Source: Chryseobacterium luquanense | Lineage (GTDB): Bacteria > Bacteroidota > Bacteroidia > Flavobacteriales > Weeksellaceae | NCBI RefSeq assembly: GCF_026460945.1 | Contig: NZ_JAOVZV010000015.1 | Coordinates: 186,001-250,000, forward strand | Length of the DNA: 64,000 bases | Direction: 5' to 3' | Shown here: one piece after another, positions 1 to 64,000 of the stretch | Layout of the letters: every line of letters begins with the position of its first letter | Position numbering within the stretch: position 1 is the first letter of the stretch | Translations under genes and position numbers: made by a program | Notes under the pieces: generated by a model | Seen by the model: the letters and a program-made list of their open reading frames with translations, nothing else | The model's database searches: none | What the model was told of the DNA's origin: nothing

Positions 1-404
1 AAATATTCAAATGCCATAATGGTCGTAAACTCGAAAAAAGAGGGTAGAATATCTCCCGGAAGTTTTTTTAGTTTTTGAATAAATTCATAGACAAATTCTT
101 TATCACAATTTTTGCCATTAATTTTAATCCTTTCAGTAAAATCAATAAGATGTGGTGAATTGTACAAACCAACTTTGTACTCAGATTCTTGGAGAACGGA
201 AGAAAGCATATTGCTTGTAGAGCCTTTTCCGTTCGTTCCTCCGATGTGAATACACTTTATTTTATCTTGCGGATTATCAAAAAAAGCACAAAGTTTTGTG
301 ATATTTTCCAATCCTGGTTTGTATGCTTTTTCACCATCAATCTGATAATTTGGAGCCTGAACGAAAAGCCATTCTACAGCTTCAAGATATTGTTCGTTTG
401 TCAT
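1..404 (-). CDS. folC: Folylpolyglutamate synthase/dihydrofolate synthase, N-terminal part
   Basis: Minus-strand reading frame that starts at 404 and runs off the left edge, so only about the first 134 residues are present. FolC adds glutamate to folates (and dihydropteroate to dihydrofolate) in the cytoplasm. The Mur-ligase-type P-loop is visible as HIGGTNGKGSTS around residues 55-66, followed by the family's typical GLYNSPHLIDFTERI segment. The start MTNEQYLEAVEWLF matches the usual N-terminus of the family. The upstream 170 bases separate it divergently from the TolC-like gene. The identification rests on these motifs; completeness cannot be judged because the 3' end is outside the window. 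Confidence 0.9.
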   Translation of the reverse strand, partial: MTNEQYLEAVEWLFVQAPNYQIDGEKAYKPGLENITKLCAFFDNPQDKIKCIHIGGTNGKGSTSNMLSSVLQESEYKVGLYNSPHLIDFTERIKINGKNCDKEFVYEFIQKLKKLPGDILPSFFEFTTIMAFEY

Positions 405-575
405 GCCACAAAATTCTCAAAACTTTCATTAAAATGAAACAATAATTTTCTAAATCTGTAACTTTTTCTAAATCTTAGCGTCTAATGTGGAAAAAGAGAA
501 TTCAAAATCGTTGCGTTAAATTTATTTTATGCTTTAAAGTGGCGATGATGTTGATTAAAACATAAATATTTCCTT

Positions 576-1916
576 ATGAAAAGAGTTTTGATTGTAGTTT
601 TGGGATTAGCCTTCGCAGGAATTAATGCTCAGCAAAAATGGTCTTTGCGTGAATGTGTAGACTATGCAGTGAAGCATAATCTTCAGGTGATTCAAAATGA
701 ATATTCGAAACAGATTCAGGATTCTAATCTTAAGATTGCTCAGAGAAATTATCTTCCTTCTGTGAATGCAAACGTGGGAAATAATGTAAGTTTCGGGCAG
801 GCTTCTTTGGGAACGGGAAGCATCAGGAATGACGTATTTAGAAATAATGCTAACCTTTCCGCAGATATTTTGGTTTATAACAACGGTAAACTTGAAAAAA
901 CAATTAGAAAAACTCAATTCGATGTAGAAGCAAGTCAGTATGATATTGAGACCATTCAAAACGATATTTCTCTTCAGATTGCTCAACAATATTTAACCAC
1001 TTTGCTAAATAAAGAAATTGTGAAAATTTCTCAAAGTGCAACTGAAAATGCGAAAAAACAATTAGAAAGAGCAAAAATTACGACAGAAGTTGGTACAACT
1101 GCTCAAACTGTTAAGGCAGAAGCAGAGGCAGCTTGGGCCAGAGAAAAACAAAACCTTAAAACTGCCGAAGTAAACGTTGGAAGAAGTTTATTTGCTTTGG
1201 CGCAATTGCTTCAGTTAAAAGATTATAAAGATTTTGATATAGTAGATGTTGAGGTTTCTGAAAGCTTAACGCCACAATTGATTGCTGTAGAAGATGTTTT
1301 AGAAAAAGCTTACGAAAACCAACCACAAATAAAAGCAGCATTAAGCAGAATAAAATCGGCAGAAGCACAGACAGAGGTTACCAAGACATCTTTTTGGCCA
1401 ACTCTTACTGCGAGTTTGGGTGTTGGAACTTTTTATAATAATTTGCTGAATACAAATAACGTAGGAAATGAATTTTTCTATGTAAAAGAAGGTGGTTTTT
1501 TCAATCAGTATAAAGATAATTTTGGGCAACAAGGGGGAGTGAGTTTAAATATTCCAATTTTCAATAAAGGAATTACGAAACTTCAGGTGGAGCAGTCAAA
1601 AATCAATGAAAATATTGCAAAAACAACTTTGGAACAGCAAAAATTGACGGTAAGACAGAATGTACAACAGGCTCAGTTTGACGCTGATGCAAATTACGAA
1701 ATTTATCTTGCTGCAACAGAAGCTGAAAAAAGCACAAAACTAGCGATGGATTTTGCCGATAAAAGCTATGCTGCAGGTCGTACAACAATTTTTGATTTGA
1801 ATATTGCCCGAAATAACTACGCAAATGCTCAAGGTTCTGTACAGCAAGCAAAATTTAACTATCTTTTCAGTCTTAAATTATTGAATTTCTATTCAGGAAT
1901 TCCGTTAAGTTTGTAA
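576..1916 (+). CDS. TolC family outer membrane efflux protein
   Basis: A 446-residue protein with signal peptide (MKRVLIVVLGLAFAGINAQ, cleavage expected before QQKWSLRECVDYA). The opening WSLRECVDYAVKHN is typical of the TolC/OEP family, whose trimers form a channel-tunnel through the outer membrane for tripartite efflux or type I secretion. Two repeat halves rich in long Ala/Gln/Glu helices (roughly residues 20-220 and 230-440) fit the OEP duplication; the tail SYAAGRTTIFDLNIARNNY is a family hallmark. No inner membrane pump or membrane-fusion gene lies beside it here, so its partner is unknown. The SprT-like gene follows after a single base, implying co-transcription. Confidence 0.9.
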   Translation: MKRVLIVVLGLAFAGINAQQKWSLRECVDYAVKHNLQVIQNEYSKQIQDSNLKIAQRNYLPSVNANVGNNVSFGQASLGTGSIRNDVFRNNANLSADILVYNNGKLEKTIRKTQFDVEASQYDIETIQNDISLQIAQQYLTTLLNKEIVKISQSATENAKKQLERAKITTEVGTTAQTVKAEAEAAWAREKQNLKTAEVNVGRSLFALAQLLQLKDYKDFDIVDVEVSESLTPQLIAVEDVLEKAYENQPQIKAALSRIKSAEAQTEVTKTSFWPTLTASLGVGTFYNNLLNTNNVGNEFFYVKEGGFFNQYKDNFGQQGGVSLNIPIFNKGITKLQVEQSKINENIAKTTLEQQKLTVRQNVQQAQFDADANYEIYLAATEAEKSTKLAMDFADKSYAAGRTTIFDLNIARNNYANAQGSVQQAKFNYLFSLKLLNFYSGIPLSL

Positions 1917-1917
1917 A

Positions 1918-2508
1918 ATGTCTATTCAGTCTTTAGAAAAATATTTACCTAAAAATACACTTTCATACTTAAGGAAATGGTTTTCAGATCATTCTATTCA
2001 TATTAAGGTAACAAAAAATCGAAATTCCAAGCTTGGAGATTACAGGAAGCTTCGTGATCAATCGCATGAAATTACCATCAATTCTACTCTGGCTCCGCAG
2101 CTTTTCTTTTTCGTTTTAACTCACGAATTAGCACATCTCATTGCTTTCGAAAAATACGGAAGAAGAATTTCCCCCCACGGAAATGAGTGGAAATTTACCT
2201 TCCGGGAAATGCTTTTGGAAAGCCTTGATGTTTATGAGGAAGATTTAAAACCGATTATTTCTAAATTTTCCTATTCACCGAAAGCTAATTTTATGGCAAG
2301 TCCGGATTTGGTGAAATATTTCCACATTGAAAATAATGAAGATGAACTTCAATATATAGAAGAACTAAAAAAAGGTGAGCATTTCCTTTACAGAAACGAG
2401 AAGTATTTGTTGGAAGGTCTTATCAAAAAAAACTATCTTTGTGTTAATCTGGCCACGGGAAGAAAGTATTCTTTCAAACCATTGGCAAGAGTGAAAAAAT
2501 GCAGCTAA
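1918..2508 (+). CDS. SprT-like zinc metalloprotein
   Basis: A 196-residue cytoplasmic protein with the HExxH-type motif LTHELAHLIAFEKYG (around residues 68-82) and a third conserved His in SPHGNEWKFTFREML, as in SprT/SprT-like domains. The C-terminal part (FLYRNEKYLLEGLIKKNYLCV) resembles the zinc-ribbon-like end of the family but lacks a clear CxxC pair. The SprT fold is that of a metalloprotease, related to eukaryotic Spartan; the bacterial role is poorly defined, so substrate is not assigned. It starts one base after the TolC-like stop and ends two bases before the guanylyltransferase ATG, suggesting one transcript. Confidence 0.85.
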   Translation: MSIQSLEKYLPKNTLSYLRKWFSDHSIHIKVTKNRNSKLGDYRKLRDQSHEITINSTLAPQLFFFVLTHELAHLIAFEKYGRRISPHGNEWKFTFREMLLESLDVYEEDLKPIISKFSYSPKANFMASPDLVKYFHIENNEDELQYIEELKKGEHFLYRNEKYLLEGLIKKNYLCVNLATGRKYSFKPLARVKKCS

Positions 2509-2510
2509 AT

Positions 2511-3590
2511 ATGTCAAATTCAGATAAATACTGTGTGATTATGGCGGGAGGAATCGGTAGCAGATTCTGGCCTTTAAGCACACAGAAATTTCCAAAACAA
2601 TTTCAGGATATCTTAGGAACTGGTCGTACGATGATTCAGCAAACCTATGATAGAATCAGTAAAATTATTCCCAGCGAAAATATATTTGTCATTACCAATA
2701 AAGAGTATGTAGCTCTTTCTCATCAGCAATTGCCGGAAATTCCGGAGGATAATGTTGTTGGAGAACCTTTGATGAAAAATACGGCGGCATGTAATCTTTA
2801 TATGGCGAATAAGATTGAAGAAATCAATCCGAATGCGACGATGATTGTGCTTCCTGCAGATCATTTGATTTTAAAAGAAGATGTTTTTTTACAAAAAGCT
2901 GAATTGGCATTTGATATTGCTGCAAATAATGATTATTTGGTGACTTTGGGAATTACACCTACAAGACCCGATACAGGTTACGGATACATTCAGTTTGTTG
3001 AGAAAAAAGATTCAGATTACTATAAAGTTAAAACTTTTACCGAAAAACCGATTCTTGAAATTGCCAAAAGCTTCCTCGAAAGCGGAGACTTCTTATGGAA
3101 TGCCGGAATTTTTATTTGGAATGTAAAATCGATTCATAAAGCTTTTGAAACTTTCCTTCCTGATATGACGCAGCAGTTTACAGCGTGTGAATACAATGCC
3201 GAAGCAGAAGTAAGCTGTATTGAATTGATTTATCCTAAAATTCAAAAAATATCAATAGATAACGGTATTTTAGAAAAAGCCAAAAATGTTTACGTAATTC
3301 CTGCAGATTTAGGCTGGAGCGATTTAGGAACCTGGACTTCCGTTTTCGAAAACAGTGACAGAGATGAAAATGATAATGCAATCAATATAAAAACGGCACT
3401 TACATACGATTCTGGCGGAAATATCGTTCATATTAAAAACAATAAGGCGGTCGTTATTGACGGGCTAAAAGATTTTATTGTTGTAGATACAGACAAAGTT
3501 CTTTTAATCTGCCCGAGAGAACACGATCAGCAGATTAAAGATTATGTTTTAGATTTAAAAAGTCTTAAAAAAGGAGAGAAATTCATGTAA
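2511..3590 (+). CDS. manC: Mannose-1-phosphate guanylyltransferase
   Basis: A nucleotidyltransferase of about 359 residues that makes GDP-mannose from GTP and mannose-1-phosphate, feeding polysaccharide and glycoprotein synthesis. The signature VIMAGGIGSRFWPLS is at the N-terminus, with KQFQDILG just after it and the sugar-binding FTEKP and GDFLWNAGIFIW segments mid-protein; LGWSDLGTW is also characteristic. It lacks the C-terminal phosphomannose isomerase domain of the bifunctional enzymes. I chose ATG 2511 (MSNSDKYCVIMAGG), just after the SprT-like stop at 2508; an in-frame ATG at 2499 would overlap that gene and adds only four residues. The symbol is by function, not proven orthology. Confidence 0.88.
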   Translation: MSNSDKYCVIMAGGIGSRFWPLSTQKFPKQFQDILGTGRTMIQQTYDRISKIIPSENIFVITNKEYVALSHQQLPEIPEDNVVGEPLMKNTAACNLYMANKIEEINPNATMIVLPADHLILKEDVFLQKAELAFDIAANNDYLVTLGITPTRPDTGYGYIQFVEKKDSDYYKVKTFTEKPILEIAKSFLESGDFLWNAGIFIWNVKSIHKAFETFLPDMTQQFTACEYNAEAEVSCIELIYPKIQKISIDNGILEKAKNVYVIPADLGWSDLGTWTSVFENSDRDENDNAINIKTALTYDSGGNIVHIKNNKAVVIDGLKDFIVVDTDKVLLICPREHDQQIKDYVLDLKSLKKGEKFM

Positions 3591-3623
3591 ATATTGTCAT
3601 AATTTCTGTCAGAATTTCTAGTT

Positions 3624-4292
3624 ATGAAAAAAAGTACAAATCACATTTTTCTTTTTGTTTTCCTGTTTTTGGGAATATCGGTTTTCTCTCAGGACAAGAA
3701 AAAATTCACAAATATTGACGGAGTTTTAGCTAAAATAAATCCTAACAGTAAGATTGATTTTTGGGTTTTAGTATACAATAACTACGGCAAAAATAAAGAG
3801 ATAAAAGTTTCCGGAACAAAACAGGATTATCTTCCGCAATTTGCAGGATTTAATCTAAGACCCGGAGAAGAAAGTTTTTATTATATCGTTTCTTCTGTTG
3901 GCGGGAAAATCATTTATATAACAGACATAAGAGAATTAAAAGAGTTTATCGGCAAGATTGATAACGTGGAAGAAGCTGCTATATCTGCAGTTTTAGACGG
4001 TTATTTGATAGATGAACATTTTGTAGATGTTGCGGCTAATTATTACGAAGATAAAAACAATTATTATCTTGATTTGGGGAAAGTGACTTCCAAAGAATGT
4101 CCTTACCAAAAATCGCATTTTACATTGACGGTGAATAAGGCTACAGGTGTTGTGTCAAATGTAAAAGAGAACGGAACTTATATTGAAGTTTACACTAAAA
4201 ACTGTAAAAATAATCCACGACTTTTAAAAATCGAAAAGAAAGAAGAGCCAAAAGATGACCCCAAAAAGCAACCTGTCAAAAAACGAAAATAA
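3624..4292 (+). CDS. Secreted hypothetical protein with basic C-terminal tail
   Basis: Unrecognised 222-residue protein. A signal peptide (KSTNHIFLFVFLFLGISVFS, then QDKKK) predicts export to the periplasm or beyond. Cys residues flank the C-terminal third (CPYQKSHFTLTVN and YTKNCKNNPRLL), possibly a disulfide. The tail is highly charged and Lys/Pro-rich (EKKEEPKDDPKKQPVKKRK). It follows the guanylyltransferase by 33 bases and its end overlaps the next gene by 38 bases in a different frame, so the two are probably translationally coupled. No function is inferred. Confidence 0.7.
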   Translation: MKKSTNHIFLFVFLFLGISVFSQDKKKFTNIDGVLAKINPNSKIDFWVLVYNNYGKNKEIKVSGTKQDYLPQFAGFNLRPGEESFYYIVSSVGGKIIYITDIRELKEFIGKIDNVEEAAISAVLDGYLIDEHFVDVAANYYEDKNNYYLDLGKVTSKECPYQKSHFTLTVNKATGVVSNVKENGTYIEVYTKNCKNNPRLLKIEKKEEPKDDPKKQPVKKRK

Positions 4293-4794
4293 TTTCTACG
4301 AAACCGAAAGACTTTTTATTCGTCCAATTTCGTTGGAAGATGCAGATGTGATTCTTGAGCTTTACAATATGCCAAATTTCATCAAATTTATTGGTGACAA
4401 AAATCTCAAAACACATTCTGATGCTGAAAACTACATCAAAAATAGATTTTTACCTCAAATTGAAAGGTTGGGTTTTGGAAATTATTTGATCATTCTCAAA
4501 GAAGGAAGTCAAAAAATTGGGGCTGTAGGAATTTTCGAAAGAGAGGGTTTAGACGTAGTTGATATTGGTTTTTCTGTGCTCGAAAAATTTGAAGGAAAAG
4601 GCTTGATGTTTGAAGCTGCCCAAAAGATAAAATCTGTCGGAATGAATGAATTTGGTTTAAAGAAAATTTCAGCAATTACGACAAATGACAATTTCTCTTC
4701 TCAAAAATTAATTGAAAGATTAGGTTTAAAATTCCAGAAATATGTGACGCTTCCGAATGAAAATGAAGAGCTGAGGTATTACGAAACGGAATAA
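4255..4794 (+). CDS. GNAT family N-acetyltransferase
   Basis: A 179-residue cytoplasmic acetyltransferase of the RimJ/RimL-like GNAT type. Evidence: YETERLFIRPISLEDADVI at the start, GFSVLEKFEGKGLMFEAAQ in the acetyl-CoA-binding motif A region (family pattern Q/RxxGxG/A), and a C-terminal NDNFSSQKLIERLGL segment where such proteins carry the N-x-x-S-x-x-l-x-E-k-x-G-F motif. The substrate is unknown; this subgroup acetylates protein N-termini, amino sugars or antibiotics. The only plausible ATG lies inside the preceding gene, giving a 38-base overlap. Confidence 0.85.
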   Translation: MTPKSNLSKNENNFYETERLFIRPISLEDADVILELYNMPNFIKFIGDKNLKTHSDAENYIKNRFLPQIERLGFGNYLIILKEGSQKIGAVGIFEREGLDVVDIGFSVLEKFEGKGLMFEAAQKIKSVGMNEFGLKKISAITTNDNFSSQKLIERLGLKFQKYVTLPNENEELRYYETE

Positions 4795-4808
4795 TTTTAA
4801 CTCCTTTT

Positions 4809-5285
4809 TTACAATAGCTCATCTAAAAAATCATAATCTTCAAAATTCATCAATAACTCATAACTGCTTTTTGGAGTTATTACTTGATTTGCATAACAAG
4901 AAGTGCAAATTTTAATTATTTTTATAATCTTATTGTTTTGATTTTTATAAATTAAAATATCTCTGTAAACTTTTAAACAAGCGGTATCATAACTGTTTTT
5001 GCCATTTTTCAAAGAATTAAGCTTCTCAAAAATCTGATTGCTTTTCAGGTCTTCAACTTTTTTGTAACCAAATTTTATTAAATCTTTTTCAAAATCACTG
5101 TGAAGATTTTCAGATTTTGAATTTCCATAAATCGTTTGATTTTTTAAACTATTTTTCTTTGATTTATTTAAAGTTTTCTCAGATTTTAATTTATAAATAA
5201 TAAAAATCTCATCATTAAGCTTTTGCGAACTTATAAAACTGCAAAATAAAAGTAATGGCAAAATGATGAGGTTCTTGATTGACAT
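4809..5285 (-). CDS. Secreted hypothetical protein
   Basis: Unrecognised protein of about 158 residues. The ATG at 5285 gives MSIKNLIILPLLLFCSFISSQ, a clean signal peptide with cleavage near SSQ; a start five codons upstream (5300) is possible but unhelpful. The mature part is Lys/Asn/Ser-rich with three Cys residues (ACLKVYRD; ICTSCYANQ includes a CxxC). The CTSC motif could bind metal or be redox-active, but nothing else supports this. It is convergent with the acetyltransferase and lies 27 bases downstream of the peroxiredoxin on the same strand. Confidence 0.6.
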   Translation of the reverse strand: MSIKNLIILPLLLFCSFISSQKLNDEIFIIYKLKSEKTLNKSKKNSLKNQTIYGNSKSENLHSDFEKDLIKFGYKKVEDLKSNQIFEKLNSLKNGKNSYDTACLKVYRDILIYKNQNNKIIKIIKICTSCYANQVITPKSSYELLMNFEDYDFLDELL

Positions 5286-5312
5286 AAATAATATTTGCAT
5301 TTAAAATTATGC

Positions 5313-5756
5313 TTACAAAATCTGTGCTGCAGCAGTTTTAGAAGTTACTTTTTCAATCACTCTTGTGCAAATTCCTTTTTCGTCGAAGATAAAAGTAGTT
5401 CTTACAATTCCCATATAGGTTTTGCCGAAGGTTTTTTTCTCCTGCCAAACTCCGAATTTCTCAATAACATCACGATTTTCATCAGCAATTAAATCATAAG
5501 GAAATGCAAATTTACTGTGAAAGTTTTTTTGTTTTTTTACAGAATCTCCACTAATTCCCAACAGTTGAAATCCAGCTTTCTCCAACTGCGAATAATTGTC
5601 ACTTAAATTACAAGCTTCAACCGTACAAGTTGGAGTATTTGCTTGTGGATAAAAGAAAATAACTAATTTCTTTCCTATTAATTTTTCAGAATTAATAGTT
5701 TCTCCATCCTGATTTGTTCCTTCAAATTGTGGTAATTTATCTCCAACTTTCAGCAT
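5313..5756 (-). CDS. bcp: Thiol peroxidase, Bcp/PrxQ-type peroxiredoxin
   Basis: A 147-residue thioredoxin-fold enzyme that reduces hydroperoxides in the cytoplasm. The motif FFYPQANTPTCTVEACN holds the peroxidatic Cys44 and a second Cys49 five residues later, the spacing of atypical two-Cys BCP/PrxQ proteins. The segment LLGISGDSVKKQKNFHSKF and the VRTTFIFDEKG strand are family-typical. It is slightly shorter than the usual 150-155 residues. It is divergent from nth, whose ATG lies only 33 bases away, so the two share a short regulatory region. Confidence 0.9.
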   Translation of the reverse strand: MLKVGDKLPQFEGTNQDGETINSEKLIGKKLVIFFYPQANTPTCTVEACNLSDNYSQLEKAGFQLLGISGDSVKKQKNFHSKFAFPYDLIADENRDVIEKFGVWQEKKTFGKTYMGIVRTTFIFDEKGICTRVIEKVTSKTAAAQIL

Positions 5757-5789
5757 AATGATTTATTTTTGCTCAAATTTAATAATTAA

Positions 5790-6419
5790 ATGACAAAAAA
5801 GCAGAGAGCGGCACTCGTTCAGTCAGAATTAGAGAAATTATATCCGGAAGTTCCTATTCCTTTAGACCACACCGATCCTTACACTTTGATGGTTGCAGTT
5901 GCTCTTTCCGCTCAAACAACCGATAAGAAGGTCAATCAGGTTACGCCAGAGCTTTTTGCTGTTGCGGGAACACCGCAAAGAATGGCGAAGTTGGAAGAGT
6001 ATCAAATCAAAGAATTAATCAAAGAAATCGGACTTTCAAATACAAAAGCCAAGAATCTGAAAAGAATGGCAGAGCTTTTATTAGAAAGGCATAATGGAGT
6101 AGTGCCACAAACTTATGAAGAGCTCGAGGCGCTTCCCGGAGTTGGTCATAAAACAGCTTCTGTAGTAATGAGTCAGGCTTTCGGATTTCCTGCTTTTCCG
6201 GTCGATACGCACATTCAGAGATTAATGACACAGTGGAAGTTGACTTCCGGAAAAAATGTTGTAGAAACCGAGAAAGATGCCAAAAGCATTTGGAAAGAAG
6301 AGGTTTGGAATAAACTTCACTTACAGATTATTTTTTACGGAAGAGAATATTCTCCCGCAAGAGGAAAAGGAGAGAAAGACTTTATCACAAAAATGCTATT
6401 TGAAGAAAAAGATAAATAA
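5790..6419 (+). CDS. nth: Endonuclease III, cysteine-free variant
   Basis: A 209-residue HhH-GPD DNA glycosylase/AP lyase that removes oxidised pyrimidines in base excision repair. The helix-hairpin-helix plus catalytic lysine is seen in LPGVGHKTASVVMSQAFG and the catalytic Asp in FPVDTHIQRL. Escherichia coli Nth ends with four Cys ligating a [4Fe-4S] cluster; this protein contains no cysteine at all, and the cluster loop reads YGREYSPARGKGEKDFITK instead. Length and catalytic residues are otherwise intact, so it should be a cluster-less but active enzyme. AlkD- and MutS-type genes elsewhere in the window are unlinked. Confidence 0.88.
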   Translation: MTKKQRAALVQSELEKLYPEVPIPLDHTDPYTLMVAVALSAQTTDKKVNQVTPELFAVAGTPQRMAKLEEYQIKELIKEIGLSNTKAKNLKRMAELLLERHNGVVPQTYEELEALPGVGHKTASVVMSQAFGFPAFPVDTHIQRLMTQWKLTSGKNVVETEKDAKSIWKEEVWNKLHLQIIFYGREYSPARGKGEKDFITKMLFEEKDK

Positions 6420-6436
6420 TACAGCAGCTGCAAAAA

Positions 6437-6493
6437 TTCCCCTCCAATGGAGGGGTGGATAAATTTTCAAAGAAAATTTAGACGGGGTGGTTT
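6437..6493. repeat. Extragenic palindromic repeat, double hairpin
   Basis: Two adjacent inverted repeats after nth: CCCCTCC-AAT-GGAGGGG (6439-6455) and AAATTTTC-AAA-GAAAATTT (6461-6479), then GACGGGGTGGTTT. The GC-rich element stands out from the AT-rich surroundings. From memory, similar CCCCTCC/GGAGGGGTGG...GACGGGGTGG elements recur in flavobacterial genomes, so I call it a dispersed repeat. It could also act as a terminator between convergent genes, though no T-tract follows the first hairpin. Confidence 0.55.
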
Positions 6494-6514
6494 AAGAATG
6501 CAAGGCTTTAAAAA

Positions 6515-6962
6515 TTACTCCACATCCAACAACCTCCTATGGTAATTAATCTGTCCCAAATGATAGCTTAAATGTCCAAGCAAATGAATCAAAAAATATT
6601 CTGTTGTCATTGGATAACCCAATGCTTGAATGGGAAATTCTTTATTCAAATCTTCTTCTGAAACTTTTTCAAGAGAAGAATGTACAACCTCAATTGTTTT
6701 CAATTTTCTCAATCAATTCGGCTCTCGGAATGTTTTTTAATGAAAATTCAAGTTCTCTGTTTCTTACATAACCTGAATTTCCTAAAATCGCTCCGATAAA
6801 ATGATTAATATTTCCAACCAAATGTAAAGTTAAATTTCCTGCAGAGTTTAAAATGCTTTTATCAACTTTCCAGATTGAGTCTTCGTTTTGGGAGGATTCT
6901 ATTTCTTTTTTTAATTGATTTAAATCTCTTGTGAATAGAGATTTTATACTTGTTGTAATCAT
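6515..6962 (-). pseudogene. DinB-family protein, frameshifted
   Basis: Minus-strand gene broken by a one-base shift. The 5' part (6962 to 6690, 90 residues) contains AGNLTLHLVGNINHFIGAIL, and the 3' part (to 6515) contains TEYFLIHLLGHLSYHLGQINYH; together they give a DinB/DUF1572-like helical protein of about 149 residues, the normal family length. Both halves keep histidines of the kind that ligate metal in DinB-like proteins. The frames cross inside GAGAAAATTGAAAAC near 6700-6712, an A-rich stretch prone to indels. The change could be a real mutation or a sequencing error. The family acts in bacillithiol- or mycothiol-dependent transferases in other phyla; no role is assigned here. Confidence 0.75.
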
Positions 6963-7017
6963 TTTACCTATTTATTTTAGTTCTAAAACAGCCCCTGAAT
7001 ACTATTTTCTATTGAAA

Positions 7018-7503
7018 CTATATTTCATCTTTTCGCCAAACACCTTCTCCTGGAAAACTGTATTTTTTTGTGTCAATTTTCCAACTATCGTTATCTTTTT
7101 TTATTATAAATTGTTCTTTTTTCGCTACTCCATTATCAAACTGTAATTCTACAATACCACGATTAATTGATTTTAATATCAGTATGATTTTAGTATTTGC
7201 ATTATTCAGATAGTCATAATGCGTTGGCTTACCAAACGTGCGATTATCCTTATATGGTTTAATACTGATAGGAGCAATTATCTTTTCACAACGTTGGAAA
7301 TATTCTTCCCATAGTCCATCTTCATCTTCATGCGCTTGATTGGGATTTGTATCTAATTGTAAAACTTGGTATCGTTCATATATTTCCTTTTCTAAGTTAT
7401 CGAGAGTTTGTAATTTGTCTATCAAAAAGTCTAATATCTCCTTCGTTAGATGTTGAAATTTCTCAGGTGTTTGACTTTTGTCAACTCTTAAATTTTCAAT
7501 CAT
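7018..7503 (-). CDS. Hypothetical protein, possible NTF2-fold immunity protein
   Basis: A 161-residue soluble protein without signal peptide or membrane helix. The N-terminal 60 residues are helical and rich in Leu/Lys/Glu. The C-terminal half (ANTKIILILKSINRGIVE, then EQFIIKKDNDSWKIDTKKY) reads like the beta strands of an NTF2-like domain ending in a WKI.. strand, as seen in NTF2-fold proteins annotated as toxin immunity factors. This is my impression only; no toxin gene lies nearby. It sits between the broken DinB gene and the DUF885 lipoprotein on the same strand. Confidence 0.5.
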   Translation of the reverse strand: MIENLRVDKSQTPEKFQHLTKEILDFLIDKLQTLDNLEKEIYERYQVLQLDTNPNQAHEDEDGLWEEYFQRCEKIIAPISIKPYKDNRTFGKPTHYDYLNNANTKIILILKSINRGIVELQFDNGVAKKEQFIIKKDNDSWKIDTKKYSFPGEGVWRKDEI

Positions 7504-7583
7504 AATTTATTATTTTTTATAGGAACAGATATTGTTTTTAGAATTACTCAAAAGAGCCTTAGCTTTTATTGTGTATGTTTTAA

Positions 7584-9380
7584 TTACTTCTGGGTTTTTT
7601 TCCAAAGCTCCATTTTTCTATTTAAAACATCCAAAGGAAGACAACCTTGGTTTAAAACTTCATCATGAAATTTTGCCAAGCTGAATTTATTCCCCAATTC
7701 TTTTTGATATTTTTCTCTCAATTCTCGGATTCTTAAAGAACCGATTTTATATCCTAAAGCTTGTCCAGGCATTGCCATATAACGCTCTATTTCTGCAGTT
7801 GCTCCAGCTTCATCGTAAGCAATGTTGTTCAGAAAATAAGTGATGGCTTCTTCTCTCGTCATTTTTCCGGTGTGAATTCCTGTGTCAACAACCAAACGAA
7901 CCGCACGAAGCATTTGATCGCTCAAATACCCCATTTTTTGATAAGGATCTGTGTACAAACCGAATTCCGGACCTAAAGTCTCGCAATAATGTGCCCAACC
8001 TTCACCATAAGCTCCAAACCAACCGAATCTCATGAATTTAGGAAGTTTTGTATTTTCCTGCTGCAGAGAAACCTGATAATGATGTCCAGGAATTGCTTCG
8101 TGTAAAAACAGAGACTCCATTCCGGAAGTAACGTTGAATTTGGATGGATCCGGAAGTGGCATGTAGAAAATTCCGGGTCTTTTTCCATCCGGAGTTCCCT
8201 GAATATATTCTGCACTTGCACTTGCTTCTCTGAATTTTTCAGTTTGTCTGATTTCAAACTTCGTTTTTGGCGTTACGCTGAACATGGTTTTCAACTTCGG
8301 AGTAATTTTAGCTAAAATTCCATTAAACCCATCCAACACCTCTTTTGACGTTTTATAAGGCATTGCTTTGGGATCTGTTTTCACAGAATTGATAAACTCT
8401 TCAAGCGTTCCGTTGAAACCAACTTGCTGTTTTACTTTTTCCATTTCGCCACGAAGCATCGCAACTTGTTGTAGCCCGATTTTATTTATTTCTTCGGGAG
8501 TTTTATTGGTAGTTGTCCAGCTTTTAGCATAATATTTATAAATGTTGTCTCCTTTCGGTAAGCTGTTGTAACCATCTGTTTCTCTTGACTTAGGCAAATA
8601 TTCTTTCTCTAAAAAGTCGCCCATTTTTGTGTAAGCCGGAATGATGTTTTTTGTAATCGCTTCTTTATACAGATTTGTTAATTTTTCTTTCTGTTCTTTG
8701 CTGAAATCTTTTGGGAAATTTTTTATCGGTCCGTAGAAAATATTCTTTTCAAAATCGGAAGTAGTGATTTCTTCAGCTTTCATTTGAGGAATCATTTTTA
8801 CGACCAATTTTCTTGGTAAAACAATTTTATTATTAATTCCTTCACGGAAATTTTCTGTTGCAGCATTCATCCATTCCGGAAATTTTTCCATTCTTTTTAA
8901 CCAATCTTCGTAATCTTTTTCAGTATTAAAAGGCTGGCTTCCTTGTCCGCTTCCATACAATGGGAAATTCAACGGAAGTCCTCCAAACTGGGTAAACGGA
9001 ATATATTCCGGATGAAAAGAATAGGCTTCAATTTTGTCTTTTAAAGTATAATCCAAAACATCATAAACCACCTTGTCTTCATCGGAAAGGCCTTTGTAAT
9101 CAACGTTTTCTAGCTGTTTTTGAACTGAATTATAAAATGCAACTTCACCTGAAATGAAATCTTTATCAATATTAATGGAAAGTTGGTCGTTATATCTTAA
9201 ATCTCCTTGTGATGTGGCTTCCAAAGGATAAAGTTTTAAATATTGTTCATAATAATTTGAGGCGATAGAATCAATATTTGTTGGTGTCACTTTCGTTAAA
9301 GGTGAATCTGATTTTTTGCACGAAGCAACAGTTACCGCTAAACCAAGCCCGATTAAGGTTTTAAATACAATATTTTTCAT
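7584..9380 (-). CDS. DUF885 family lipoprotein, putative metallopeptidase
   Basis: A 598-residue lipoprotein: MKNIVFKTLIGLGLAVTVAS precedes a lipobox Cys (VASCKKSD). The conserved DUF885 motif LFLHEAIPGHHYQVSLQQE (around residues 435-453) resembles a zinc-binding HExxxxH site, and YGEGWAHYCETLGPEFG provides further conserved residues. Related proteins are thought to be zinc carboxypeptidases acting in the periplasm or at the outer membrane. Full length for the family. It stands alone, with a long upstream intergenic region that also serves the divergent acidic-protein gene. Substrate unknown. Confidence 0.85.
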   Translation of the reverse strand: MKNIVFKTLIGLGLAVTVASCKKSDSPLTKVTPTNIDSIASNYYEQYLKLYPLEATSQGDLRYNDQLSINIDKDFISGEVAFYNSVQKQLENVDYKGLSDEDKVVYDVLDYTLKDKIEAYSFHPEYIPFTQFGGLPLNFPLYGSGQGSQPFNTEKDYEDWLKRMEKFPEWMNAATENFREGINNKIVLPRKLVVKMIPQMKAEEITTSDFEKNIFYGPIKNFPKDFSKEQKEKLTNLYKEAITKNIIPAYTKMGDFLEKEYLPKSRETDGYNSLPKGDNIYKYYAKSWTTTNKTPEEINKIGLQQVAMLRGEMEKVKQQVGFNGTLEEFINSVKTDPKAMPYKTSKEVLDGFNGILAKITPKLKTMFSVTPKTKFEIRQTEKFREASASAEYIQGTPDGKRPGIFYMPLPDPSKFNVTSGMESLFLHEAIPGHHYQVSLQQENTKLPKFMRFGWFGAYGEGWAHYCETLGPEFGLYTDPYQKMGYLSDQMLRAVRLVVDTGIHTGKMTREEAITYFLNNIAYDEAGATAEIERYMAMPGQALGYKIGSLRIRELREKYQKELGNKFSLAKFHDEVLNQGCLPLDVLNRKMELWKKTQK

Positions 9381-9562
9381 TGATAATCTTTATTTTTCTA
9401 TTTGTAAGAAGAAATGCAATTGTTGTTACAAAATTTGTGAACTGCATTTAATTTTAAAGAGTTAATTCACAAAAATAACCAATATTGTAAATCAAATCTG
9501 TTTTAAACTGAGATTTTAGTGAAAATAATTTTCAAAACAGTTTTCAAATTCACACATTTTTT

Positions 9563-9570
9563 TATCTTTG
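9563..9570 (+). promoter_or_regulatory. Putative -7 promoter element for the acidic-protein gene
   Basis: TATCTTTG matches the Bacteroidota -7 consensus TAnnTTTG. The region about 19 bases upstream (TTTTCA near 9541) is only a partial match to the -33 TTTG. A start site near 9577 would give a leader of about 40 bases before ATG 9619. Inferred from consensus only. Confidence 0.45.
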
Positions 9571-9618
9571 CCTAAAGCATTTAACAATCATAGTATTACA
9601 GTTCTTTTTTAAGAAATA

Positions 9619-10080
9619 ATGAAAGGGATTTTAAAAATTTACCATCCGGACGAAACGCTTAAATACAATATTAAAAATACTTATTGCAAAGCGTTTTATA
9701 GTAATCAAAAACATTTTCTGGAAGTTGAGGTCATCACAGATGACAGTTTAGACCATGTTGACGACGATTCTTTACAATATAATTTTCCTCAGCTATCGCT
9801 AGAAGTAATTGAATTTCCGATAGATTCTTCAGAAATTGAAGGAAAGAAATTTGAAATCAACGATTCCGACGATGAGGTTTACACAGAAGTAAACTTGTTT
9901 GATGACGAAGATGCGTTCATTTACGACAACGAACTTTGCTTTGAGAAAAATGAAGAAGACGAACTTCAGGTAATTTGGAAAGGAACGATTGATGATTTTT
10001 ATACCGGTTCAGATACACCGCTTCCTTTCAGACTAAAGTGTGAATTTACACCAGACGAAATTATTGTAGACGAAGACTAA
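9619..10080 (+). CDS. Acidic hypothetical protein
   Basis: A 153-residue soluble protein with extreme acidity in its middle and C-terminal parts (INDSDDEVYTEVNLFDDEDA; TPDEIIVDED). There is no signal peptide or membrane segment, so it is probably cytoplasmic. The N-terminus MKGILKIYHPDETLKYNI and TPLPFRLKCEFTPDEIIV look like beta strands. I do not recognise a family. It is followed by a hairpin with a T-rich tail and so appears to be monocistronic, separated from exbB by its own terminator. Confidence 0.7.
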   Translation: MKGILKIYHPDETLKYNIKNTYCKAFYSNQKHFLEVEVITDDSLDHVDDDSLQYNFPQLSLEVIEFPIDSSEIEGKKFEINDSDDEVYTEVNLFDDEDAFIYDNELCFEKNEEDELQVIWKGTIDDFYTGSDTPLPFRLKCEFTPDEIIVDED

Positions 10081-10102
10081 TTGTCTTTTAAATATTAATT
10101 GT

Positions 10103-10146
10103 AAATTTCTTTTCAAATCTTTTTTTGGAAAGAAATTTGCTTTTTT
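10103..10146 (+). terminator. Rho-independent terminator after the acidic-protein gene
   Basis: Inverted repeat AAATTTCTTT (10103-10112) and AAAGAAATTT (10129-10138), followed by GCTTTTTTG. AT-rich stem with a T-tract, placed just after the stop at 10080. Confidence 0.55.
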
Positions 10147-10213
10147 GTGACATTATTATATTTGGGATGTGTTTTTTAAGCTTATTTTAAGATAAGTATT
10201 GATAATATTCCGT

Positions 10214-10221
10214 TATTTTTG
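10214..10221 (+). promoter_or_regulatory. Putative -7 promoter element for the exbB operon
   Basis: TATTTTTG fits TAnnTTTG, 32 bases upstream of the exbB ATG at 10253. No clear -33 TTTG at the expected distance, so support is modest. Confidence 0.35.
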
Positions 10222-10252
10222 TCGTTTAAAACCTTTATAAAATAATCAATTA

Positions 10253-10957
10253 ATGCTGTTAACGGAACTTACTCAGATTTTGTTTGCACAGGTTACTGTA
10301 CCTGCTGTACCTCTCGAGAAAATTGAATTTTCTTTTTGGGATATCCTTTTTCATGGTGGAATCTTCGCTAAGATAGTGATGGTAACCGTTTTGTCATTGG
10401 GAGTTTTCTCAGTGTATCTGTTTTTTGAAAGATTTTTCTTTATCCAGAGAATGGCTTCCAAAACAGATTCTAATTTTATGAATAACATTGAAGATTTCAT
10501 AAGAAACGGAAAGATAGAAGCTGCAGCAGATTATTGTAAAACGCAAAACTCACCGGAATCCAGAATTTTAGAAAAAGGAATTTCAAGATTGGGAAGACCT
10601 GTTTCTGATATTGTAAGTGCAATGGAATCTCAAGCTCAGATTGAAGTTGCCAATATGGAAAAACATTTAAATCTTTTGGCAGCTGTTCCAAGTATTGCTC
10701 CGATGTTGGGGCTTTTAGGAACCGTTATCGGGATGATTATTGCCTTCTTTGATTTGTCTCATGCAGAAGGTGCTTTTTCACCAAAAACGCTTTCGGAAGG
10801 TATTTATACGGCTCTTGGGCAAACGGCGGTCGGTTTAGCGGTGGCAATTCCGGCTAACTTTTTCTATAATTTACTTTTAACAAGAATTGATAAGTTTGTA
10901 TTGAGAACTCAGAATATCTCTGGAGAATTTTTAGATATCATTAATAAACCTTTATAA
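10253..10957 (+). CDS. exbB: MotA/TolQ/ExbB proton channel family protein
   Basis: A 234-residue inner membrane protein. ExbB and ExbD form the proton-driven motor that energises TonB for uptake through outer membrane receptors. Three membrane segments are visible: IFAKIVMVTVLSLGVFSVYL near residue 40, LLAAVPSIAPMLGLLGTVIG near residue 145, and LGQTAVGLAVAIPANFFY near residue 185. The long cytoplasmic region between the first and second is standard, and APMLGLLGTVIGMI is the family hallmark. Four bases separate it from exbD and six bases separate exbD from tonB, so the three form an operon. Confidence 0.92.
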   Translation: MLLTELTQILFAQVTVPAVPLEKIEFSFWDILFHGGIFAKIVMVTVLSLGVFSVYLFFERFFFIQRMASKTDSNFMNNIEDFIRNGKIEAAADYCKTQNSPESRILEKGISRLGRPVSDIVSAMESQAQIEVANMEKHLNLLAAVPSIAPMLGLLGTVIGMIIAFFDLSHAEGAFSPKTLSEGIYTALGQTAVGLAVAIPANFFYNLLLTRIDKFVLRTQNISGEFLDIINKPL

Positions 10958-10961
10958 ATCT

Positions 10962-11357
10962 ATGAAAATTCAGAGAAGAAATAAAGCGCACCCAGAATTT
11001 AGTTTAGCAGCGATGACAGACGTTATCTTGCTGATGTTGATATTCTTTATGATTACCTCTTCTGCGGCTAATCAAAGTGCAATTGATGTAAAACTTCCGC
11101 AAACAGGAAGTGTGGAAGATAACATTCCTAATCCGATGACGGTAAGCGTAAAACCGGATGGTTCTTATTACGTTGATGACAAACCTGTAAGCCGCGAATT
11201 GGTAGAACAAACAATTGTAGCCGATCTTCAGAGCAAATCAGCAAAATCATTTACCATCAGAGCAGACGAAAGTACGATGCATAAAGATGTGGTTTTCTTA
11301 ATGGAAATTGCAGAAAAGCATAAATTTAATATTGCTATTGCAACGGTTAAAGAATAA
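10962..11357 (+). CDS. exbD: ExbD/TolR family biopolymer transport protein
   Basis: A 131-residue protein with a short cytoplasmic N-terminus, one membrane helix (AAMTDVILLMLIFFMITSSA, residues about 17-36) and a periplasmic domain. The Asp in MTDVILLMLIFF is the essential proton-carrying residue of the family. The periplasmic part carries the usual DLQSKSAKSFTIRADEST strand region. It partners the ExbB immediately upstream and the TonB-like protein immediately downstream. Confidence 0.92.
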   Translation: MKIQRRNKAHPEFSLAAMTDVILLMLIFFMITSSAANQSAIDVKLPQTGSVEDNIPNPMTVSVKPDGSYYVDDKPVSRELVEQTIVADLQSKSAKSFTIRADESTMHKDVVFLMEIAEKHKFNIAIATVKE

Positions 11358-11363
11358 TCAAAA

Positions 11364-12242
11364 ATGAGAGGTTACACGATAAATAGGGATGAAGAAAATA
11401 AAGATAAGTTAAAAAGCGCTGTGCTTTCTATCATTATTTGGTCTGCTATTTTGATATTCGTTTTCATTTATAAAATGAAACCTACGGTGCGTGAAAAAGA
11501 GCCTGAAGTTATCACAACTATGCTCGTCAATTTCGGAGATAACAGAAATGGAGCTGGAATTGATGAACCGGCCAATCAAGAAGGAAGCTTGGCTGCAAAA
11601 GCTGTAGAAACTGCTCCTGAATCGGTTGAAAATGTTGTTTCTGAACCCAAAACCGTAATTACTCCAGAACCAAAACCTGAAGCTAAGAAAAGCGAGGTAA
11701 AAGATAAAATTATTACCGGAAACAATACCAAAGTTACCGCTCCTAAAAAAGAAGATTCTAAAACGAATAAAAAATCAACGGCAAGTTCAACAACGAAAAG
11801 CACAAAAAGCTCTGCAACGACAGTCAATTCTAAAACAGGAAGCGGCGATGGAAAGGGTAATGCAGCAATCGGAAATTTAATTAAGGGTCGTGGAACAAAA
11901 CCTGGAAGTCAAGGTACAGGTGATGGAATTGGTAACAATGGAGATCCTTTAGGTGGCGATGGAAATGGCGACAGCAAAGTAGGAATTGACCGTCGATTAG
12001 TTGGTTATATTCCAGGAACGATGGGAAGAGGAGGAGCTCAACCGAGTCACAATTGCTCTGCAAGTGGATCGATTACCATTGCTTACACCGTAGATAAAGC
12101 CGGAAATGTTTCTTCCGCTAGAAGATCGGGCGGAGTCTCAGATCCTTGTGTGGTTTCCACTTCTGTTGCGTGGGTTAAGAAATATGTAAAAGCCGAAAAA
12201 GCCAGTGTTTCATCCACAGGAAGTTATAACATTACATTCTAA
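11364..12242 (+). CDS. tonB: TonB-like energy transducer with Gly-rich linker
   Basis: A 292-residue protein anchored by one N-terminal helix (SAVLSIIIWSAILIFVFIYK, about residues 18-37). A Lys/Pro/Glu/Thr-rich periplasmic stretch (residues 70-160) leads into a Gly/Asp/Asn-rich segment, then a small C-terminal domain with SITIAYTVDKAGNVSSARRS, the beta-strand core of the TonB/TolA C-terminal fold. Function is to transmit ExbBD energy to outer membrane receptors. The linker differs from the classic Pro-Lys/Pro-Glu spacer of E. coli TonB. Identification depends partly on gene order. A strong terminator follows. Confidence 0.82.
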   Translation: MRGYTINRDEENKDKLKSAVLSIIIWSAILIFVFIYKMKPTVREKEPEVITTMLVNFGDNRNGAGIDEPANQEGSLAAKAVETAPESVENVVSEPKTVITPEPKPEAKKSEVKDKIITGNNTKVTAPKKEDSKTNKKSTASSTTKSTKSSATTVNSKTGSGDGKGNAAIGNLIKGRGTKPGSQGTGDGIGNNGDPLGGDGNGDSKVGIDRRLVGYIPGTMGRGGAQPSHNCSASGSITIAYTVDKAGNVSSARRSGGVSDPCVVSTSVAWVKKYVKAEKASVSSTGSYNITF

Positions 12243-12248
12243 AAATAT

Positions 12249-12277
12249 AAAAGCACTTTATTCAAGTGCTTTTTTTA
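12249..12277. terminator. Bidirectional terminator after tonB
   Basis: AAAGCACTT-TATTC-AAGTGCTTT with T-tract on the plus strand and A-rich flank for minus-strand use. It lies between convergent genes and includes the last codons of the minus-strand neighbour. Confidence 0.75.
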
Positions 12278-12650
12278 TTTCGGTGATTCTGTTAATAATT
12301 GGAAGCGCAAAAATTCCACTGGTTTGTAAATACAGCTCATAGAATGTCTTTGCCTTGTCTAAAAAATCACTATTTGCAAGTACTTTTCCGTTATAGTAAA
12401 ATAGATTTCCGAGCATTTCATAATAGTCTTTGTGATCTCTTTCCTGTCTTTCTTTGACGATTTCAATAACTTCTTCTTTTGATTTTGCTGAAAGTTCTTT
12501 AAAATCAAATTTAAAAATGTCTTTCATTAAAGAATCAAAATCCAGATCTTTCTGCATTAAACTTTCTTCGGGTTTGTCTAAGATTAGTTTTTCTAAAGCT
12601 TGAGATAACTGACGGATGAGTCTTAGGGTGAATTCTTTATCTGTGATCAT
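12258..12650 (-). CDS. Hypothetical helical protein
   Basis: A 130-residue soluble protein starting MITDKEFTLRLIRQLSQALEK. It is almost wholly amphipathic helix, with a Lys/Glu-rich middle (SKEEVIEIVKERQERDHKDYYE) and a C-terminal region (LDKAKTFYELYLQTSG) resembling a TPR-like helix pair. This resembles small DUF6483-type proteins, but I am not sure of the family. No signal peptide. Its stop codon sits inside the shared terminator hairpin. Confidence 0.6.
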   Translation of the reverse strand: MITDKEFTLRLIRQLSQALEKLILDKPEESLMQKDLDFDSLMKDIFKFDFKELSAKSKEEVIEIVKERQERDHKDYYEMLGNLFYYNGKVLANSDFLDKAKTFYELYLQTSGIFALPIINRITEIKKALE

Positions 12651-12706
12651 AATATAGGTAAAGTGTTTAGATATTTTAAATTTATTAAAATTAATATTTT
12701 AAAGCA

Positions 12707-13216
12707 TTAGTATTTGTTACATAATATAGAAATTGTTATAGTAAAAATGCTACCTACGATAAAAACAAGCATACTAAAAACAAAATCATTTTGACTTGAT
12801 TTTCTGTTCTCAATTTTACTGTATCGATGAATGGCTTCTTTGTAGACGAGCAAAGGAATTGGCTCTATTTTAAAAATCCATTTAAAAATTAATCGAGCAA
12901 TTTGAGTATATATATAAATAAAAATAGGTAAAATAGATGTTACAAAATCCTCTATAATTATCATCCAAAATATACATATTATCACCCAAAATAATGAGAA
13001 ATACACATTCCGAAACTTCTCTGATAATGGTGCTGAAATAGGAACCCAACAAATAATTAATAATATAATTGAAACAATAATTCTTACAGCTTCTAAACAA
13101 ATATTATTGATGTTGAAATAGTTAATTAAAGCTTCAAAAAAGAGTATTAAAGTAAGAAAAACCACTTCATAAAAAGATAAGGATTGTAGAAAAAATCCAC
13201 ATTTTATATTTTTCAA
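12707..13216 (-). CDS. Hypothetical multi-pass membrane protein
   Basis: A 169-residue protein with about four to five hydrophobic segments: FYEVVFLTLILFFEALINYF, IVSIILLIICWVPISAPL, YFSLFWVIICIFWMIIIED and, at the C-terminus, FVFSMLVFIVGSIFTITISI. Probably an inner membrane protein. No family recognised and no charged residues within helices to suggest transport. The A+T bias is higher than in its neighbours, which may hint at recent acquisition or relaxed constraint. It lies 35 bases upstream of the SpmAB-like start region on the same strand's downstream side. Confidence 0.55.
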   Translation of the reverse strand: MKNIKCGFFLQSLSFYEVVFLTLILFFEALINYFNINNICLEAVRIIVSIILLIICWVPISAPLSEKFRNVYFSLFWVIICIFWMIIIEDFVTSILPIFIYIYTQIARLIFKWIFKIEPIPLLVYKEAIHRYSKIENRKSSQNDFVFSMLVFIVGSIFTITISILCNKY

Positions 13217-13251
13217 CTCACAAAATTTAGTTTAATTTGATTTAAAAAAAG

Positions 13252-14655
13252 CTAAGCAAAAAACAAATACGCCAATCCAATTGCAGTAATCACGCCCACC
13301 AAATCCGCCAAAAGCATGGCAACAACGGTATATCTCGTGTTTTTCACAGCTACTGCTCCAAAATAAACTGCAATCACATAAAACGTCGTATCTGAGCTTC
13401 CCTGAAGAATCGCTGCCAATTTTCCCTGGAAGCTGTCTGCACCAAAAGTTCTCATTGTATCTACCATCATACCTCTGGCTCCAGAACCGGATAACGGTTT
13501 AATTAAAGCAGTTGGAAGTCCGTCAACAAATCTTGCATCAAGATTGGATGCGCTTGCAACCCACTTCATTCCGTCAATAATTACCTCAAAAACACCGGAA
13601 GTTCTTAAAAGCGAAATCGCAATCAACATTCCAACTAAATAAGGAATAATCTTTACACAGGTTGTAAAACCTTCTTTTGCACCTTCAATAAACGCATCAA
13701 AGACATTTATTTTTTTGTACACCGCACCAAGAACAATCGCCACGAAAATAAAAAGAATCAAACCATTGCTTAAAACCTGACTGAATGTATCTAAATTTTC
13801 TTTGGTAAGACCTGTTAAATACCAAACAAGAAGTGCAACCAGTAGTGAAACTCCACCAATGTAAGCCAAAAGTACGGGTTTCAAAAGGTTGATTTTCTGA
13901 TAAATAGAAACAATAATCATTGCTGCTAACGTTGCTGCAAAAGTGGCAATCATGCAGTAAAGGAAAATATCGGTTGGGTTTTTAGATCCATTTGAAGCTC
14001 GTAATGCAATAATAGAAACCGGAATCAGCGTCATTCCTCCTGCATGAAGGCAGAGAAACATAATTTGCGAATTGCTTGCAGTGTCTTTATTGGGATTCAA
14101 AGTCTGTAAACTTTCCATCGCTTTTAATCCAAAAGGTGTTGCAGCATTATCTAAACCTAAAAGATTGGCGCTGAAATTCATTAGCATATGTCCGAAAGCG
14201 GGATGGTTTTTAGGGATTTCAGGAAATAATTTGGAAAAGAAAGGTTGAATTAATCTGCTTAATAAATTGATTCCGCCTGCTTTTTCGGCAATGCTCATGA
14301 ATCCCATAAATAAAGCCATAATTCCTATTAATCCTAAACAGATTTTCACTGCGGTTTCGGAAGTACCGATAACGCCGTCTGTCTGTTGAATTCTATAAAC
14401 TTTTACATTTTGTTTTAAAGAATCAGTTTTATAATGAATTCTACTTTCAGCAAAATCATTTTTCTTCATCAAACTATCTCTCACAATTGGGGAAAGGGTG
14501 TTGATTTTTTGGGTTGCAATCTGTACTGTATCACCACCTTTTCCAACAACCATATCGTTGAATATAGTTTTGTAATGGTTTGACGAAATATATTTTACAC
14601 TTGCAATCGCAATGGCGATGATAATAAAAGCCGACCAAATTCTGCTGAGAACCAT
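13252..14655 (-). CDS. Fused SpmA/SpmB nucleoside-recognition membrane protein
   Basis: A 467-residue membrane protein joining two domains that are separate proteins in Bacillus. The SpmA-like half has LLGLDNAATPFGLKAMESL and IMFLCLHAGGMTLIPVSII; the SpmB-like half has PTALIKPLSGSGARGMMVD and ILQGSSDTTFYVIAVYFGAV. Both are Gate/nucleoside-recognition domains with re-entrant or membrane helices. In Bacillus, SpmA and SpmB affect spore-core dehydration; this organism does not sporulate, so the role is probably transport of an unknown small molecule. An extra hydrophilic insert at residues 30-95 precedes the first Gate domain. Confidence 0.85.
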   Translation of the reverse strand: MVLSRIWSAFIIIAIAIASVKYISSNHYKTIFNDMVVGKGGDTVQIATQKINTLSPIVRDSLMKKNDFAESRIHYKTDSLKQNVKVYRIQQTDGVIGTSETAVKICLGLIGIMALFMGFMSIAEKAGGINLLSRLIQPFFSKLFPEIPKNHPAFGHMLMNFSANLLGLDNAATPFGLKAMESLQTLNPNKDTASNSQIMFLCLHAGGMTLIPVSIIALRASNGSKNPTDIFLYCMIATFAATLAAMIIVSIYQKINLLKPVLLAYIGGVSLLVALLVWYLTGLTKENLDTFSQVLSNGLILFIFVAIVLGAVYKKINVFDAFIEGAKEGFTTCVKIIPYLVGMLIAISLLRTSGVFEVIIDGMKWVASASNLDARFVDGLPTALIKPLSGSGARGMMVDTMRTFGADSFQGKLAAILQGSSDTTFYVIAVYFGAVAVKNTRYTVVAMLLADLVGVITAIGLAYLFFA

Positions 14656-14778
14656 TTGATTAAATTAATTTTTAGAAAAGATAATAATTTTAATGTGAAA
14701 AATTGAACGTTTATCTAAACCATTAAGATTCAATAAAAAATTAAGAGTATTAAGAAAAGAAATAAATGATATTTTAAA

Positions 14779-15291
14779 TTATTTTTCATCCAAATAAACC
14801 AAAAAACCTTCAAAATCATCATCCAAATTTTTCAAAACCTTTGCATTGGCGGTTTTTTTCTTTAATTCATCAATGAAAAAGCTTTTTTCAAAAAACTGAC
14901 GGTGGATTCCGGGTAAAATTTCCATGAAATAATCCATCCCGATTTTGTTGTTGTGGAGATCCATTTTGGTTTCCAAAGGCTGATTTGGAAATAATTCTTC
15001 GTGCAAATCTGTAATTTTTTTGCAGAAATCCAATGCTTTTTCGGGCGAAGAAATTTTGCTGCAATACATCATGATCAGGCAACACCAAAGCGAATGTCTG
15101 AAAGCGTTTCCCTCTCCGTTTTTAGATGCCGTTTTTGGATATAATTTTTGCGCAATGGAAAAAGCTTTTACCGTTGCATAAAAACTTAAAATTGAAAATA
15201 GAGGATGAGGTAAAACAGCAGATAAGAGCTTAAGAATTTTCTTAAAACTCATGCTTTTTATGGTGTTAAAAATTACTTTAAAAGTCCTCAT
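14779..15291 (-). CDS. DUF6973-like protein
   Basis: A 170-residue protein with the histidine-rich signature NAFRHSLWCCLIMMYCSK and TKMDLHNNKIGMDYF, plus TDLHEELF between them. This His pattern (N-x-F-R-H, H-E, D-L-H-N-N) matches my recollection of the DUF6973 family, in which they may form a metal or catalytic site. No clear signal peptide, but LSAVLPHPLFSILSFYATVKAF could be a membrane-associated helix. Function unknown. A terminator lies between it and accD. Confidence 0.65.
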   Translation of the reverse strand: MRTFKVIFNTIKSMSFKKILKLLSAVLPHPLFSILSFYATVKAFSIAQKLYPKTASKNGEGNAFRHSLWCCLIMMYCSKISSPEKALDFCKKITDLHEELFPNQPLETKMDLHNNKIGMDYFMEILPGIHRQFFEKSFFIDELKKKTANAKVLKNLDDDFEGFLVYLDEK

Positions 15292-15298
15292 AAAATAA

Positions 15299-15325
15299 AA
15301 ATCTCTCCCGAAATAGAGAGAGATT
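15299..15325 (-). terminator. Terminator downstream of accD
   Basis: Stem AATCTCTC/GAGAGATT with a short loop; on the minus strand it is followed by TTTATTTT. It lies between the accD stop (15347) and the start of the next minus-strand gene. Confidence 0.7.
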
Positions 15326-15346
15326 GTATGATTTTTAGTTTAAATA

Positions 15347-16201
15347 TTAAGCTTTTACAGCTAAAAGATTTACTGTTTTTGAAACTACTTCTTTGATTTC
15401 TGTTCTTTTTACAATGAAATCTACGAAACCTTTTTCCTGCAAAAATTCTGAAGTCTGGAAACCTTCAGGCAAATCTCTACCAATAGTTTCACGGATAACT
15501 CTTGGTCCTGCAAATCCGATCAATGCTTTTGGTTCAGCCATAATGATGTCTGCAGTCATTGCAAAAGATGCGGTAATTCCACCGAAAGTCGGGTCACAAA
15601 GGTAAGCGATGTACAAAAGACCTGCTTCTGAAAGCTGAGCTAATTTAGACTGAACTTTTGCCAACTGCATCAAAGAATACGTTGCTTCCTGCATTCTCGC
15701 ACCTCCAGACTGACAAATAATCATATACGGAAGTCTTTTTTCGATACAGTAATCAATTGCTCTTCTGATTTTTTCACCCATTACAGAGCCTAAAGACCCG
15801 CCAATGAATGCAAAATCCATACAAGAAACTACCATTTCAGTTCCGTTTACAGTTCCAACAGCATTTCTGATAGAATCAGTTAATTTTGTCTTCGCTTTTA
15901 CTTCTTTTAAACGGTCTGTATAAGATTTTGTATCTTTAAAGTTAAGGATATCAATACTTTCAACATTCGCATCAAGCTCAGTAAATTTTCCTTCGTCGAA
16001 AAGAATGTCAAAAAATTCTGCACTTCCAATTCTTACGTGAAATCCATCTTCAGGAGAAACATAATTGTTTTTCTTTAGTTCATCATGTTCCACAACTTTT
16101 CCAGACGGAGTTTGATGCCAAAGTCCTTTCGGAACATCCTTTTTGTCGTCTGTAGAAGTGGTAATATTTTGTGCTTTTCTTTTAAACCAGTCGAATGCCA
16201 T
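15347..16201 (-). CDS. accD: Acetyl-CoA carboxylase carboxyltransferase beta subunit lacking the zinc ribbon
   Basis: A 284-residue protein that, with AccA, transfers carboxyl from biotin to acetyl-CoA to make malonyl-CoA for fatty acid synthesis. The crotonase-like core is clear: [37 protein letters not shown] and [14 protein letters not shown]. coli AccD begins with a Cys4 zinc ribbon (CDSCG...CPKC); here the aligned positions read HQTPSGKVV and [10 protein letters not shown], with no Cys in the first 100 residues. The ribbon fold outline is kept but zinc is presumably not bound. It lies downstream of fbaA across a palindromic spacer. Confidence 0.92.
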
Positions 16202-16225
16202 TTATGAAATTTTAGATTTTAGATC

Positions 16226-16266
16226 TTGAATTATAGATTAAAAACAATTTAAAATCTATAATTCAA
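16226..16266. repeat. Perfect 14-bp inverted repeat between fbaA and accD
   Basis: TTGAATTATAGATT (16226-16239) and AATCTATAATTCAA (16253-16266) around a 13-base loop. The stem is AT-rich and is not followed by a T-tract in either direction, so it is not a convincing terminator. It may be an extragenic repeat, or an RNA processing or stability hairpin between co-oriented genes. Confidence 0.5.
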
Positions 16267-16276
16267 AATTTATAAT

Positions 16277-17347
16277 TTATTTAAGCGTATTTACGTTATT
16301 TAAATCTTCAAATGCCTGAACTAATCTCTTAGAGAAGGTTTCTTCACCTTTTCTGATCCAAACTCTTGGGTCGTAGAATTTTTTGTTTGGTTTTTCTTCT
16401 CCATCAGGATTTCCGATTTGGGTTCTCAGATATTCTACATTATCTACCATGTAATCTCTGATTCCTTCTGTGTAAGCAAACTGAAGGTCAGTATCAATAT
16501 TCATCTTAATTACCCCATAATCAATTGCTTCTCTGATCTCTTCTAAAGTAGAACCTGAACCACCGTGGAATACAAAATTAATTGGCTTTTCAGCAGTTCC
16601 GAATTTCTCCTGAACGAATTTCTGAGAGTTATCTAAGATTTTTGGAGTCAAAACAACATTTCCTGGCTTGTAAACACCGTGTACGTTTCCGAAAGCAGCA
16701 GCAATTGTAAAGTTATCAGAAATAGCTTTCAATTTTTCGTAAGTATAAGCTACATCTTCAGGTTGGGTGTATAATTTAGAATTATCAACATCAGAATTGT
16801 CTACACCATCTTCTTCACCTCCCGTAACACCGATTTCAACTTCTAAAGTCATCTGCATTTTTGCCATTCTTTCAAAATATTCAGCAGAAATCTCAAGATT
16901 TTCTTCTAAAGATTCTTCAGAAAGATCAAGCATGTGAGAAGAGTAAAGAGATTTACCTGTTTGCTTGAAGAATTCTTCGTTAGCGTCCATCAAACCGTCG
17001 ATCCAAGGCAATAATTTTTTTGCAGCGTGATCTGTGTGAAGAATTACCGTTGCTCCGTAAGCTTCAGCCAAAGTGTGAATGTGTCTTGCTCCTGCAATAC
17101 CTCCAACAATAGCTGCTTTTTGAGCGTCATTACTCAATCCTTTTCCTGCGTTGAAAGATGCTCCACCGTTAGAAAACTGAATGATTACCGGTGAGTTTAA
17201 TTTTGCTGCAGTTTCCATTACTGCATTTACGTTGCTGGAACCGATTACGTTCACTGCAGGTAATGCAAATTTATTTTCTTTTGCATACTGGAAAATATCT
17301 GTAACTAACTGACCTGTGGCAACTCCTGCCGGGAAAATTCTGCTCAT
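16277..17347 (-). CDS. fbaA: Class II fructose-bisphosphate aldolase
   Basis: A 356-residue zinc-dependent aldolase interconverting fructose-1,6-bisphosphate with dihydroxyacetone phosphate and glyceraldehyde-3-phosphate. Zinc and active-site motifs are present: VILHTDHAAKKLLPWIDG, EVEIGVTGGEEDGVDN, FGNVHGVYKPGNV and NFVFHGGSGSTLEEI. The length and the long GGEEDGVDN insert mark the class IIA type found in E. coli. Start at 17347 gives MSRIFPAGVATGQLV, the normal N-terminus. It is monocistronic or leads accD. Confidence 0.95.
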   Translation of the reverse strand: MSRIFPAGVATGQLVTDIFQYAKENKFALPAVNVIGSSNVNAVMETAAKLNSPVIIQFSNGGASFNAGKGLSNDAQKAAIVGGIAGARHIHTLAEAYGATVILHTDHAAKKLLPWIDGLMDANEEFFKQTGKSLYSSHMLDLSEESLEENLEISAEYFERMAKMQMTLEVEIGVTGGEEDGVDNSDVDNSKLYTQPEDVAYTYEKLKAISDNFTIAAAFGNVHGVYKPGNVVLTPKILDNSQKFVQEKFGTAEKPINFVFHGGSGSTLEEIREAIDYGVIKMNIDTDLQFAYTEGIRDYMVDNVEYLRTQIGNPDGEEKPNKKFYDPRVWIRKGEETFSKRLVQAFEDLNNVNTLK

Positions 17348-17418
17348 ATTTTAGCTTTTATATAAAATTAGGGTATGTTTTAAAAATTCTTGTAAAGATA
17401 ATCAATTTTGAGAAATGA

Positions 17419-18285
17419 TTAATTTCTTTTATCTCTTCCCCAAAGTAACTTTTGGCGAATGGTTTCATAGAAACTTAAATTGTTAGGTTGTACCAATAAT
17501 AATTGAAAACTTGCCTTTTTAATCACAATTTCTTTATCGGTTTCAATATGAATTAATCTTGAATCTAATGAAAGCGAATATTGCGGAACTCTGCTTTCTA
17601 CTTTAAATTTAATTTCAACCGTATCATTCACCACCAAAGGTCTTACATTCAAATTATGTGGTGCGATAGGAGTGATGACAAAGTTTTGATTGATAGGTGA
17701 AATTATTGGCCCGCCACAACTTAAAGAATAAGCGGTTGATCCAGTTGGAGTGGAAACGATAACACCATCTCCCCAAAAAACATTTAAAAATTCATTATTA
17801 ATATATGAATCTACTGTTACCATTGAAGTTGTTTCTTTTCTTGAAACGGTAACATCATTTAAGGCATAGGGAAAAAAATCATCCAATTCTGGCGAAACGA
17901 CCTGAATCACTGAACGACGGCTGGTTTTCACATCTCCTTTTAAAATAGAATCTAATTCTTTAAAGGCTTCTTCTTTGGTAAAACTTGCCAAAAATCCTAA
18001 TCTTCCGGTATTTACACCGACAACGGGTATTTCTAAGTCTTCGATAAATGTTAATGAATTTACAATCGTTCCGTCGCCACCAAAAGTGAAGAATAAATCT
18101 ACTTTTTTCTCAATAAGATCCTGTTTGTTTCCAAAAGTTTCGAATATTTTCGAGAATTGAAGGGCTTCTGCCATTTCATCAAACAAAACAGATTTTACGC
18201 CTCTGCTTTCCAGTTCAGAAATAAATTTGCTTAAATATAAAAAAGTATCAAGATCTTTTTTCTGAGAATATATGGCTGCCTTCAT
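17419..18285 (-). CDS. nadK: NAD kinase
   Basis: A 288-residue cytoplasmic kinase that phosphorylates NAD to NADP. The ATP/NAD site motif FTFGGDGTIVNSLTF has GGDGT at residues 69-73, followed by NTGRLGFLASF and VSTPTGSTAYSLSCGGPII, all diagnostic. It abuts the CBS protein: the CBS gene stops at 18287 and nadK starts at 18285, so the two are one transcript and probably translationally coupled. Confidence 0.95.
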   Translation of the reverse strand: MKAAIYSQKKDLDTFLYLSKFISELESRGVKSVLFDEMAEALQFSKIFETFGNKQDLIEKKVDLFFTFGGDGTIVNSLTFIEDLEIPVVGVNTGRLGFLASFTKEEAFKELDSILKGDVKTSRRSVIQVVSPELDDFFPYALNDVTVSRKETTSMVTVDSYINNEFLNVFWGDGVIVSTPTGSTAYSLSCGGPIISPINQNFVITPIAPHNLNVRPLVVNDTVEIKFKVESRVPQYSLSLDSRLIHIETDKEIVIKKASFQLLLVQPNNLSFYETIRQKLLWGRDKRN

Positions 18286-18286
18286 G

Positions 18287-18937
18287 TTAGATTTCTATAA
18301 ATTTTTGTAAAAAACCAAATCGGTCTTTAAACATATCTGTCTTTTCGTCAGAATAGTATTTTTCAACAATTCTATAATCATATCTGTCGAATGTAGCATC
18401 AATGGACGCAAGATTTTCATTGCTGATTTTTATCGTAACCTGAATTGCTTCCTCGGACATCAAACTGATAAATCCCCCATAAAATTTTGAGTTGTTGCTC
18501 TCAATAATATTGGCAATTTCAGTCATCGAATATCTTCTTGCCGGAACTTCAACCGTTAAAGTAGCTCCCGATTCGGAAAATAAAGGATACAGCGAAAGAT
18601 TTTGGAAAACATCGTCACAACCGATATATCCCAAATATTTTTCATTTTTATTAATCACAGGAATCACATTGGTGTTGAAGGTGTAAAACAGACGAATACT
18701 GTCCATAATATTATTATCCTCCAAAATCGCAAAACGCTCAATCTGATGTTCTAGGTTTTTTAACAAGCCTTCTTCTTCATAAAGAAAATCTTTGGCGATG
18801 GCTCCGTAAAAGTGGTGTGATTTTTTGATGAAAATATGCGTATATCCAAAAGCGTCGAGCATTTCTCTAGCTGATTCTATAGAGTCAGTAAGGTGAAAGC
18901 AAGGAAAATCTTTTGAGACGTAGTCTTTGATAAACAT
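18287..18937 (-). CDS. CBS domain protein, AcuB-like
   Basis: A 216-residue cytoplasmic protein: two CBS motifs (DSIESAREMLDAFGYTHIFI at the N-terminus and DSIRLFYTFNTNVIPVINKN near residue 80), followed by an ACT-like segment (QVTIKISNENLASIDATFDR). CBS pairs bind adenine nucleotides and regulate partner domains. It lies directly upstream of nadK on the same strand, which hints that it senses the adenylate or NAD state, but that is inference. Confidence 0.8.
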   Translation of the reverse strand: MFIKDYVSKDFPCFHLTDSIESAREMLDAFGYTHIFIKKSHHFYGAIAKDFLYEEEGLLKNLEHQIERFAILEDNNIMDSIRLFYTFNTNVIPVINKNEKYLGYIGCDDVFQNLSLYPLFSESGATLTVEVPARRYSMTEIANIIESNNSKFYGGFISLMSEEAIQVTIKISNENLASIDATFDRYDYRIVEKYYSDEKTDMFKDRFGFLQKFIEI

Positions 18938-19021
18938 TGTGCTAATTTATAAAAAATTAAACGAATCCTTTTCTTAAAATTGTTGTTTTTTTTGACGAAA
19001 ATAAAAATTCAGTCAAAATAA

Positions 19022-19052
19022 TTTGTTTGTGTGAAAAATAAATGTACCTTTG
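19022..19052 (+). promoter_or_regulatory. Consensus Bacteroidota promoter with no ORF downstream
   Basis: TTTG at 19022-19025, exactly 19 bases, then TACCTTTG at 19045-19052: a full match to the TTTG-N19-TAnnTTTG consensus of the Bacteroidota primary sigma factor. Predicted start site near 19059. The plus-strand direction contains no gene before a strong terminator at 19089, and both neighbouring genes are on the minus strand. Confidence 0.6.
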
Positions 19053-19058
19053 TCGCCT

Positions 19059-19123
19059 TTCATTTTTACTTTTTATTAGATTTATTTCAAACTGCACTGT
19101 CTTTTGACAGACGCAGTTTTTTT
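19059..19123 (+). ncRNA. Candidate small RNA, about 60-65 nt
   Basis: Defined only by the consensus promoter ending at 19052 and the terminator hairpin at 19089-19123. The predicted transcript has an unstructured A/U-rich 5' part and a 3' hairpin with a poly-U tail, the plan of many trans-acting sRNAs. It contains no ATG-initiated ORF of useful length. It lies between two minus-strand genes. Conservation and expression are unknown. The remainder of the 18938-19286 gap holds nothing else I can identify. Confidence 0.35.
19089..19123 (+). terminator. Strong intrinsic terminator
   Basis: AAACTGC and CTGTC (19089-19101) pair with GACAG and GCAGTTT (19106-19119) around a TTTT loop, with a T-rich tail through 19123. 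No plus-strand gene precedes it, so it most likely ends the candidate small RNA. Confidence 0.75.
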
Positions 19124-19286
19124 ATTTTAAGGGCTTTTGCAGAATTTTTATAACTAAATTTATTCTTCGAAGTTCTTTAATTTAAACGCAAAGTTGCAAA
19201 GTTTTTTTGAACTGCTAATTGCTTTTAAGCTATACAACGGCGTTCTACTTAGCAAAGTCTGCAAAGAATTAATTTAAAAGTAACTA

Positions 19287-19823
19287 TTATTTAATTCCTA
19301 AAACTTTCGCAAATTCCCACATTACTATTCCCCCGCAAACGCTTACATTTAAAGAATGTTTTGTTCCTAATTGCGGAATTTCCAAAAATGTATCGATATT
19401 CGGCAATGCTTCATCACTAATTCCTTCTACTTCATTACCTAAAATTACAGCATATTTCTTTGTATTGTCAATCGTAAAGTCTGAAATCATCTGACTGTTT
19501 GAAGTCTGCTCAATTCCTAAAATTTCAAAACCCTGGCTTTTCAAACCAGCAATCGTTACATTAATATCTGCTTTATACGACCAATCTACACTTTCTGTTG
19601 CCCCAAGAGCTGCTTTGTGAATTTCACGATGCGGAGGTTGAGGTGTAATTCCGCAAAGAATAATTTTTTGAACCAAAAATGCGTCTGCCGTTCTGAATGT
19701 TGCTCCCACATTATGCATGCTTCTGATGTTATCTAGAACAACAATCAGCGGTATTTTCTCAACTTTTTTAAATGTTTCTACATCGATTCGGTTAAGTTCT
19801 TCCAGTTTTAATTTGTGTACCAC
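19287..19823 (-). CDS. TrmH/SpoU family RNA methyltransferase
   Basis: A 178-residue SPOUT-class methyltransferase using S-adenosylmethionine to 2'-O-methylate RNA. Motif 1 NIRSMHNVGATFRTADAF, motif 2 YAVILGNEVEGISDEAL and motif 3 IPQLGTKHSLNVSVCGGI form the knotted cofactor site and are all present. It lacks an extra N-terminal substrate-binding domain, so it is a minimal TrmH-like enzyme; tRNA is the likeliest target but position cannot be told. Start MVHKLKLEELNRID is usual for this group. Confidence 0.88.
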   Translation of the reverse strand: MVHKLKLEELNRIDVETFKKVEKIPLIVVLDNIRSMHNVGATFRTADAFLVQKIILCGITPQPPHREIHKAALGATESVDWSYKADINVTIAGLKSQGFEILGIEQTSNSQMISDFTIDNTKKYAVILGNEVEGISDEALPNIDTFLEIPQLGTKHSLNVSVCGGIVMWEFAKVLGIK

Positions 19824-19892
19824 TCTATATTTGTTGAGATTAATTTATATTTATTATTTACGAAATCTAATGTCTTTTCAGATTTACAAATT

Positions 19893-20774
19893 TTACTTTT
19901 TTGTTCCCATAATCTGGTGAACATTTTTCTCGATATTCTGCGCAATGGTCTCCATTGGAATATCGTTTTCATCATTATTAAAAGGATCTTCAATTTCTTC
20001 AGCAATCAATTCCAAACTCATCAAAACATAATATACAAAAACAGTCAGCGGAATCATAAACAATCCAAGATTGATAACATACGCAATAGGCAAAGCTAAA
20101 ACATATAAAATGATAAACTTTTTAATAAATGAAGAGTAAGAATACGGAATCGGTGTGTTTTTAATTCTTTCACAACCGCCACAAACATCCAAAAAACCTG
20201 AAATCTGGGTGTCTAAATACAACATTTCAATATCTGAAATCTTTCCTTCTTTTTTAAGCTGGTGCAATTTATGAGTGAGATGGATAATCATATCGGTCGG
20301 TCCGTGACTTCTCAAAGATTTTTCAATTTCAGAATAATCCTCATCTAAAGCGAGCCTTGTCGATTCTTGCGAAAGATGTTTTGCCAAAAAATGTGGAAAA
20401 TATTTTAAATATCTTGCAATTTGATCAGCAGATTGTCGGTCTTCGGCAAGAATAATATTAATTTTTATGGCGAAATTTCTCGTGTCATTCACTAGTTTTC
20501 CCCAAAGTTTTCTTCCTTCCCACCATCTGTCATATGCAGTATTTGTTCTGAAAACCAATAACAAAGACAAAACAAAACCAAGCAGAGAGTGAATCATTCC
20601 AACATTGCTGACTTTAGATTTCGAGGTTAAATGAAGATATTCGATTTCCAAATATTGTATTCCGAAAGAATAAATTCCCATCAAAACCATCGTCGGAAAA
20701 AGGATTTTCATCGTGTCGCTTTTGTGTAAGCTGACCAATATTTTCAGGAAATGTTTTGTATTGTAAACTCTCAT
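19893..20774 (-). CDS. Bestrophin family ion channel
   Basis: A 293-residue membrane protein of the bestrophin/UPF0187 family, which forms pentameric ion channels (sodium- or chloride-selective in characterised cases). Diagnostic segments: IHSLLGFVLSLLLVFRTNTA followed by YDRWWEGRKLWGKLVND, and FIILYVLALPIAYVINLGLF as a later helix; the C-terminal ELIAEEIEDPFNNDENDI resembles the calcium-clasp region of animal bestrophins. Start MRVYNTKHFLKILV is preceded by a good -7 element. Its 3' end lies 70 bases from the methyltransferase start. Confidence 0.9.
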   Translation of the reverse strand: MRVYNTKHFLKILVSLHKSDTMKILFPTMVLMGIYSFGIQYLEIEYLHLTSKSKVSNVGMIHSLLGFVLSLLLVFRTNTAYDRWWEGRKLWGKLVNDTRNFAIKINIILAEDRQSADQIARYLKYFPHFLAKHLSQESTRLALDEDYSEIEKSLRSHGPTDMIIHLTHKLHQLKKEGKISDIEMLYLDTQISGFLDVCGGCERIKNTPIPYSYSSFIKKFIILYVLALPIAYVINLGLFMIPLTVFVYYVLMSLELIAEEIEDPFNNDENDIPMETIAQNIEKNVHQIMGTKK

Positions 20775-20791
20775 GGTTTGCGTGTCTTTTG

Positions 20792-20799
20792 CAAAGATA
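20792..20799 (-). promoter_or_regulatory. Putative -7 promoter element for the bestrophin gene
   Basis: Plus-strand CAAAGATA is TATCTTTG on the minus strand, matching TAnnTTTG. It lies 18 bases upstream of the ATG at 20774. No clear -33 partner was found, so the match is partial. Confidence 0.4.
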
Positions 20800-20854
20800 A
20801 AATATTCGGATTATTGTTTTCCGCAGAAATTTTAATTTTGGGATTAAATTTCTC

Positions 20855-21082
20855 TCGCAGATAAAGCTGGTGTCGCAGATTTTTTAGAATTTATTCGGTC
20901 ACGAATGCACGAAATTTTTTGAGTCATTTATTGAAGGCTTCATTTAAAATAAATAATAATTACAATTGTCCGTAATTTGTCATCATTAAGAATATTGTAT
21001 TTCTTTGCTAAGTTTACGTCTTTCGTACATTCGTGGCATTTTTCATAATTATCAGTGTAAATCTGTCCAATCAGTGGTAACT
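20855..21082. repeat. Extragenic repeat, copy A
   Basis: The 376-base gap before the cupin gene has layered repeats. A direct repeat TCGCAGAT occurs at 20855-20862 and 20873-20880. Inverted arms CACGAATGCACGAAA (20900-20914) and TTTCGTACATTCGTGGC (21021-21037) enclose about 105 bases. A tail with AATCTGTCCAATCAGTGG follows (21060-21077). The same arms and tail recur in the same order at 22050-22191. It may be a decayed dispersed element. Confidence 0.6.
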
Positions 21083-21150
21083 AATCCCTTCAAAATTTTT
21101 CCAAATTTCAAAAAAACACTATTTTTATTTCGCATTAAAAAACAAAACAG

Positions 21151-22032
21151 ATGATTCTCGAAAACGTGGATGTGGTCAGCGACATCAGTAAAGAAGATTT
21201 TCAGGAAAATTATTTCAAGAAGAAAAAACCTCTTCTAATCAAGAACTACGCGAGTCGCTGGGAAGCTTTCGACAAATGGAATTTTGATTTTATTAAAGAA
21301 AAAGCGGGTGAACAGGAAGTTCCACTCTACGACAATAAACCTGCGGATGCAAAGAAAAGTTCTGATGCACCAGTAACAAAGATGAAAATGAAGGATTATA
21401 TCGACACGATAAAATCCAAACCTTCTGATCTGCGTATTTTCTTTTACATCATCACCGACCGGCTTCCAGAATTGTTGAAAAACTTTACATATCCTGATTT
21501 GGGAATTAAATTTTTCAAGCGGCTTCCGACTTTATTTTTTGGTGGAAGTGATGCGCATGTTCTAATGCATTACGATGTTGATCTGGGAGATTTTATGCAC
21601 TTTCATTTTGAAGGAAAGAAAAGAATTTTGCTCTTTGACCAGAAACAGTCGAAGTTTTTATATAAAGTTCCGCTGTCAGTTCACACAGTTTATGATATCG
21701 ATTACGAAAATCCTGATTACGAGAAATTTCCGGCGTTGAAATACGCCAAAGGAATTGAAATTTTCATGGAACACGGCGATGCCCTTTTTATTCCCGGCGC
21801 ATTCTGGCATTTCAACAGATACTTGGAACCTGGTTTTTCAATGTCTCTCAGAGCTTTACCAAATAAACCTAAAGTTTTCGCGAATATGCTGTATCATGTT
21901 TTTATTATGCGTTATACGGATAAGATTCTGCGGAAATTATTTAAATCTGAATGGGTAGATTATAAGCAAAAATGGGCGTATGAAAAGGCAACGGAGGCTT
22001 TGGAAAAGCATTTAAGTAAAAATAAAAGTTAA
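21151..22032 (+). CDS. Cupin-like (JmjC/FIH-type) protein
   Basis: A 293-residue protein of the cupin_8 group, related to factor-inhibiting-HIF and JmjC oxygenases that use Fe(II) and 2-oxoglutarate. The N-terminal FQENYFKKKKPLLIKNYASR fits this family's opening, VLMHYDVDLGDFMHFHFEGK contains the HxD part of the iron-binding facial triad, and DALFIPGAFWHFNRYLEPGF contains the distal His. Likely a hydroxylase of protein or small molecule; substrate unknown. It is flanked on both sides by copies of one extragenic repeat, with no other genes in its unit. Confidence 0.82.
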   Translation: MILENVDVVSDISKEDFQENYFKKKKPLLIKNYASRWEAFDKWNFDFIKEKAGEQEVPLYDNKPADAKKSSDAPVTKMKMKDYIDTIKSKPSDLRIFFYIITDRLPELLKNFTYPDLGIKFFKRLPTLFFGGSDAHVLMHYDVDLGDFMHFHFEGKKRILLFDQKQSKFLYKVPLSVHTVYDIDYENPDYEKFPALKYAKGIEIFMEHGDALFIPGAFWHFNRYLEPGFSMSLRALPNKPKVFANMLYHVFIMRYTDKILRKLFKSEWVDYKQKWAYEKATEALEKHLSKNKS

Positions 22033-22049
22033 TCCTCCAATATTTTTAT

Positions 22050-22191
22050 GCCACGAATGCACTAATTTATATAAAATGATAAAATGATTTTATCGCAAAC
22101 CGAAATATCATTCGTGCATTCGCGGCAATTCCAACAGTACACAATTTATTTTTAATCATCCATAAAAAATCTGTGCAATCCGTGGGAAACC
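22050..22191. repeat. Extragenic repeat, copy B
   Basis: Inverted arms GCCACGAATGCACT (22050-22063) and CATTCGTGCATTCGCGGC (22109-22126), then a tail with AATCTGTGCAATCCGTGGG (22169-22187). The element order and sequence match copy A upstream of the cupin gene, but the enclosed spacer is shorter (about 45 bases). The two copies are in the same orientation, one on each side of 21151-22032. This gap holds no ORF that I can support. Confidence 0.6.
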
Positions 22192-22257
22192 AAATCACCA
22201 TTTTCCTCCTTCTTTTTTTATTCTTATTTTTACCAACCCAAATTTAAGTATATCTCA

Positions 22258-24846
22258 ATGGCAAAGGCGACGAAGAAAGAGACCCCGTTAATGACGCAGT
22301 ATAACACCATCAAGGCGAAATATCCTGATGCGCTTTTGCTTTTCAGAGTGGGTGATTTCTACGAAACCTTCGGTCAGGATGCCGTGAGAACTTCTCAGAT
22401 TTTGGGGATTGTTCTGACAAAAAGAGCGAATGGCGACGGTCATATCGAACTGGCCGGTTTCCCGCATCATTCGGTGGATTCTTATTTGCCTAAATTGGTC
22501 AGAGCCGGAATTCGTGTGGCGATTTGTGACCAACTGGAAGATCCAAAAACCGTCAAAGGAATTGTAAAACGTGGCGTAACAGAATTGGTGACGCCTGGAG
22601 TGACATTCAACGATCAGGTTCTGACTTCGAAAAAGAATAATTTCCTGCTTTCTCTTCATAAAGAAAAAGAAAAATACGGAATCGCTTTGGTCGACGTTTC
22701 AACGGGAGAATTTTTGGTGAGCGAAGGAAATTTAGATAAAATTTTACACATCATCAACACATTTGACCCGAGTGAAATTATTTATCAACGAAGCGTACAA
22801 ATTCCCGATCAGCTGAAAAACAGAAACGTTTTCAAACTGGAAGACTGGGCATATCAATATAACTTTGCCTACGAAAAACTGACAAATCAGTTTAAAACCA
22901 ATTCATTAAAAGGCTTTGGCGTTGAAGGTTTACCTTTGGCAATTACCGCAGCAGGAGCGATTTTCGCTTATCTGGTGGAAGATACCCATCATAAATTATT
23001 GGCGCACATCACCAAAATTCAGATTATTCCGCAGGAAGATTATCTGATGATGGATCATTTTACGCTGAGAAATCTCGAAATCGTTTATCCAAGCCATCCG
23101 AAAGGAAAATCTTTGTTGGATATTATTGATAAAACTTCTACGCCGATGGGTGGAAGATTATTGAGAAGACGAATTATTCTGCCTTTAAAATCTGTTGAGG
23201 AAATTGGTAGACGGCTTTCGTTAATTGACTTTTTAAATGAAAATGATCATTTAAAATATGAAATTTCACAATTATTAAGGGCGATCTCAGATCTGGATCG
23301 ATTGATGGGTAAACTTGCGGCAGAGAAAATTTCACCTAAAGAATTAGGTTATCTCCGTCAGAGTCTGATCAATATTCAGAAAATTAAAGGATTGCTTCAT
23401 CCTCACGCCGATGTCTTGGCTTGGTTGGAGCCTTTAAATTCATTAGATGACCTGATTCAGTTGCTGGAAAATCATTTGAATGAAGAACTTCCGGTCAATT
23501 TATCAAAAGGAAATGTCATCAAACAGAATATCTCTGAAGAGCTCGATCATTTGAGAGGTTTGCAAAATAAAGGGCGTGGTTTTCTGGACGAAATGTGTCA
23601 GCGTGAAGTGGAACGCACCGGAATTACCAGTCTGAAAATTGATTTTAATAATGTTTTCGGATATTTTATTGAAGTAAGAAATACCCACAAAGATAAAGTT
23701 CCAAGCGATTGGATCAGAAAGCAGACGTTGGTGAATGCAGAAAGATACATCACCGAGGAATTAAAAGAATACGAAAGTCAGATTTTAGGCGCTGAAGAAA
23801 AAATCAGTGTTTTGGAAAATCAGTTATACCGAAAAGTCTGTTCGGATACGATGATTTACATGGACAGAATTCAGGAAAATTCAAATATTATTGCGCAGCT
23901 TGATGTTGCAGTTGGTCTGTCTGAACTGGCGGTTTCTGAAAGTTATACCAAACCTGTTTTGAATGACGGATTTAAAATTGACTTAAAGGAAGCGAGACAT
24001 CCAATCATTGAAAATGCCCTTCCTTTGGGCGAAAAATATATTCCGAATGACATCTTTTTAGATAAAGATTCGCAGCAGATCATTATGGTAACCGGTCCCA
24101 ACATGGCAGGTAAATCTGCAATTCTGCGTCAGACGGCTATTGTATGTCTGATGGCTCAAATTGGGAGTTTTGTTCCTGCAAAACACGCTGAAATTGGAGT
24201 TTTAGATAAGATTTTTACAAGAGTTGGAGCTTCAGATAATATTTCTGCCGGAGAGTCAACTTTTATGGTTGAAATGAATGAGGCGGCATATATTTTAAAT
24301 AATATTTCAGACCGAAGTTTGATTTTATTAGACGAAATTGGTCGTGGAACTTCCACTTACGATGGAGTTTCAATTGCCTGGGCGATTGCGGAATATCTGC
24401 ATCAACATCCGACTCAGGCAAAGACTTTATTTGCAACGCATTATCATGAGTTGAATGAAATGACTGTGAATTTTGAGCGTGTGAAAAATTTTCACGTTTC
24501 TATTCAGGAGAATAAAGGAAATATTATCTTTTTGAGAAAATTAATTCCTGGTGGAAGCGAACATAGTTTCGGTATTCATGTTGCGAAATTGGCCGGAATG
24601 CCGTCAAAAGTTGTCAACAGAGCCAATGATATCTTAAAAACTTTAGAAGCCAGCCGTTCTCAAGGTGGTTCGTCTGAAGGCGTAAAAAGGGTGACTGAGG
24701 AAAATATGCAACTTTCTTTCTTTCAGTTGGATGATCCGGTTTTAGAAAATATCAGAGAAGAATTAACGAAAATCGACATTAATACTTTGACGCCGATTGA
24801 AGCTTTGATGAAATTGAATTCCATTAAAAAGATGATTGGGAAGTAG
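22258..24846 (+). CDS. mutS: DNA mismatch repair protein MutS
   Basis: An 862-residue ATPase that recognises mismatches and starts methyl-directed or strand-directed repair. The mismatch-binding loop GDFYETFGQDA (F-Y-E motif) is at residues 32-42, Walker A TGPNMAGKSAILRQTA begins at residue 612, Walker B is LILLDEIGRGTSTYDG, and FATHYHELNEM and the helix-turn-helix follow. Length is typical of MutS1. Start MAKATKKETPLMTQYNTIKA is standard. It is a single-gene unit; MutL is not in the window. Confidence 0.97.
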   Translation: MAKATKKETPLMTQYNTIKAKYPDALLLFRVGDFYETFGQDAVRTSQILGIVLTKRANGDGHIELAGFPHHSVDSYLPKLVRAGIRVAICDQLEDPKTVKGIVKRGVTELVTPGVTFNDQVLTSKKNNFLLSLHKEKEKYGIALVDVSTGEFLVSEGNLDKILHIINTFDPSEIIYQRSVQIPDQLKNRNVFKLEDWAYQYNFAYEKLTNQFKTNSLKGFGVEGLPLAITAAGAIFAYLVEDTHHKLLAHITKIQIIPQEDYLMMDHFTLRNLEIVYPSHPKGKSLLDIIDKTSTPMGGRLLRRRIILPLKSVEEIGRRLSLIDFLNENDHLKYEISQLLRAISDLDRLMGKLAAEKISPKELGYLRQSLINIQKIKGLLHPHADVLAWLEPLNSLDDLIQLLENHLNEELPVNLSKGNVIKQNISEELDHLRGLQNKGRGFLDEMCQREVERTGITSLKIDFNNVFGYFIEVRNTHKDKVPSDWIRKQTLVNAERYITEELKEYESQILGAEEKISVLENQLYRKVCSDTMIYMDRIQENSNIIAQLDVAVGLSELAVSESYTKPVLNDGFKIDLKEARHPIIENALPLGEKYIPNDIFLDKDSQQIIMVTGPNMAGKSAILRQTAIVCLMAQIGSFVPAKHAEIGVLDKIFTRVGASDNISAGESTFMVEMNEAAYILNNISDRSLILLDEIGRGTSTYDGVSIAWAIAEYLHQHPTQAKTLFATHYHELNEMTVNFERVKNFHVSIQENKGNIIFLRKLIPGGSEHSFGIHVAKLAGMPSKVVNRANDILKTLEASRSQGGSSEGVKRVTEENMQLSFFQLDDPVLENIREELTKIDINTLTPIEALMKLNSIKKMIGK

Positions 24847-24881
24847 ATTGAGTTTAAAGGTCGGAGTATTGTTGAGAATGA

Positions 24882-25325
24882 TTATTCAATATTCATTGTT
24901 AGAGGAATTTTGACAATGCTTCTTACGAAGTTTCTATCATGTTTTGCTGGAATCCACTTACTTTTAATCCGTTTCATGGCTTTTTCGACAGCAAGGTTAA
25001 AACTTATATTTGAGCCAATAACTTGAACTTTCTTCACGCTTCCATCACGTTCTACAGTGAAATTAAGCATTGCTTTATGGGTGTTTTCTCCTTTTTTTAA
25101 TTTAACAGATTCCAATGTAATAAGATTCTCAATCTTTTTGGTGAAAGCTTCCATGCCATCGGGAAAGTAAGCTTCATGATCGGGAAAATCGTGACATATT
25201 GTAGCAGTTAAAGAGTTTTCAATTTCTTTTGGTATTGATAGAGGTGTGGGAAGAGACGAAATTTCTTGTCCGAAAATCAATCCGTTAAAAATGATAGTTG
25301 ATAATAAAATTAAATATTTTTTCAA
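24882..25325 (-). CDS. Secreted TonB C-terminal-domain-like protein
   Basis: A 147-residue protein with signal peptide (KKYLILLSTIIFNGLIFGQ). The mature part has the TonB-C-like pattern of these Bacteroidota proteins: EAYFPDGMEAFTKKI, then LNFTVERDGSVKKVQVIGS, then KRIKSKWIPAKHDRN. Unlike TonB there is no long linker and no retained anchor, so it is likely soluble in the periplasm. It is the last of four tandem paralogs on this strand, six bases after the next. Whether it contacts a TonB-dependent receptor is unknown. Confidence 0.75.
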   Translation of the reverse strand: MKKYLILLSTIIFNGLIFGQEISSLPTPLSIPKEIENSLTATICHDFPDHEAYFPDGMEAFTKKIENLITLESVKLKKGENTHKAMLNFTVERDGSVKKVQVIGSNISFNLAVEKAMKRIKSKWIPAKHDRNFVRSIVKIPLTMNIE

Positions 25326-25331
25326 AATAAT

Positions 25332-25772
25332 TTAGGACTTAGACATTGTTAAAGGAATTCTAAATCTGCTTCTCACAATTTCACCTTTGTATAGAGCTGG
25401 TTTCCATTTATCTTTAATGCTTCTGACTGCTTTTTTTACTGCGGCATTAAAGCTTTCATTTGATCCGGTAACTTTCAAGTCGGTCATGCTTCCGTCTTTT
25501 TCAATTGCAAAACTAATCATTCCTTTAAGATCATTTTCTCCATTTTCAGGTTGAACAGAATCCAAAATAATTGCTTTTTCAAATTTGGTTCTGAAAGCTA
25601 AAATTCCTTCCGGAAAAACGGGCATCTGATCAGGATTTTCGTAAATTTTATTAACATCTACAGGAGCATTCTTATCTTCTTTTTCAATTTGAGGAACAGC
25701 AGGAGATGAAGTAACTTGTCCGAAAATAATCCCGTTAAAAATAAGTGAAATAATAAAAATAAATTTTTTCAT
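25332..25772 (-). CDS. Secreted TonB C-terminal-domain-like protein
   Basis: A 146-residue paralog of the preceding protein: signal peptide KKFIFIISLIFNGIIFGQ, then MPVFPEGILAFRTKFEKAI, ISFAIEKDGSMTDLKVTGS and RSIKDKWKPALYKGEIV. Signal peptides and core strands of the two genes are alike, pointing to a recent tandem duplication. A six-base gap separates the two ORFs, so they are presumably co-transcribed. Confidence 0.75.
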   Translation of the reverse strand: MKKFIFIISLIFNGIIFGQVTSSPAVPQIEKEDKNAPVDVNKIYENPDQMPVFPEGILAFRTKFEKAIILDSVQPENGENDLKGMISFAIEKDGSMTDLKVTGSNESFNAAVKKAVRSIKDKWKPALYKGEIVRSRFRIPLTMSKS

Positions 25773-25847
25773 GATTAAGTTTTCTCAAAAATAGAAAATA
25801 TTTGCAAAGATTTATGATTTGGATAATTGTGAGTTGAATAAATTTTT

Positions 25848-26273
25848 TTATTTAAAACTTATTGTCAAAGGTACTTTGAATTTATAACGAATTTTTTCTC
25901 CATTGAGTTCAGCCGGAATCCATTTCTGTTTAATTTTTGAAATGGCTCTTATAGCTTCGGTGTTAAAACTTTCGTTAGTCCCAAAGGCTTTAATTTCTAC
26001 CAGAGAACCCTCTTTGTCTACAATAAAAATTATTTCGCAGGTTTCTTTTTCTAAGTTAGTGATAACTTTTCGAACTTTAAAATTCTTACTGATGAGATTC
26101 TGAAATTCGGTATTTCCAAGAGAAAAAACAGCTGGTTTCTCGGCTTCTATTTTGATCTTACCATTCTTTTGAATTAATGCTAATTCATTAAGTTCTATTG
26201 TTCCATTGATGGCTTCTTGCCCGAAAATGAAACAAAAAAAGAGTAAAGAAAATAGCGTTATAAGTTTTGTCAC
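25848..26273 (-). CDS. Secreted TonB C-terminal-domain-like protein, divergent copy
   Basis: A 141-residue paralog with signal peptide (TKLITLFSLLFFCFIFGQ). The core CEIIFIVDKEGSLVEIKAFG and AISKIKQKWIPAELNGEKI are kept, but the F-P-x-G motif found in the neighbours is replaced by SLGNTEFQNLISKNF. It lies 75 bases upstream (in transcription order) of 25332-25772 and is the most divergent member of the cluster. Confidence 0.7.
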   Translation of the reverse strand: MTKLITLFSLLFFCFIFGQEAINGTIELNELALIQKNGKIKIEAEKPAVFSLGNTEFQNLISKNFKVRKVITNLEKETCEIIFIVDKEGSLVEIKAFGTNESFNTEAIRAISKIKQKWIPAELNGEKIRYKFKVPLTISFK

Positions 26274-26305
26274 AGGTAAAGTTTTCGCTAAGATAAACTT
26301 TAGAA

Positions 26306-27184
26306 CTAATATTTTTTACTCGTTAAAGGAAAATAGAATAAATAGCGAACAGGTTTTCCGCTTAATTTTGCGGGTTTCCATCGTGCAAATATTCCTCTTA
26401 CGCCTAATTCTGCAGCTTCAACATGCTTTTTATTGCTTCCGACTGCAACAACATTTCTTACATATCCTGTTTTTTCAACAACAAAATAAAGACGGGTATC
26501 TACTTTTTCGTTATTTTTTAAATCTAATGTTTCTATGCTTTCAAAATATTTTCTCTTAAAAGCCTCCATCCCACCGGGAAATTCAGGTTTTTCATCAGCA
26601 CTTATTACAGCATCTTTGATATCTATTTTTGATCTTACATACTCTAAATCAGGGATTCCTGAAGGAACTGAACCTTTGTTTGCAACCGCATTATTGGTTT
26701 TTTCTGAAATATTTTTGGTTTCCATACCAGAATTAGATTCTTCTAAAGGAAAATAAATAAGGTAACGAACCGCTTGATTATTAACTAAAGCAGGTTTCCA
26801 TCTTTCAAAAACACCTTTTATGGCAGTTTCTGCTTCTTTAAGGTCACTTTTGTTTGATCCAATAGCGGTGAAACTCTTTATATATCCTGTTTTTTCAATA
26901 ATAAAATATAAGCGGGTGTCGTTTGCTTTTTTCTTTTTGGAATCTGACGATTTTAAACTTTCAAAAAAACGGTTTTTAAATTTTTCTATTCCACCAGGAA
27001 ACTCCGGGAGTTGATCTGCTTTCGTAACAACATCTTTTAAATCTATTTTGCTTTTTACGATTTCGTAATCGGGAATTTGGTTTATTTCACTAACCGTGCC
27101 CTGATTTATGCTGTCTCCATCACGGTTTTGAGCAGACGCAATTATTCCGAAAAACAGACCGAAGAAAAGAATCGCCTTTTTCAT
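26306..27184 (-). CDS. Secreted protein with two tandem TonB-C-like domains
   Basis: A 292-residue member of the same family with signal peptide (KKAILFFGLFFGIIASAQ) and an internal duplication. Domain 1 contains LPEFPGGIEKFKNRFFES and GVFERWKPALVNNQAVRYL; domain 2 contains KPEFPGGMEAFKRKYFES and GIFARWKPAKLSGKPVRYL. Each domain is about 100 residues, joined by a Ser/Asn-rich linker near residue 155. It is the first gene of the four-gene run in transcription order and the likely operon leader. Two-domain forms of this family are uncommon in my experience. Confidence 0.75.
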   Translation of the reverse strand: MKKAILFFGLFFGIIASAQNRDGDSINQGTVSEINQIPDYEIVKSKIDLKDVVTKADQLPEFPGGIEKFKNRFFESLKSSDSKKKKANDTRLYFIIEKTGYIKSFTAIGSNKSDLKEAETAIKGVFERWKPALVNNQAVRYLIYFPLEESNSGMETKNISEKTNNAVANKGSVPSGIPDLEYVRSKIDIKDAVISADEKPEFPGGMEAFKRKYFESIETLDLKNNEKVDTRLYFVVEKTGYVRNVVAVGSNKKHVEAAELGVRGIFARWKPAKLSGKPVRYLFYFPLTSKKY

Positions 27185-27425
27185 TAAATTTAATTTTAGT
27201 AATACTGATTCTGAGATAATTGTCAGATGTATAGTTAATGAAGAGTTATCAAACTTAATACCAATAATTCACTAAATCCACATTGGTTTTCGTGTACTAC
27301 CTTAATCAGAAATTAGTTTAAAAAAATGAAATTCTGATTTTAAATTGTAAGCAGATATATTTTAATTAACAAAATTTAACAAGTTGTTTTTCATTGGTTT
27401 AAAAATGCTTTCTGTAATTTTGAGT

Positions 27426-27923
27426 ATGAAGAAAATTTTTAGTTTAATTGTATTGATTTTCAGTGCTTCACTCTGTTATTCACAAGAGCAAGTTATCGTA
27501 AATGATATACCGATGATTAAATATGAACAGCTGGAAAATAAAATCAAGGAAGAAAAAGATGTTTTATTGGTTCTTAATTTCTGGTCGACGACTTGTGCAC
27601 CTTGTGTGAGGGAGCTTCCGGATTTTATGGAGGTTAACAATAAATTTAAAAGTAATCTGAAATATAAAATGCTTTTGGTTTCTTTAGACCGAGCAAAAGA
27701 TAAAGAGCGCGTAATTGAATTCATCAAAAAGAAAAACCTGACTGCTGAAGTGGTTTTATTGGATGATATCAAAAGAATGAATACGTGGATTCCAAAATTT
27801 GAAAAAAACTGGGACGGAAATATTCCGGTAACGATTGTCTATAAAAATGGAGAAAAAGTTCACTTTAATGATGGTGAAATGTCGAAAACTGAACTCGAAA
27901 ATGTTATCACAAAAAATTTATAA
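27426..27923 (+). CDS. Secreted thioredoxin-like protein, TlpA type
   Basis: A 165-residue thioredoxin-fold protein with signal peptide (KKIFSLIVLIFSASLCYSQ). The active site CAPC lies at residues 57-60 in NFWSTTCAPCVREL, the usual TlpA/ResA context, so it probably reduces disulfides in the periplasm. The ATG at 27426 gives the signal peptide; an in-frame ATG at 27384 would spoil it. TAATTTTG (27415-27422) resembles a -7 element but lies too close to the start codon to be used. Its neighbour 3 bases downstream is also thioredoxin-like. Confidence 0.82.
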   Translation: MKKIFSLIVLIFSASLCYSQEQVIVNDIPMIKYEQLENKIKEEKDVLLVLNFWSTTCAPCVRELPDFMEVNNKFKSNLKYKMLLVSLDRAKDKERVIEFIKKKNLTAEVVLLDDIKRMNTWIPKFEKNWDGNIPVTIVYKNGEKVHFNDGEMSKTELENVITKNL

Positions 27924-27926
27924 ATC

Positions 27927-28580
27927 ATGAAAAATATCAAAATTTTAATGACCGCGACAATAGTTGGTCTAAGTTTGTTGAGTTTTACAAAAACAAATCA
28001 TAAACACGAAGAGCCAAAAACCAAAACGGCTTCTGCAAAAGGTTACGAAGTAGGAGATTTTGCAGCTGATTTTAAGCTAAAAAATGTAGACGGAAAAATG
28101 GTTTCTTTAAGCGATTTTAAAAAAGCAAAAGGCTTTATCGTAGTTTTTACCTGTAATCATTGTCCGTATGCGAAAAAATATGAAGGCAGAATCATAGAGC
28201 TCGATAAAAAATATAAAGAAGCTGGTTATCCTGTAATCGCCATTAACCCGAATGATCCGAATGTACAACCTGAAGATGGTTTCAAAGAAATGATTTCAAG
28301 AGCAAAAGATAAAGGTTTTACATTCCCTTATTTGGTGGATGAAGGACAGAAAGTGTATCCTCAATATGGTGCTACAAAAACGCCTCACGTTTTTATTCTT
28401 CAAAAAGAAGGTGCGAAAAATGTTGTAAAATATATTGGTGCAATCGACAATAATTACGAAGATCCTAACGATGTTTCAGAGCGTTATGTGGAAGATGCAA
28501 TGGATGCTTTACTAAAAAATGAACCGGTAAAAATGACAAAAACCGTTGCAATCGGCTGTACAATTAAGGTAAAAAAATAA
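27927..28580 (+). CDS. Thioredoxin family protein with CNHC active site
   Basis: A 217-residue redoxin-family protein of the AhpC/TSA type, with a hydrophobic N-terminal segment (IKILMTATIVGLSLLSFTK) that acts as a signal or anchor. GDFAADFKLKNVDGKMVSLS precedes VVFTCNHCPYAKKYEGRI, where C76 and C79 form a CxxC site, and YPQYGATKTPHVFIL contains the cis-Pro loop. Such CNHCPYA proteins occur widely beside TlpA-like proteins. Three bases separate it from the previous gene, so both may act on the same periplasmic thiols. Confidence 0.8.
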   Translation: MKNIKILMTATIVGLSLLSFTKTNHKHEEPKTKTASAKGYEVGDFAADFKLKNVDGKMVSLSDFKKAKGFIVVFTCNHCPYAKKYEGRIIELDKKYKEAGYPVIAINPNDPNVQPEDGFKEMISRAKDKGFTFPYLVDEGQKVYPQYGATKTPHVFILQKEGAKNVVKYIGAIDNNYEDPNDVSERYVEDAMDALLKNEPVKMTKTVAIGCTIKVKK

Positions 28581-28601
28581 TTAAAAATTATATTCAATGC
28601 T

Positions 28602-28635
28602 AAACGAAATCTAAAAAAAGGTTTCGTTTTTTATT
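28602..28635. terminator. Bidirectional terminator
   Basis: AAACGAAA (28602-28609) and TTTCGTTT (28622-28629) with a loop and a T-tract on the plus strand. It lies between the thioredoxin-like gene and the convergent small membrane protein. Confidence 0.65.
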
Positions 28636-28861
28636 TAAATGCTTGAGAAAGGAAAGTGAAAAGCCATTTTAAAATGAAAAGAATCAACGTAAACGAAGCC
28701 ATCGTTAAAAAACCATAGAATATTCTTAAAAAATGTGTTTTTACATCATCATCAGATTGTTTTATTTTTAATTTTGCCATGGTGATGAAACCCACATAAT
28801 ACAGTACAAGCAAAGCAACGGGAATGAATAGATATAAAATAAAGGTTTCTAATTGTGCCAT
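28631..28861 (-). CDS. Small two-helix membrane protein
   Basis: A 76-residue protein with two hydrophobic helices, FILYLFIPVALLVLYYVGFI and FLRIFYGFLTMASFTLILFI, joined by a polar loop (KLKIKQSDDDVKTH). Probably an inner membrane protein. No family recognised. The 47-base divergent spacer to the DUF2809 gene contains no convincing promoter. Its 3' end overlaps the bidirectional hairpin. Confidence 0.6.
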   Translation of the reverse strand: MAQLETFILYLFIPVALLVLYYVGFITMAKLKIKQSDDDVKTHFLRIFYGFLTMASFTLILFILKWLFTFLSQAFK

Positions 28862-28908
28862 AGATTATCAGTAATTTTTGTAAAATTAAATCTAAAAAAT
28901 AAATTCAA

Positions 28909-29298
28909 ATGATGCGTATAAAATTTAGTTTAAAATATTTTTTAATCACAATCCTCATTTTCTTTGCTGAGGTCTTAATTGCCACAGTTTTAAAAGATAA
29001 TTTCTTTATCAGAGCTTATTTGGGAGACGTCATTGTAGTGATGTTGCTTTACACTTTTGTAAAAAGCTTTTTAATAGTAAACGACACAAAATTAATCCTC
29101 GGAATTTTTGTGTTTTCCTGTTTGGTGGAGTTTGCCCAGTTTTTCAATATTGCAGAAAAATTAGGCTTCCAACCGGGAAGCCTAATGTATATAGTTATCG
29201 GAAATTCTTTCTCGTGGATTGATATTTTATGTTACGGTATAGGTTGTTTGATTCTTTATCTTTTGATTATTAAATCTAATCAGAAAAAAAACTTTTAG
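28909..29298 (+). CDS. DUF2809 family membrane protein
   Basis: A 129-residue inner membrane protein with about four helices (YFLITILIFFAEVLIATVLK, YLGDVIVVMLLYTFVKSF, LILGIFVFSCLVEFAQFFNI and WIDILCYGIGCLILYLLII). The pattern RAYLGDVIVVMLLY, FLIV, CLVEFAQ.F and SWIDILCYGIG matches DUF2809 as I know it. Two adjacent ATGs (28909, 28912) are possible starts. Function unknown. It is convergent with the YARHG lipoprotein downstream. Confidence 0.75.
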   Translation: MMRIKFSLKYFLITILIFFAEVLIATVLKDNFFIRAYLGDVIVVMLLYTFVKSFLIVNDTKLILGIFVFSCLVEFAQFFNIAEKLGFQPGSLMYIVIGNSFSWIDILCYGIGCLILYLLIIKSNQKKNF

Positions 29299-29369
29299 TT
29301 TTCAGAAAATAAGTTATTTCAAATATCTAATTATCTATCAACTAACAACTAAAACCCAACAACAACCTA

Positions 29370-30290
29370 CTATCTTCCAAAAGAATCATATTTATCTTCC
29401 GCATATTTTATAAAACGGTTTAGTAAAGCCACATTGTCTTTTTCCATCGGAGAAAGTTCGCTATCAACATTGTTTGAAACCGGAATATACCAATCAGTTT
29501 GCTCAAAAAAGTTTCTGTACGTCTGTTTTTTGAAAGAATAACCATGTCTTGCGAAAACAGAATTTTTAATGATTTCCATGTCGAGTTTTCGAAGGTTTTT
29601 GATGTCTTTTTCGCTCAGTTTTTGTTTGGAAGCATTGATTTTAAAAACGGCATCAGAAGCAATTCTGTTTTTAGATTGAGTGTACGTTTCGGTTTTACCT
29701 GTTTCTTCGTCGGTGTATTTTTCTTTAAAATCTCTTGGGTTTTCCCAATCAATTAATTCAGAATTTTGATCCAACATAAAATTCGGATTGTAAACAAACT
29801 CTTTTTTGATCAACTTTAAATTTTTTAAAGACGCTTTTACGGCAGATTTATTAAAGGCAGTCCATTTTCCTGTAATGCTGTCGTTTTTAAGCTTAACTTC
29901 AAATCTGCCATCGGTTTTATCATTTCCCGGTTCATCCAAAATAAAAGATTGAGAACTTTCGTTGAAAATCCCTCTGAAAGGTCTTTGAGTTCCGTTCACA
30001 ATACTTTGTCCGTACACAGAATCCTGGGTAATTCTGTTGATTTTTAAAGACAGTCTTTTGATATTTATTCCTTCATAATCTTCGTCAACTTCATTATCAT
30101 GCATCATCTCTTTTCCGGCAAATTCTCCGGTGTAGATTCCATAATACTCTTTATGAACTTCTGGAATGACGACTGAATCTTTTTTAGCAGTTAAACTGTC
30201 TTTAGATTTTTCTTCGGTTGTAACGTCTTTTTTACAGCTTGTCAAACCGATTGCGAAAAGGGCAATTAAAGTAAATTTTAAAATTTTCAT
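29370..30290 (-). CDS. YARHG-domain lipoprotein
   Basis: A lipoprotein of 306 residues starting at 30290: MKILKFTLIALFAIGL precedes the lipobox LTSCKKD. The C-terminal YARHG domain is seen in KNSVFARHGYSFKKQTYRNF and EQTDWYIPVSNN, with SPMEKDNVALLNRF behind it. YARHG domains are extracellular or periplasmic and of uncertain function. The frame is open upstream to 30473 but that extension overlaps the next gene and lacks a signal peptide, so I rejected it. Five bases separate it from the DUF2306 gene upstream. Confidence 0.8.
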   Translation of the reverse strand: MKILKFTLIALFAIGLTSCKKDVTTEEKSKDSLTAKKDSVVIPEVHKEYYGIYTGEFAGKEMMHDNEVDEDYEGINIKRLSLKINRITQDSVYGQSIVNGTQRPFRGIFNESSQSFILDEPGNDKTDGRFEVKLKNDSITGKWTAFNKSAVKASLKNLKLIKKEFVYNPNFMLDQNSELIDWENPRDFKEKYTDEETGKTETYTQSKNRIASDAVFKINASKQKLSEKDIKNLRKLDMEIIKNSVFARHGYSFKKQTYRNFFEQTDWYIPVSNNVDSELSPMEKDNVALLNRFIKYAEDKYDSFGR

Positions 30291-30295
30291 ATTGA

Positions 30296-30934
30296 TTAAA
30301 TGTGCTTTTTTGTGATTAAATATTCTATTAAAATAATGTTTGGAATCCAACCCAGCCAAGCAATAATTTGGTAAACATCCATTGGATTTGGGTGGAATAA
30401 ATATACAATAATTACTTTCCACATTCTCAAAGTGATGGCAGAAATTGTGAGTGCGAAACTTCGCCACATCCATTGTTTGTGTTCTTTAAATTTCTTTTGT
30501 TTGGCTAATTGATATGCTTTGAAAGTTGAAAACCACCATAAACAGCCCAAAATCACAAATGAAATTTTAGAAAGAAAACCTCCGTTAGCAAAGATTCCCA
30601 TGTAAATTCCTGAAGGTGCTGCGAGAATTAGAATCAGGAAAATGTAAATTTTCCCTGCGTTTTTGTGGAATTTTTTTAAGCCAAAATCTTTTCTTAGAAT
30701 GGCTAAAAATCCTGCCAATAAAACAAAAATGCTTGTGTAAACGTGAGTATAGAAAAAGTAAAGATATTCCGGCCTTTCAACGACTTCAGTTTGTTTAATC
30801 ATTAAAAAACTGACATTAGTATCTAAAGGAATATACTCTAAAGTGATCTTCAGCATGAGCCAAAAGAAATACCCGAATCCTGTGATGAGAAGAATTTTTA
30901 AAACGGACGAAATATTTTTTTTGACTGAAAGCAT
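30296..30934 (-). CDS. DUF2306 family membrane protein
   Basis: A 212-residue polytopic inner membrane protein, about six helices, including VLKILLITGFGYFFWLMLKI, FFYTHVYTSIFVLLAGFLAI and the conserved HKNAGKIYIFLILILAAPSG and HKQWMWRSFALTISAITLRM. The two His-containing motifs, K-x-H-x-x-x-G and H-x-x-W-M-x-R, are typical of DUF2306, perhaps a heme or quinone site. Function unknown. It sits between the TonB-C-like paralog and the YARHG lipoprotein, all minus strand with gaps of five bases or fewer. Confidence 0.82.
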   Translation of the reverse strand: MLSVKKNISSVLKILLITGFGYFFWLMLKITLEYIPLDTNVSFLMIKQTEVVERPEYLYFFYTHVYTSIFVLLAGFLAILRKDFGLKKFHKNAGKIYIFLILILAAPSGIYMGIFANGGFLSKISFVILGCLWWFSTFKAYQLAKQKKFKEHKQWMWRSFALTISAITLRMWKVIIVYLFHPNPMDVYQIIAWLGWIPNIILIEYLITKKHI

Positions 30935-30938
30935 TTAT

Positions 30939-31331
30939 TTAATCTTTAACAAAAGTAATTTCAACAGGTAACCTATATGTAGAATCTATTGGTTTACCAT
31001 TTAGCTTCTTCGGAATCAATTCGAATTTGTTCATTTCGTTGATTGCTCTTTCCGTCTCATTATTCATGGAAACATTTGTTCCTGTTGTTTTTATGTTAGT
31101 GATTTTTCCTTCTGATGTGACAATGAATGTGACTTCGGACTTTACTGTTCCTTTTCCGTTGACTTTATCCATGTCAAAAACTTCAGAAAACTTTTGTCTG
31201 AAACTATACATTTCTTTAAGATGAGGAGTGTCATAAATTTTATGAACTTTCTCGCTTTTTGAAAGGCTTTCTTCTTGAGAGAAAATTTTTCCGCAACTCA
31301 TTAGTATAATGAAAATAAAGAGTTTTTTCAT
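30939..31331 (-). CDS. Secreted TonB C-terminal-domain-like protein
   Basis: A 130-residue paralog of the 24.9-27.2 kb cluster, with signal peptide (KKLFIFIILMSCGKIFSQ). The strand motifs EVTFIVTSEGKITNIKTTG and EMNKFELIPKKLNGKPID match, although the helix start reads LKEMYSFRQKFSEVF without F-P-x-G. The gene lies 10 bases downstream of the flavoprotein and 4 bases upstream of the DUF2306 gene, so it probably belongs to that run of minus-strand genes rather than to the cluster. Confidence 0.68.
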   Translation of the reverse strand: MKKLFIFIILMSCGKIFSQEESLSKSEKVHKIYDTPHLKEMYSFRQKFSEVFDMDKVNGKGTVKSEVTFIVTSEGKITNIKTTGTNVSMNNETERAINEMNKFELIPKKLNGKPIDSTYRLPVEITFVKD

Positions 31332-31341
31332 CCGAAATCTT

Positions 31342-32544
31342 TTATAGATTATTCAAATCCTGCGCAATCAACCATGCTTCACTCCAGCAAGCCTGAAAGT
31401 TAAAACCACCGGTTAAGGCGTCTATATTTAAAACTTCTCCGGCCACGTAAAAGTTAGGCAAAATTTTCGAAGACATATTTTTAAAATTAATTTCCTTTAA
31501 ATCTACACCTCCTGCAGTTACAAACTCATCTTTAAAAGTCGATTTTCCTGTAACCTGAAATTTCTTTTTGCATAAATTTTCCAAAATCGTGTGCATTTCT
31601 TTTCCTGAAATATTCGCAATTTGTTTATTTAAATCAACCTTTGAAACTTCCAAAATTCTCTGCCAAAAGCGATTCGTTACCTCAAAAATTTTCGATTGTC
31701 CGATAGATTTCTTCGGATTTGACTGTTTAAAATTCTGGAATAACTCTTCCGCCTCATCAATATCTTTCGAAATAAAATTAACCTGAATTTCAAAATTGTA
31801 TTTTACTTTTGCCAAATTAATCGCTTCCCAAGCCGAAATTTTCAAAATAGCAGGTCCGGAAAGTCCCCAATGCGTAATCAATAATGGTCCGCTTTCTTCC
31901 GTTTTTAATTTTGGAATGGAAGTTTCTGCCATTTCAAAACTTGTCCCTAAAAGATCTTTCAGCAAATCATCTTTAATGTTAAAAGTAAATAGAGAAGGAA
32001 CTAAATCAATGATTTTATGACCTAAATTTTCAATCATTTTTAAAGACTTCGGTGAACTTCCTGTCGTGTAAATGACAAAATCAGCTTCAAAATCTCCTAA
32101 ACTTGTTTTCACAACATATTTTTCATCAAGCTTTTCAATTTCTTTTACCGAACATTTGGTTTTAACTTCAACATTTTTCTGCTGAATTTCATTCTGAAAA
32201 GTATTGATAATCGTCTGCGAAGAATTGCTTTCAGGGAAAACTCTGTTGTCCTTTTCTATCTTCAACGAAATTTTTCGTTTTTCAAACCAATCCATTGTAT
32301 CTCCCGGCTGGAATTTGGTGAAAACACTTAATAATTCCTTATTTCCGCGCGGATAAAACTGAACTAATTCTTTTGGGTCAAAACATCCATGAGTAACATT
32401 GCATCTTCCGCCTCCCGAAATTTTCACTTTCTGAAGTACATCAGAATTCTGTTCGAGAATGGTGATTTTATATTTCTTTTCGTCAAGATTTGCTGCACAG
32501 AAAAATCCTGCTGCACCGCCTCCAATAATGATAATTTGCTTCAT
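31342..32544 (-). CDS. NAD(P)/FAD-dependent oxidoreductase, HI0933/BaiN family
   Basis: A 400-residue flavoprotein. The Rossmann dinucleotide site IIIGGGAAGFFCAANL is at the N-terminus, followed by the family hallmark VKISGGGRCNVTH near residue 41. The C-terminal VTAGGVDLKEINFKNM and NFYVAGEVLNIDALTGGFNFQ (shortened here) complete the FAD domain. HI0933-like proteins are of unclear substrate; related enzymes act on steroids or phenolics in gut bacteria. Start at 32544 is the only one giving the GxGxxG strand at residue 4. Confidence 0.88.
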   Translation of the reverse strand: MKQIIIIGGGAAGFFCAANLDEKKYKITILEQNSDVLQKVKISGGGRCNVTHGCFDPKELVQFYPRGNKELLSVFTKFQPGDTMDWFEKRKISLKIEKDNRVFPESNSSQTIINTFQNEIQQKNVEVKTKCSVKEIEKLDEKYVVKTSLGDFEADFVIYTTGSSPKSLKMIENLGHKIIDLVPSLFTFNIKDDLLKDLLGTSFEMAETSIPKLKTEESGPLLITHWGLSGPAILKISAWEAINLAKVKYNFEIQVNFISKDIDEAEELFQNFKQSNPKKSIGQSKIFEVTNRFWQRILEVSKVDLNKQIANISGKEMHTILENLCKKKFQVTGKSTFKDEFVTAGGVDLKEINFKNMSSKILPNFYVAGEVLNIDALTGGFNFQACWSEAWLIAQDLNNL

Positions 32545-32577
32545 AATTATTTAATCTTATGCTGAAGATTATTTTTG

Positions 32578-32585
32578 CAAAACTA
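32578..32585 (-). promoter_or_regulatory. Putative -7 promoter element for the flavoprotein gene
   Basis: CAAAACTA on the plus strand is TAGTTTTG on the minus strand, matching TAnnTTTG 34 bases upstream of the ATG at 32544. No clear -33 partner. Confidence 0.35.
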
Positions 32586-32690
32586 CAATTTTTATAAACC
32601 ATCTTATTTGAGTAATTTTGAGGATTATAATTTTTGAATTTTTAAACGAAATTATTAACTACAAAAGTGTTTTTCTCATTATCTACTCAG

Positions 32691-32758
32691 TTTGTCATTC
32701 CGTAGGAATCTCAGCAGAGTTTTGAATAATGTTGTTTAGATTCCTACGGAATGACAAA
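32691..32758. repeat. REP-like palindrome, copy 1
   Basis: A perfect 21-base inverted repeat: arms at 32691-32711 (TTTGTCATTCCGTAGGAATC plus T) and 32738-32758 (its exact reverse complement), with a 26-base loop. A related element, with a shorter stem, is at 39669-39750. GC content and shape suggest a dispersed extragenic palindrome like those seen in many flavobacteria. No T-tract follows. Confidence 0.7.
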
Positions 32759-32821
32759 CATTGTAAATGCTTAAATTAAATGGATAATATTCTTAAGGTC
32801 ATATTTTAAAACAAAATTTTA

Positions 32822-33316
32822 ATGATTTTCTACCATACATTTGAAGTTCGCTGGAGCGACCTTGACGCCAATAAACACCTTGCCAATTCATCTTATGTGC
32901 AATATTGCGCACAAACGAGAATGGCTTTTATGAAAAAAGAAAGAATGGGAGTTACCCAAATGAGCCGCTGGGGAATTGGTCCGGTAATTATGCACGAAAG
33001 ATTCTCCTTTTTTAAAGAAATTTTTGCTGACCAAAAAGTAATCGTTAGTTTAGAAATCGACGGATGTGCAGAAGACGCTGCAATTTACCGTTTTGTACAT
33101 AAATTTTATCTTACTGATGGTTCACACTGTGCAACTTCAGAAGCAACCGGCGTTTGGATTGATACGATGTTGAGAAAAATGACTTCGCCACCGGATGATG
33201 TCGTTGAAGCAATGAATAAATATAAAACAGCTGAAACCATTCTAATGACAAGAGAAGATTTTAAAAAACTTCCTTTCCGTCCGGAAAATATAGATCCGGC
33301 AATTTTTAATAAATAA
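32822..33316 (+). CDS. Acyl-CoA thioesterase, hotdog-fold 4HBT type
   Basis: A 164-residue hotdog-fold protein. The catalytic region is RWSDLDANKHLANSSYVQY; the Asp-Leu-Asp-x-x-x-H segment is the 4HBT/YbgC-FadM signature. Hydrolyses acyl-CoA or acyl-ACP thioesters in the cytoplasm; chain-length range unknown. The tail REDFKKLPFRPENIDPAIF is extended compared with minimal YbgC proteins. Start at ATG 32822 (MIFYHTFEVRWSDLD) fits the family. It precedes thiL by 74 bases. Confidence 0.82.
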   Translation: MIFYHTFEVRWSDLDANKHLANSSYVQYCAQTRMAFMKKERMGVTQMSRWGIGPVIMHERFSFFKEIFADQKVIVSLEIDGCAEDAAIYRFVHKFYLTDGSHCATSEATGVWIDTMLRKMTSPPDDVVEAMNKYKTAETILMTREDFKKLPFRPENIDPAIFNK

Positions 33317-33390
33317 ATGATCATTGATAAATAATGATTGATTTTTTGTCATCATTTATCAATTATCAACCATCAATTATATAAGAATTT

Positions 33391-34455
33391 ATGTTTGAAG
33401 ATAAAGAACCAGAATTAACGCCCATTTCAAAACTAGGAGAATTTGGCTTAATTAAACACCTTACTCAATTTTTCCCATTGTCCAATGAATCTTCGGAAGT
33501 TGGAGTAGGAGATGATGCCGCAGTCATCAATCCGGGAAACAAAAAAGTTGTTTTAACGACCGATGTTTTGGCTGAGGGAGTTCATTTCAATTTGGGATAT
33601 GTTCCTTTGAAGCATTTAGGGTATAAAGCTGTTGTGGTAAATCTTAGCGATATTGCAGCAATGAATGCAACACCGACTCAGATTTTAGTTTCTCTTGCAG
33701 TTTCGAACCGTTTTCCGGTGGAAGCTTTAGAAGAATTGTATTCCGGAATTCAGGCGGCTTGTGGAAGATATAAAGTCGATTTGATCGGTGGCGATACGAC
33801 GAGTTCCAACGCAGGATTGGTGATGAGCATTACCGCTGTCGGAATTGACGATGAAGAAAATATCGTGAAAAGAAGTGGCGCAAAACCAAACGACTTGCTT
33901 GTTGTGAGTGGAGATTTGGGCGGAGCTTACATGGGGCTTCAGATTTTGGAAAGAGAACATGCCGTTTTCTTGGCAGACCCAAATATGCAGCCTGAAATGG
34001 AAGGTTTCGACTATATTTTGGAAAGACAATTGAAGCCTGAAGCGAGAACCGACGTAAAAGGAATTTTAGAACAATTGGATATCAAACCAACGTCTATGAT
34101 TGATATTTCAGACGGTTTGGCTTCGGAAATCCTACATCTTTCTGACCAGTCGAAAGTAGGTTTCAGACTGTATGAAGAAAAAATCCCGATGGATAATCTG
34201 ACGATTACAACGGCCGATGATTTGAATTTAAATCCTGTAATGACGGCTTTGAGCGGTGGTGAAGATTATGAATTGCTGTTCACGATTGCTTCAGAAGATT
34301 TTGATAAAATAAAAAACCATCCGGATTTTACTATTATCGGTCATGCTGTTGAAAAAGAAGAAGGGAATTTTATGGTAGCAAGAGGCTCTAATCAATTGGT
34401 AGCGTTGACCGCACAAGGGTGGGACGCTTTTTTAAGCAATCAGCAAAACGATTAA
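33391..34455 (+). CDS. thiL: Thiamine-monophosphate kinase
   Basis: A 354-residue ATP-dependent kinase converting thiamine phosphate to thiamine diphosphate, in the PurM/SelD-like family. The Mg/ATP site GVGDDAAVINPGNKKVVLTT is near residue 38, LAEGVHFNLGYVPLKHLGYK and NLSDIAAMNATPTQILVSLA follow, and the C-terminal ISDGLASEILHLSDQS and LSGGEDYELLFTI motifs complete it. Length is normal. No thiamine riboswitch was seen upstream. Confidence 0.93.
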   Translation: MFEDKEPELTPISKLGEFGLIKHLTQFFPLSNESSEVGVGDDAAVINPGNKKVVLTTDVLAEGVHFNLGYVPLKHLGYKAVVVNLSDIAAMNATPTQILVSLAVSNRFPVEALEELYSGIQAACGRYKVDLIGGDTTSSNAGLVMSITAVGIDDEENIVKRSGAKPNDLLVVSGDLGGAYMGLQILEREHAVFLADPNMQPEMEGFDYILERQLKPEARTDVKGILEQLDIKPTSMIDISDGLASEILHLSDQSKVGFRLYEEKIPMDNLTITTADDLNLNPVMTALSGGEDYELLFTIASEDFDKIKNHPDFTIIGHAVEKEEGNFMVARGSNQLVALTAQGWDAFLSNQQND

Positions 34456-34572
34456 AATTTAATTTTAAATATTGTGAAGCAACTGCATTTTTTTGTAGTG
34501 GTTTTTTATTAAATTAAAAATATAGCAAATTTATAAGTTTAGACATAAATTGTATTAAGCTAATTACTAATT

Positions 34573-34824
34573 ATGAAGGATCTTTTTGAGTTCAGGGCAT
34601 CTATTAATAATGATAATTTTCATTTTACAGATGAGATGACTGATCATTTTATTAAACTTATAGAATCAAAATCGCTTTTTTGGGGAGGTGGATATGGTGA
34701 TAATTATATGCAAGGAAGTTTGTATTGTGATGAAAATTTACATACCGAAATTGTTGCGTATTTTCAAAGATTAAATGATAACATCAAAGTTGATATAAGC
34801 ATATTCGGAATTTCTAAAATTTGA
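34573..34824 (+). CDS. Small protein, weakly YggL-like
   Basis: An 83-residue soluble protein. The segment FIKLIESKSLFWGGGYGDN and the following MQGSLYC resemble the G-G-G core and strand of the YggL/DUF469 family, which associates with the ribosomal large subunit in E. coli; the fit is weak and partial. It ends with an in-frame TGA, and the next ORF, in the same frame, begins 9 bases later with no ATG. It is possibly the first part of a fused protein or the first of two coupled genes. Confidence 0.5.
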   Translation: MKDLFEFRASINNDNFHFTDEMTDHFIKLIESKSLFWGGGYGDNYMQGSLYCDENLHTEIVAYFQRLNDNIKVDISIFGISKI

Positions 34825-34833
34825 TTTGATTAT

Positions 34834-35070
34834 TTGCAATGCCTCTGTTGCGGATATTTTACGCTTTCCAATCGAAGACATTTTGAAATCTGTGATGTTT
34901 GTTTTTGGGAAGATGATGGTGTCTCTGAACCTTCAGAAGAAAGCGGACCTAATCATATGACTTTAGAAAAGGGTCGGTTAAATTTTTCTAAATTCGGGGC
35001 TTGTGAAGAAGAGTTTGTAAAAAATGTGGTTAAAAATCCTGAAAATATATACAGAAAGGGAGATTTGTAA
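34834..35070 (+). CDS. CPCC-type cysteine-rich protein
   Basis: A 78-residue protein with the pattern C-x-C-C-G-Y-x-T-L, F-E-I-C-D-V-C-F-W-E-D-D, ending GRLNFSKFGACEEEFVK; four Cys likely bind zinc. The CPCC family usually starts near the first CPCCGY motif, here CLCCGYFTL. No ATG precedes it: the first in-frame codon after the upstream TGA that could start is TTG 34834. It may be translated from that TTG, by coupling, or by readthrough from the small ORF upstream. A bidirectional terminator follows. Confidence 0.65.
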   Translation: MQCLCCGYFTLSNRRHFEICDVCFWEDDGVSEPSEESGPNHMTLEKGRLNFSKFGACEEEFVKNVVKNPENIYRKGDL

Positions 35071-35075
35071 TATAA

Positions 35076-35104
35076 AAATCCAGCTCATTTTTTGAGCTGG
35101 ATTT
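35076..35104. terminator. Bidirectional terminator
   Basis: AAATCCAGCTCA and TGAGCTGGATTT around a T-rich loop; a strong 12-bp stem between the CPCC gene and the convergent pepT. Confidence 0.75.
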
Positions 35105-35123
35105 CAATTTTTATATAAAATTT

Positions 35124-36371
35124 TTACGCCTTCACAATATTCACAATCACTTCCAAAGCTTTTTCCATACTTTCCAAAGCAACGTACTCATAAGGTCCGT
35201 GGAAATTAAGTCCACCAGCAAAAATATTCGGACAAGGTAATCCCATATAAGACAATTGTGCTCCATCGGTTCCGCCTCTGATTGCCTTGATTTTAGGCTC
35301 AATTCCAGCTTCTTTCATCGCTTTTGCTGCCAAATCAACAATGTGCATTTTACCCTCAAACTGCTGTTTCATATTACGATATTGCTCTTTAATCTCAACT
35401 TCAGCGGTTTTCTCGCCATGTTTTTGATTAAATTCAGCAACTTTTTCTTCCATAAATTTTTTTCTAGCCTCAAATTTCTCTTTGTCATGATCACGAATAA
35501 TGTATTGAAGTTTACACTCTGAAACATCAGAAGTTACATCCATCAAATGATAAAATCCGTCAAAACCTTTTGTAGTTGAAGGAGTTTCGTTTGCTGGTAA
35601 AGATTGGATAAATTCTGCAGCCAAAAGACTTGCATTCACCATTTTTCCGAAGGCATAACCTGGATGTACGCTCAATCCGTGGATTTTCACAACAGCTCCG
35701 GCTGCGTTGAAGTTTTCGTATTCCAATTCTCCAACTACACCACCATCCATTGTGTACGCAAACTCAGCTCCGAATTTTGCCACATCAAATTTATGCGCTC
35801 CTCTTCCAATTTCTTCATCGGGTGTAAATCCTATTGCCATTCTTCCATGCTTAATTTCAGGATGAGCAATAAGGTATTCTGCAGCCGTTACAATCTCTGC
35901 ACAACCTGCTTTATCATCGGCTCCGAGAAGTGTATTTCCGTCTGTTGTAATTAAAGTCTGACCGATATATTTCTTTAAACTTTCAAATTTTGAAGGCGAT
36001 AATGTAAAGTTGGTTTCTTTGTTTAAAACCAAATCTTCACCCTGATAATTTTCCCAAACCTGAGGTTTTACATTTTCACCACTGAAATCCGGTGAAGTAT
36101 CATAATGAGAAATGAACCCGATGGTTGGCTGATTATCATTCTCCAAATTAGAAGGAACATACGCCATAATATACCCATGGTCATCAATAGAAATATCTTC
36201 CAGGCCGATTGTTTTCAGTTCTTCAACGATGTAATTTGCGATGTCCCACTGTCTTTCTGTAGAAGGTGTCATTTCGCTTTCAGCGTCACTGGTTGAATAT
36301 ATTTTTACATAGCTGAGAAAACGGTTCAGTAATTTTTCTCTCCACATCGAGTTGAATTCTATTGTACTCAT
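35124..36371 (-). CDS. pepT: Peptidase T (tripeptide aminopeptidase)
   Basis: A 415-residue M20B zinc peptidase that removes the N-terminal residue from tripeptides in the cytoplasm. Metal ligand regions: FISHYDTSPDFSGENV, TLLGADDKAGCAEI, FTPDEEIGRGAHKFD, YTMDGGVVGELEYENF and RGGTDGAQLSYMGLPCPN. The dimerisation segment IHGLSVHPGYAFGKMVN is intact. Start at 36371 gives MSTIEFNSMWREKLLNRF. Full length. Confidence 0.93.
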   Translation of the reverse strand: MSTIEFNSMWREKLLNRFLSYVKIYSTSDAESEMTPSTERQWDIANYIVEELKTIGLEDISIDDHGYIMAYVPSNLENDNQPTIGFISHYDTSPDFSGENVKPQVWENYQGEDLVLNKETNFTLSPSKFESLKKYIGQTLITTDGNTLLGADDKAGCAEIVTAAEYLIAHPEIKHGRMAIGFTPDEEIGRGAHKFDVAKFGAEFAYTMDGGVVGELEYENFNAAGAVVKIHGLSVHPGYAFGKMVNASLLAAEFIQSLPANETPSTTKGFDGFYHLMDVTSDVSECKLQYIIRDHDKEKFEARKKFMEEKVAEFNQKHGEKTAEVEIKEQYRNMKQQFEGKMHIVDLAAKAMKEAGIEPKIKAIRGGTDGAQLSYMGLPCPNIFAGGLNFHGPYEYVALESMEKALEVIVNIVKA

Positions 36372-36390
36372 TTTAATTTCTAAATTTTTA

Positions 36391-36398
36391 CAAATATA
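36391..36398 (-). promoter_or_regulatory. Putative -7 promoter element for pepT
   Basis: Plus-strand CAAATATA reads TATATTTG on the minus strand, matching TAnnTTTG, 20 bases upstream of the pepT ATG. No clear -33 element at the right distance. Confidence 0.35.
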
Positions 36399-36425
36399 CG
36401 ATGCCTATATTAAATCATTACCAAC

Positions 36426-36450
36426 AAAAAACCTTCGTTCGGAAGGTTTT
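36426..36450 (-). terminator. Terminator downstream of the GLPGLI gene
   Basis: AAAACCTTC-CGAAC-GAAGGTTTT on the minus strand with a T-run ahead. It lies between the GLPGLI stop (36456) and the pepT promoter region. Confidence 0.65.
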
Positions 36451-36455
36451 AAATT

Positions 36456-37244
36456 TTAATCGAGATAATTATTGATACTTCTAATATTACTAATCATACT
36501 TTCTTGATTTTCTTTTGGAGGAGTTTTTCCAAAAATCCCAACAAAAGCTCCAATAGGATCATTGAAAACCTGTGCTCTTTTCTTTGAAAACCTTTCGTAA
36601 TCTGTTTTTACGGCTCTATCTAAAGGAACAATAGGCTTCACAACTCTTTTTAAACTTTCTAAAGTAAAATGGAAATAATCTTTAGAATCATATGCTTCTA
36701 AAACAAGACCAGGTAAATTCTTGAAAGTATAAGGTCCTTCTGAAATCGGAATTTCTTCTGTATACCATACAGTTATGGATTTGTTATGATATTTCCCAAC
36801 CGCTTTTTTACAAGTATATTCACGAATTTTTTTAGTTTCATTTAAAAAAGACCATTGGACTTTTTCTACTGCAGGATAGTTGTAGGTGACATTAAGAATT
36901 TTATCAAATATAATAATTTCGCCATTTCTCTTTATCACTTCTGGAATATATTTTGCCGAAGCCCAATTTTCTGTTCTCATTATTGCGATGCCATTAACAG
37001 GATTTTTATTACTTTTATCTATCTCTGCAAATGTTATAGAATCTGCTTTTTCTTTGAAATCACTTCTAAATATGGAAGAATTTTTACCTATTCTCAAATA
37101 TGCAAGTTCTTTTTTCAAAGTATGAGTATTTGCTGAATCAATAAGAAAAGTAGTTAAATATTTACATTCAATAAAAGAGCTATCTGGTTTTTGTGCAAAA
37201 AAGAAATTTGATATAAAGAGTAAAAATATTAATTTAAGTTTCAT
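36456..37244 (-). CDS. GLPGLI family secreted protein
   Basis: A 262-residue secreted protein with signal peptide (KLKLIFLLFISNFFFAQ). The family motif appears as GPYTFKNLPGLVLEAYD, preceded by the W-Y-T-x-E-I-P strand (ITVWYTEEIPISEG) and KKAVGKYHNKS. GLPGLI proteins are abundant, lineage-expanded secreted proteins of Bacteroidota with no defined function; many sit in genes controlled by stress or sulfur. The ATG lies 20 bases from the neighbouring small secreted protein. A second, broken copy is at 43928-44238. Confidence 0.85.
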   Translation of the reverse strand: MKLKLIFLLFISNFFFAQKPDSSFIECKYLTTFLIDSANTHTLKKELAYLRIGKNSSIFRSDFKEKADSITFAEIDKSNKNPVNGIAIMRTENWASAKYIPEVIKRNGEIIIFDKILNVTYNYPAVEKVQWSFLNETKKIREYTCKKAVGKYHNKSITVWYTEEIPISEGPYTFKNLPGLVLEAYDSKDYFHFTLESLKRVVKPIVPLDRAVKTDYERFSKKRAQVFNDPIGAFVGIFGKTPPKENQESMISNIRSINNYLD

Positions 37245-37264
37245 ATTGTTTTTTAATATTAAAA

Positions 37265-37585
37265 TTAATATATACTAATATATGCACCAGCATAATCACG
37301 CGTTTTACACATGAAAATATTATATAAATCGGTATTCTCTCTTTGGCACGCTCGAGACTGCTCATAACTGCCTGAAACTTCAGTATCGTAACAGACAGTG
37401 TCAATAACCATTTCATTAGGCTTGCACCATGCGACTATTCCATATGTATAACATTTTTGGGATTTCAACTTTTTTATATCTTCTTTAGCTTCAATCTTTA
37501 CCTCTGAATTTTTTTCCATCTTTAAATCATTTGCCCTTGCAATACTTGCTGTAGCAAATAAAGCTACTAAAAAAATCTTTTTCAT
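37265..37585 (-). CDS. Small secreted cysteine-containing protein
   Basis: A 106-residue protein with signal peptide (KKIFLVALFATASIARAN). The mature region is charged at first (EKNSEVKIEAKEDIKK) and then carries five Cys (SQKCYTY, AWCKPN, DTVCYD, SRACQR, FMCKTR), which suggests disulfides and extracytoplasmic location. I recognise no family. It is divergent from the XRE regulator, 119 bases away. Confidence 0.6.
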   Translation of the reverse strand: MKKIFLVALFATASIARANDLKMEKNSEVKIEAKEDIKKLKSQKCYTYGIVAWCKPNEMVIDTVCYDTEVSGSYEQSRACQRENTDLYNIFMCKTRDYAGAYISIY

Positions 37586-37682
37586 TGTATTATTTTTTAA
37601 TTACAAATACAAAAATGTTAATGATTTTGTGTTTGATTGTATTATTTTGCCGATATTTTTAATAGTAAATCCGATAATTTTA

Positions 37683-37690
37683 TATATTTG
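37683..37690 (+). promoter_or_regulatory. Putative -7 promoter element for the XRE regulator
   Basis: TATATTTG matches TAnnTTTG, 15 bases before the ATG at 37705. The -33 region (TTTTT at 37656-37660) is 22 bases away, a little long. Confidence 0.4.
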
Positions 37691-37704
37691 CCAAAACCAC
37701 AAAT

Positions 37705-38016
37705 ATGAAAATAGGCAAAAAACTGAGAGAATTTCGCTATAAAAATAATAACTCCCAACAAGAAGTTGCTGAACTCTTAAATATCTCGCAAAGCACATAC
37801 TGTGACTGGGAAAGTGATAGAACGTTTCCTAAATTCGAAAATTTATCAAAAATTGCTAAACTTTATAACATTGATATTAATGATTTGATTTCATCAGAGA
37901 AAGGAAATAATATTAATTTAGTTACAGGAAGTGAAACAACCGAGGTATTGCTTAAAGTGTCGGAAAAATTAGATAAACTGGTTGAGGTTGTTGAAAAATT
38001 AATTGAAAAAAAGTAA
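37705..38016 (+). CDS. XRE family transcriptional regulator
   Basis: A 103-residue DNA-binding protein. The helix-turn-helix covers residues 5-60 (KKLREFRYKNNNSQQEVAEL, then LNISQSTYCDWESDRTFPKF), the typical Cro/C1 pattern with QQEVAELLNISQSTYC as the two helices. A C-terminal coiled segment (VLLKVSEKLDKLVEVVEKLI) probably mediates dimerisation. Targets unknown; the nearby divergent small secreted protein is a possible one. It is not preceded by a restriction or toxin gene. Confidence 0.85.
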   Translation: MKIGKKLREFRYKNNNSQQEVAELLNISQSTYCDWESDRTFPKFENLSKIAKLYNIDINDLISSEKGNNINLVTGSETTEVLLKVSEKLDKLVEVVEKLIEKK

Positions 38017-38199
38017 AAATTCTAATTCTACATCTGATTATCTTCAATATTTAAAATCAAAAACTAATAAATTAAAAGTTTATAATAGGTTATTTGTTGC
38101 TGAATGTATCTTATCGAAATTATAAATCGGAAATAAATTATTGATAATCAATTTAATATTAGCTTTGTTTTAAATCAGAACTAAATAGTTTAGTTTTAT

Positions 38200-38207
38200 T
38201 ATATTTG
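38200..38207 (+). promoter_or_regulatory. Putative -7 promoter element for HMG-CoA lyase
   Basis: TATATTTG matches TAnnTTTG, 18 bases before the ATG at 38225, without a clear -33 partner. The rest of 38017-38199 shows nothing I can name. Confidence 0.35.
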
Positions 38208-38224
38208 AGAAAATCAAAAGTAAA

Positions 38225-39073
38225 ATGTTTCTTACCGAATGTCCCAGAGACGCAATGCAGGGTTGGGATGAATTTATTCCGACCGACAAAAAAATAGATT
38301 ACATCAATTCACTGATGGAAGTTGGTTTTGATGTGCTCGATTGCCTGAGTTTTGTCTCTCCGAAAGCGATTCCGCAAATGGCAGATTCTGCTGAGGTTGC
38401 CGAAAATATCGACAAATCTTTATCAAATACCAAAGTTTCAGCAATAATCGGAAATTACAGAGGAGCCGAGAAAGCTCTAATGCATCCATCCGTAGATATT
38501 TTAGGCTTTCCGTTTTCTATTTCTGAGACTTTTCAACATCGAAATACTAATAAAAATCAAGAGGAAGCTTTTGATGATATTGTGAAAATGATGGAACTGA
38601 CAAAAAGTGAAGGCAAAGAACTGAATCTTTATTTTTCAATGGCATTTGGAAATCCTTACGGCGAAATGTGGAAATGGGAAGATGTTGATTTCTGGGCAAA
38701 CCGTTTTTCTGAAATTGGAATTAAAAACATCTTACTTTCTGATACAACAGGAGTTGCAACGCCGGAAACCATTGCTCTACTATTTGAAAAAATTCCTTCA
38801 AAGTATCCTGAAATTGATTTCGGAGCTCATTTTCACAACCGTTACGAAGATTCTTATTCTAAATTGAAAGCCGCTTATGATCAAGGTTGCAGAAGATATG
38901 ATTCTGCCATCAAAGGAATTGGCGGTTGTCCGATGGCGAAAGATGATTTGGTAGGAAATATGCCGACCGAACAGGTAATCAACTTTATGAGCGTTGAAAA
39001 AGCGGAACACAAATTGAATTTATTGAATTTCGAAAGTTCTTATAACAGAGCGAAAGATATTTTTCATTTTTGA
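38225..39073 (+). CDS. Hydroxymethylglutaryl-CoA lyase
   Basis: A 282-residue TIM-barrel enzyme that cleaves HMG-CoA into acetyl-CoA and acetoacetate at the end of leucine catabolism. The N-terminal ECPRDAMQGWDEFIPTDKKI is a variant of the E-x-P-R-D-G-L-Q motif; SDTTGVATPETIALLFEKI gives the D-T-x-G region, DFGAHFHNRYED holds the metal-binding H-x-H-x-x and GIGGCPMAKDDLVGNMPTEQ carries the catalytic Cys (residue about 235). The N-terminus is a few residues shorter than typical. It is followed by OsmC after 28 bases. Confidence 0.88.
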   Translation: MFLTECPRDAMQGWDEFIPTDKKIDYINSLMEVGFDVLDCLSFVSPKAIPQMADSAEVAENIDKSLSNTKVSAIIGNYRGAEKALMHPSVDILGFPFSISETFQHRNTNKNQEEAFDDIVKMMELTKSEGKELNLYFSMAFGNPYGEMWKWEDVDFWANRFSEIGIKNILLSDTTGVATPETIALLFEKIPSKYPEIDFGAHFHNRYEDSYSKLKAAYDQGCRRYDSAIKGIGGCPMAKDDLVGNMPTEQVINFMSVEKAEHKLNLLNFESSYNRAKDIFHF

Positions 39074-39101
39074 GACATCGTCTCTTTTATTTTAAAAAAT
39101 T

Positions 39102-39503
39102 ATGACATCAAAAATAACATACATCGGCGGACTCAGATGTTCAGCTGAACATTTACAGTCAGGAACCATTATCGAAAGTGATGCGCCAACCGACAACCAT
39201 GGAAAAGGGGAAAAGTTTTCACCGACTGATCTTTGTGCGACTTCTTTAGCAGAATGTGCTTTGACGACCATTGCCATTTTAGGAAAAGACAAAAAGATCA
39301 ATATCGACGGAGCGTACTGTACACTTCAGAAAATTATGAAAACGGAGCCGAGAAGAATCGGGGAAATTGTCTGTAATTTTGTTTTTCAAGATTCCTATTC
39401 AGATAAGGAAAAAGCGTTCATCGAAGAAACTGCTCACAATTGTCCGGTGGCCAGAAGCCTTCATCCGGAATTGGTACAGACCATGATTTTCATTTATCAA
39501 TAA
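39102..39503 (+). CDS. OsmC family peroxidase
   Basis: A 133-residue OsmC/Ohr-fold protein that detoxifies organic or hydroperoxides with two Cys residues. KGEKFSPTDLCATSLAECALTT (shortened) provides the peroxidatic Cys helix, and ETAHNCPVARSLHPELVQ the second Cys. Full-length for the family, with the usual GGLRCSAEHLQSGTII start. It is followed by a strong terminator, so it probably ends a transcript shared with HMG-CoA lyase. Confidence 0.85.
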   Translation: MTSKITYIGGLRCSAEHLQSGTIIESDAPTDNHGKGEKFSPTDLCATSLAECALTTIAILGKDKKINIDGAYCTLQKIMKTEPRRIGEIVCNFVFQDSYSDKEKAFIEETAHNCPVARSLHPELVQTMIFIYQ

Positions 39504-39509
39504 AATAAG

Positions 39510-39536
39510 CCGCAGAGATATTTCTGCGGTTTTTTA
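39510..39536 (+). terminator. Rho-independent terminator after osmC
   Basis: CCGCAGA-GATATT-TCTGCGG followed by TTTTTTA; strong stem and T-tract just downstream of the stop at 39503. Confidence 0.8.
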
Positions 39537-39560
39537 TTTAAGGTTTAAACATTTTTAGAT

Positions 39561-39635
39561 ATGGTTCCAATCATTTCATCAAAACAACTGAAAAACCTTT
39601 CCATTGAAAGATTCATAAGAATAGGAAATTATTAA
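39561..39635 (+). pseudogene. Possible remnant of a sulfurtransferase N-terminus
   Basis: A 24-codon ORF beginning MVPIISSKQLKNLSIERFIR resembles, from memory, the first residues of flavobacterial rhodanese-type sulfurtransferases (family-like pattern P-I-I-S-x-x-x-L-K-x-L). It ends at a TAA, and nothing matching the rest of such a protein follows; a REP-like palindrome starts 33 bases later. If real, it is a gene fragment. The match is short and unaligned, so it could be chance. The rest of 39504-39811 holds a terminator and a REP copy. Confidence 0.25.
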
Positions 39636-39668
39636 ATTGCGAAAGATGTTTAGAAGAGTAACGTCTTG

Positions 39669-39750
39669 TTTGTCATTCTTACGAAGGAAGAATCTCAATA
39701 GTAATTTATAGATTATTCATTCCGCTTTCACTTTTTTTCAGAATGACAAA
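39669..39750. repeat. REP-like palindrome, copy 2
   Basis: Arms TTTGTCATTCT (39669-39679) and AGAATGACAAA (39740-39750) are perfectly inverted, with about 60 bases between. The left side reads TTTGTCATTCTTACGAAGG and then AAGAATCTCAATAG, which shares TTTGTCATTC and GAATCTCA with copy 1 at 32691. It is thus a second member of the same extragenic repeat family, with a degenerate inner part. Confidence 0.6.
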
Positions 39751-39767
39751 CCTGTAGACAAAATAAA

Positions 39768-39790
39768 AAGCTGCCAAAAATTGACAGCCT
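39768..39790 (-). terminator. Terminator downstream of the DUF59 gene
   Basis: On the minus strand GGCTGTCA-ATTTT-TGGCAGCT followed by TTTTATTTT; one G-T wobble in the stem. It lies just below the stop at 39812. Confidence 0.65.
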
Positions 39791-39811
39791 CATTTATTTT
39801 TTTTAGAAAAT

Positions 39812-40138
39812 TTAAAGCATTCCCAGCTCAAATTTAGCCTCTTCACTCATCATATCTTTGTTCCAGCTTGGCTCAAAAGTAAGTTCGAGATCGACCTCTT
39901 TTACGTTTTCTACTGCTTTCACTTTGTCTTTAACTTCCTGAGGCAAAGTTTCTGCTACCGGACAGTTGGGAGTTGTTAAAGTCATAATGATTTTCACATC
40001 GGCTTCTTCCGAAATCTGAACGTCATAAATCAATCCCAATTCGTAAATATCCACCGGAATTTCCGGGTCGTAAACGGTTTTCAGTACTCTTATAATTTCT
40101 TCACCGATGTCGGCAATCTGATCGTCTGTAAAGTTCAT
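39812..40138 (-). CDS. sufT: SUF-system Fe-S assembly protein, DUF59/MIP18 family
   Basis: A 108-residue cytoplasmic protein of the DUF59/PaaD/MIP18 family that helps mature iron-sulfur proteins. The conserved motif VYDPEIPVDIYELGLIYDV is near residue 20 and the conserved Cys is in TLTTPNCPVAETLPQEV. SufT naming is by family; genes for the rest of the SUF system are not in the window. It shares a three-base gap with the exonuclease upstream. Confidence 0.85.
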   Translation of the reverse strand: MNFTDDQIADIGEEIIRVLKTVYDPEIPVDIYELGLIYDVQISEEADVKIIMTLTTPNCPVAETLPQEVKDKVKAVENVKEVDLELTFEPSWNKDMMSEEAKFELGML

Positions 40139-40141
40139 TTG

Positions 40142-40843
40142 TTAATCTAAATTGATATTTCTCTGCAATAAATCTTCCTGACGCATTCGTCGGAAAATAT
40201 TTGCCAAAGTTAAGACATCTTTTTCACAATAGTCAACTATTCGCTGCAAGTCTTTTTCTATGTAGTAGATTGATGAAACCATTGATCCGTCGATGTCGTC
40301 TTTCGGGGTTGGGATTCCGAAAACGTGAGCTAATAATTCCAGAGAGATAAAGCTTTTGTAGTCGCCAAATTTCCATAATTCCATGGTGTCAATATGGGGG
40401 ATTTCCCAAGGTTTTTTTCCAAACATTTGAAATGGAGTAGGAGGCATTATTCCGTTTATTAAAAATCTTCTTGCAATCCACGGAAAATCAAATTCTTTAC
40501 CGTTGTGAGCACAAAGAATGACATCACGAAGTCTAGGACTGTTAAAAATTTCACCAAATTCCATCAGCAATTTTTTCTCATCGTGACCAAAGAAACTTTT
40601 TATTTTTAAAGTATCATTTTTTTCAAGCATTCCGATGGTGATGCAGATGATTTTACCAAATTCAGCCATTATTCCGGCTCTTTCGTAGAAATCTTCTGGA
40701 GAAATTTCATCTTTTCGTTGATGTCTTGTCTTTTTCTCCCAAAGTTTTTGCTCAGTTTCCGGAATTTCGCTCCATTCTCCGTAAAGCGGAACTGTTTCAA
40801 TATCAATAAATAAAACTTTTTCTAAAGGAATGTTTTGTATCAT
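40142..40843 (-). CDS. Predicted 3'-5' exonuclease, PolB-like DnaQ family
   Basis: A 233-residue nuclease of the RNase H/DnaQ fold, similar to the exonuclease domain of family B DNA polymerases. Exo I reads VLFIDIETVPLYGEW, exo II has CAHNGKEFDFPWIARRF and exo III has IVDYCEKDVLTLANIFRRM, giving the D-E-D-Y/H-D acidic site. No polymerase domain is present. Likely to trim 3' ends of DNA; the biological role is unclear. It lies just upstream of the DUF59 gene. Confidence 0.82.
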   Translation of the reverse strand: MIQNIPLEKVLFIDIETVPLYGEWSEIPETEQKLWEKKTRHQRKDEISPEDFYERAGIMAEFGKIICITIGMLEKNDTLKIKSFFGHDEKKLLMEFGEIFNSPRLRDVILCAHNGKEFDFPWIARRFLINGIMPPTPFQMFGKKPWEIPHIDTMELWKFGDYKSFISLELLAHVFGIPTPKDDIDGSMVSSIYYIEKDLQRIVDYCEKDVLTLANIFRRMRQEDLLQRNINLD

Positions 40844-40873
40844 TTGTGATGAAATTTTTTGAGTTAAATTTAA

Positions 40874-41221
40874 TTATCCAACCTGAAGTCCGTTTTTCAC
40901 AGGTAACGATGGACTCAAAAGCGTAACGTCTTTATGGTCATCTCCGTAAACTCCCAAAACCAGACATTCACTGAAGAAATTGGCAATTTGTTTTTTCGGA
41001 AAATTAACAACGGCTAAAATTTGTTTTCCAACCAAATCTTCTTTGTTGTAAAGCGTTGTGATTTGTGCTGCAGATTTTCTTATTCCTACATCCCCAAAAT
41101 CGATTTCAAGTTGATAAGAAGGGTTTCTTGCTTTTTCAAAATCATTTACAGAAATAATTGTTCCGCTTCGGATGTCTAGTTTTTCAAAATCTGCCCAGGA
41201 AATTTCAGGTTTAATGCTCAT
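40874..41221 (-). CDS. csaA: tRNA-binding domain protein CsaA
   Basis: A 115-residue protein made of one OB-fold tRNA-binding domain (EMAP/TRBD). The opening ADFEKLDIRSGTIISVNDFE and QLEIDFGDVGIRKSAAQITT are diagnostic, with the K-x-x-x-N-x-x-P motif as VNFPKKQIANFFSE. CsaA is chaperone-like in Bacillus; the in vivo role may be tRNA handling. It is the first gene of a small minus-strand run with the exonuclease. Confidence 0.88.
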   Translation of the reverse strand: MSIKPEISWADFEKLDIRSGTIISVNDFEKARNPSYQLEIDFGDVGIRKSAAQITTLYNKEDLVGKQILAVVNFPKKQIANFFSECLVLGVYGDDHKDVTLLSPSLPVKNGLQVG

Positions 41222-41263
41222 TTAGATTTAATTTAAAATAAAAATACGGTTAAATTTTTATAA

Positions 41264-42259
41264 TTATTCTATTTCGATGTTATTGTAGACAATCCATCTT
41301 TTTAAATTTCCAACCATTCTTTTTAAATGGTCTTGGTTCAGGAAGATATTTGTCCAAAATTCAAACCTATCACATTGCACACTTATATAATAGGTCATAA
41401 TTGATAAACAGGCAAAAGGTAAAAGTTCTTTTTCTTCAGGGTTAATTTCTGTTATCGTTTCGTAGCCTTTTAAAAAACTTTCCGCCTTTACTTGATATTC
41501 TTCCTCGTTCAAATTTGTTGTAAATAATTGAAATAGAAAGTAAGAAATGTCAAAGCATAAATAGCCGTTTCCACAAAAATCAAAATCAAAAAATGTTATT
41601 TCCTTTTCATTATTAATATGCAGATTGTCAAACCATACATCAAGATGAATGCTTCCTGCTCTTATCTTTTGTGAATCAATATTGTCAAGTTTTAAAATTA
41701 AGAAAACAGATAGTTTTTCTAGAAATTCAATTTCACTGTTAGTTGTTTTGAAGAAATTTTTTATACTTAAAATAGAATTAGTAAGTAAGTTCTCACAATT
41801 GTAAGATATTCTTTTCAGAGTGAAATTTTCAGTCGATTGATGAACTTTTGCAAGCTCTTGCCCAATAAGAAAACTTGTTTCTGGTGAGAATCTTGCTGTT
41901 TTTTCACCTTTTGCATAAGAAAATAAAACGCCATATCTTTTTCCTTCCGGAGCTTCAATTTCCTGAATATACTCATTCGAATTTCCTGCTATTGGATAAG
42001 AAACTTGTGTATTCGAATCTTTTAAATGAAGCAAAAGCCTCAATTCTTCTTCGATTTCCAATTTTGTACGCCAATTGTGAGTGTAAATTCTAAAAACGTA
42101 CTTGTTTTCACCATCCTGAACGATATATAAATGGTTCATTGCAAGCCGAAAGACGCTACATTCAGTTTTGTTGGTTAGCTGATATTTCTTTTGAATAATT
42201 TTATCAAGTTCGGTAGGTGAAAATGTACTATTGATTGCGGGAAATTTCTCTTTCATCAA
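41264..42259 (-). CDS. Aminoglycoside-phosphotransferase-fold protein
   Basis: A 331-residue kinase-fold protein of the APH/choline kinase type. The catalytic loop HLDVWFDNLHINNE (H-x-D-x-x-x-x-N) and the metal-binding ITFFDFDFCGNGYLCFDIS are both present, followed by LFQLFTT. Family members phosphorylate antibiotics, homoserine, choline or fructosamine; the substrate here is unknown. The N-terminal lysine-bearing strand is visible as NKYVFRIYTHNWR. It is probably cytoplasmic and monocistronic. Confidence 0.75.
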   Translation of the reverse strand: MMKEKFPAINSTFSPTELDKIIQKKYQLTNKTECSVFRLAMNHLYIVQDGENKYVFRIYTHNWRTKLEIEEELRLLLHLKDSNTQVSYPIAGNSNEYIQEIEAPEGKRYGVLFSYAKGEKTARFSPETSFLIGQELAKVHQSTENFTLKRISYNCENLLTNSILSIKNFFKTTNSEIEFLEKLSVFLILKLDNIDSQKIRAGSIHLDVWFDNLHINNEKEITFFDFDFCGNGYLCFDISYFLFQLFTTNLNEEEYQVKAESFLKGYETITEINPEEKELLPFACLSIMTYYISVQCDRFEFWTNIFLNQDHLKRMVGNLKRWIVYNNIEIE

Positions 42260-42385
42260 TTTTTTGTTTTATAAATACCTTATTAGAAAAGGAGCAAACA
42301 AAAATATTAAAATTTAAAGATAAAAATCGGGCAAAATTAATTGAGAACACATGAAAAATTTTTAACTTTACTCAAAACACAAACA

Positions 42386-43921
42386 ATGCTGATAAAAATT
42401 TACGGAAGTTCTATCTTCGGCGTTTCTGCCCAAACCATCACGATAGAAGTGAATATTGATACGGGTGGAGTTGGTTATCATCTCGTTGGTTTACCAGATA
42501 ATGCAATAAAAGAAAGTAGTTACAGAATTTCTGCCGCTCTCAAAAACGTAGGTTATAAAATCCCTGGAAAAAAAATTACGATTAACATGGCTCCTGCAGA
42601 TTTGCGAAAGGAGGGGGCTGCGTATGATTTGAGCATTGCGATTGGAATTTTAGTTGCATCTGATCAGATTGTTGGCGAAAATGTTCAAGATTATATCATT
42701 ATGGGAGAATTGTCTCTTGACGGAAGTTTACAACCGATAAAGGGCGTTCTTCCGATTGCAATTCAAGCTCGTGAAGAAGGTTTTAAAGGAATTATTTTAC
42801 CGAAACAAAATACGAGAGAAGCCGCAATTGTAAATAATCTCGATGTTTATGGTGTTGAAAATATTAAAGAAGTTATCGACTTTTTTAATGAAGGAAAACC
42901 TTTGGAAAAAGTTGTTTTAGATACTCGAAAAGAATTTCAGGATAAAATAAATAGTTTTCCGTTTGACTTTTCTGAAGTGAAAGGTCAGGAAACAGCCAAA
43001 AGAGCGATGGAAGTTGCAGCAGCAGGAGGTCACAATATTATTCTCATTGGTCCACCTGGAAGCGGAAAAACTATGTTGGCAAAAAGAGTTCCGAGTATTT
43101 TGCCACCCCTTACTTTAAAAGAAGCTTTAGAAACAACAAAAATACATTCTGTTGCCGGAAAAATGGGAACGGAAACATCTTTAATGACTGTTCGTCCTTT
43201 TAGAAGTCCACATCACACCATTTCGGACGTAGCGCTTGTCGGCGGCGGAAGTTATCCTCAACCGGGAGAAATTTCTCTGGCACATAACGGTGTTTTATTT
43301 TTAGACGAAATGCCTGAATTTAAAAGAACGGTTTTGGAAGTGATGCGTCAACCTTTGGAAGATAGGGAAGTAACGATTTCAAGAGCGAAATTTACGATCA
43401 ATTATCCCTCAAGTTTTATGTTAGTAGCTTCGATGAATCCAAGTCCGAGTGGTTATTTTCCTGATGATCCGAATAATACATCGTCTGTTTTTGAAATGCA
43501 ACGGTATATGAATAAGCTTTCGGGACCGCTTTTAGACCGAATTGATATTCATGTTGAGGTTCAGAAAGTAGAATTTGAACAGTTGGCTGAAAAAAGAAAG
43601 GGCGAAAAAAGCGAGGATATCAGAAAACGTGTTTTGGTTGCTCGTGAGATTCAAAATGAACGATATAAAGATTTGTCAATCAGTTATAATGCTCAAATTG
43701 GTTCTCGTGAATTGGAGAAGTTTTGCGAATTAGATGATGCATCTTTTAACCTCATCAAATTGGCAATGGAAAAACTGAATCTTTCGGCAAGAGCGTACGA
43801 CAGAATTTTAAAAGTTGCCCGAACAATTGCCGATCTTGAAGAATCTGAAAATATTTTGTCACATCATATTTCGGAAGCGATACAGTACAGAAGTCTCGAT
43901 CGTGAGTTTTGGAATGTTTAA
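42386..43921 (+). CDS. YifB family Mg-chelatase-like AAA+ ATPase (ComM-like)
   Basis: A 511-residue ATPase related to ComM, which drives branch migration during natural transformation. N-terminal domain includes IEVNIDTGGVGYHLVGLPDN and ESSYRISAALKNVGYKI; Walker A is LIGPPGSGKTMLAKRV, Walker B VLFLDEMPEFKRTV, and FRSPHHTISDVALVGGG is typical of the subfamily. An in-frame ATG at 42341 precedes it but the family starts MLIKIYGSSIFGV, so I chose 42386. No competence genes are adjacent. Confidence 0.9.
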   Translation: MLIKIYGSSIFGVSAQTITIEVNIDTGGVGYHLVGLPDNAIKESSYRISAALKNVGYKIPGKKITINMAPADLRKEGAAYDLSIAIGILVASDQIVGENVQDYIIMGELSLDGSLQPIKGVLPIAIQAREEGFKGIILPKQNTREAAIVNNLDVYGVENIKEVIDFFNEGKPLEKVVLDTRKEFQDKINSFPFDFSEVKGQETAKRAMEVAAAGGHNIILIGPPGSGKTMLAKRVPSILPPLTLKEALETTKIHSVAGKMGTETSLMTVRPFRSPHHTISDVALVGGGSYPQPGEISLAHNGVLFLDEMPEFKRTVLEVMRQPLEDREVTISRAKFTINYPSSFMLVASMNPSPSGYFPDDPNNTSSVFEMQRYMNKLSGPLLDRIDIHVEVQKVEFEQLAEKRKGEKSEDIRKRVLVAREIQNERYKDLSISYNAQIGSRELEKFCELDDASFNLIKLAMEKLNLSARAYDRILKVARTIADLEESENILSHHISEAIQYRSLDREFWNV

Positions 43922-43927
43922 TGTAAA

Positions 43928-44238
43928 TTAATATTTATGCAAATCAAAATCTAATCTGTTATTACTTCTCTTTAATGTTTGTTTAAAATTTTCTGCTTTT
44001 TTTCGCATCACTTCGTTTGGGTCTAATCTAAATCTGAATTGATAATTGAGTCTGTTACAAAAACATCATAACTGTAATATTTAGAACCTTTGTCCGAAAT
44101 ATCCAGTAACATTAATTCCTTTTTTACATCAGCTCGATTTGTAGAGTCTGTAATAAAGTGATATTCGTATGTGAAGCGCTGGATTTGTGACGAACACCAT
44201 GCAGAAAGTAACAAAAATAGAAATGCGTAGATTTTCAT
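43928..44238 (-). pseudogene. Decayed GLPGLI family gene with internal deletion
   Basis: The N-terminal part (44238 to 44023) has a signal peptide (KIYAFLFLLLSAWCSSQ) and IQRFTYEYHFITDSTNRAD, as in intact family members, but stops after about 71 residues. In another minus-strand frame, reading to TAA at 43928, LDPNEVMRKKAENFKQTLKR has the charged Lys/Arg-rich look of a GLPGLI C-terminus. The central part, including the GLPGLI motif, is missing. So an internal deletion with frame change is likely. The C-terminal assignment is my inference. Confidence 0.5.
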
Positions 44239-44301
44239 TAATAATATTTTCACTAAAAATAAATAATTTTTCACTTAAAATTGAGAAATTTAAACACAAA
44301 A

Positions 44302-44329
44302 AAACCGTGAAATAAAATTCCACGGTTTC
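44302..44329 (-). terminator. Terminator downstream of the S46 peptidase
   Basis: AAACCGTG/CACGGTTT stem on the minus strand followed by TTTTTTG; it lies about 20 bases below the stop at 44350. Confidence 0.7.
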
Positions 44330-44349
44330 AAAAATATATTTCAAAAAAA

Positions 44350-46548
44350 TTATTTTTTCTTCTTTACAGGAGCTGCAGTTTTAATTTTAGATTTTCCTGT
44401 ATCAGCCGGAGTATTTTCGTCTCTTACTAATTTCAGCTCATCTACAATTCTTCTTGCACCAGCATATTTATCAATCGTCCAAAGAACGAAACGGATGTCT
44501 ACACTGATTGTTTTCTGCCAATCGTTTTCGAATACGATATCACCGCTTAAAGCTTCGCTGTTTCCGTCGAATGCGATACCGATAAGGTTTCCATCTCCAT
44601 CAATTACCGGAGAACCAGAGTTACCACCTGTAATATCGTTGTTTGAAAGGAAGTTTACCGGAAGGTAACCTGCTTTATCAGCATATTGACCGTAATCTTT
44701 AGCATTTTGAAGAGCGATTACTCTTTGTGGAAGATCAAACTCTTCGTCACCCGCTTTGTATTTTCCTACTAAACCTTCCATTGTTGTGTAATAGTTGTCT
44801 GTTACACCGAAATAGTTTCTGTCGTCTCTGATTGGTAAAGTATCAATTGTTCCGTACGTTAATCTCATGGTAGAGTTTGCATCCGGATAGAATTTTTTCT
44901 CAGGCATTGCTTTCATTAAACCAGCTAAGAAAAGACGGTTGTTTTTAGCAAAACTGTCATCAAGCAAGATATATTTTTCGTTTGATGCTTTTTGATCTGC
45001 GATAATCCCTCTTGCGATTTTTAAAAGTGGATCAGCATCCAATTTTAAACGATCAGGATTCATTATATAATTAGTTACAGACGTTTTGTTTGCAAACAAT
45101 GAAGAGAAAGCCAAAGTTGACAAGTTTTTAGAATCTAAAGCCGTAATTGTTGGGGATGCAACATCTGCTTTTACTCTTGTTTGATAAAGATTTACCAAAG
45201 AATTCAACATTTCTCCTTCAAGATTGGTGTTGATGTTGTCATAAGCTTCTTTTACAGCAGTTTCCAATTTAGCTTTCATTGCTAATCTTCCTGCTAAATC
45301 TTGTTTTGCGTAAGCATCTAAGGCAGGAGCCAATTGGTTTGCAAGAGCAAGATATTTAGCATTTCTTGTTAATAAAGAAGCGTAGTTTCTTTCTACATTT
45401 CTGTCTGAAACTTGTGAGTAATAGTTTTGAATTCTTTTCAAAACATCTTCATACATTTCATTCCCTGGTTGCAATGCCCAATCTTGAAATTTCTTTTCTA
45501 GCTCTCTTTTGTCAGTAATTGTACCGTTTTTTTCAACAGCATCAATTGTACCTTGTCTGTTTTTCCAATAGTTGGCTACAGAAGCATATTGAGAAGCGTA
45601 ACCCAATTGAGTTGCTTTATCTTTATCCATATACTTCTTCATAATGTCCATCGCCATTTTAGAAGTCTCTACCCAAGCTGGATAGTCTTTAGATACCATT
45701 TGCTCAATTCCGTAAGAAGTTAAGTAACGGTTTGTTCTTCCAGGGTATCCTAAAATCATTGAGAAATCTCCTGGCTTAATTCCTTTTAGAGATACCGGCA
45801 AGAAATGCTTAGGTTTTAATGGAACATTGGTAGGCTTAAATTCTGCTGGATTTCCTGCAGCATCAGCATAAACTCTGAATACTGTAAAATCTCCTGTATG
45901 TCTTGGCCATTCCCAGTTATCAGTATCTCCACCGAATTTTCCGATTGATGATGGCGGTGCACCAACTAATCTGATATCTTTATAATCTTGATAAACGAAG
46001 AAATAAAACTCGTTTCCGTTGAAGAAATCTCTTACAACAACAGTGTATTTTCCGTTTTCAGAATTTTCTGTCTGAATTGCTTTCGTTTCAGCTTCAATTA
46101 CAGCTCTTCTATTGGCTGCAGACATATCGTTGCTTAATTTAGAATTGATTCTCTGAGTCGCATCATCCATTCTTACCAAAAATCTTACGTAAAGATCTTT
46201 AGAGTTGAATTCTTCTTTTTCATTTTTTGCCCAGAAACCATTCTTCAGGTAATCTTTTTCCGGAGTAGAAGCCGCAGCAACCGCACCGTAACCACAGTGG
46301 TGATTGGTAAAAATCAAACCTTTGTCTGATACAATTTCTCCTGTACAAAAACCTCCGAAACTTACGATAGCATCTTTCATGCTGGAATTGTTTACAGAAT
46401 AAATCTCTTCTGGAGTCAAATGCAGACCTTCTTTCTGCATATCAACACCATTAAGTCTTTTGATGAGCATCAACAGCCACATCCCTTCGTCTGCTCTCAT
46501 TTGAGCAAAACCTAATAAGAAAGTGAATAGTAAAAATATTCTTTTCAT
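44350..46548 (-). CDS. S46 family dipeptidyl-peptidase, DPP7-type
   Basis: A 732-residue secreted serine peptidase of the DPP7/DPP11 family that removes dipeptides from peptide N-termini in the periplasm. Signal peptide KRIFLLFTFLLGFAQMRAD. The triad is seen as H in IFTNHHCGYGAVAA, D in GGDTDNWEWPRHTGDF and S in TGGNSGSPVIDGDG. Eighteen residues after the catalytic Ser lies Gly in IAFDGNSEAL; Porphyromonas DPP7 has Gly there and DPP11 has Arg, so this is DPP7-like (broad or hydrophobic P1). The Lys/Pro-rich tail (KSKIKTAAPVKKKK) is unusual. Possibly with amino acid catabolism. Confidence 0.9.
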   Translation of the reverse strand: MKRIFLLFTFLLGFAQMRADEGMWLLMLIKRLNGVDMQKEGLHLTPEEIYSVNNSSMKDAIVSFGGFCTGEIVSDKGLIFTNHHCGYGAVAAASTPEKDYLKNGFWAKNEKEEFNSKDLYVRFLVRMDDATQRINSKLSNDMSAANRRAVIEAETKAIQTENSENGKYTVVVRDFFNGNEFYFFVYQDYKDIRLVGAPPSSIGKFGGDTDNWEWPRHTGDFTVFRVYADAAGNPAEFKPTNVPLKPKHFLPVSLKGIKPGDFSMILGYPGRTNRYLTSYGIEQMVSKDYPAWVETSKMAMDIMKKYMDKDKATQLGYASQYASVANYWKNRQGTIDAVEKNGTITDKRELEKKFQDWALQPGNEMYEDVLKRIQNYYSQVSDRNVERNYASLLTRNAKYLALANQLAPALDAYAKQDLAGRLAMKAKLETAVKEAYDNINTNLEGEMLNSLVNLYQTRVKADVASPTITALDSKNLSTLAFSSLFANKTSVTNYIMNPDRLKLDADPLLKIARGIIADQKASNEKYILLDDSFAKNNRLFLAGLMKAMPEKKFYPDANSTMRLTYGTIDTLPIRDDRNYFGVTDNYYTTMEGLVGKYKAGDEEFDLPQRVIALQNAKDYGQYADKAGYLPVNFLSNNDITGGNSGSPVIDGDGNLIGIAFDGNSEALSGDIVFENDWQKTISVDIRFVLWTIDKYAGARRIVDELKLVRDENTPADTGKSKIKTAAPVKKKK

Positions 46549-46634
46549 TTTTTAAAATAATTTTAGTGGGGCTAATTTACTAATTTTTACTGTATTTATT
46601 ATTTAAATGGTATGAAAATGGGTATCTGTGCATT

Positions 46635-47069
46635 ATGAATAAGTTTTTAACAATATTTATCGGAGTTATTTGTTTAGGATTTGTCTTAAACTGCTCCTCG
46701 GCGAAGATGGAAAATCAGCACATTCAAAGACAATGGATGCTGGTTTCTTTTGACCAATTTTCTAAAGATCAATTGGTGAAAAACAAAGCAGAAATTAATC
46801 TTACAGCAGAAAAGAAAGACGGAAAAATAAGAGGAACGGCTTTTATGGGTTGTAACAGAATGTTTTTTAATTCTGAATTTAAATCTAAAAACAAAGCAGA
46901 GATTTCCGGAGTTGGAAGCACATTAATGGCTTGTCAGGAAATGGATTTAGAAACAAAATTTGCTCAATCATTTGAAAAAATGACTCGATATCAAATTGAA
47001 GGTCATTTTTTGACGCTTTCAGACGACAAAGGAAACCAGATGAAATTTATTGCTGCAGATTGGGATTAA
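46635..47069 (+). CDS. META domain lipoprotein, HslJ-like
   Basis: A 144-residue lipoprotein with lipobox FVLNCSS after NKFLTIFIGVICLGFVL. The META domain (as in E. coli HslJ) is marked by RQWMLVSFDQF, RGTAFMGCNRMFFNSEF, STLMACQEMDLETKFAQSFE and YQIEGHFLTLSDDKGNQMKF. HslJ affects resistance to novobiocin and heat; in Bacteroidota these are outer membrane or periplasmic lipoproteins of unclear role. It lies opposite the S46 peptidase across a short divergent region. Confidence 0.85.
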   Translation: MNKFLTIFIGVICLGFVLNCSSAKMENQHIQRQWMLVSFDQFSKDQLVKNKAEINLTAEKKDGKIRGTAFMGCNRMFFNSEFKSKNKAEISGVGSTLMACQEMDLETKFAQSFEKMTRYQIEGHFLTLSDDKGNQMKFIAADWD

Positions 47070-47073
47070 ATAA

Positions 47074-47105
47074 GATAAAGCCCGCAAAATACTACGGACT
47101 TTATC
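47074..47105. terminator. Weak terminator-like hairpin
   Basis: GATAAAGCCCG (47074-47084) and CGGACTTTATC (47095-47105) form an 11-base stem with one mismatch between the convergent META and repeat-bearing genes. The T-tract is poor, so it may only be a hairpin. Confidence 0.4.
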
Positions 47106-47130
47106 AAACTTAAAATTATAAAAGAGATAA

Positions 47131-47535
47131 TTAATTTTTAGGAATCGTTTTTTTGATTTCCTCTAAAGTTGCCGTATTGGGAAGTCTTTGAATATTATCA
47201 TTTGAACTTTTGGAAATATTTTCTTTCTTTGATGCTCTTCCCGGAATTGTTGCTAAAATTTCTTCCATTGAAGCCGTGTTTGGCAATAATTTTCCTGAAT
47301 CGTTTTCAGAAGGCTGAGTTTTTTGCTTTTCTTTTACTTCAAGACCTTGCTCTGAAGCCAATCCTGTTCTTACTTTTTGTTTTGCGTTTTCCTGAGCCTC
47401 CTTCATCATTTTTGCTTCAAAATCTTTAGATTCTTTATAATTTTCGGTTTGCTGTGTTTCTACAGATTTTCTGTCTTGCTGTGCATAAATATTTAGACTA
47501 AATACTAAAAATGCGATGATATATAGTGATTTCAT
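47131..47535 (-). CDS. Secreted protein with two LPNTA-x-x-E-E-I repeats
   Basis: A 134-residue secreted protein, signal peptide (KSLYIIAFLVFSLNIYAQ). The mature part is charged and Gln/Lys-rich (QQDRKSVETQQTENYKESKD), then contains two copies of a short motif: LLPNTASMEEILATIPGR and RLPNTATLEEIKKTIPKN, about 48 residues apart. The repeat resembles a short docking peptide, perhaps binding another envelope protein. No family recognised. The stop lies upstream of the hairpin at 47074. The gene follows the 848-residue protein by 7 bases, so both likely share a transcript. Confidence 0.65.
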   Translation of the reverse strand: MKSLYIIAFLVFSLNIYAQQDRKSVETQQTENYKESKDFEAKMMKEAQENAKQKVRTGLASEQGLEVKEKQKTQPSENDSGKLLPNTASMEEILATIPGRASKKENISKSSNDNIQRLPNTATLEEIKKTIPKN

Positions 47536-47542
47536 AAGTAGA

Positions 47543-50089
47543 TTATTTAATGTTAACTAATACTTTTATTTTCCCGATTTCGTTTTGATTGTAGTCTTGA
47601 AGTGCTTTTCCAAGAACCTGTCCGATCTGTACTTTTTTGATGTCGGCTTTCATGGCAACTCCTGCTTTTGACGAGGTTACCAAAAGATCACCTCTTTTGA
47701 TTTCACCACCTTCAAGGCAAACTTTAGTAGGAATTACTCCAATTACACCCATCGGAACCTTGTCTGAAATATCAGTGTCAACACTTTCTTCAGTCAATAA
47801 AACTCCAGGTTTTGTAGCGTAAACTCCCGAAACTAATGACGAATAGGGTTTTGAAGATTTTTCCACAGCTCTGTCACTTGAAGTGGAAATTACTAAGACG
47901 TCACCCATTTCGTATTCTGAAATATTTCCTTCCACATCAAACGCTTCTGCAAGGTCGGCGCCGCTGTTTTGAGTTCCGCCATTAAAGAATCCCGTTCCTG
48001 TTTTATTGATTCTTGCCACATTGGTACTTCCACTTTGGAAAACTGCGATATTTCCTGATGCTCCCGTATGATTTACAAACACTCCCGTTCCGGTTCCTAC
48101 ATTGGTTACAGAGACTACTGCTTGAGAATTTGCTGTATTAAAGTTTCTGAAATAAGCAGCGCGACCGGTTCCAAAGTTGGGAACCCAACCATAGATTGCG
48201 CTTCCGGTTCCGTCAACAGTTGCTTCTACGCCGTCTCCTGAATTTTTGGCATTAGCAGTAATTCCGTTTCCGTTTCCATTGGCTAAGGCAATTAAAGCGG
48301 GACCATTTCCTGAAGCATTACTTGCATAAAATAATCCCCCAAAACCTCCTGTTCCGGCAGATTCGCCATAAATCCCTGCGGTTCCGAAATTGGCAAACTG
48401 GGAATTAACTTTTCCTTTTACCGCCGGAGAAGTTCCATTGGTATTATCTACGAAGAAATCTCCTGCGATACCATTTCCAACTGTAGTGGAAGAAAGTGCT
48501 GTCGACGTATTTGATGTATTGAAATTTTTAAACTCTGCGGCTTTTCCTAAGCTGAATGTAGGAACCCAGCCATAAATTGCACGTCCTGCTCCGTCTACAT
48601 TTGCTTCGACAGCATCACCGTCTTTACCTGCATTGGCTCTGATTGCATCACCGTTTCCATCTGTTAATGCAACTAATGCGTTACCATTTCCTGTTGCATT
48701 TGAAGCGTGAAAAAGCCCTGCAAAACCTCCTGTTCCGGAAGAAACGCCAAAGATTCCCGCCGCACCAAAGTTTCCGAAAATTGTTTTCACTTCTCCTCTT
48801 ACTGCTGCACTTACACTGTTTGTGTTACTTGAAAGAAATGATGCAACGTTACCTTGAGTATTATCAGGGATATTACCATTACCATTAGATTCTACTTCGA
48901 AAGTGTTTCTGTCGTTCGTTGCAAGGAAATTTTGAAATCTTCCTGCTCTACCTTTGCTTCCGCTTACGCCGACTCTTCCGTAAACTCCAATCCCGTTTCC
49001 GGAGGTATTAGTTGCTACAAAACCATGAACACCGTAGCCACCGCCATCATTTCTTCCGACTACGGCTCCTGCAATATCACTTGTGTTTCTACCAACTACT
49101 GCTTCACCTGCACCATTATTATCGGCAATTACTCCGGCAGAAGTCTGTGCGTTGGTAATACCATGAATGGCAAAACCTGCACCTGTATTACTTACAACAC
49201 CTGCACCTGTTCCTGTCGTTGAAACATTAACTACCGTTCCGTTTCCTAACGTATTGGCATTGATAACATTATTGGCATTAGCATTATTTGAGATTGAAAT
49301 ATTGGCTGCAATTCCATTAGTACTTGTTGCATTTAAACCAGTTCCTGTGTTGCTATTAGCATAAACACCATATCCTGCACCTGAAGAGTTTCCGTAAACT
49401 CCCAAACCTGTAGGTGTTACACCGTAAACTCCCCATCCGCTTCCTGCTTGTGAGCCCCAAACGCCTACGCCTAAACCTGCTGTTCCATTGTTGATTCCAC
49501 GAACTGCAGAAGAGAATCCTCCGGGAGCAGTTTGGTTTACAATTCCTCTTACTGAAGCAATGCTTGAAGTTGTTGTATTATTAATTCCTTCCAGAGAAGT
49601 TCCGTCTCCATCATTGTTAATTGAAAACAACGTGTTTGCATTGTTTACTGATGCTGTATATGGCAAAGTGAATCCTCCTCCCGAACTGCCTGAAGTTTTT
49701 GCGTACATTGCATAAGGAACGCTTAGTAATTGGCTGGTTCCTGCGATAGAGTAGGCTGTTCCTCCTGTAGGGTCGGTTTCTGTTTTCAGATAATAATTTC
49801 CGGATGCCCAATTGATAGTCGCAAAAGTTCCTGAAAGTACCGTTCCTGTTCCTATTTCAAGACTTACCAAACCGTTTGTGTTGGTTGTTCCTGTTAATCT
49901 TTCAGAATAAACGACCGTTCCCGATGAAGATCCTTGAAGTACACTTACTTTTACTCCGATGTTTTGATTGATTAATAATTGCCCACCTGTATTTCTCATT
50001 ACCGCTTGGTAACTCATTTTTTCCGGAGCCTGAGCTGAAACTAAATGACAGCCTAATAAAATTCCGACTGTTAGTAAAACTTTTTTCAT
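47543..50089 (-). CDS. Large secreted Gly/Asn-rich repeat protein
   Basis: An 848-residue protein with signal peptide (KKVLLTVGILLGCHLVSAQ). The N-terminal 130 residues (YQAVMRNTGGQLLINQNIGV, VPYAMYAKTS) resemble the opening of tail-fibre- or hyalin-like proteins. The centre is built from G-Y-G-V-Y-G-type turns, including a near-duplicate of about 126 residues. The last 120 residues (SGVYATKPGVLL, MGVIGVIPTKV, RGDLLVTSSKAGVAMKA) match a C-terminal domain found in phage-tail and cell-surface proteins. No T9SS sorting domain is present on it, but the gene 4 bases upstream has one. Likely surface structural or adhesive. Confidence 0.6.
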   Translation of the reverse strand: MKKVLLTVGILLGCHLVSAQAPEKMSYQAVMRNTGGQLLINQNIGVKVSVLQGSSSGTVVYSERLTGTTNTNGLVSLEIGTGTVLSGTFATINWASGNYYLKTETDPTGGTAYSIAGTSQLLSVPYAMYAKTSGSSGGGFTLPYTASVNNANTLFSINNDGDGTSLEGINNTTTSSIASVRGIVNQTAPGGFSSAVRGINNGTAGLGVGVWGSQAGSGWGVYGVTPTGLGVYGNSSGAGYGVYANSNTGTGLNATSTNGIAANISISNNANANNVINANTLGNGTVVNVSTTGTGAGVVSNTGAGFAIHGITNAQTSAGVIADNNGAGEAVVGRNTSDIAGAVVGRNDGGGYGVHGFVATNTSGNGIGVYGRVGVSGSKGRAGRFQNFLATNDRNTFEVESNGNGNIPDNTQGNVASFLSSNTNSVSAAVRGEVKTIFGNFGAAGIFGVSSGTGGFAGLFHASNATGNGNALVALTDGNGDAIRANAGKDGDAVEANVDGAGRAIYGWVPTFSLGKAAEFKNFNTSNTSTALSSTTVGNGIAGDFFVDNTNGTSPAVKGKVNSQFANFGTAGIYGESAGTGGFGGLFYASNASGNGPALIALANGNGNGITANAKNSGDGVEATVDGTGSAIYGWVPNFGTGRAAYFRNFNTANSQAVVSVTNVGTGTGVFVNHTGASGNIAVFQSGSTNVARINKTGTGFFNGGTQNSGADLAEAFDVEGNISEYEMGDVLVISTSSDRAVEKSSKPYSSLVSGVYATKPGVLLTEESVDTDISDKVPMGVIGVIPTKVCLEGGEIKRGDLLVTSSKAGVAMKADIKKVQIGQVLGKALQDYNQNEIGKIKVLVNIK
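48040..48800. repeat. Internal tandem duplication within the large repeat protein
   Basis: Two near-identical blocks of about 126 codons: the first includes FGAAGIFGVSSGTGGFAGLF and AIYGWVPTFSLGKAAEFKNF, the second FGTAGIYGESAGTGGFGGLF and AIYGWVPNFGTGRAAYFRNF. The period is about 378 bases. Point differences show the duplication is not brand new. Each block probably forms one structural unit of a beta-helix-like or fibrous domain. Confidence 0.6.
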
Positions 50090-50093
50090 GATA

Positions 50094-50573
50094 TTATTTT
50101 TTAATGATTTTAAATGTTTTTAGGTTTTTTCCATTTTGATTGACTCTGATGATATACATCGCCGAGGGAAGAGCAGAAAAATTAAATTCCGATTTCGATT
50201 CTTTTATTTTTTCTTCTTTTAAAAGTTTTCCTGAAGAGTCAAATAGTTGATATTCAGAATTTTTGTAATCGTTTGTAGTAAAATCCAGAAAAACAAAGTC
50301 TTTAAAAGGATTCGGGTACAATAAAATGTTTTTTTTGTCTGCTGCTGGAGCTTCATTGGTCGCAAGTGTGGTAATTTCATACGCCTGTTGCACACCTTCC
50401 ATAATCTGGCTGTTGCTTCCTTTGTTGTAGTAGTCGATTTGCCCGACACTGTAAGAAAGAGAGCCGTTGCTTCCTGTAGCATTTGATCCGGTGGCGAGAA
50501 CTGCTTTTTGAGCATTTATATTTATCGCTAAACCAAAGACCAAAAAGAAGCTGTAAGTGAAAGTTCTTTTCAT
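50094..50573 (-). CDS. T9SS type A sorting-domain protein
   Basis: A 159-residue protein with signal peptide (KRTFTYSFFLVFGLAININAQ) and a type A C-terminal sorting domain: NILLYPNPFKDFVFLDF starts it, with GKLLKEEKI and the terminal MYIIRVNQNGKNLKTFKIIK typical of T9SS cargo. Cargo is secreted across the outer membrane through the type IX system. Only about 60 residues lie between the signal peptide and the domain, so there is almost no passenger, and the middle part SYSVGQIDYYNKGSNSQIME is a common short module. It precedes the large repeat protein by 4 bases in one operon. Confidence 0.85.
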   Translation of the reverse strand: MKRTFTYSFFLVFGLAININAQKAVLATGSNATGSNGSLSYSVGQIDYYNKGSNSQIMEGVQQAYEITTLATNEAPAADKKNILLYPNPFKDFVFLDFTTNDYKNSEYQLFDSSGKLLKEEKIKESKSEFNFSALPSAMYIIRVNQNGKNLKTFKIIKK

Positions 50574-50724
50574 GTTATTTAATTTTAGGTTGTTAAAAAT
50601 CGTTTTGAGGTTAGTCTCTGTAAATGAATTTTTTACGATGTAAAGGTAGTAGTGGAGACAGCAGATTTGTAAGAGGTAAAAAACTGGAATTTAAAAGGTG
50701 TTTTGCCTGTATTTAGATTGTCAG

Positions 50725-50756
50725 TTTGCATTTATTGATTAAAAATGTTATCTTGT
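50725..50756 (+). promoter_or_regulatory. Putative promoter for hflX
   Basis: TTTG at 50725-50728, 20 bases, then TATCTTGT at 50749-50756; the -7 departs from TAnnTTTG at its last two positions. The start codon is at 50783. Confidence 0.35.
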
Positions 50757-50782
50757 AAATCTTATAAATTATATAGAATTTA

Positions 50783-52021
50783 ATGTTAGAAAAGAAACAA
50801 CATAGTTACGAAAAGGCAGTCTTGGTGGGAGTTGTCACACAAAACCAAGATGCAGATAAGTTACAGGAATATATGGACGAGCTGGAGTTTTTAGCCTTAA
50901 CGGCGGGCGCTACGGTAGATAGACGCTTTACTCAGAATTTAACTCAGCCAGATTCTAAAACTTTTGTAGGGAGCGGAAAAGCTCAGGAAATAAAAGAATA
51001 TGTAAAGGAAAACGGTATAGGTACAATTATTTTTGATGATGAATTGTCTCCTTCTCAGCTTAAAAATCTTGAAAAAGAAATTGAAGTAAAAATTCTCGAC
51101 AGAACCAATCTTATCCTTGATATTTTTGCCCAGAGAGCACAGACTTCTTACGCAAGAACGCAGGTTGAATTGGCGCAATACCAATATCTGCTACCCCGAT
51201 TAAGCAAAATGTGGTCTCACTTAGATAAGCAAAAAGGGGGAATCGGAATGCGTGGTCCCGGTGAAACGGAAATTGAAACCGATAGAAGGATTATTCGTGA
51301 CAGAATATCTTTATTAAAGGATAAGCTGAAAATAATCGATAAACAAATGGCGACCCAGCGAAACAACAGAGGTAAGGTTGTTCGTGCGGCTTTGGTGGGG
51401 TACACAAACGTTGGAAAATCAACTTTGATGAATGCTATTTCTAAATCTGATGTGTTTGCTGAAAATAAATTGTTTGCGACTTTAGATACAACTGTTAGAA
51501 AAGTTGTTATCGGAAATTTACCTTTTCTTTTAACCGATACAGTTGGTTTCATCAGAAAATTGCCGACACAGTTGGTAGAATCTTTCAAATCGACTTTGGA
51601 TGAGGTGCGAGAAGCAGATCTTTTGATTCATGTTGTGGATATTTCTCATGAAAGTTTTGAAGATCACATCGAATCGGTGAATCAGATTTTAATGGAAATA
51701 AATGCACATCAAAAACCGATGATCATGGTTTTCAATAAAATTGATGATTTCAGTTATGAGAAGAAGGATGAAGACGATCTTACGCCGGGTTCCAATAAAA
51801 ATATCTCTTTAGAAGAATGGAAAAAAACGTGGATGGGTAAATCAAAATATCCTGCAGTTTTCATTTCGGCATTAACGAAAGAAAATTTCCCTGAGATGAA
51901 AAGATTGGTTTACGATGAGGTAATGAAAATTCACATTTCAAGATTTCCATACAATGATTTCCTTTTTGAATATTTCGATAATGACGAAGAGGAAAACGAA
52001 AAGGAGAATGATGAAGTTTAA
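50783..52021 (+). CDS. hflX: GTPase HflX
   Basis: A 412-residue ribosome-associated GTPase that splits stalled or hibernating ribosomes. The N-terminal domain has PDSKTFVGSGKAQEIKEYV, the glycine-rich GGIGMRGPGETEIETDRR is diagnostic, and the G1 motif is GYTNVGKSTLMNAIS, followed by ADLLIHVVDIS and NKIDDF. It ends in an acidic tail (FDNDEEENEKENDEV). Its last codons overlap the start of the following gene by 11 bases and a strong AAGGAG lies at 52001-52006. Confidence 0.95.
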   Translation: MLEKKQHSYEKAVLVGVVTQNQDADKLQEYMDELEFLALTAGATVDRRFTQNLTQPDSKTFVGSGKAQEIKEYVKENGIGTIIFDDELSPSQLKNLEKEIEVKILDRTNLILDIFAQRAQTSYARTQVELAQYQYLLPRLSKMWSHLDKQKGGIGMRGPGETEIETDRRIIRDRISLLKDKLKIIDKQMATQRNNRGKVVRAALVGYTNVGKSTLMNAISKSDVFAENKLFATLDTTVRKVVIGNLPFLLTDTVGFIRKLPTQLVESFKSTLDEVREADLLIHVVDISHESFEDHIESVNQILMEINAHQKPMIMVFNKIDDFSYEKKDEDDLTPGSNKNISLEEWKKTWMGKSKYPAVFISALTKENFPEMKRLVYDEVMKIHISRFPYNDFLFEYFDNDEEENEKENDEV

Positions 52022-52634
52022 ATTCTTATTTTTTATTCTGATTATTCCGTTTTTGGGATTCGGTCAAAAACTTGATTTCAAGGAAATTGAGAAAAACCTC
52101 AGCGATCCGAAGTCGAATTTTAATTACGATAAACTGATTTTTAAGTTTAAAGGAATGCCTAAATCTTTAGACAGTATTGAAGCACGTAATCTGTATTATG
52201 GAAGAAATTTTAGAAAAGATAAAATTTCAACTTTAGATGATGATTTTAAAGGACTTGCAGATTCGTTTAAAGCGGGTGATTTTGAAGAATGCATCAAAAA
52301 AGGAAAAGTTCTTTATACAAAAGATCCCACCAATCTTGATGTAATTCTCATTTTGCTGAGAGCGTATGATCAGATCAAAAAAGCAGATGATTTTGTGCAT
52401 CATCTTTCCCAATTGAGACTTTTGACCAATGCTATCAGAACTTCCGGTGACGGAAAATCTGAGAAAACGGCCTTTGTGGTTAATTCTGTTGGTGACGAAT
52501 ATATTTTTCTCAATATTATGAATGTCGGACAAGATTATTCCAGGCATTCTACAACGTACAAAGATTCGGTGATTGATGTCTGGACAAAAGACAGCAACAC
52601 AATATATATTAAAGTTCTGTATATGAGCTTTTAA
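52011..52634 (+). CDS. DUF4919 family secreted protein
   Basis: A protein of 207 residues with a signal peptide (MKFKFLFFILIIPFLGFGQ) when started at the ATG at 52011; the ATG at 52008 is also possible. AAGGAG at 52001-52006 sits 4 bases before 52011. DUF4919-type features include EARNLYYGRNF, KGLADSFKAGDFEECIKKGK and VGDEYIFLNIMNVGQDY. Function unknown; probably periplasmic. It overlaps the end of hflX and is translationally coupled to it. Confidence 0.8.
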   Translation: MKFKFLFFILIIPFLGFGQKLDFKEIEKNLSDPKSNFNYDKLIFKFKGMPKSLDSIEARNLYYGRNFRKDKISTLDDDFKGLADSFKAGDFEECIKKGKVLYTKDPTNLDVILILLRAYDQIKKADDFVHHLSQLRLLTNAIRTSGDGKSEKTAFVVNSVGDEYIFLNIMNVGQDYSRHSTTYKDSVIDVWTKDSNTIYIKVLYMSF

Positions 52635-52655
52635 AATTTTTTAAAAAACTTAGTT

Positions 52656-53942
52656 TTGGAGTTATATTATTCATTTTCTGCGCTAATTGTATTAGCCTCT
52701 ATTTTTGCTTACATTAATTACAGATTTTTAAAACTTCCGAGTACAATTGGAATCATGGTGATTGCAATTGTAGTTTCTATCATCCTCGTTTTTTTTGGTG
52801 AGAAATTTCTTCCGAAAACGTTTACTCATTTGCATGATTTAATGAGCAGTATTGATTTTACGGAGGTTTTGATGGGAGCAATGCTTAATTTCCTGTTGTT
52901 TGCGGGAGGAATTCACATTAATATCAACGATTTAAAAGAGCAGTTTCGTCCTGTCCTCATATTTTCTACAGCCGGAGTCATCATTTCGACCTTTATTGTA
53001 GGTTTTGGAATGTTTTATTTGCTTCCGTTTGTAGGGCTGCATATTCCATTTATTTACTGTTTGGTTTTCGGAGCGTTGATTTCTCCGACAGATCCGGTTG
53101 CGGTTTTGAGTGTTTTAAAACAGGCAAATGTATCAAAATCACTAGAAACAAAAATCGCCGGAGAATCTTTGTTCAACGATGGTATGGCGGTTGTGGTTTT
53201 CACGGTCGTTCTTCAGTTGGCAATTGGAAATGAAGTCGATTTAGGGATTGAAAACATCGCTATATTACTAATAAAAGAAGCAGGTGGTGGATTGTTGCTG
53301 GGAATTGTTTTGGGTTGGACGACATCAAGATTAATGCGTGAAGTTGATGATTATATTATCTCAGTTTTAGTAACACTTGCCGTTGTTATGGGAGGTTATC
53401 TTGTAGCAAGACAAATGCACGTTTCCGGTCCGTTAACGATGGTTGCAGCAGGTTTGTTTATGGGGAACTTTAGTATGAAGTTTAAAATGAAATCGATCAC
53501 TCAGGATTATTTAATAAAATTCTGGGAGTTGATTGATGAAATTTTAAATGCCGTTTTATTCCTTTTCATCGGTTTTGAATTACTGATGATTAAAGATTTA
53601 AATCATTATATCATTCCGGGAATTGCAGCAATTGCAGTTGTTTTAATAGCAAGATTTATTTCAATTTGGGGTCCCACGAAATTTATGTCTTTCAGAACAA
53701 GGTTTAGTCCGCAAACTATAAAAGTTTTATTTTGGGGCGGAATTCGCGGTGGTGTTTCCATCGCTTTGGCAATGTCTATTCCGAAAAACGAGTACAGCAA
53801 TGCTATTTTAAGTATTACTTATTGTGTGGTTGTGTTTTCTATTATTGTTCAGGGACTTACGATTGCAAAAGTTGCAAACCCAAAAAGGATTGCTGATGAA
53901 GAGAAAGAGCTGGAAAGTATCGCTTTAGAAGAAAGTCATTAA
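52656..53942 (+). CDS. Na+/H+ antiporter, CPA1 family
   Basis: A 428-residue membrane protein with about 12 helices. Hallmarks of CPA1 exchangers: FGALISPTDPVAVLSVLKQA (with the Asp-Pro pair in the unwound helix), KIAGESLFNDGMAVVVFTVV and, near the C-terminus, FWGGIRGGVSIALAMSIPKN. Exchanges sodium or potassium for protons at the inner membrane. The ATG-less start is taken as TTG 52656 (MELYYSFSALIVL), the first possible codon of this frame; an upstream ATG was not found. It follows the DUF4919 gene by 21 bases. Confidence 0.85.
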   Translation: MELYYSFSALIVLASIFAYINYRFLKLPSTIGIMVIAIVVSIILVFFGEKFLPKTFTHLHDLMSSIDFTEVLMGAMLNFLLFAGGIHININDLKEQFRPVLIFSTAGVIISTFIVGFGMFYLLPFVGLHIPFIYCLVFGALISPTDPVAVLSVLKQANVSKSLETKIAGESLFNDGMAVVVFTVVLQLAIGNEVDLGIENIAILLIKEAGGGLLLGIVLGWTTSRLMREVDDYIISVLVTLAVVMGGYLVARQMHVSGPLTMVAAGLFMGNFSMKFKMKSITQDYLIKFWELIDEILNAVLFLFIGFELLMIKDLNHYIIPGIAAIAVVLIARFISIWGPTKFMSFRTRFSPQTIKVLFWGGIRGGVSIALAMSIPKNEYSNAILSITYCVVVFSIIVQGLTIAKVANPKRIADEEKELESIALEESH

Positions 53943-53956
53943 TTATTTGTTAATCA

Positions 53957-54676
53957 ATGAGTACAATTCTCAAAGAAATAAAAGAATCATTAGCTGTTTT
54001 GTCCATTCCAGAGAAAGCAGCTTTTTTTCCTAAATTTTTCAAAACTGGAAAAGGAGAATATGGCGAAGGTGATTTGTTTTTGGGAGTAAAAGTTCCAGAT
54101 CAAAGAGCGGTTGCCAAAGAATTTTTTGCTAAAATATCTTTGGAAGAATTAGGTGAATTGTTGTCCTCCCCTTATCACGAACATCGTTTGACGGCTCTAC
54201 TAATGTTGATTTCTAAATTTGAAAAAACGAAAGATTTAGCAGTAAAAGAGGAGATCATTAATTTCTATCTGAGGCATCTTGATTATGTTAATAATTGGGA
54301 CTTGGTTGATACAAGTTGTTATAAAATTTTAGGTCGGTATGCTTTTGAAAATCAGAAAGAAAACTTGTTGAGAGATTTGGCAGCTTCCGACAAAATGTGG
54401 TACAAAAGAGTAGCGGTTGTCGGAACAATGTATTACGTTAAAAAAGGTTCGTTCGAACTTACAAAAGAATTTGTGACTCAAAACTTATATCATCCACACG
54501 ATTTGATGCATAAAGCAAATGGGTGGCTTTTAAGAGAAATGGGAAATAAGAATGAGGCAGAATTGATCTCTTATCTGAATCAATACTACAAAGAAATGCC
54601 ACGAACCTGTCTTCGTTACGCTATTGAAAAATTAGACGAAGAATTGCGACAGGATTATTTGAAAGGCAGAGTTTAA
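53957..54676 (+). CDS. DNA alkylation repair protein, AlkD-type
   Basis: A 239-residue HEAT-like repeat DNA glycosylase, probably excising cationic alkylated bases (3-methyladenine, 7-methylguanine). The N-terminal region includes FPKFFKTGKGEYGEGDLFLG and VPDQRAVAKEFF; helical repeats follow with EHRLTALLMLISKFEKTKD and NNWDLVDTSCYKILGRY. The WDLVD motif is typical of AlkD/AlkC. Fourteen bases separate it from the antiporter stop, suggesting co-transcription. Confidence 0.88.
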   Translation: MSTILKEIKESLAVLSIPEKAAFFPKFFKTGKGEYGEGDLFLGVKVPDQRAVAKEFFAKISLEELGELLSSPYHEHRLTALLMLISKFEKTKDLAVKEEIINFYLRHLDYVNNWDLVDTSCYKILGRYAFENQKENLLRDLAASDKMWYKRVAVVGTMYYVKKGSFELTKEFVTQNLYHPHDLMHKANGWLLREMGNKNEAELISYLNQYYKEMPRTCLRYAIEKLDEELRQDYLKGRV

Positions 54677-54739
54677 ACATGATGAATTTCACATTCAGGC
54701 AAACTAAAAAGAGGTACATTTGTTTCTCAACACCGATTT

Positions 54740-55408
54740 ATGAAAATATACTTAAAGCAGATTTTTCTGCTGATTCCCTTATTTCTTTTGACGAGCTGCT
54801 TTGATATTTTAGATAAAGTCAATGTCAAAGCCGATGGAAGCGGAGAATATTCTTTAATTCTAAATGCCAGTAAAAGCAAAACCAGATTGGCTTCTATTTC
54901 AAAAATGGAAACTGTCAATGGTAAAAAAGTTCCTAAAAAATCTGAGATTGAAAGTAAAATCAACGAAGCTGCAATGGTTTTCAAAAGCGTTCCAGGAATC
55001 TCCAACGTGAAAACTTCAATGGATTTTGATAATTATATCATTAAACTAAGTTGTAATTTCAAGAAAATTGAAAATATCAATGCGGGTTTAGAACAGTTAA
55101 AAGCCAAAAATATGTTAGGTAAAATGGTTCCGACACAGATTTACAGTCAAAGTTCAGACAGAAAATCTTTCACACGAAATAAGATTAATACTTTCAAAAG
55201 CGATTACGATAAATTGAGTAAAGCCGATAAAGAAATTTTTAACGACGCAAAATATACATCGATTTTACAGTTTGAAAACACGATTAAATCTCAATCAAAT
55301 TCTGCTTATTTATTAGCTCCCAACAAAAAAGCGTTAAAGCTTGACGGAAATATATTAGACTTTATCCTTCAGAAAAAACAGATTCAAAACAACATCAACT
55401 TTCAATAA
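54740..55408 (+). CDS. Hypothetical lipoprotein
   Basis: A 222-residue lipoprotein: KIYLKQIFLLIPLFLLTSC gives the lipobox LTSC. The mature part starts DILDKVNVKADGSGEYSLIL, a beta-strand pattern, and later has a Lys-rich helix (FKKIENINAGLEQLKAKNML). Otherwise unrecognised. It lies 15 bases upstream of the 682-residue gene, and the next one overlaps that; the three probably form an operon. Confidence 0.65.
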   Translation: MKIYLKQIFLLIPLFLLTSCFDILDKVNVKADGSGEYSLILNASKSKTRLASISKMETVNGKKVPKKSEIESKINEAAMVFKSVPGISNVKTSMDFDNYIIKLSCNFKKIENINAGLEQLKAKNMLGKMVPTQIYSQSSDRKSFTRNKINTFKSDYDKLSKADKEIFNDAKYTSILQFENTIKSQSNSAYLLAPNKKALKLDGNILDFILQKKQIQNNINFQ

Positions 55409-55423
55409 TAACTAAACTCAAAT

Positions 55424-57472
55424 ATGAAATCTCTATTTTTTAAAACACAAACAATTTTCATCTTTCTCTTCGGTTTTATGCTAGTTTTTGCGCAAAATGG
55501 CTTGAAAATTCCTCAAAATTCCGTTTTTTACATGGAAGTAAACGGGAAACAATTGAATCAAAAAGTCAATTGGGAAAAATTCAATCCGCTTCTAAAAGAA
55601 ATGGGCAAAAAAGACAAAAAAGCTTCATGGAATGATTATTCTAAAACGGGAATCAAGTATGATGCGACTCAATATCATTATGCCACGATGAATGATTCTG
55701 TAAAGTCTTACAATATGCGTTTTGCTTTAGATAATCAGAATAAATTTCTGGAATTTATTAATTCAATCAAGAAAAAAGGACAGGAAGTTACCAAGAAAAA
55801 CAATTATTCATACATTGATATTGATAATGATGTTTTCGTAGCCTGGAGCGAAAATCGCGCAGTTTTAAGCATTATTAATTATCAGAAACCATACAAATGG
55901 GATGATGATTATGCAGTTGATAGCGCTGTTGCAGTGATTGACAGTACTGCTGTTGCAATTGATAGTGCTTATGTGGAAGAAGAAAAACCTTTTGATTATA
56001 AAGAGGAAATACAATATCTTAAGGACGATATTAAATATTTAAAACAAAGTATTAAAGATAATAATGCAGAGATTTTAAAGTTACAAAAAGATATTAAGTA
56101 TCTTGAAAAACATCACAAATATCCTGAAGAAAAGAAAGAGCCGGAAGTTGCTGTTGAAGATTCTACATATGCTCCGAAAGTAGAAATTTTACCACCACCA
56201 ATTTCACGAGAAGATTATTACGAAGATGAATCTCATGAACTTGATTCTAGTTACCAGAAAAAAATGGATTCGCTGAATATTGAGGAATTTAAAATCGTAA
56301 AGAAATTTGCGGAAGATAGTTTTGATCAATATTTTAATTCAAATAAGGAGATTTCTGTTACCAAAGATATGTTGAGTTTCAGAGATCCGAATTCTGATGT
56401 TTTTATTTATGCAGATTACGGGAAAATCATCAATGACGGAATCTATAAAAAAATGCCTTCCAACTTCAATTTCACAGGTATTTTAGGCAAATTATATAAT
56501 TCAAATACTTCTTACAACTTGTATTTTGATAAAGACAAAGTAAGACTCGTTAATAATTACCAGCATAAAGATTCTGAAACGCAAAAGAATATTTCTGACG
56601 TCTATAAAGGCAAAAAAAATAAAAAATTGGCTGCGTTAATCAATGATAAAAGTATCGGTTATTATGTGATGAATGTGGATGGTTCTAAATATTTTGATAT
56701 GATGTATGGAATGCTGAAAAATTCCGGGGATTCTGGATATCAAAAAGAAGCAGAACTGGTTATAGAAACCATGAAAATTGTTTTGGATGAAGAAGCCATC
56801 GCCAAAATCGCTCCAGGGAACGGAATCTTTGTTCTAAATGAATTAAAATCTAAAAACGTAGAATACACCGATTACGATTACGACGAAAATTACAATGAAA
56901 AAGAAGTAAAGAAAACGAAAGATGTTATGGTTCCTGACTTTACTTTTGCATTCGCTACAGAAAATGAAAACTATTGGAAACGTGTTTTTAATGTCTTGAC
57001 TTCTAATAAAGCTTTTGCCAAAAACTTTTCGAAAAGTGGCGAGTTTTATGCTTTCAAAGATGAGAAAAATAAAAACACTTATGTTGAGCAATTATTTTTC
57101 ACCGTAAAAGACGGAATCGTTTATGTGACGACCTCAAAAGATAATATCAACACCAATAATCAGTCTGAAATTTCTAAGCAATGGATGAAAGATTCGTCAA
57201 AATATCCTTTGTCTGGAAGATTGAATATTCAGAAGCTTTTGGGTGGACTGGATAAAGAATTTAAGAGTAAATCTGAAAAAGGGACGCTTGATATTTTAAG
57301 GAAAAATGCAGGAGAGGTTTATTTTAAAACTGAGTCTAAAGCAGGAAGTATTCAGACCGAAATGAATTATAATATCAAATCAAATTCTGAAAACAGTTTG
57401 ATGTATTTCTTTGATCTGATCGAGGATTTTTATAAAAATTCACAGACTGATAAATCATCAAAAACTTTGTAA
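55424..57472 (+). CDS. DUF4836-like secreted protein
   Basis: A 682-residue protein with signal peptide (SLFFKTQTIFIFLFGFMLVFA). The N-terminal IPQNSVFYMEVNGKQLNQKV resembles the DUF4836/DUF3352-style opening that compares values of a monitored state. Near residues 190-235 there is a coiled coil (IQYLKDDIKYLKQSIKDNN and ILKLQKDIKYLEKHHK), followed by an acidic, Pro-rich linker (VAVEDSTYAPKVEILPPPIS) and further repeats of the domain. Function unknown. The stop (TAA) overlaps the next ATG by one base. Confidence 0.55.
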   Translation: MKSLFFKTQTIFIFLFGFMLVFAQNGLKIPQNSVFYMEVNGKQLNQKVNWEKFNPLLKEMGKKDKKASWNDYSKTGIKYDATQYHYATMNDSVKSYNMRFALDNQNKFLEFINSIKKKGQEVTKKNNYSYIDIDNDVFVAWSENRAVLSIINYQKPYKWDDDYAVDSAVAVIDSTAVAIDSAYVEEEKPFDYKEEIQYLKDDIKYLKQSIKDNNAEILKLQKDIKYLEKHHKYPEEKKEPEVAVEDSTYAPKVEILPPPISREDYYEDESHELDSSYQKKMDSLNIEEFKIVKKFAEDSFDQYFNSNKEISVTKDMLSFRDPNSDVFIYADYGKIINDGIYKKMPSNFNFTGILGKLYNSNTSYNLYFDKDKVRLVNNYQHKDSETQKNISDVYKGKKNKKLAALINDKSIGYYVMNVDGSKYFDMMYGMLKNSGDSGYQKEAELVIETMKIVLDEEAIAKIAPGNGIFVLNELKSKNVEYTDYDYDENYNEKEVKKTKDVMVPDFTFAFATENENYWKRVFNVLTSNKAFAKNFSKSGEFYAFKDEKNKNTYVEQLFFTVKDGIVYVTTSKDNINTNNQSEISKQWMKDSSKYPLSGRLNIQKLLGGLDKEFKSKSEKGTLDILRKNAGEVYFKTESKAGSIQTEMNYNIKSNSENSLMYFFDLIEDFYKNSQTDKSSKTL

Positions 57473-58698
57473 TGAATTGGAAAAAAATTGTACTTGCTGT
57501 TACAATTCTGCTTTCTGTTTGTATTTATTTTCTGTTTTTCCACAAAGATAAAAATCTGAAATACATTCCTGAAAATGCAGATATTGTGGTTTTGCTTGAT
57601 GTAAAAAAAGCGACAAGACAATATATTTCCAGCTTTATAACACATCCTTCAAAATGGTTTGAAGAAGGAAAAAAAGATGAAAATAAAATTTCAATAAAAA
57701 ATTCGGGTCTTGAAATTCCGGATTTTCTGCAGATTTTCCATTTAAATAAAACTAATATTTCTGAATGGTACACTATTTTAGAAATTGAGGATAAAAAGAA
57801 ATTTTCAGCGTTTTTGAAAAGCTGGCAATTTGTAAATGATGGAAAAAACAGGTTTAAAAATAGTCGGGTTTTTATTAAAATCGAAGGTGAAAAATGCATT
57901 GTCGGAACATCAAATTTAAATTTTAACAATATTGGAAAACCATTTTCTCAGAATTTTAGAAATAATGAATTAAATGCCGATTCGTTTTTAAAAGATGGAT
58001 TAGGAAGTATTTCTTTTATTACTGAATTACGAACTCAAAATTTTTCAATTATCTTAAATGATGATGAAATTGAAGTTAAGAATGACGAAAATTCTATAAA
58101 TTTTGAATCATTAATCACTGATTTAGAAAAGAAAACTCAATTTTTGCAGACTGAATTAGATTCAGAAAATATCAAAAAAATAAGTTCTTTTTTTAATAAG
58201 AATTTAAGTGATTCTATATCTGTTAATTCTTTGAAAATGAGTGCGAACCTTTTAGAAGTTAGTGATACAATAATCAGTTATGGTTATGATGATAACTTTA
58301 ATGAGATTGAAAAAGTAAATTATCAGAAAATCGTTCAGCCGGATTATGAAATTTTGCTTCAATCTTCAAATCCCGATAAAACCTGGAGTTATTTCCAAAA
58401 TAAAAAATGGATTAATCCACAAAACCAATTTACGGCAATTCCATTTCAGCCCAATTTAATTAGTAAAAATGGAATGCAGATTTTAATTAAATCTGCACGA
58501 AAATCTGTTAAAATTCAAGAAAGTAGAAATCAAAATTTCATCTTTGTGAAAAATAATCCGTTATTATTTTCTTCATTTAAAACTTTAAACAACCCGATTT
58601 TTAAAAACATCGAATATCTTTTTTACGGAAATAAAAATCAAGATTATTCAGTGAAAATTAAATTCAAGAAAGATAAATATCCATTAATTCTTAGATAA
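57472..58698 (+). CDS. Hypothetical membrane-anchored protein
   Basis: A 408-residue protein with an N-terminal helix (WKKIVLAVTILLSVCIYFLF) and a large extracytoplasmic region. Its opening LKYIPENADIVVLLDVKKAT parallels the IPQNSVFYMEVNGKQLNQ motif of the upstream protein, hinting that the two genes derive from one ancestor. Ser/Asn/Lys-rich with no repeats or Cys motifs. The ATG overlaps the stop of the 682-residue gene (TAATG), so translation is coupled. Confidence 0.6.
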   Translation: MNWKKIVLAVTILLSVCIYFLFFHKDKNLKYIPENADIVVLLDVKKATRQYISSFITHPSKWFEEGKKDENKISIKNSGLEIPDFLQIFHLNKTNISEWYTILEIEDKKKFSAFLKSWQFVNDGKNRFKNSRVFIKIEGEKCIVGTSNLNFNNIGKPFSQNFRNNELNADSFLKDGLGSISFITELRTQNFSIILNDDEIEVKNDENSINFESLITDLEKKTQFLQTELDSENIKKISSFFNKNLSDSISVNSLKMSANLLEVSDTIISYGYDDNFNEIEKVNYQKIVQPDYEILLQSSNPDKTWSYFQNKKWINPQNQFTAIPFQPNLISKNGMQILIKSARKSVKIQESRNQNFIFVKNNPLLFSSFKTLNNPIFKNIEYLFYGNKNQDYSVKIKFKKDKYPLILR

Positions 58699-58704
58699 AA
58701 ATAA

Positions 58705-59043
58705 ATGTGTCCTCCTGAAATTGCTCTATTAAAAACATGTACGCATTACTTTCTGCATTTGGTTTTTCCTGCAGTGATTGCTCTTGTTTTTTACCGCAAA
58801 TATTGGAAAAAAGCATATTTAATTCTTTTGGCAACAATGTTGGTCGATCTCGATCATTTGTTTGCGGATCCAATTTTTGATCCCAGCCGAATGAGCGTTG
58901 GTTTTCATTTTTTACATTCCTATTATGCAATTGCGGTGTATTTTTTGCTGTTATTTTTCAAAGGAAACTTAAGATTAATTGGCATCGGATTACTCTTTCA
59001 CATGCTCACAGATTTTCAGGATTTTGAGTTGTGGTGTCATTAA
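58705..59043 (+). CDS. DUF6122-like membrane protein
   Basis: A 112-residue protein with three to four hydrophobic helices and a set of conserved His/Asp: CTHYFLHLVFPAVIALVFYR, LVDLDHLFADPIF, FHFLHSYYAIAVYFLL and HMLTDFQDFEL. The D-x-D-H, H-S-Y and H-M-L-T-D motifs resemble the metal-dependent YdjM-like membrane hydrolases and DUF6122. A metal site in the membrane is plausible; substrate unknown. It starts 6 bases after the preceding stop. Confidence 0.7.
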   Translation: MCPPEIALLKTCTHYFLHLVFPAVIALVFYRKYWKKAYLILLATMLVDLDHLFADPIFDPSRMSVGFHFLHSYYAIAVYFLLLFFKGNLRLIGIGLLFHMLTDFQDFELWCH

Positions 59044-59108
59044 AATATTATTAATATTTTCTCTTAAGATTGCGGTTTTCATAGATTTTTTGTATTTTAG
59101 AGACAATT

Positions 59109-60179
59109 ATGAAGCTAAAAGAATTTCTACATTATACGTATATTTTCCCTGTCCTTTCAGTAATTTATTACTTCACCGGATTAATGGGAACTGGTACAAT
59201 TTCAGACATTGTTGCGGGTATTTTATTAACAGGTAGTGTGCTTTCTGCTGTACATCATGCAGAAGTTGTAGCTCACAAAGTAGGTGAACCGTACGGTACA
59301 ATCATTCTAGCGCTTTGTATCACTATTATTGAGGTTGCGCTGATTGTGTCACTCATGGTTGCAGGTGGTGAACAAGCTATTACTTTAGCCAGAGACACGG
59401 TTTTTGCTGCTGTAATGATTATTCTGAATGGTATTATTGGTATTTGTGTTTTGGTAGGTGGCGTTAAGTATTTTGAACAATATTTTGCCCGAACTTCAGC
59501 CACAACATATTTGGTAAGTATTGTATCGATTTTGGTGATTACTTTAGTTCTCCCGAATTTCACTTCAAGCGTGAACGGTCCTTATTATAATAATGCGCAG
59601 TTGATTTTTGTTTCCATTGCCTGTCTTGTGATTTATGGAGTTTTCCTGATGGTGCAAACAGTGAGGCACAGAAGCTATTTTGTACCTGCAGATGGTAATG
59701 CAGAAGAATATTTTATTCCAAATAAAACGCAGGCGATTATCAGCTTTGTATTTTTGGTAATTTGTCTTGTGATCGTTGTATTGTTGGCAAAAAGCCTGTC
59801 AAAAACAATCGAAGATATGGTGCAGAGTATGGGAGCGCCTAAGTCTCTTGTGGGAGTTATTATTGCAGGAGTTGTATTGCTTCCGGAAGGTCTTGCAGCC
59901 ATCCGTGCTGCGAGAAATAATCAGATACAGTCGAGTTTAAATTTAGCTTTGGGATCGGCTTTGGCAAGTATCGGTTTGAGTATCCCGGCGATTTCTGCAG
60001 TAAGCATTATGTATGATATTCCTTTGGTTTTAGGACTTGATAAGAAAGATATTATTTTACTTACCTTATCTGTATTTATCGTGATGTTGTCCTTAAGCAG
60101 AGGAAAAACCAATGTTTTATACGGAACAGTTCTTTTAGTAAATTTAGCAGCTTACATCTTTACGGTAATCGTACCTTAA
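59109..60179 (+). CDS. Calcium/proton exchanger, ChaA type
   Basis: A 356-residue polytopic exchanger of the CaCA superfamily. The first alpha repeat VVAHKVGEPYGTIILALCIT is followed by IEVALIVSLMVAGG, and the second repeat contains VIIAGVVLLPEGLAAIRAAR followed by SLNLALGSALASIGLSIPAI; these Glu/Pro-rich repeats bind the ion. ChaA of E. coli exchanges Ca2+ or Na+/K+ for protons. Length and topology fit. Start at 59109. Confidence 0.87.
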   Translation: MKLKEFLHYTYIFPVLSVIYYFTGLMGTGTISDIVAGILLTGSVLSAVHHAEVVAHKVGEPYGTIILALCITIIEVALIVSLMVAGGEQAITLARDTVFAAVMIILNGIIGICVLVGGVKYFEQYFARTSATTYLVSIVSILVITLVLPNFTSSVNGPYYNNAQLIFVSIACLVIYGVFLMVQTVRHRSYFVPADGNAEEYFIPNKTQAIISFVFLVICLVIVVLLAKSLSKTIEDMVQSMGAPKSLVGVIIAGVVLLPEGLAAIRAARNNQIQSSLNLALGSALASIGLSIPAISAVSIMYDIPLVLGLDKKDIILLTLSVFIVMLSLSRGKTNVLYGTVLLVNLAAYIFTVIVP

Positions 60180-60203
60180 TTTTAACCTAAAATTCCGAAA
60201 AGC

Positions 60204-60584
60204 TTAAAGTTTTCTTGCCATTTCCATTTTATAAGCCATCAGATTGGCAATGTTTTCAGACTTTGTAATGGCCATATCAGCGTTTTGACCTGTGAAATTT
60301 TTTTCAATAGTTTGTTTCCAAAGTTTTAACCATCGTTCAAAATGATGCTTTTCCATCGCTTCCAATGCGTTGATAGGGAAATGTACTGCCATCGGGTTTC
60401 CTTTGTAGCTCATCTGTCCGAAGAGAATCGTTTCCCAGAAAGAGTACATTTTCGGTAAATGTTTGTCAAAATCAACTTTTATAATGTCTTTAAAGAAGAA
60501 GCCAATTGTTTCATCCTTAATTACTTTATCGTAAAAAGAATTAACAAGCAATTCTATATCTTCTCTGGATTCTAAATTTTTCAT
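60204..60584 (-). CDS. Group III truncated hemoglobin
   Basis: A 126-residue globin with the 2-on-2 fold of group III truncated hemoglobins. VNSFYDKVIKDETIGFFFKD contains the conserved B-helix Tyr, and KHHFERWLKLWKQTIEKNF the proximal His of helix F; MYSFWETILFGQMSYKGNPM holds the Trp of the G-helix region. Binds heme and O2/NO; roles include NO or peroxide defence or respiration at low oxygen. It is convergent with the exchanger and divergent from the K+ channel. Confidence 0.9.
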   Translation of the reverse strand: MKNLESREDIELLVNSFYDKVIKDETIGFFFKDIIKVDFDKHLPKMYSFWETILFGQMSYKGNPMAVHFPINALEAMEKHHFERWLKLWKQTIEKNFTGQNADMAITKSENIANLMAYKMEMARKL

Positions 60585-60620
60585 TTTTAAAATTTTTAAT
60601 TTAAGCTAAAAATTATACCT

Positions 60621-60628
60621 CAAATTTA
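60621..60628 (-). promoter_or_regulatory. Putative -7 promoter element for the truncated hemoglobin
   Basis: CAAATTTA on the plus strand reads TAAATTTG on the minus strand, matching TAnnTTTG, 37 bases before the ATG at 60584. No clear -33 partner. Confidence 0.35.
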
Positions 60629-60688
60629 GTTTAATTCTAAATCTTTATGATGACGATGTTTGTGATAAAATTCATAAAAACAATATTT

Positions 60689-60696
60689 TATCTTTG
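60689..60696 (+). promoter_or_regulatory. Putative -7 promoter element for the K+ channel
   Basis: TATCTTTG matches TAnnTTTG and lies 60 bases before the ATG at 60757. A TTTG at 60659-60662 is 26 bases upstream, longer than the usual 19-21. Confidence 0.4.
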
Positions 60697-60756
60697 TAAA
60701 TTATTTTATCTTTTTAAAGTTTCAAAATAAAAATCAGCACAAATGATATAACTATT

Positions 60757-61728
60757 ATGGCAAGAGGTTTCAGAAAAAAAATCACACAGGAAAACACCGA
60801 AAACAGCGGTTTTGGAAGTCGTGCTTCCGGAAGATTTATCAATAAAGACGGGCTTCCCAATGTAAGAAGAAGAGGAGTCAATGTGTTCAACAGATTAAGT
60901 TGGTATCATACGATGCTGAATTTATCGTCTTTTAGGTTCATTACTTATTTGGTGGTAATGTATATCTTGATAAATCTCGTTTTTGCGTTTATTTATTATT
61001 TAATTGGCGTAGAACATCTTACGGGAATTGATAAAAGTGATCCGTTAAACGAATTTATTGATGTATTCTTTTTCAGTTCACAGACATTTACAACGGTTGG
61101 TTACGGGAGAATTGCTCCTGTAGGATTTTTGGCAAGTTTAGTGGCTACTTTTGAGGCATTTTTAGGATTGCTTACCTTTGCCATTGCAACAGGTTTATTT
61201 TATGGAAGATTTTCAAGACCGAGAGCTTATCTCAGATTTTCAGATATTGCGGTGATTGCTCCTTTTCAGGGTGTTACAGCTTTAATGTTTAGGTTGGCTC
61301 CTTATAAAAATAATGCGTTGACTGATGCGGATGTTACACTTTCTACAGCAATTGAAATTAATGAAGAGGGAACAACGAAGAGTAATTTTTATCGTTTAGA
61401 AACTCAGTTAAGTAAGATTAATACTTTGGCTTTAAACTGGACGGTTGTTCATAAAATTGATGAGGATTCTCCTTTTTATGGTTTTTCAGATGCAGATTTT
61501 AAGAATATTAATATCGAAATTATCGTTCATGTAAGAGCATTTGATGAAGTGTTTTCAAATACAGTTGTTCAAAGATCGTCTTATGTGTCGAGAGAAATTA
61601 TTTATGGAGCAAAATTTCTCCCAATGTACTATCCTGATAAAGAGAAAGATTCAACGGTTTTGGATCTTGATAAAATTAATGAATATCAAAAAGCGGAACT
61701 TCCTGTTTTTGATGCGGAAAGATCATAA
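60757..61728 (+). CDS. Inward-rectifier (Kir-type) potassium channel
   Basis: A 323-residue channel homologous to KirBac. A slide-helix/first helix (FITYLVVMYILINLVFAFIY, residues 61-80), pore loop SQTFTTVGYGRIAPVGF with the K+ selectivity filter TVGYG at residues 113-117, second helix (LASLVATFEAFLGLLTFAIA) and a cytoplasmic immunoglobulin-like domain (RLAPYKNNALTDADVTLSTA) are all in place. It probably passes K+ across the inner membrane. The stop overlaps the next ATG by one base, so the YkgJ-like protein is co-translated. Confidence 0.92.
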   Translation: MARGFRKKITQENTENSGFGSRASGRFINKDGLPNVRRRGVNVFNRLSWYHTMLNLSSFRFITYLVVMYILINLVFAFIYYLIGVEHLTGIDKSDPLNEFIDVFFFSSQTFTTVGYGRIAPVGFLASLVATFEAFLGLLTFAIATGLFYGRFSRPRAYLRFSDIAVIAPFQGVTALMFRLAPYKNNALTDADVTLSTAIEINEEGTTKSNFYRLETQLSKINTLALNWTVVHKIDEDSPFYGFSDADFKNINIEIIVHVRAFDEVFSNTVVQRSSYVSREIIYGAKFLPMYYPDKEKDSTVLDLDKINEYQKAELPVFDAERS

Positions 61729-62216
61729 TGGATTTAGAATCATATAAAAAGCAAGCTTTACAAAAGCAGAAAGAACATAAAAAATTCCTGGAAGGTTTGA
61801 AAAAAAAGCCTCCCAAAAATCTCGATTACGTTGTTCAGGAAACGCACGAAGAGGTTTTTGAAAAGATCGACTGTCTTCAATGTGCCAATTGCTGCAAAAC
61901 GACAGGTCCGCTTTACACTGAAAAAGACATCGAGCGAATTTCAAAGCATCTTCGCATGAAACAAGCTGATTTTGAAGCTAAATTTCTGCGTGTTGATGAA
62001 GAAAACGACAAAGTTTTACAAAATCTTCCGTGTTTTTTTCTGAATCAAGATAATACGTGTTCTATTTATGATGTCCGTCCAAAAGCTTGTCGGGAATATC
62101 CGCATACAGATCGTAAAAAAATCTATCAGATTAATAATTTAATGATTAAAAATACAGTGATTTGTCCGGCTGCATTTGAGTTTGTAGAAAGGATGATAAA
62201 GAATTTGGGTAAGTAA
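61728..62216 (+). CDS. YkgJ family cysteine-cluster protein
   Basis: A 162-residue cytoplasmic protein with a Cys cluster predicted to bind zinc or an Fe-S centre: KIDCLQCANCCKTTGPLYT, NLPCFFLNQDNTCSIYDVRP, KACREYPHT and TVICPAAFEF. The CxxCxxCC-type arrangement and C-x-I-Y-x-x-R-P-x-x-C defines the YkgJ family; function unknown. The N-terminal 50 residues are charged helix. It begins within the stop codon of the Kir channel gene (TAATG). Confidence 0.83.
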   Translation: MDLESYKKQALQKQKEHKKFLEGLKKKPPKNLDYVVQETHEEVFEKIDCLQCANCCKTTGPLYTEKDIERISKHLRMKQADFEAKFLRVDEENDKVLQNLPCFFLNQDNTCSIYDVRPKACREYPHTDRKKIYQINNLMIKNTVICPAAFEFVERMIKNLGK

Positions 62217-62257
62217 ATAATAAAATATTCTTTCAAAAGTTATTACATAAATTTCTG

Positions 62258-62896
62258 ATGAGATCATTAATAATTCTTTGGTCAATTAGTTTTATACTAA
62301 TAAGTTGTAAACTGGCACCCTCATCTACTGTAAAGATTGAAAATCACGAACTTCCACATGACACATTTGTTCTAGAAAAAGAATCAGATTTTGAAAAAAT
62401 AGGAAAAGATTATATTATTTATATTAAATGGAATTTTGGAAGCAGAAAAATAAATAATGATTGTAATTGTCCTGAGTTAGAAGAAAAATATATTTTATTT
62501 AAGAAAGATAATAAATCTCATATTCAAAAGGTTGTTGGCAATGCTGTTTATTATCCTATAAAACTAAAATCAAATCATATAATCACTCTATATTCTAAAT
62601 CATTTTCAAAGTTTAGGAATGAAAGCGTTAAAAAATTTGGAACAATGCAAGGAGATCAAGTTTTTCGATCTCATAGTATTATTAAACAATATATATTAGC
62701 AATTGAACAAGACAGGCCTATTACGATTAAATTTTATGAAGAAGATTTTCAAAAAGATAGTTTTGATAAAATTAACGCGAGCTACATTCACAATAAAAAT
62801 TTAATGCTTTATAAAATTGATAATTTGCTTAATTCAGAGATTAATGAGCTGAATAAACAAGATGCTTTCATATTTAGAATATGTCGCAAAGATTAA
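62258..62896 (+). CDS. Hypothetical lipoprotein
   Basis: A 212-residue lipoprotein with lipobox LISC after RSLIILWSISFILIS. The mature protein includes IYIKWNFGSRKINNDCNCPE, in which two Cys are close (CNC). No family recognised. The end is convergent with the frameshifted DUF1801 gene. The A+T content is high relative to its neighbours. Confidence 0.6.
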   Translation: MRSLIILWSISFILISCKLAPSSTVKIENHELPHDTFVLEKESDFEKIGKDYIIYIKWNFGSRKINNDCNCPELEEKYILFKKDNKSHIQKVVGNAVYYPIKLKSNHIITLYSKSFSKFRNESVKKFGTMQGDQVFRSHSIIKQYILAIEQDRPITIKFYEEDFQKDSFDKINASYIHNKNLMLYKIDNLLNSEINELNKQDAFIFRICRKD

Positions 62897-62900
62897 TAAG

Positions 62901-63265
62901 TTATAAATTTTCAATTTCCATAATTCTCCATTTTACCATTTTTTCAATCAAATCTAAAGTCAAGTCCTCTTTCATAGGAAACTGTACAGCACCTTTTGAA
63001 TATTTAAATTTCCTTTCAATAAAGTCATTTTCAAATTCTTTTAATACATCCGGAAGCGGTAAAAGCCAATGTGTTTTTTATAGGCTGCAAAATAAAGCAA
63101 AGGTTTGTTTTTATATTTAAAAGCAGGCATTTGATAACCGATATATTCTTCTAAATGAGGATTTTGGGCATGAATGGTTTTTCTTAAAATTTCAAGCTTA
63201 ACTTGTGCTTTTTCAGGAAAAAGAAGAAAATATTCCTCAAAATTTTTAAATGTGTTTTTCATCAT
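62901..63265 (-). pseudogene. DUF1801 (iron chaperone-like) gene, frameshifted
   Basis: Minus-strand ORF of 74 residues (63265 to 63041) starts MKNTFKNFEEYFLLFPEKAQ and continues with GYQMPAFKYKNKPLLYFAAY, which is the DUF1801/YdhG core; reading then shifts by one base and a PLPDVLKEFENDF, then YSKGAVQFPMKEDLTLDLIE tail follows in another frame to the TAA at 62901. The break is a single missing base in a C-run (GG at 63058-63059 on the plus strand, where GGG would restore the frame). May be a real mutation or a sequencing error. Confidence 0.8.
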
Positions 63266-63277
63266 ATAAAATAAAAA

Positions 63278-63306
63278 AAAGCATTGAACTGGACATTCAA
63301 TGCTTT
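63278..63306 (-). terminator. Terminator-like hairpin upstream of the DUF1801 gene
   Basis: AAAGCATTGAA (63278-63288) and TTCAATGCTTT (63296-63306) with a perfect 11-base stem; on the minus strand it is followed by a T-run (TTTTTTTT). It lies between the gdhA terminator and the DUF1801 start, about 57 bases from the former. Confidence 0.6.
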
Positions 63307-63362
63307 CACTTTCACTATTACTTTTTTCCCATTTATAAATCCCGGGACAGGCTGTAAGAAAA

Positions 63363-63387
63363 AAGGCCGGGTAAACTTCCCGACCTT
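63363..63387 (-). terminator. Terminator downstream of gdhA
   Basis: AAGGTCGGG-AAGTTTA-CCCGGCCTT on the minus strand with one G-T wobble, followed by TTTTTTCT. It lies 8 bases below the gdhA stop at 63395. Confidence 0.75.
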
Positions 63388-63394
63388 TATATTT

Positions 63395-64000
63395 TTATAC
63401 TACTCCTTGAGCTAACATTGCTTCTGCTACTTTTACGAATCCAGCGATGTTTGCACCTTTCACGTAATTTACATATCCGTCTTCCTCTTTACCGTAGTCT
63501 CTACAAGCTTTGTGAATTCCGATCATGATTTCTTTTAATCTTGCGTCAACTTCTTCAGATGTCCAGTTTAATCTGATTGAGTTTTGAGTCATTTCTAAAC
63601 CAGAAGTTGCTACACCACCTGCATTTGAAGCTTTTCCTGGAGAGAATAATACTTTATTTTCAAGGAAATAATTGATTGCTTCTAATGTAGAAGGCATATT
63701 TGCTGCTTCAGTTACACAAACGCAACCGTTTTCTACCAATAATCTTGCATCTTCTAAATCTAGTTCGTTTTGGGTTGCAGAAGGAATTGCTACATCACAT
63801 TTTACTTCCCAAGGACGTTTCCCAGCATAGAATACAGCTGAAGGATATTGTTTAGCGTAATCTTCAGCTCTATTATTACCAGAAGCTCTCAGCTCTAATA
63901 AATAATCAATTTTTTCACCGTCAATACCGTCTTTGTCGTAAACATAACCATCCGGACCAGAAAGCGTAACCACTTTTCCGCCCAATTCGTTTACTTTTTT
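63395..64000 (-). CDS. gdhA: NADP-dependent glutamate dehydrogenase, C-terminal part
   Basis: The last 202 or so residues of a hexameric glutamate dehydrogenase, running off the right edge of the window. The enzyme interconverts 2-oxoglutarate plus ammonium and glutamate, and is a main route of ammonium assimilation. The NAD(P) domain shows NELGGKVVTLSGPDGYVYDK and DVAIPSATQNELDLEDARLL, and KASNAGGVATSGLEMTQNS is typical of the NADP-type GdhA. Ends GFVKVAEAMLAQGVV. A good terminator follows. Confidence 0.93.
   Translation of the reverse strand, partial: KKVNELGGKVVTLSGPDGYVYDKDGIDGEKIDYLLELRASGNNRAEDYAKQYPSAVFYAGKRPWEVKCDVAIPSATQNELDLEDARLLVENGCVCVTEAANMPSTLEAINYFLENKVLFSPGKASNAGGVATSGLEMTQNSIRLNWTSEEVDARLKEIMIGIHKACRDYGKEEDGYVNYVKGANIAGFVKVAEAMLAQGVV

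Follow-up and report, generated by a model that had tools for sequence, protein, structure and literature searches.

The C-terminal domains (CTDs) of TonB and TolA bind their targets by strand addition, according to PMC12204202, and PMC10907165 describes an ExbD-binding D-box adjoining the anchor of TonB. The anchored TonB of Chryseobacterium luquanense (genome of 4.35 Mb) combines a cytoplasmic N-terminus and an N-terminal anchor with 31 prolines in 248 residues, and its gene lies beside an exbB-like gene and two exbD genes (which account for two of the genome's four ExbD matches); locus L079 encodes a second anchored TonB-like protein. A periplasmic TonB domain reportedly inhibits FecA and FhuA transport in E. 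coli, going by the title of Howard et al. 2001. A literature search, in which subscription papers were mostly out of reach, gave no account of stand-alone secreted TonB tails from Bacteroidota. Five candidate proteins of this type, W1–W5, are encoded in the C. luquanense genome on a different contig from its TonB, in a 64,000 nucleotide stretch that was analyzed as a whole (the window, to which coordinates refer unless a locus is named). Their anatomy was read correctly in the original prediction, and their rarity was over-read.

Four of the genes are neighbours on the minus strand and are transcribed in the order W4-W3-W2-W1, convergent to mutS (22258..24846, + strand), with gaps of 32, 75 and 6 bases. 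W4 (26306..27184) encodes a predicted secreted protein of 292 residues, W3 (25848..26273) one of 141 residues from a GTG start, W2 (25332..25772) one of 146 residues, and W1 (24882..25325) one of 147 residues from a TTG start. The fifth gene, W5 (30939..31331, − strand, 130 residues), is 3.8 kb from this run and adjoins a gene for an HI0933-like flavoprotein (31342..32544, − strand); the open reading frames agree with the positions first proposed for all five. The mutS and flavoprotein genes, both assigned by Pfam, mark by gene order the opposite borders of a conserved place. Each W protein comprises a leader, 7–32 residues and one TonB C-terminal domain, with the exception of W4, which has two (residues 51–148, 26741..27034, and residues 193–291, 26312..26608, both − strand). 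An own-family profile scores these at 118.1 and 121.1 bits, respectively, and W1 at 126.9 bits over residues 44–147. The internal duplication claimed for one protein is that of W4, whose halves (W4N and W4C) are 54% identical (BLAST, E 9e-40). The sequence TAAGTTTG, 73 bases before W4, is a candidate −7 box by its resemblance to that of Bacteroidetes. Fur-like control of the cluster was rejected; the best site in 20001–36000 matches at 14 of 19 positions, and none of the six best sites is before W4.

All five leaders end before a glutamine and so fit the signal peptidase I Q-rule, which according to PMC5837995 holds on average for 71% in Bacteroidetes. The sites are NGLIFG^QEIS in W1 (25269..25325), NGIIFG^QVTS in W2 (25719..25772), FCFIFG^QEAI in W3 (26220..26273), GIIASA^QNRD in W4 (27131..27184) and CGKIFS^QEES in W5 (31278..31331), all on the − strand. 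A glutamine follows the hydrophobic core in every one of the 53 rows of alignments A4 and A5 under a loose form of the rule, and we infer that W1–W5 are cleaved by signal peptidase I and released into the periplasm. Lipidation of W5 was considered and is unlikely because the leader cysteine is absent from several relatives that keep the glutamine. The mature parts have no second hydrophobic segment (19-residue hydropathy never exceeds 1.42 in the A4 and A5 rows), and from sequence there is no uncleaved N-terminal anchor in W1–W5 of the kind found in TonB. A Pro-rich linker that could span the periplasm is also absent, with 3–12 prolines in each mature W protein compared with 31 in TonB, and on these points, as on the secretion signals, the original prediction stands.

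Two of the proteins exceed the Pfam TonB_C (PF03544) cut-off of 24.6 bits, W2 at 28.2 bits and W4 at 32.2 bits in two stretches, and W1, W3 and W5 fall below it at 22.8, 23.9 and 20.1 bits (E 6e-5 to 9e-4). The NCBIfam TonB model gives sub-threshold matches to W1 and W2 and does not list W3–W5. In BLAST comparisons with the CTD of the anchored TonB, run within a set of 14 domains from the same genome, W2 is the highest-ranking match of the five (42%, E 2e-28), followed by W3 (36%, E 4e-24), W1 (34%, E 5e-20), W5 (42%, E 6e-20), W4C (32%, E 1e-17) and W4N (33%, E 7e-15). These comparisons indicate that the resemblance is one of homology and not of chance, and that W1–W5 are paralogs of the anchored TonB. 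W5 lacks FPxG and has leucine in place of a tryptophan, both of which are kept in the other W proteins, and it has matches to DUF6705 and DUF6818 below the Pfam cut-offs. No M56/BlaR membrane protease domain was found in W1–W5 by Pfam.

The models of W3 and of the C-terminal half of W4 have the TonB-CTD fold, which sequence similarity predicts for W1, W2 and W5 as well. The AlphaFold2 model of W3, built from 38 sequences, has a mean pLDDT of 82 with blocks of 93–98 over residues 51–140. Its top VIA-align match in the PDB is H. pylori TonB (5lw8; Z 9.1, 80 residues, 2.5 Å), tied with the P. aeruginosa TonB bound to FoxA (6i97_D; Z 8.8), with 6sly at Z 8.2 and TolA at Z 7.6 (1lr0) and 7.2 (2x9a), and the 22 best rows are all TonB, TolA or FusB domains. 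Foldseek returned nothing for this model at E≤0.001; its best match is at 5.9e-3, and TonB or TolA domains fill the top eight rows. Nine PDB sequences were listed by a profile search, eight of them TonBs, with 6sly the best (E 4.5e-4). The W4 model, built from 15 sequences, is weaker (mean pLDDT 72.9), and the same order of elements is seen twice in it. For the C-terminal half, 5lw8 (Z 7.8) and TolA 1lr0 (Z 7.2) are tied; the N-terminal half, which was barely probed, matches HasB at Z 2.3. The TonB-C identity proposed from the sequence is thus upheld by BLAST for all five, by Pfam for W2 and W4, and by structure comparison for W3 and the second half of W4; neither of the outcomes named beforehand as contrary to it was encountered, the modelled fold being no mismatch and the leaders not appearing as uncleaved anchors.

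There are no exbB or exbD genes adjacent to the W cluster, and one motor set is present elsewhere in the window; the nearest ExbD match (Pfam PF02472, 10980–11348) is 13.5 kb from W1. This match belongs to a + strand group (10253–12242) in which a TolQ/ExbB-like gene (10253–10957) is followed by the ExbD-like gene and a gene for an anchored TonB/TolA-like protein of 292 aa (11364–12242); the last was named by reading of the sequence and is missed by the TonB-C profile. By sequence, the combination of no anchor, no linker and no adjoining motor genes argues against a normal TonB role and would leave a free binding domain. Only 3 of 33 short TonB-C copies are within 10 kb of an ExbD match, all three in one genus, in 16 genomes chosen for many copies (G069 and G153 were added as their clusters seemed near tonB), a count that omits one copy interrupted by a stop codon, frames longer than 175 aa such as the two-domain copies of G069, and one ExbD row below the cut-off. 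A general positional association of secreted TonB-C genes with ton genes was rejected on this count.

The genome encodes numerous potential partners, with 33 matches to the plug domain of TonB-dependent receptors (32 above the cut-off), and a TonB box is recognizable upstream of the plug in 27 of the 30 plug domains examined. No receptor gene is near the cluster; among the plug matches listed on the contig, the closest is about 44 kb away. The conserved TTxLNEL after the W3-type leader was considered as a mimic of the TonB box and rejected, since the N-termini of 53 secreted TonB-C proteins score no higher than 4.0 in a motif model trained on the segments upstream of the 30 plug domains, 27 of which score at least 14.5 and three below 0. 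The model is strict, in that it scores its own training set, and at least four of the N-terminal segments had been trimmed to ≤10 residues and so were hardly probed.

The reading that we place first, although tentatively, is that the W proteins are soluble periplasmic TonB-CTDs, uncoupled from ExbBD, that bind receptor segments by strand addition. It is placed first because TonB-type CTDs bind in this manner, because the genome has 33 plug matches with 27 recognizable boxes, and because of the inhibition said to occur in E. coli. Signal peptidase I would cut the leader and leave the W proteins free in the periplasm, where ExbB/ExbD would be unable to pull on them, and an extended peptide would join the small sheet as an added strand, as with TonB. 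The likeliest ligands would be the TonB boxes, or adjoining periplasmic segments, of some of the approximately 33 receptors, and by holding, shielding or competing for these segments the W proteins may tune which receptors are energised. The divergent surfaces of the lineages could give each its own partners, and the two domains of W4 might engage two ligands at once. A simple decoy is disfavoured because the surfaces vary by type, few copies are near ExbD and no receptor gene is nearby. The absence of FPxG and the tryptophan from W5 and the disrupted W2 of C. formosus also count against the first reading.

A second reading, which we rank behind receptor-segment binding by a small difference, is that these are re-purposed modules that keep the TonB-CTD fold, with the lineages binding other periplasmic or outer membrane partners and having no role at TonB boxes. 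The secreted types no longer have many of the residues that are invariant across 18 TonBs; the loss is greatest in the W4-type, whose conservation is unlike that of TonB, and each type has its own set of fixed residues and a type-specific conserved surface (in a comparison set without the W5 of the window). Against re-purposing, the TonB core positions (Phe, Pro, Gly, Gly, Trp, Pro, Pro) and the terminal strand are mostly kept, and some relatives are near ton genes. The lack of receptor neighbours and the conserved place between housekeeping genes favour it, and a loose precedent is Anabaena SjdR, a TonB-like protein that does not act in schizokinen transport and that is anchored and without a TonB-like periplasmic domain, according to PMC8262864 and PMC8597729.

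Rates of change also bear on re-purposing. The secreted TonB-C genes are under purifying selection and mostly change faster than their neighbours, which is in favour of new partners. In comparison with Chryseobacterium formosus (locus L086, the closest locus from a named species, in which W3 is 91% and the two-domain W4 93% identical), dN/dS is 0.16 for W3 and 0.24 for W4; among the neighbouring genes it is 0.016 for mutS, 0.015 for HI0933, 0.04 for YARHG, 0.07 for DUF2306, 0.10 for each of two thioredoxin-like genes and 0.18 for DUF2809. The W1 and W5 pairs (dN/dS 0.38 and 0.30; dS 0.71 and 1.5) are probably not orthologs. Between loci L098 and L100, five secreted TonB-C copies have dN/dS of 0.06–0.30 and seven neighbours 0.015–0.095. 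The notion that these proteins evolve much faster than TonB itself was weakened: mean identity is 87% among 18 TonBs, 49% among 24 W3-type and 61% among 15 W4-type proteins, but these species sets are unmatched and the gap is smaller in matched pairs. The L098 and L100 strains are identical at 118 of 125 positions (94%) of the TonB end, 94 of 115 (82%) of the W3-type and 93 of 115 (81%) of the W4-type; between C. luquanense and the L098 strain the figures are 90/125 (72%) for the TonB end and 59/114, 86/114 and 74/115 (52–75%) for W3, W4C and W1, the compared TonB stretch taking in some linker in each case. Synonymous divergence from L086 is 0.15–0.32 across 25848–29298 (W3, W4, both thioredoxin-like genes and DUF2809, with YARHG at 0.31), as against 0.81 for mutS, 0.73 for DUF2306 and 0.51 for HI0933, which may reflect exchange of the block between species.

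The place itself is shared widely. From one to four secreted TonB-C genes are beside mutS in 24 of 27 loci (L086–L109) from Chryseobacterium, Kaistella and Halpernia; of the other three, L112 has one gene, by the flavoprotein gene only, and L110 and L111 are of BlaR type. Because W3-type queries were used in this search, these counts do not give the number of genomes without the genes. At least one secreted TonB-C gene is present in the same stretch in all 13 loci of a set picked for having matches (L066–L078; the L077 contig stops before mutS). A tree of 70 domains and 109 columns, in which the bootstrap is not settled and the deep forks are open, groups the W4-type (99/97), the W1/W2-type (97/97) and 23 of 24 W3-type rows (100/95), and the W5-type rows are not all in one group. 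From this grouping, the W1–W4 run seems to comprise three lineages that have gained and lost copies, together with a W1/W2 duplication, rather than one fresh expansion. A recent duplication within W4 was considered and not upheld, the halves being only 53–54% identical with dS >1. Two of the 15 W4-type proteins in alignment A5 have two domains (those of C. luquanense and C. formosus) and 13 have one, and single-domain counterparts in L098 and L100 are closer to the C half of W4 (80% and 71%) than to the N half (55% and 51%), which would fit either fast change of the N half or an older fusion that was lost elsewhere.

The domain is common beyond this place. C. luquanense has 17 TonB-C profile matches (E≤0.001), the highest among 40 sampled Chryseobacterium genomes, all of which have 6–17, and at least one match is present in 57 of 60 family and 59 of 80 phylum genomes, anchored TonBs being included in each of these counts. 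The local expansion had been described as unusual, which is only partly right and is weakened by the presence of such genes at 24 of 27 loci and of several matches in all 40 genomes. A second C. luquanense cluster (L013, 8158–10390) has four leader-bearing relatives by a miaB-like gene, two of which score weakly and one of which apparently has two domains, and L083–L085 are arranged similarly. Twelve clusters outside the genus were also inspected, chosen mostly for match density, with genes named by reading and ExbD by search. In the family relative G069 (L151), two secreted proteins with two TonB-C domains each (5584–6276 and 6393–7202) have exbB-exbD-exbD-tonB and a PstS-like gene upstream of them, which is the strongest indication from position of a Ton connection; in L145, two secreted TonB-C proteins are about 5 kb downstream of an operon of the exbB-exbD-exbD-tonB type. 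L152 and L153 adjoin mutS, and a class relative in another order (G113; L143, 5024–8189) has a run of five TonB-C-like proteins, three with two matched stretches.

An improbable third reading is that the W proteins act in BlaI/BlaR-like envelope signalling, with TonB-C as a shared sensor or ligand module. C. luquanense does have an M56/BlaR-type membrane protein ending in TonB-C, encoded beside a blaI-like gene (L015, 1943–4119; both named by reading), secreted TonB-C copies are near blaI-BlaR-like pairs in L150 and L154, and the BlaR type of L110 and L111 points the same way; however, no such gene is among the open reading frames of 20000–36000, and the 24 mutS-side loci have no TonB-C protein of BlaR-type size.

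We give similarly little weight to neutral duplication, in which a decaying family would have no function of consequence. The number of copies beside mutS ranges from one to four, short open frames of the family occur in L072 and L074, and the assembly of C. formosus has a W2 relative disrupted across three frames (L086, 7376–7886), so a copy can be dispensable. Drift is nonetheless at odds with the dN/dS values of 0.06–0.30, well below 1, in the seven pairs taken as orthologous, and with the W3 lineage having been kept beside mutS across three genera. That the leaders stay uncleaved, making short inner membrane TonBs able to meet an ExbB/ExbD motor, is very improbable: the leaders are hydrophobic and the TolQ/ExbB-like and ExbD-like genes (10253–11357) are only 13.5 kb from W1, but glutamine occupies the expected +1 position in all 53 rows, and with 7–32 residues before the domain and no Pro-rich linker the proteins would be unable to span the periplasm.

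The genome has approximately 33 TonB-dependent receptors to few anchored TonBs, and conserved, secreted, motor-free TonB tails are a candidate regulator of how energy is divided among the receptors. It is conceivable, although doubtful, that natural multi-copy soluble tails gate receptor energisation by occupying TonB boxes or N-terminal extensions. They would then select the receptors that can be driven by the few anchored TonBs, and would add a level of regulation to the Ton system in Weeksellaceae, perhaps also in other Bacteroidota. If the W proteins do not bind TonB boxes, they would be an example of fold re-use, and genes named TonB on the basis of this domain alone would be misnamed.

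Among known systems, the W proteins are most like the TonB CTD (PF03544; 5lw8/6sly and 6i97) in predicted fold, core residues and sequence homology, and differ from TonB in lacking the inner membrane anchor, the Pro-rich linker and adjoining motor genes, so as to be free domains, one of them in tandem. TolA domain III (1lr0, 2x9a) resembles the W3 model in overall fold, although W3 is nearer to TonB and W4 is tied, the sequence similarity is to TonB, and the W proteins have neither the anchor nor the long domain II of TolA. The M56/BlaR-type protein of L015 has a homologous TonB-C domain (35% to W3) but is a membrane protein beside a blaI-like gene, whereas the W proteins consist of a leader and TonB-C only. 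The periplasmic TonB of E. coli, judging by the title of the 2001 report, is likewise a free periplasmic TonB domain; it is a laboratory construct of that organism's own TonB, whereas the W genes are natural, diverged and present in multiple copies.
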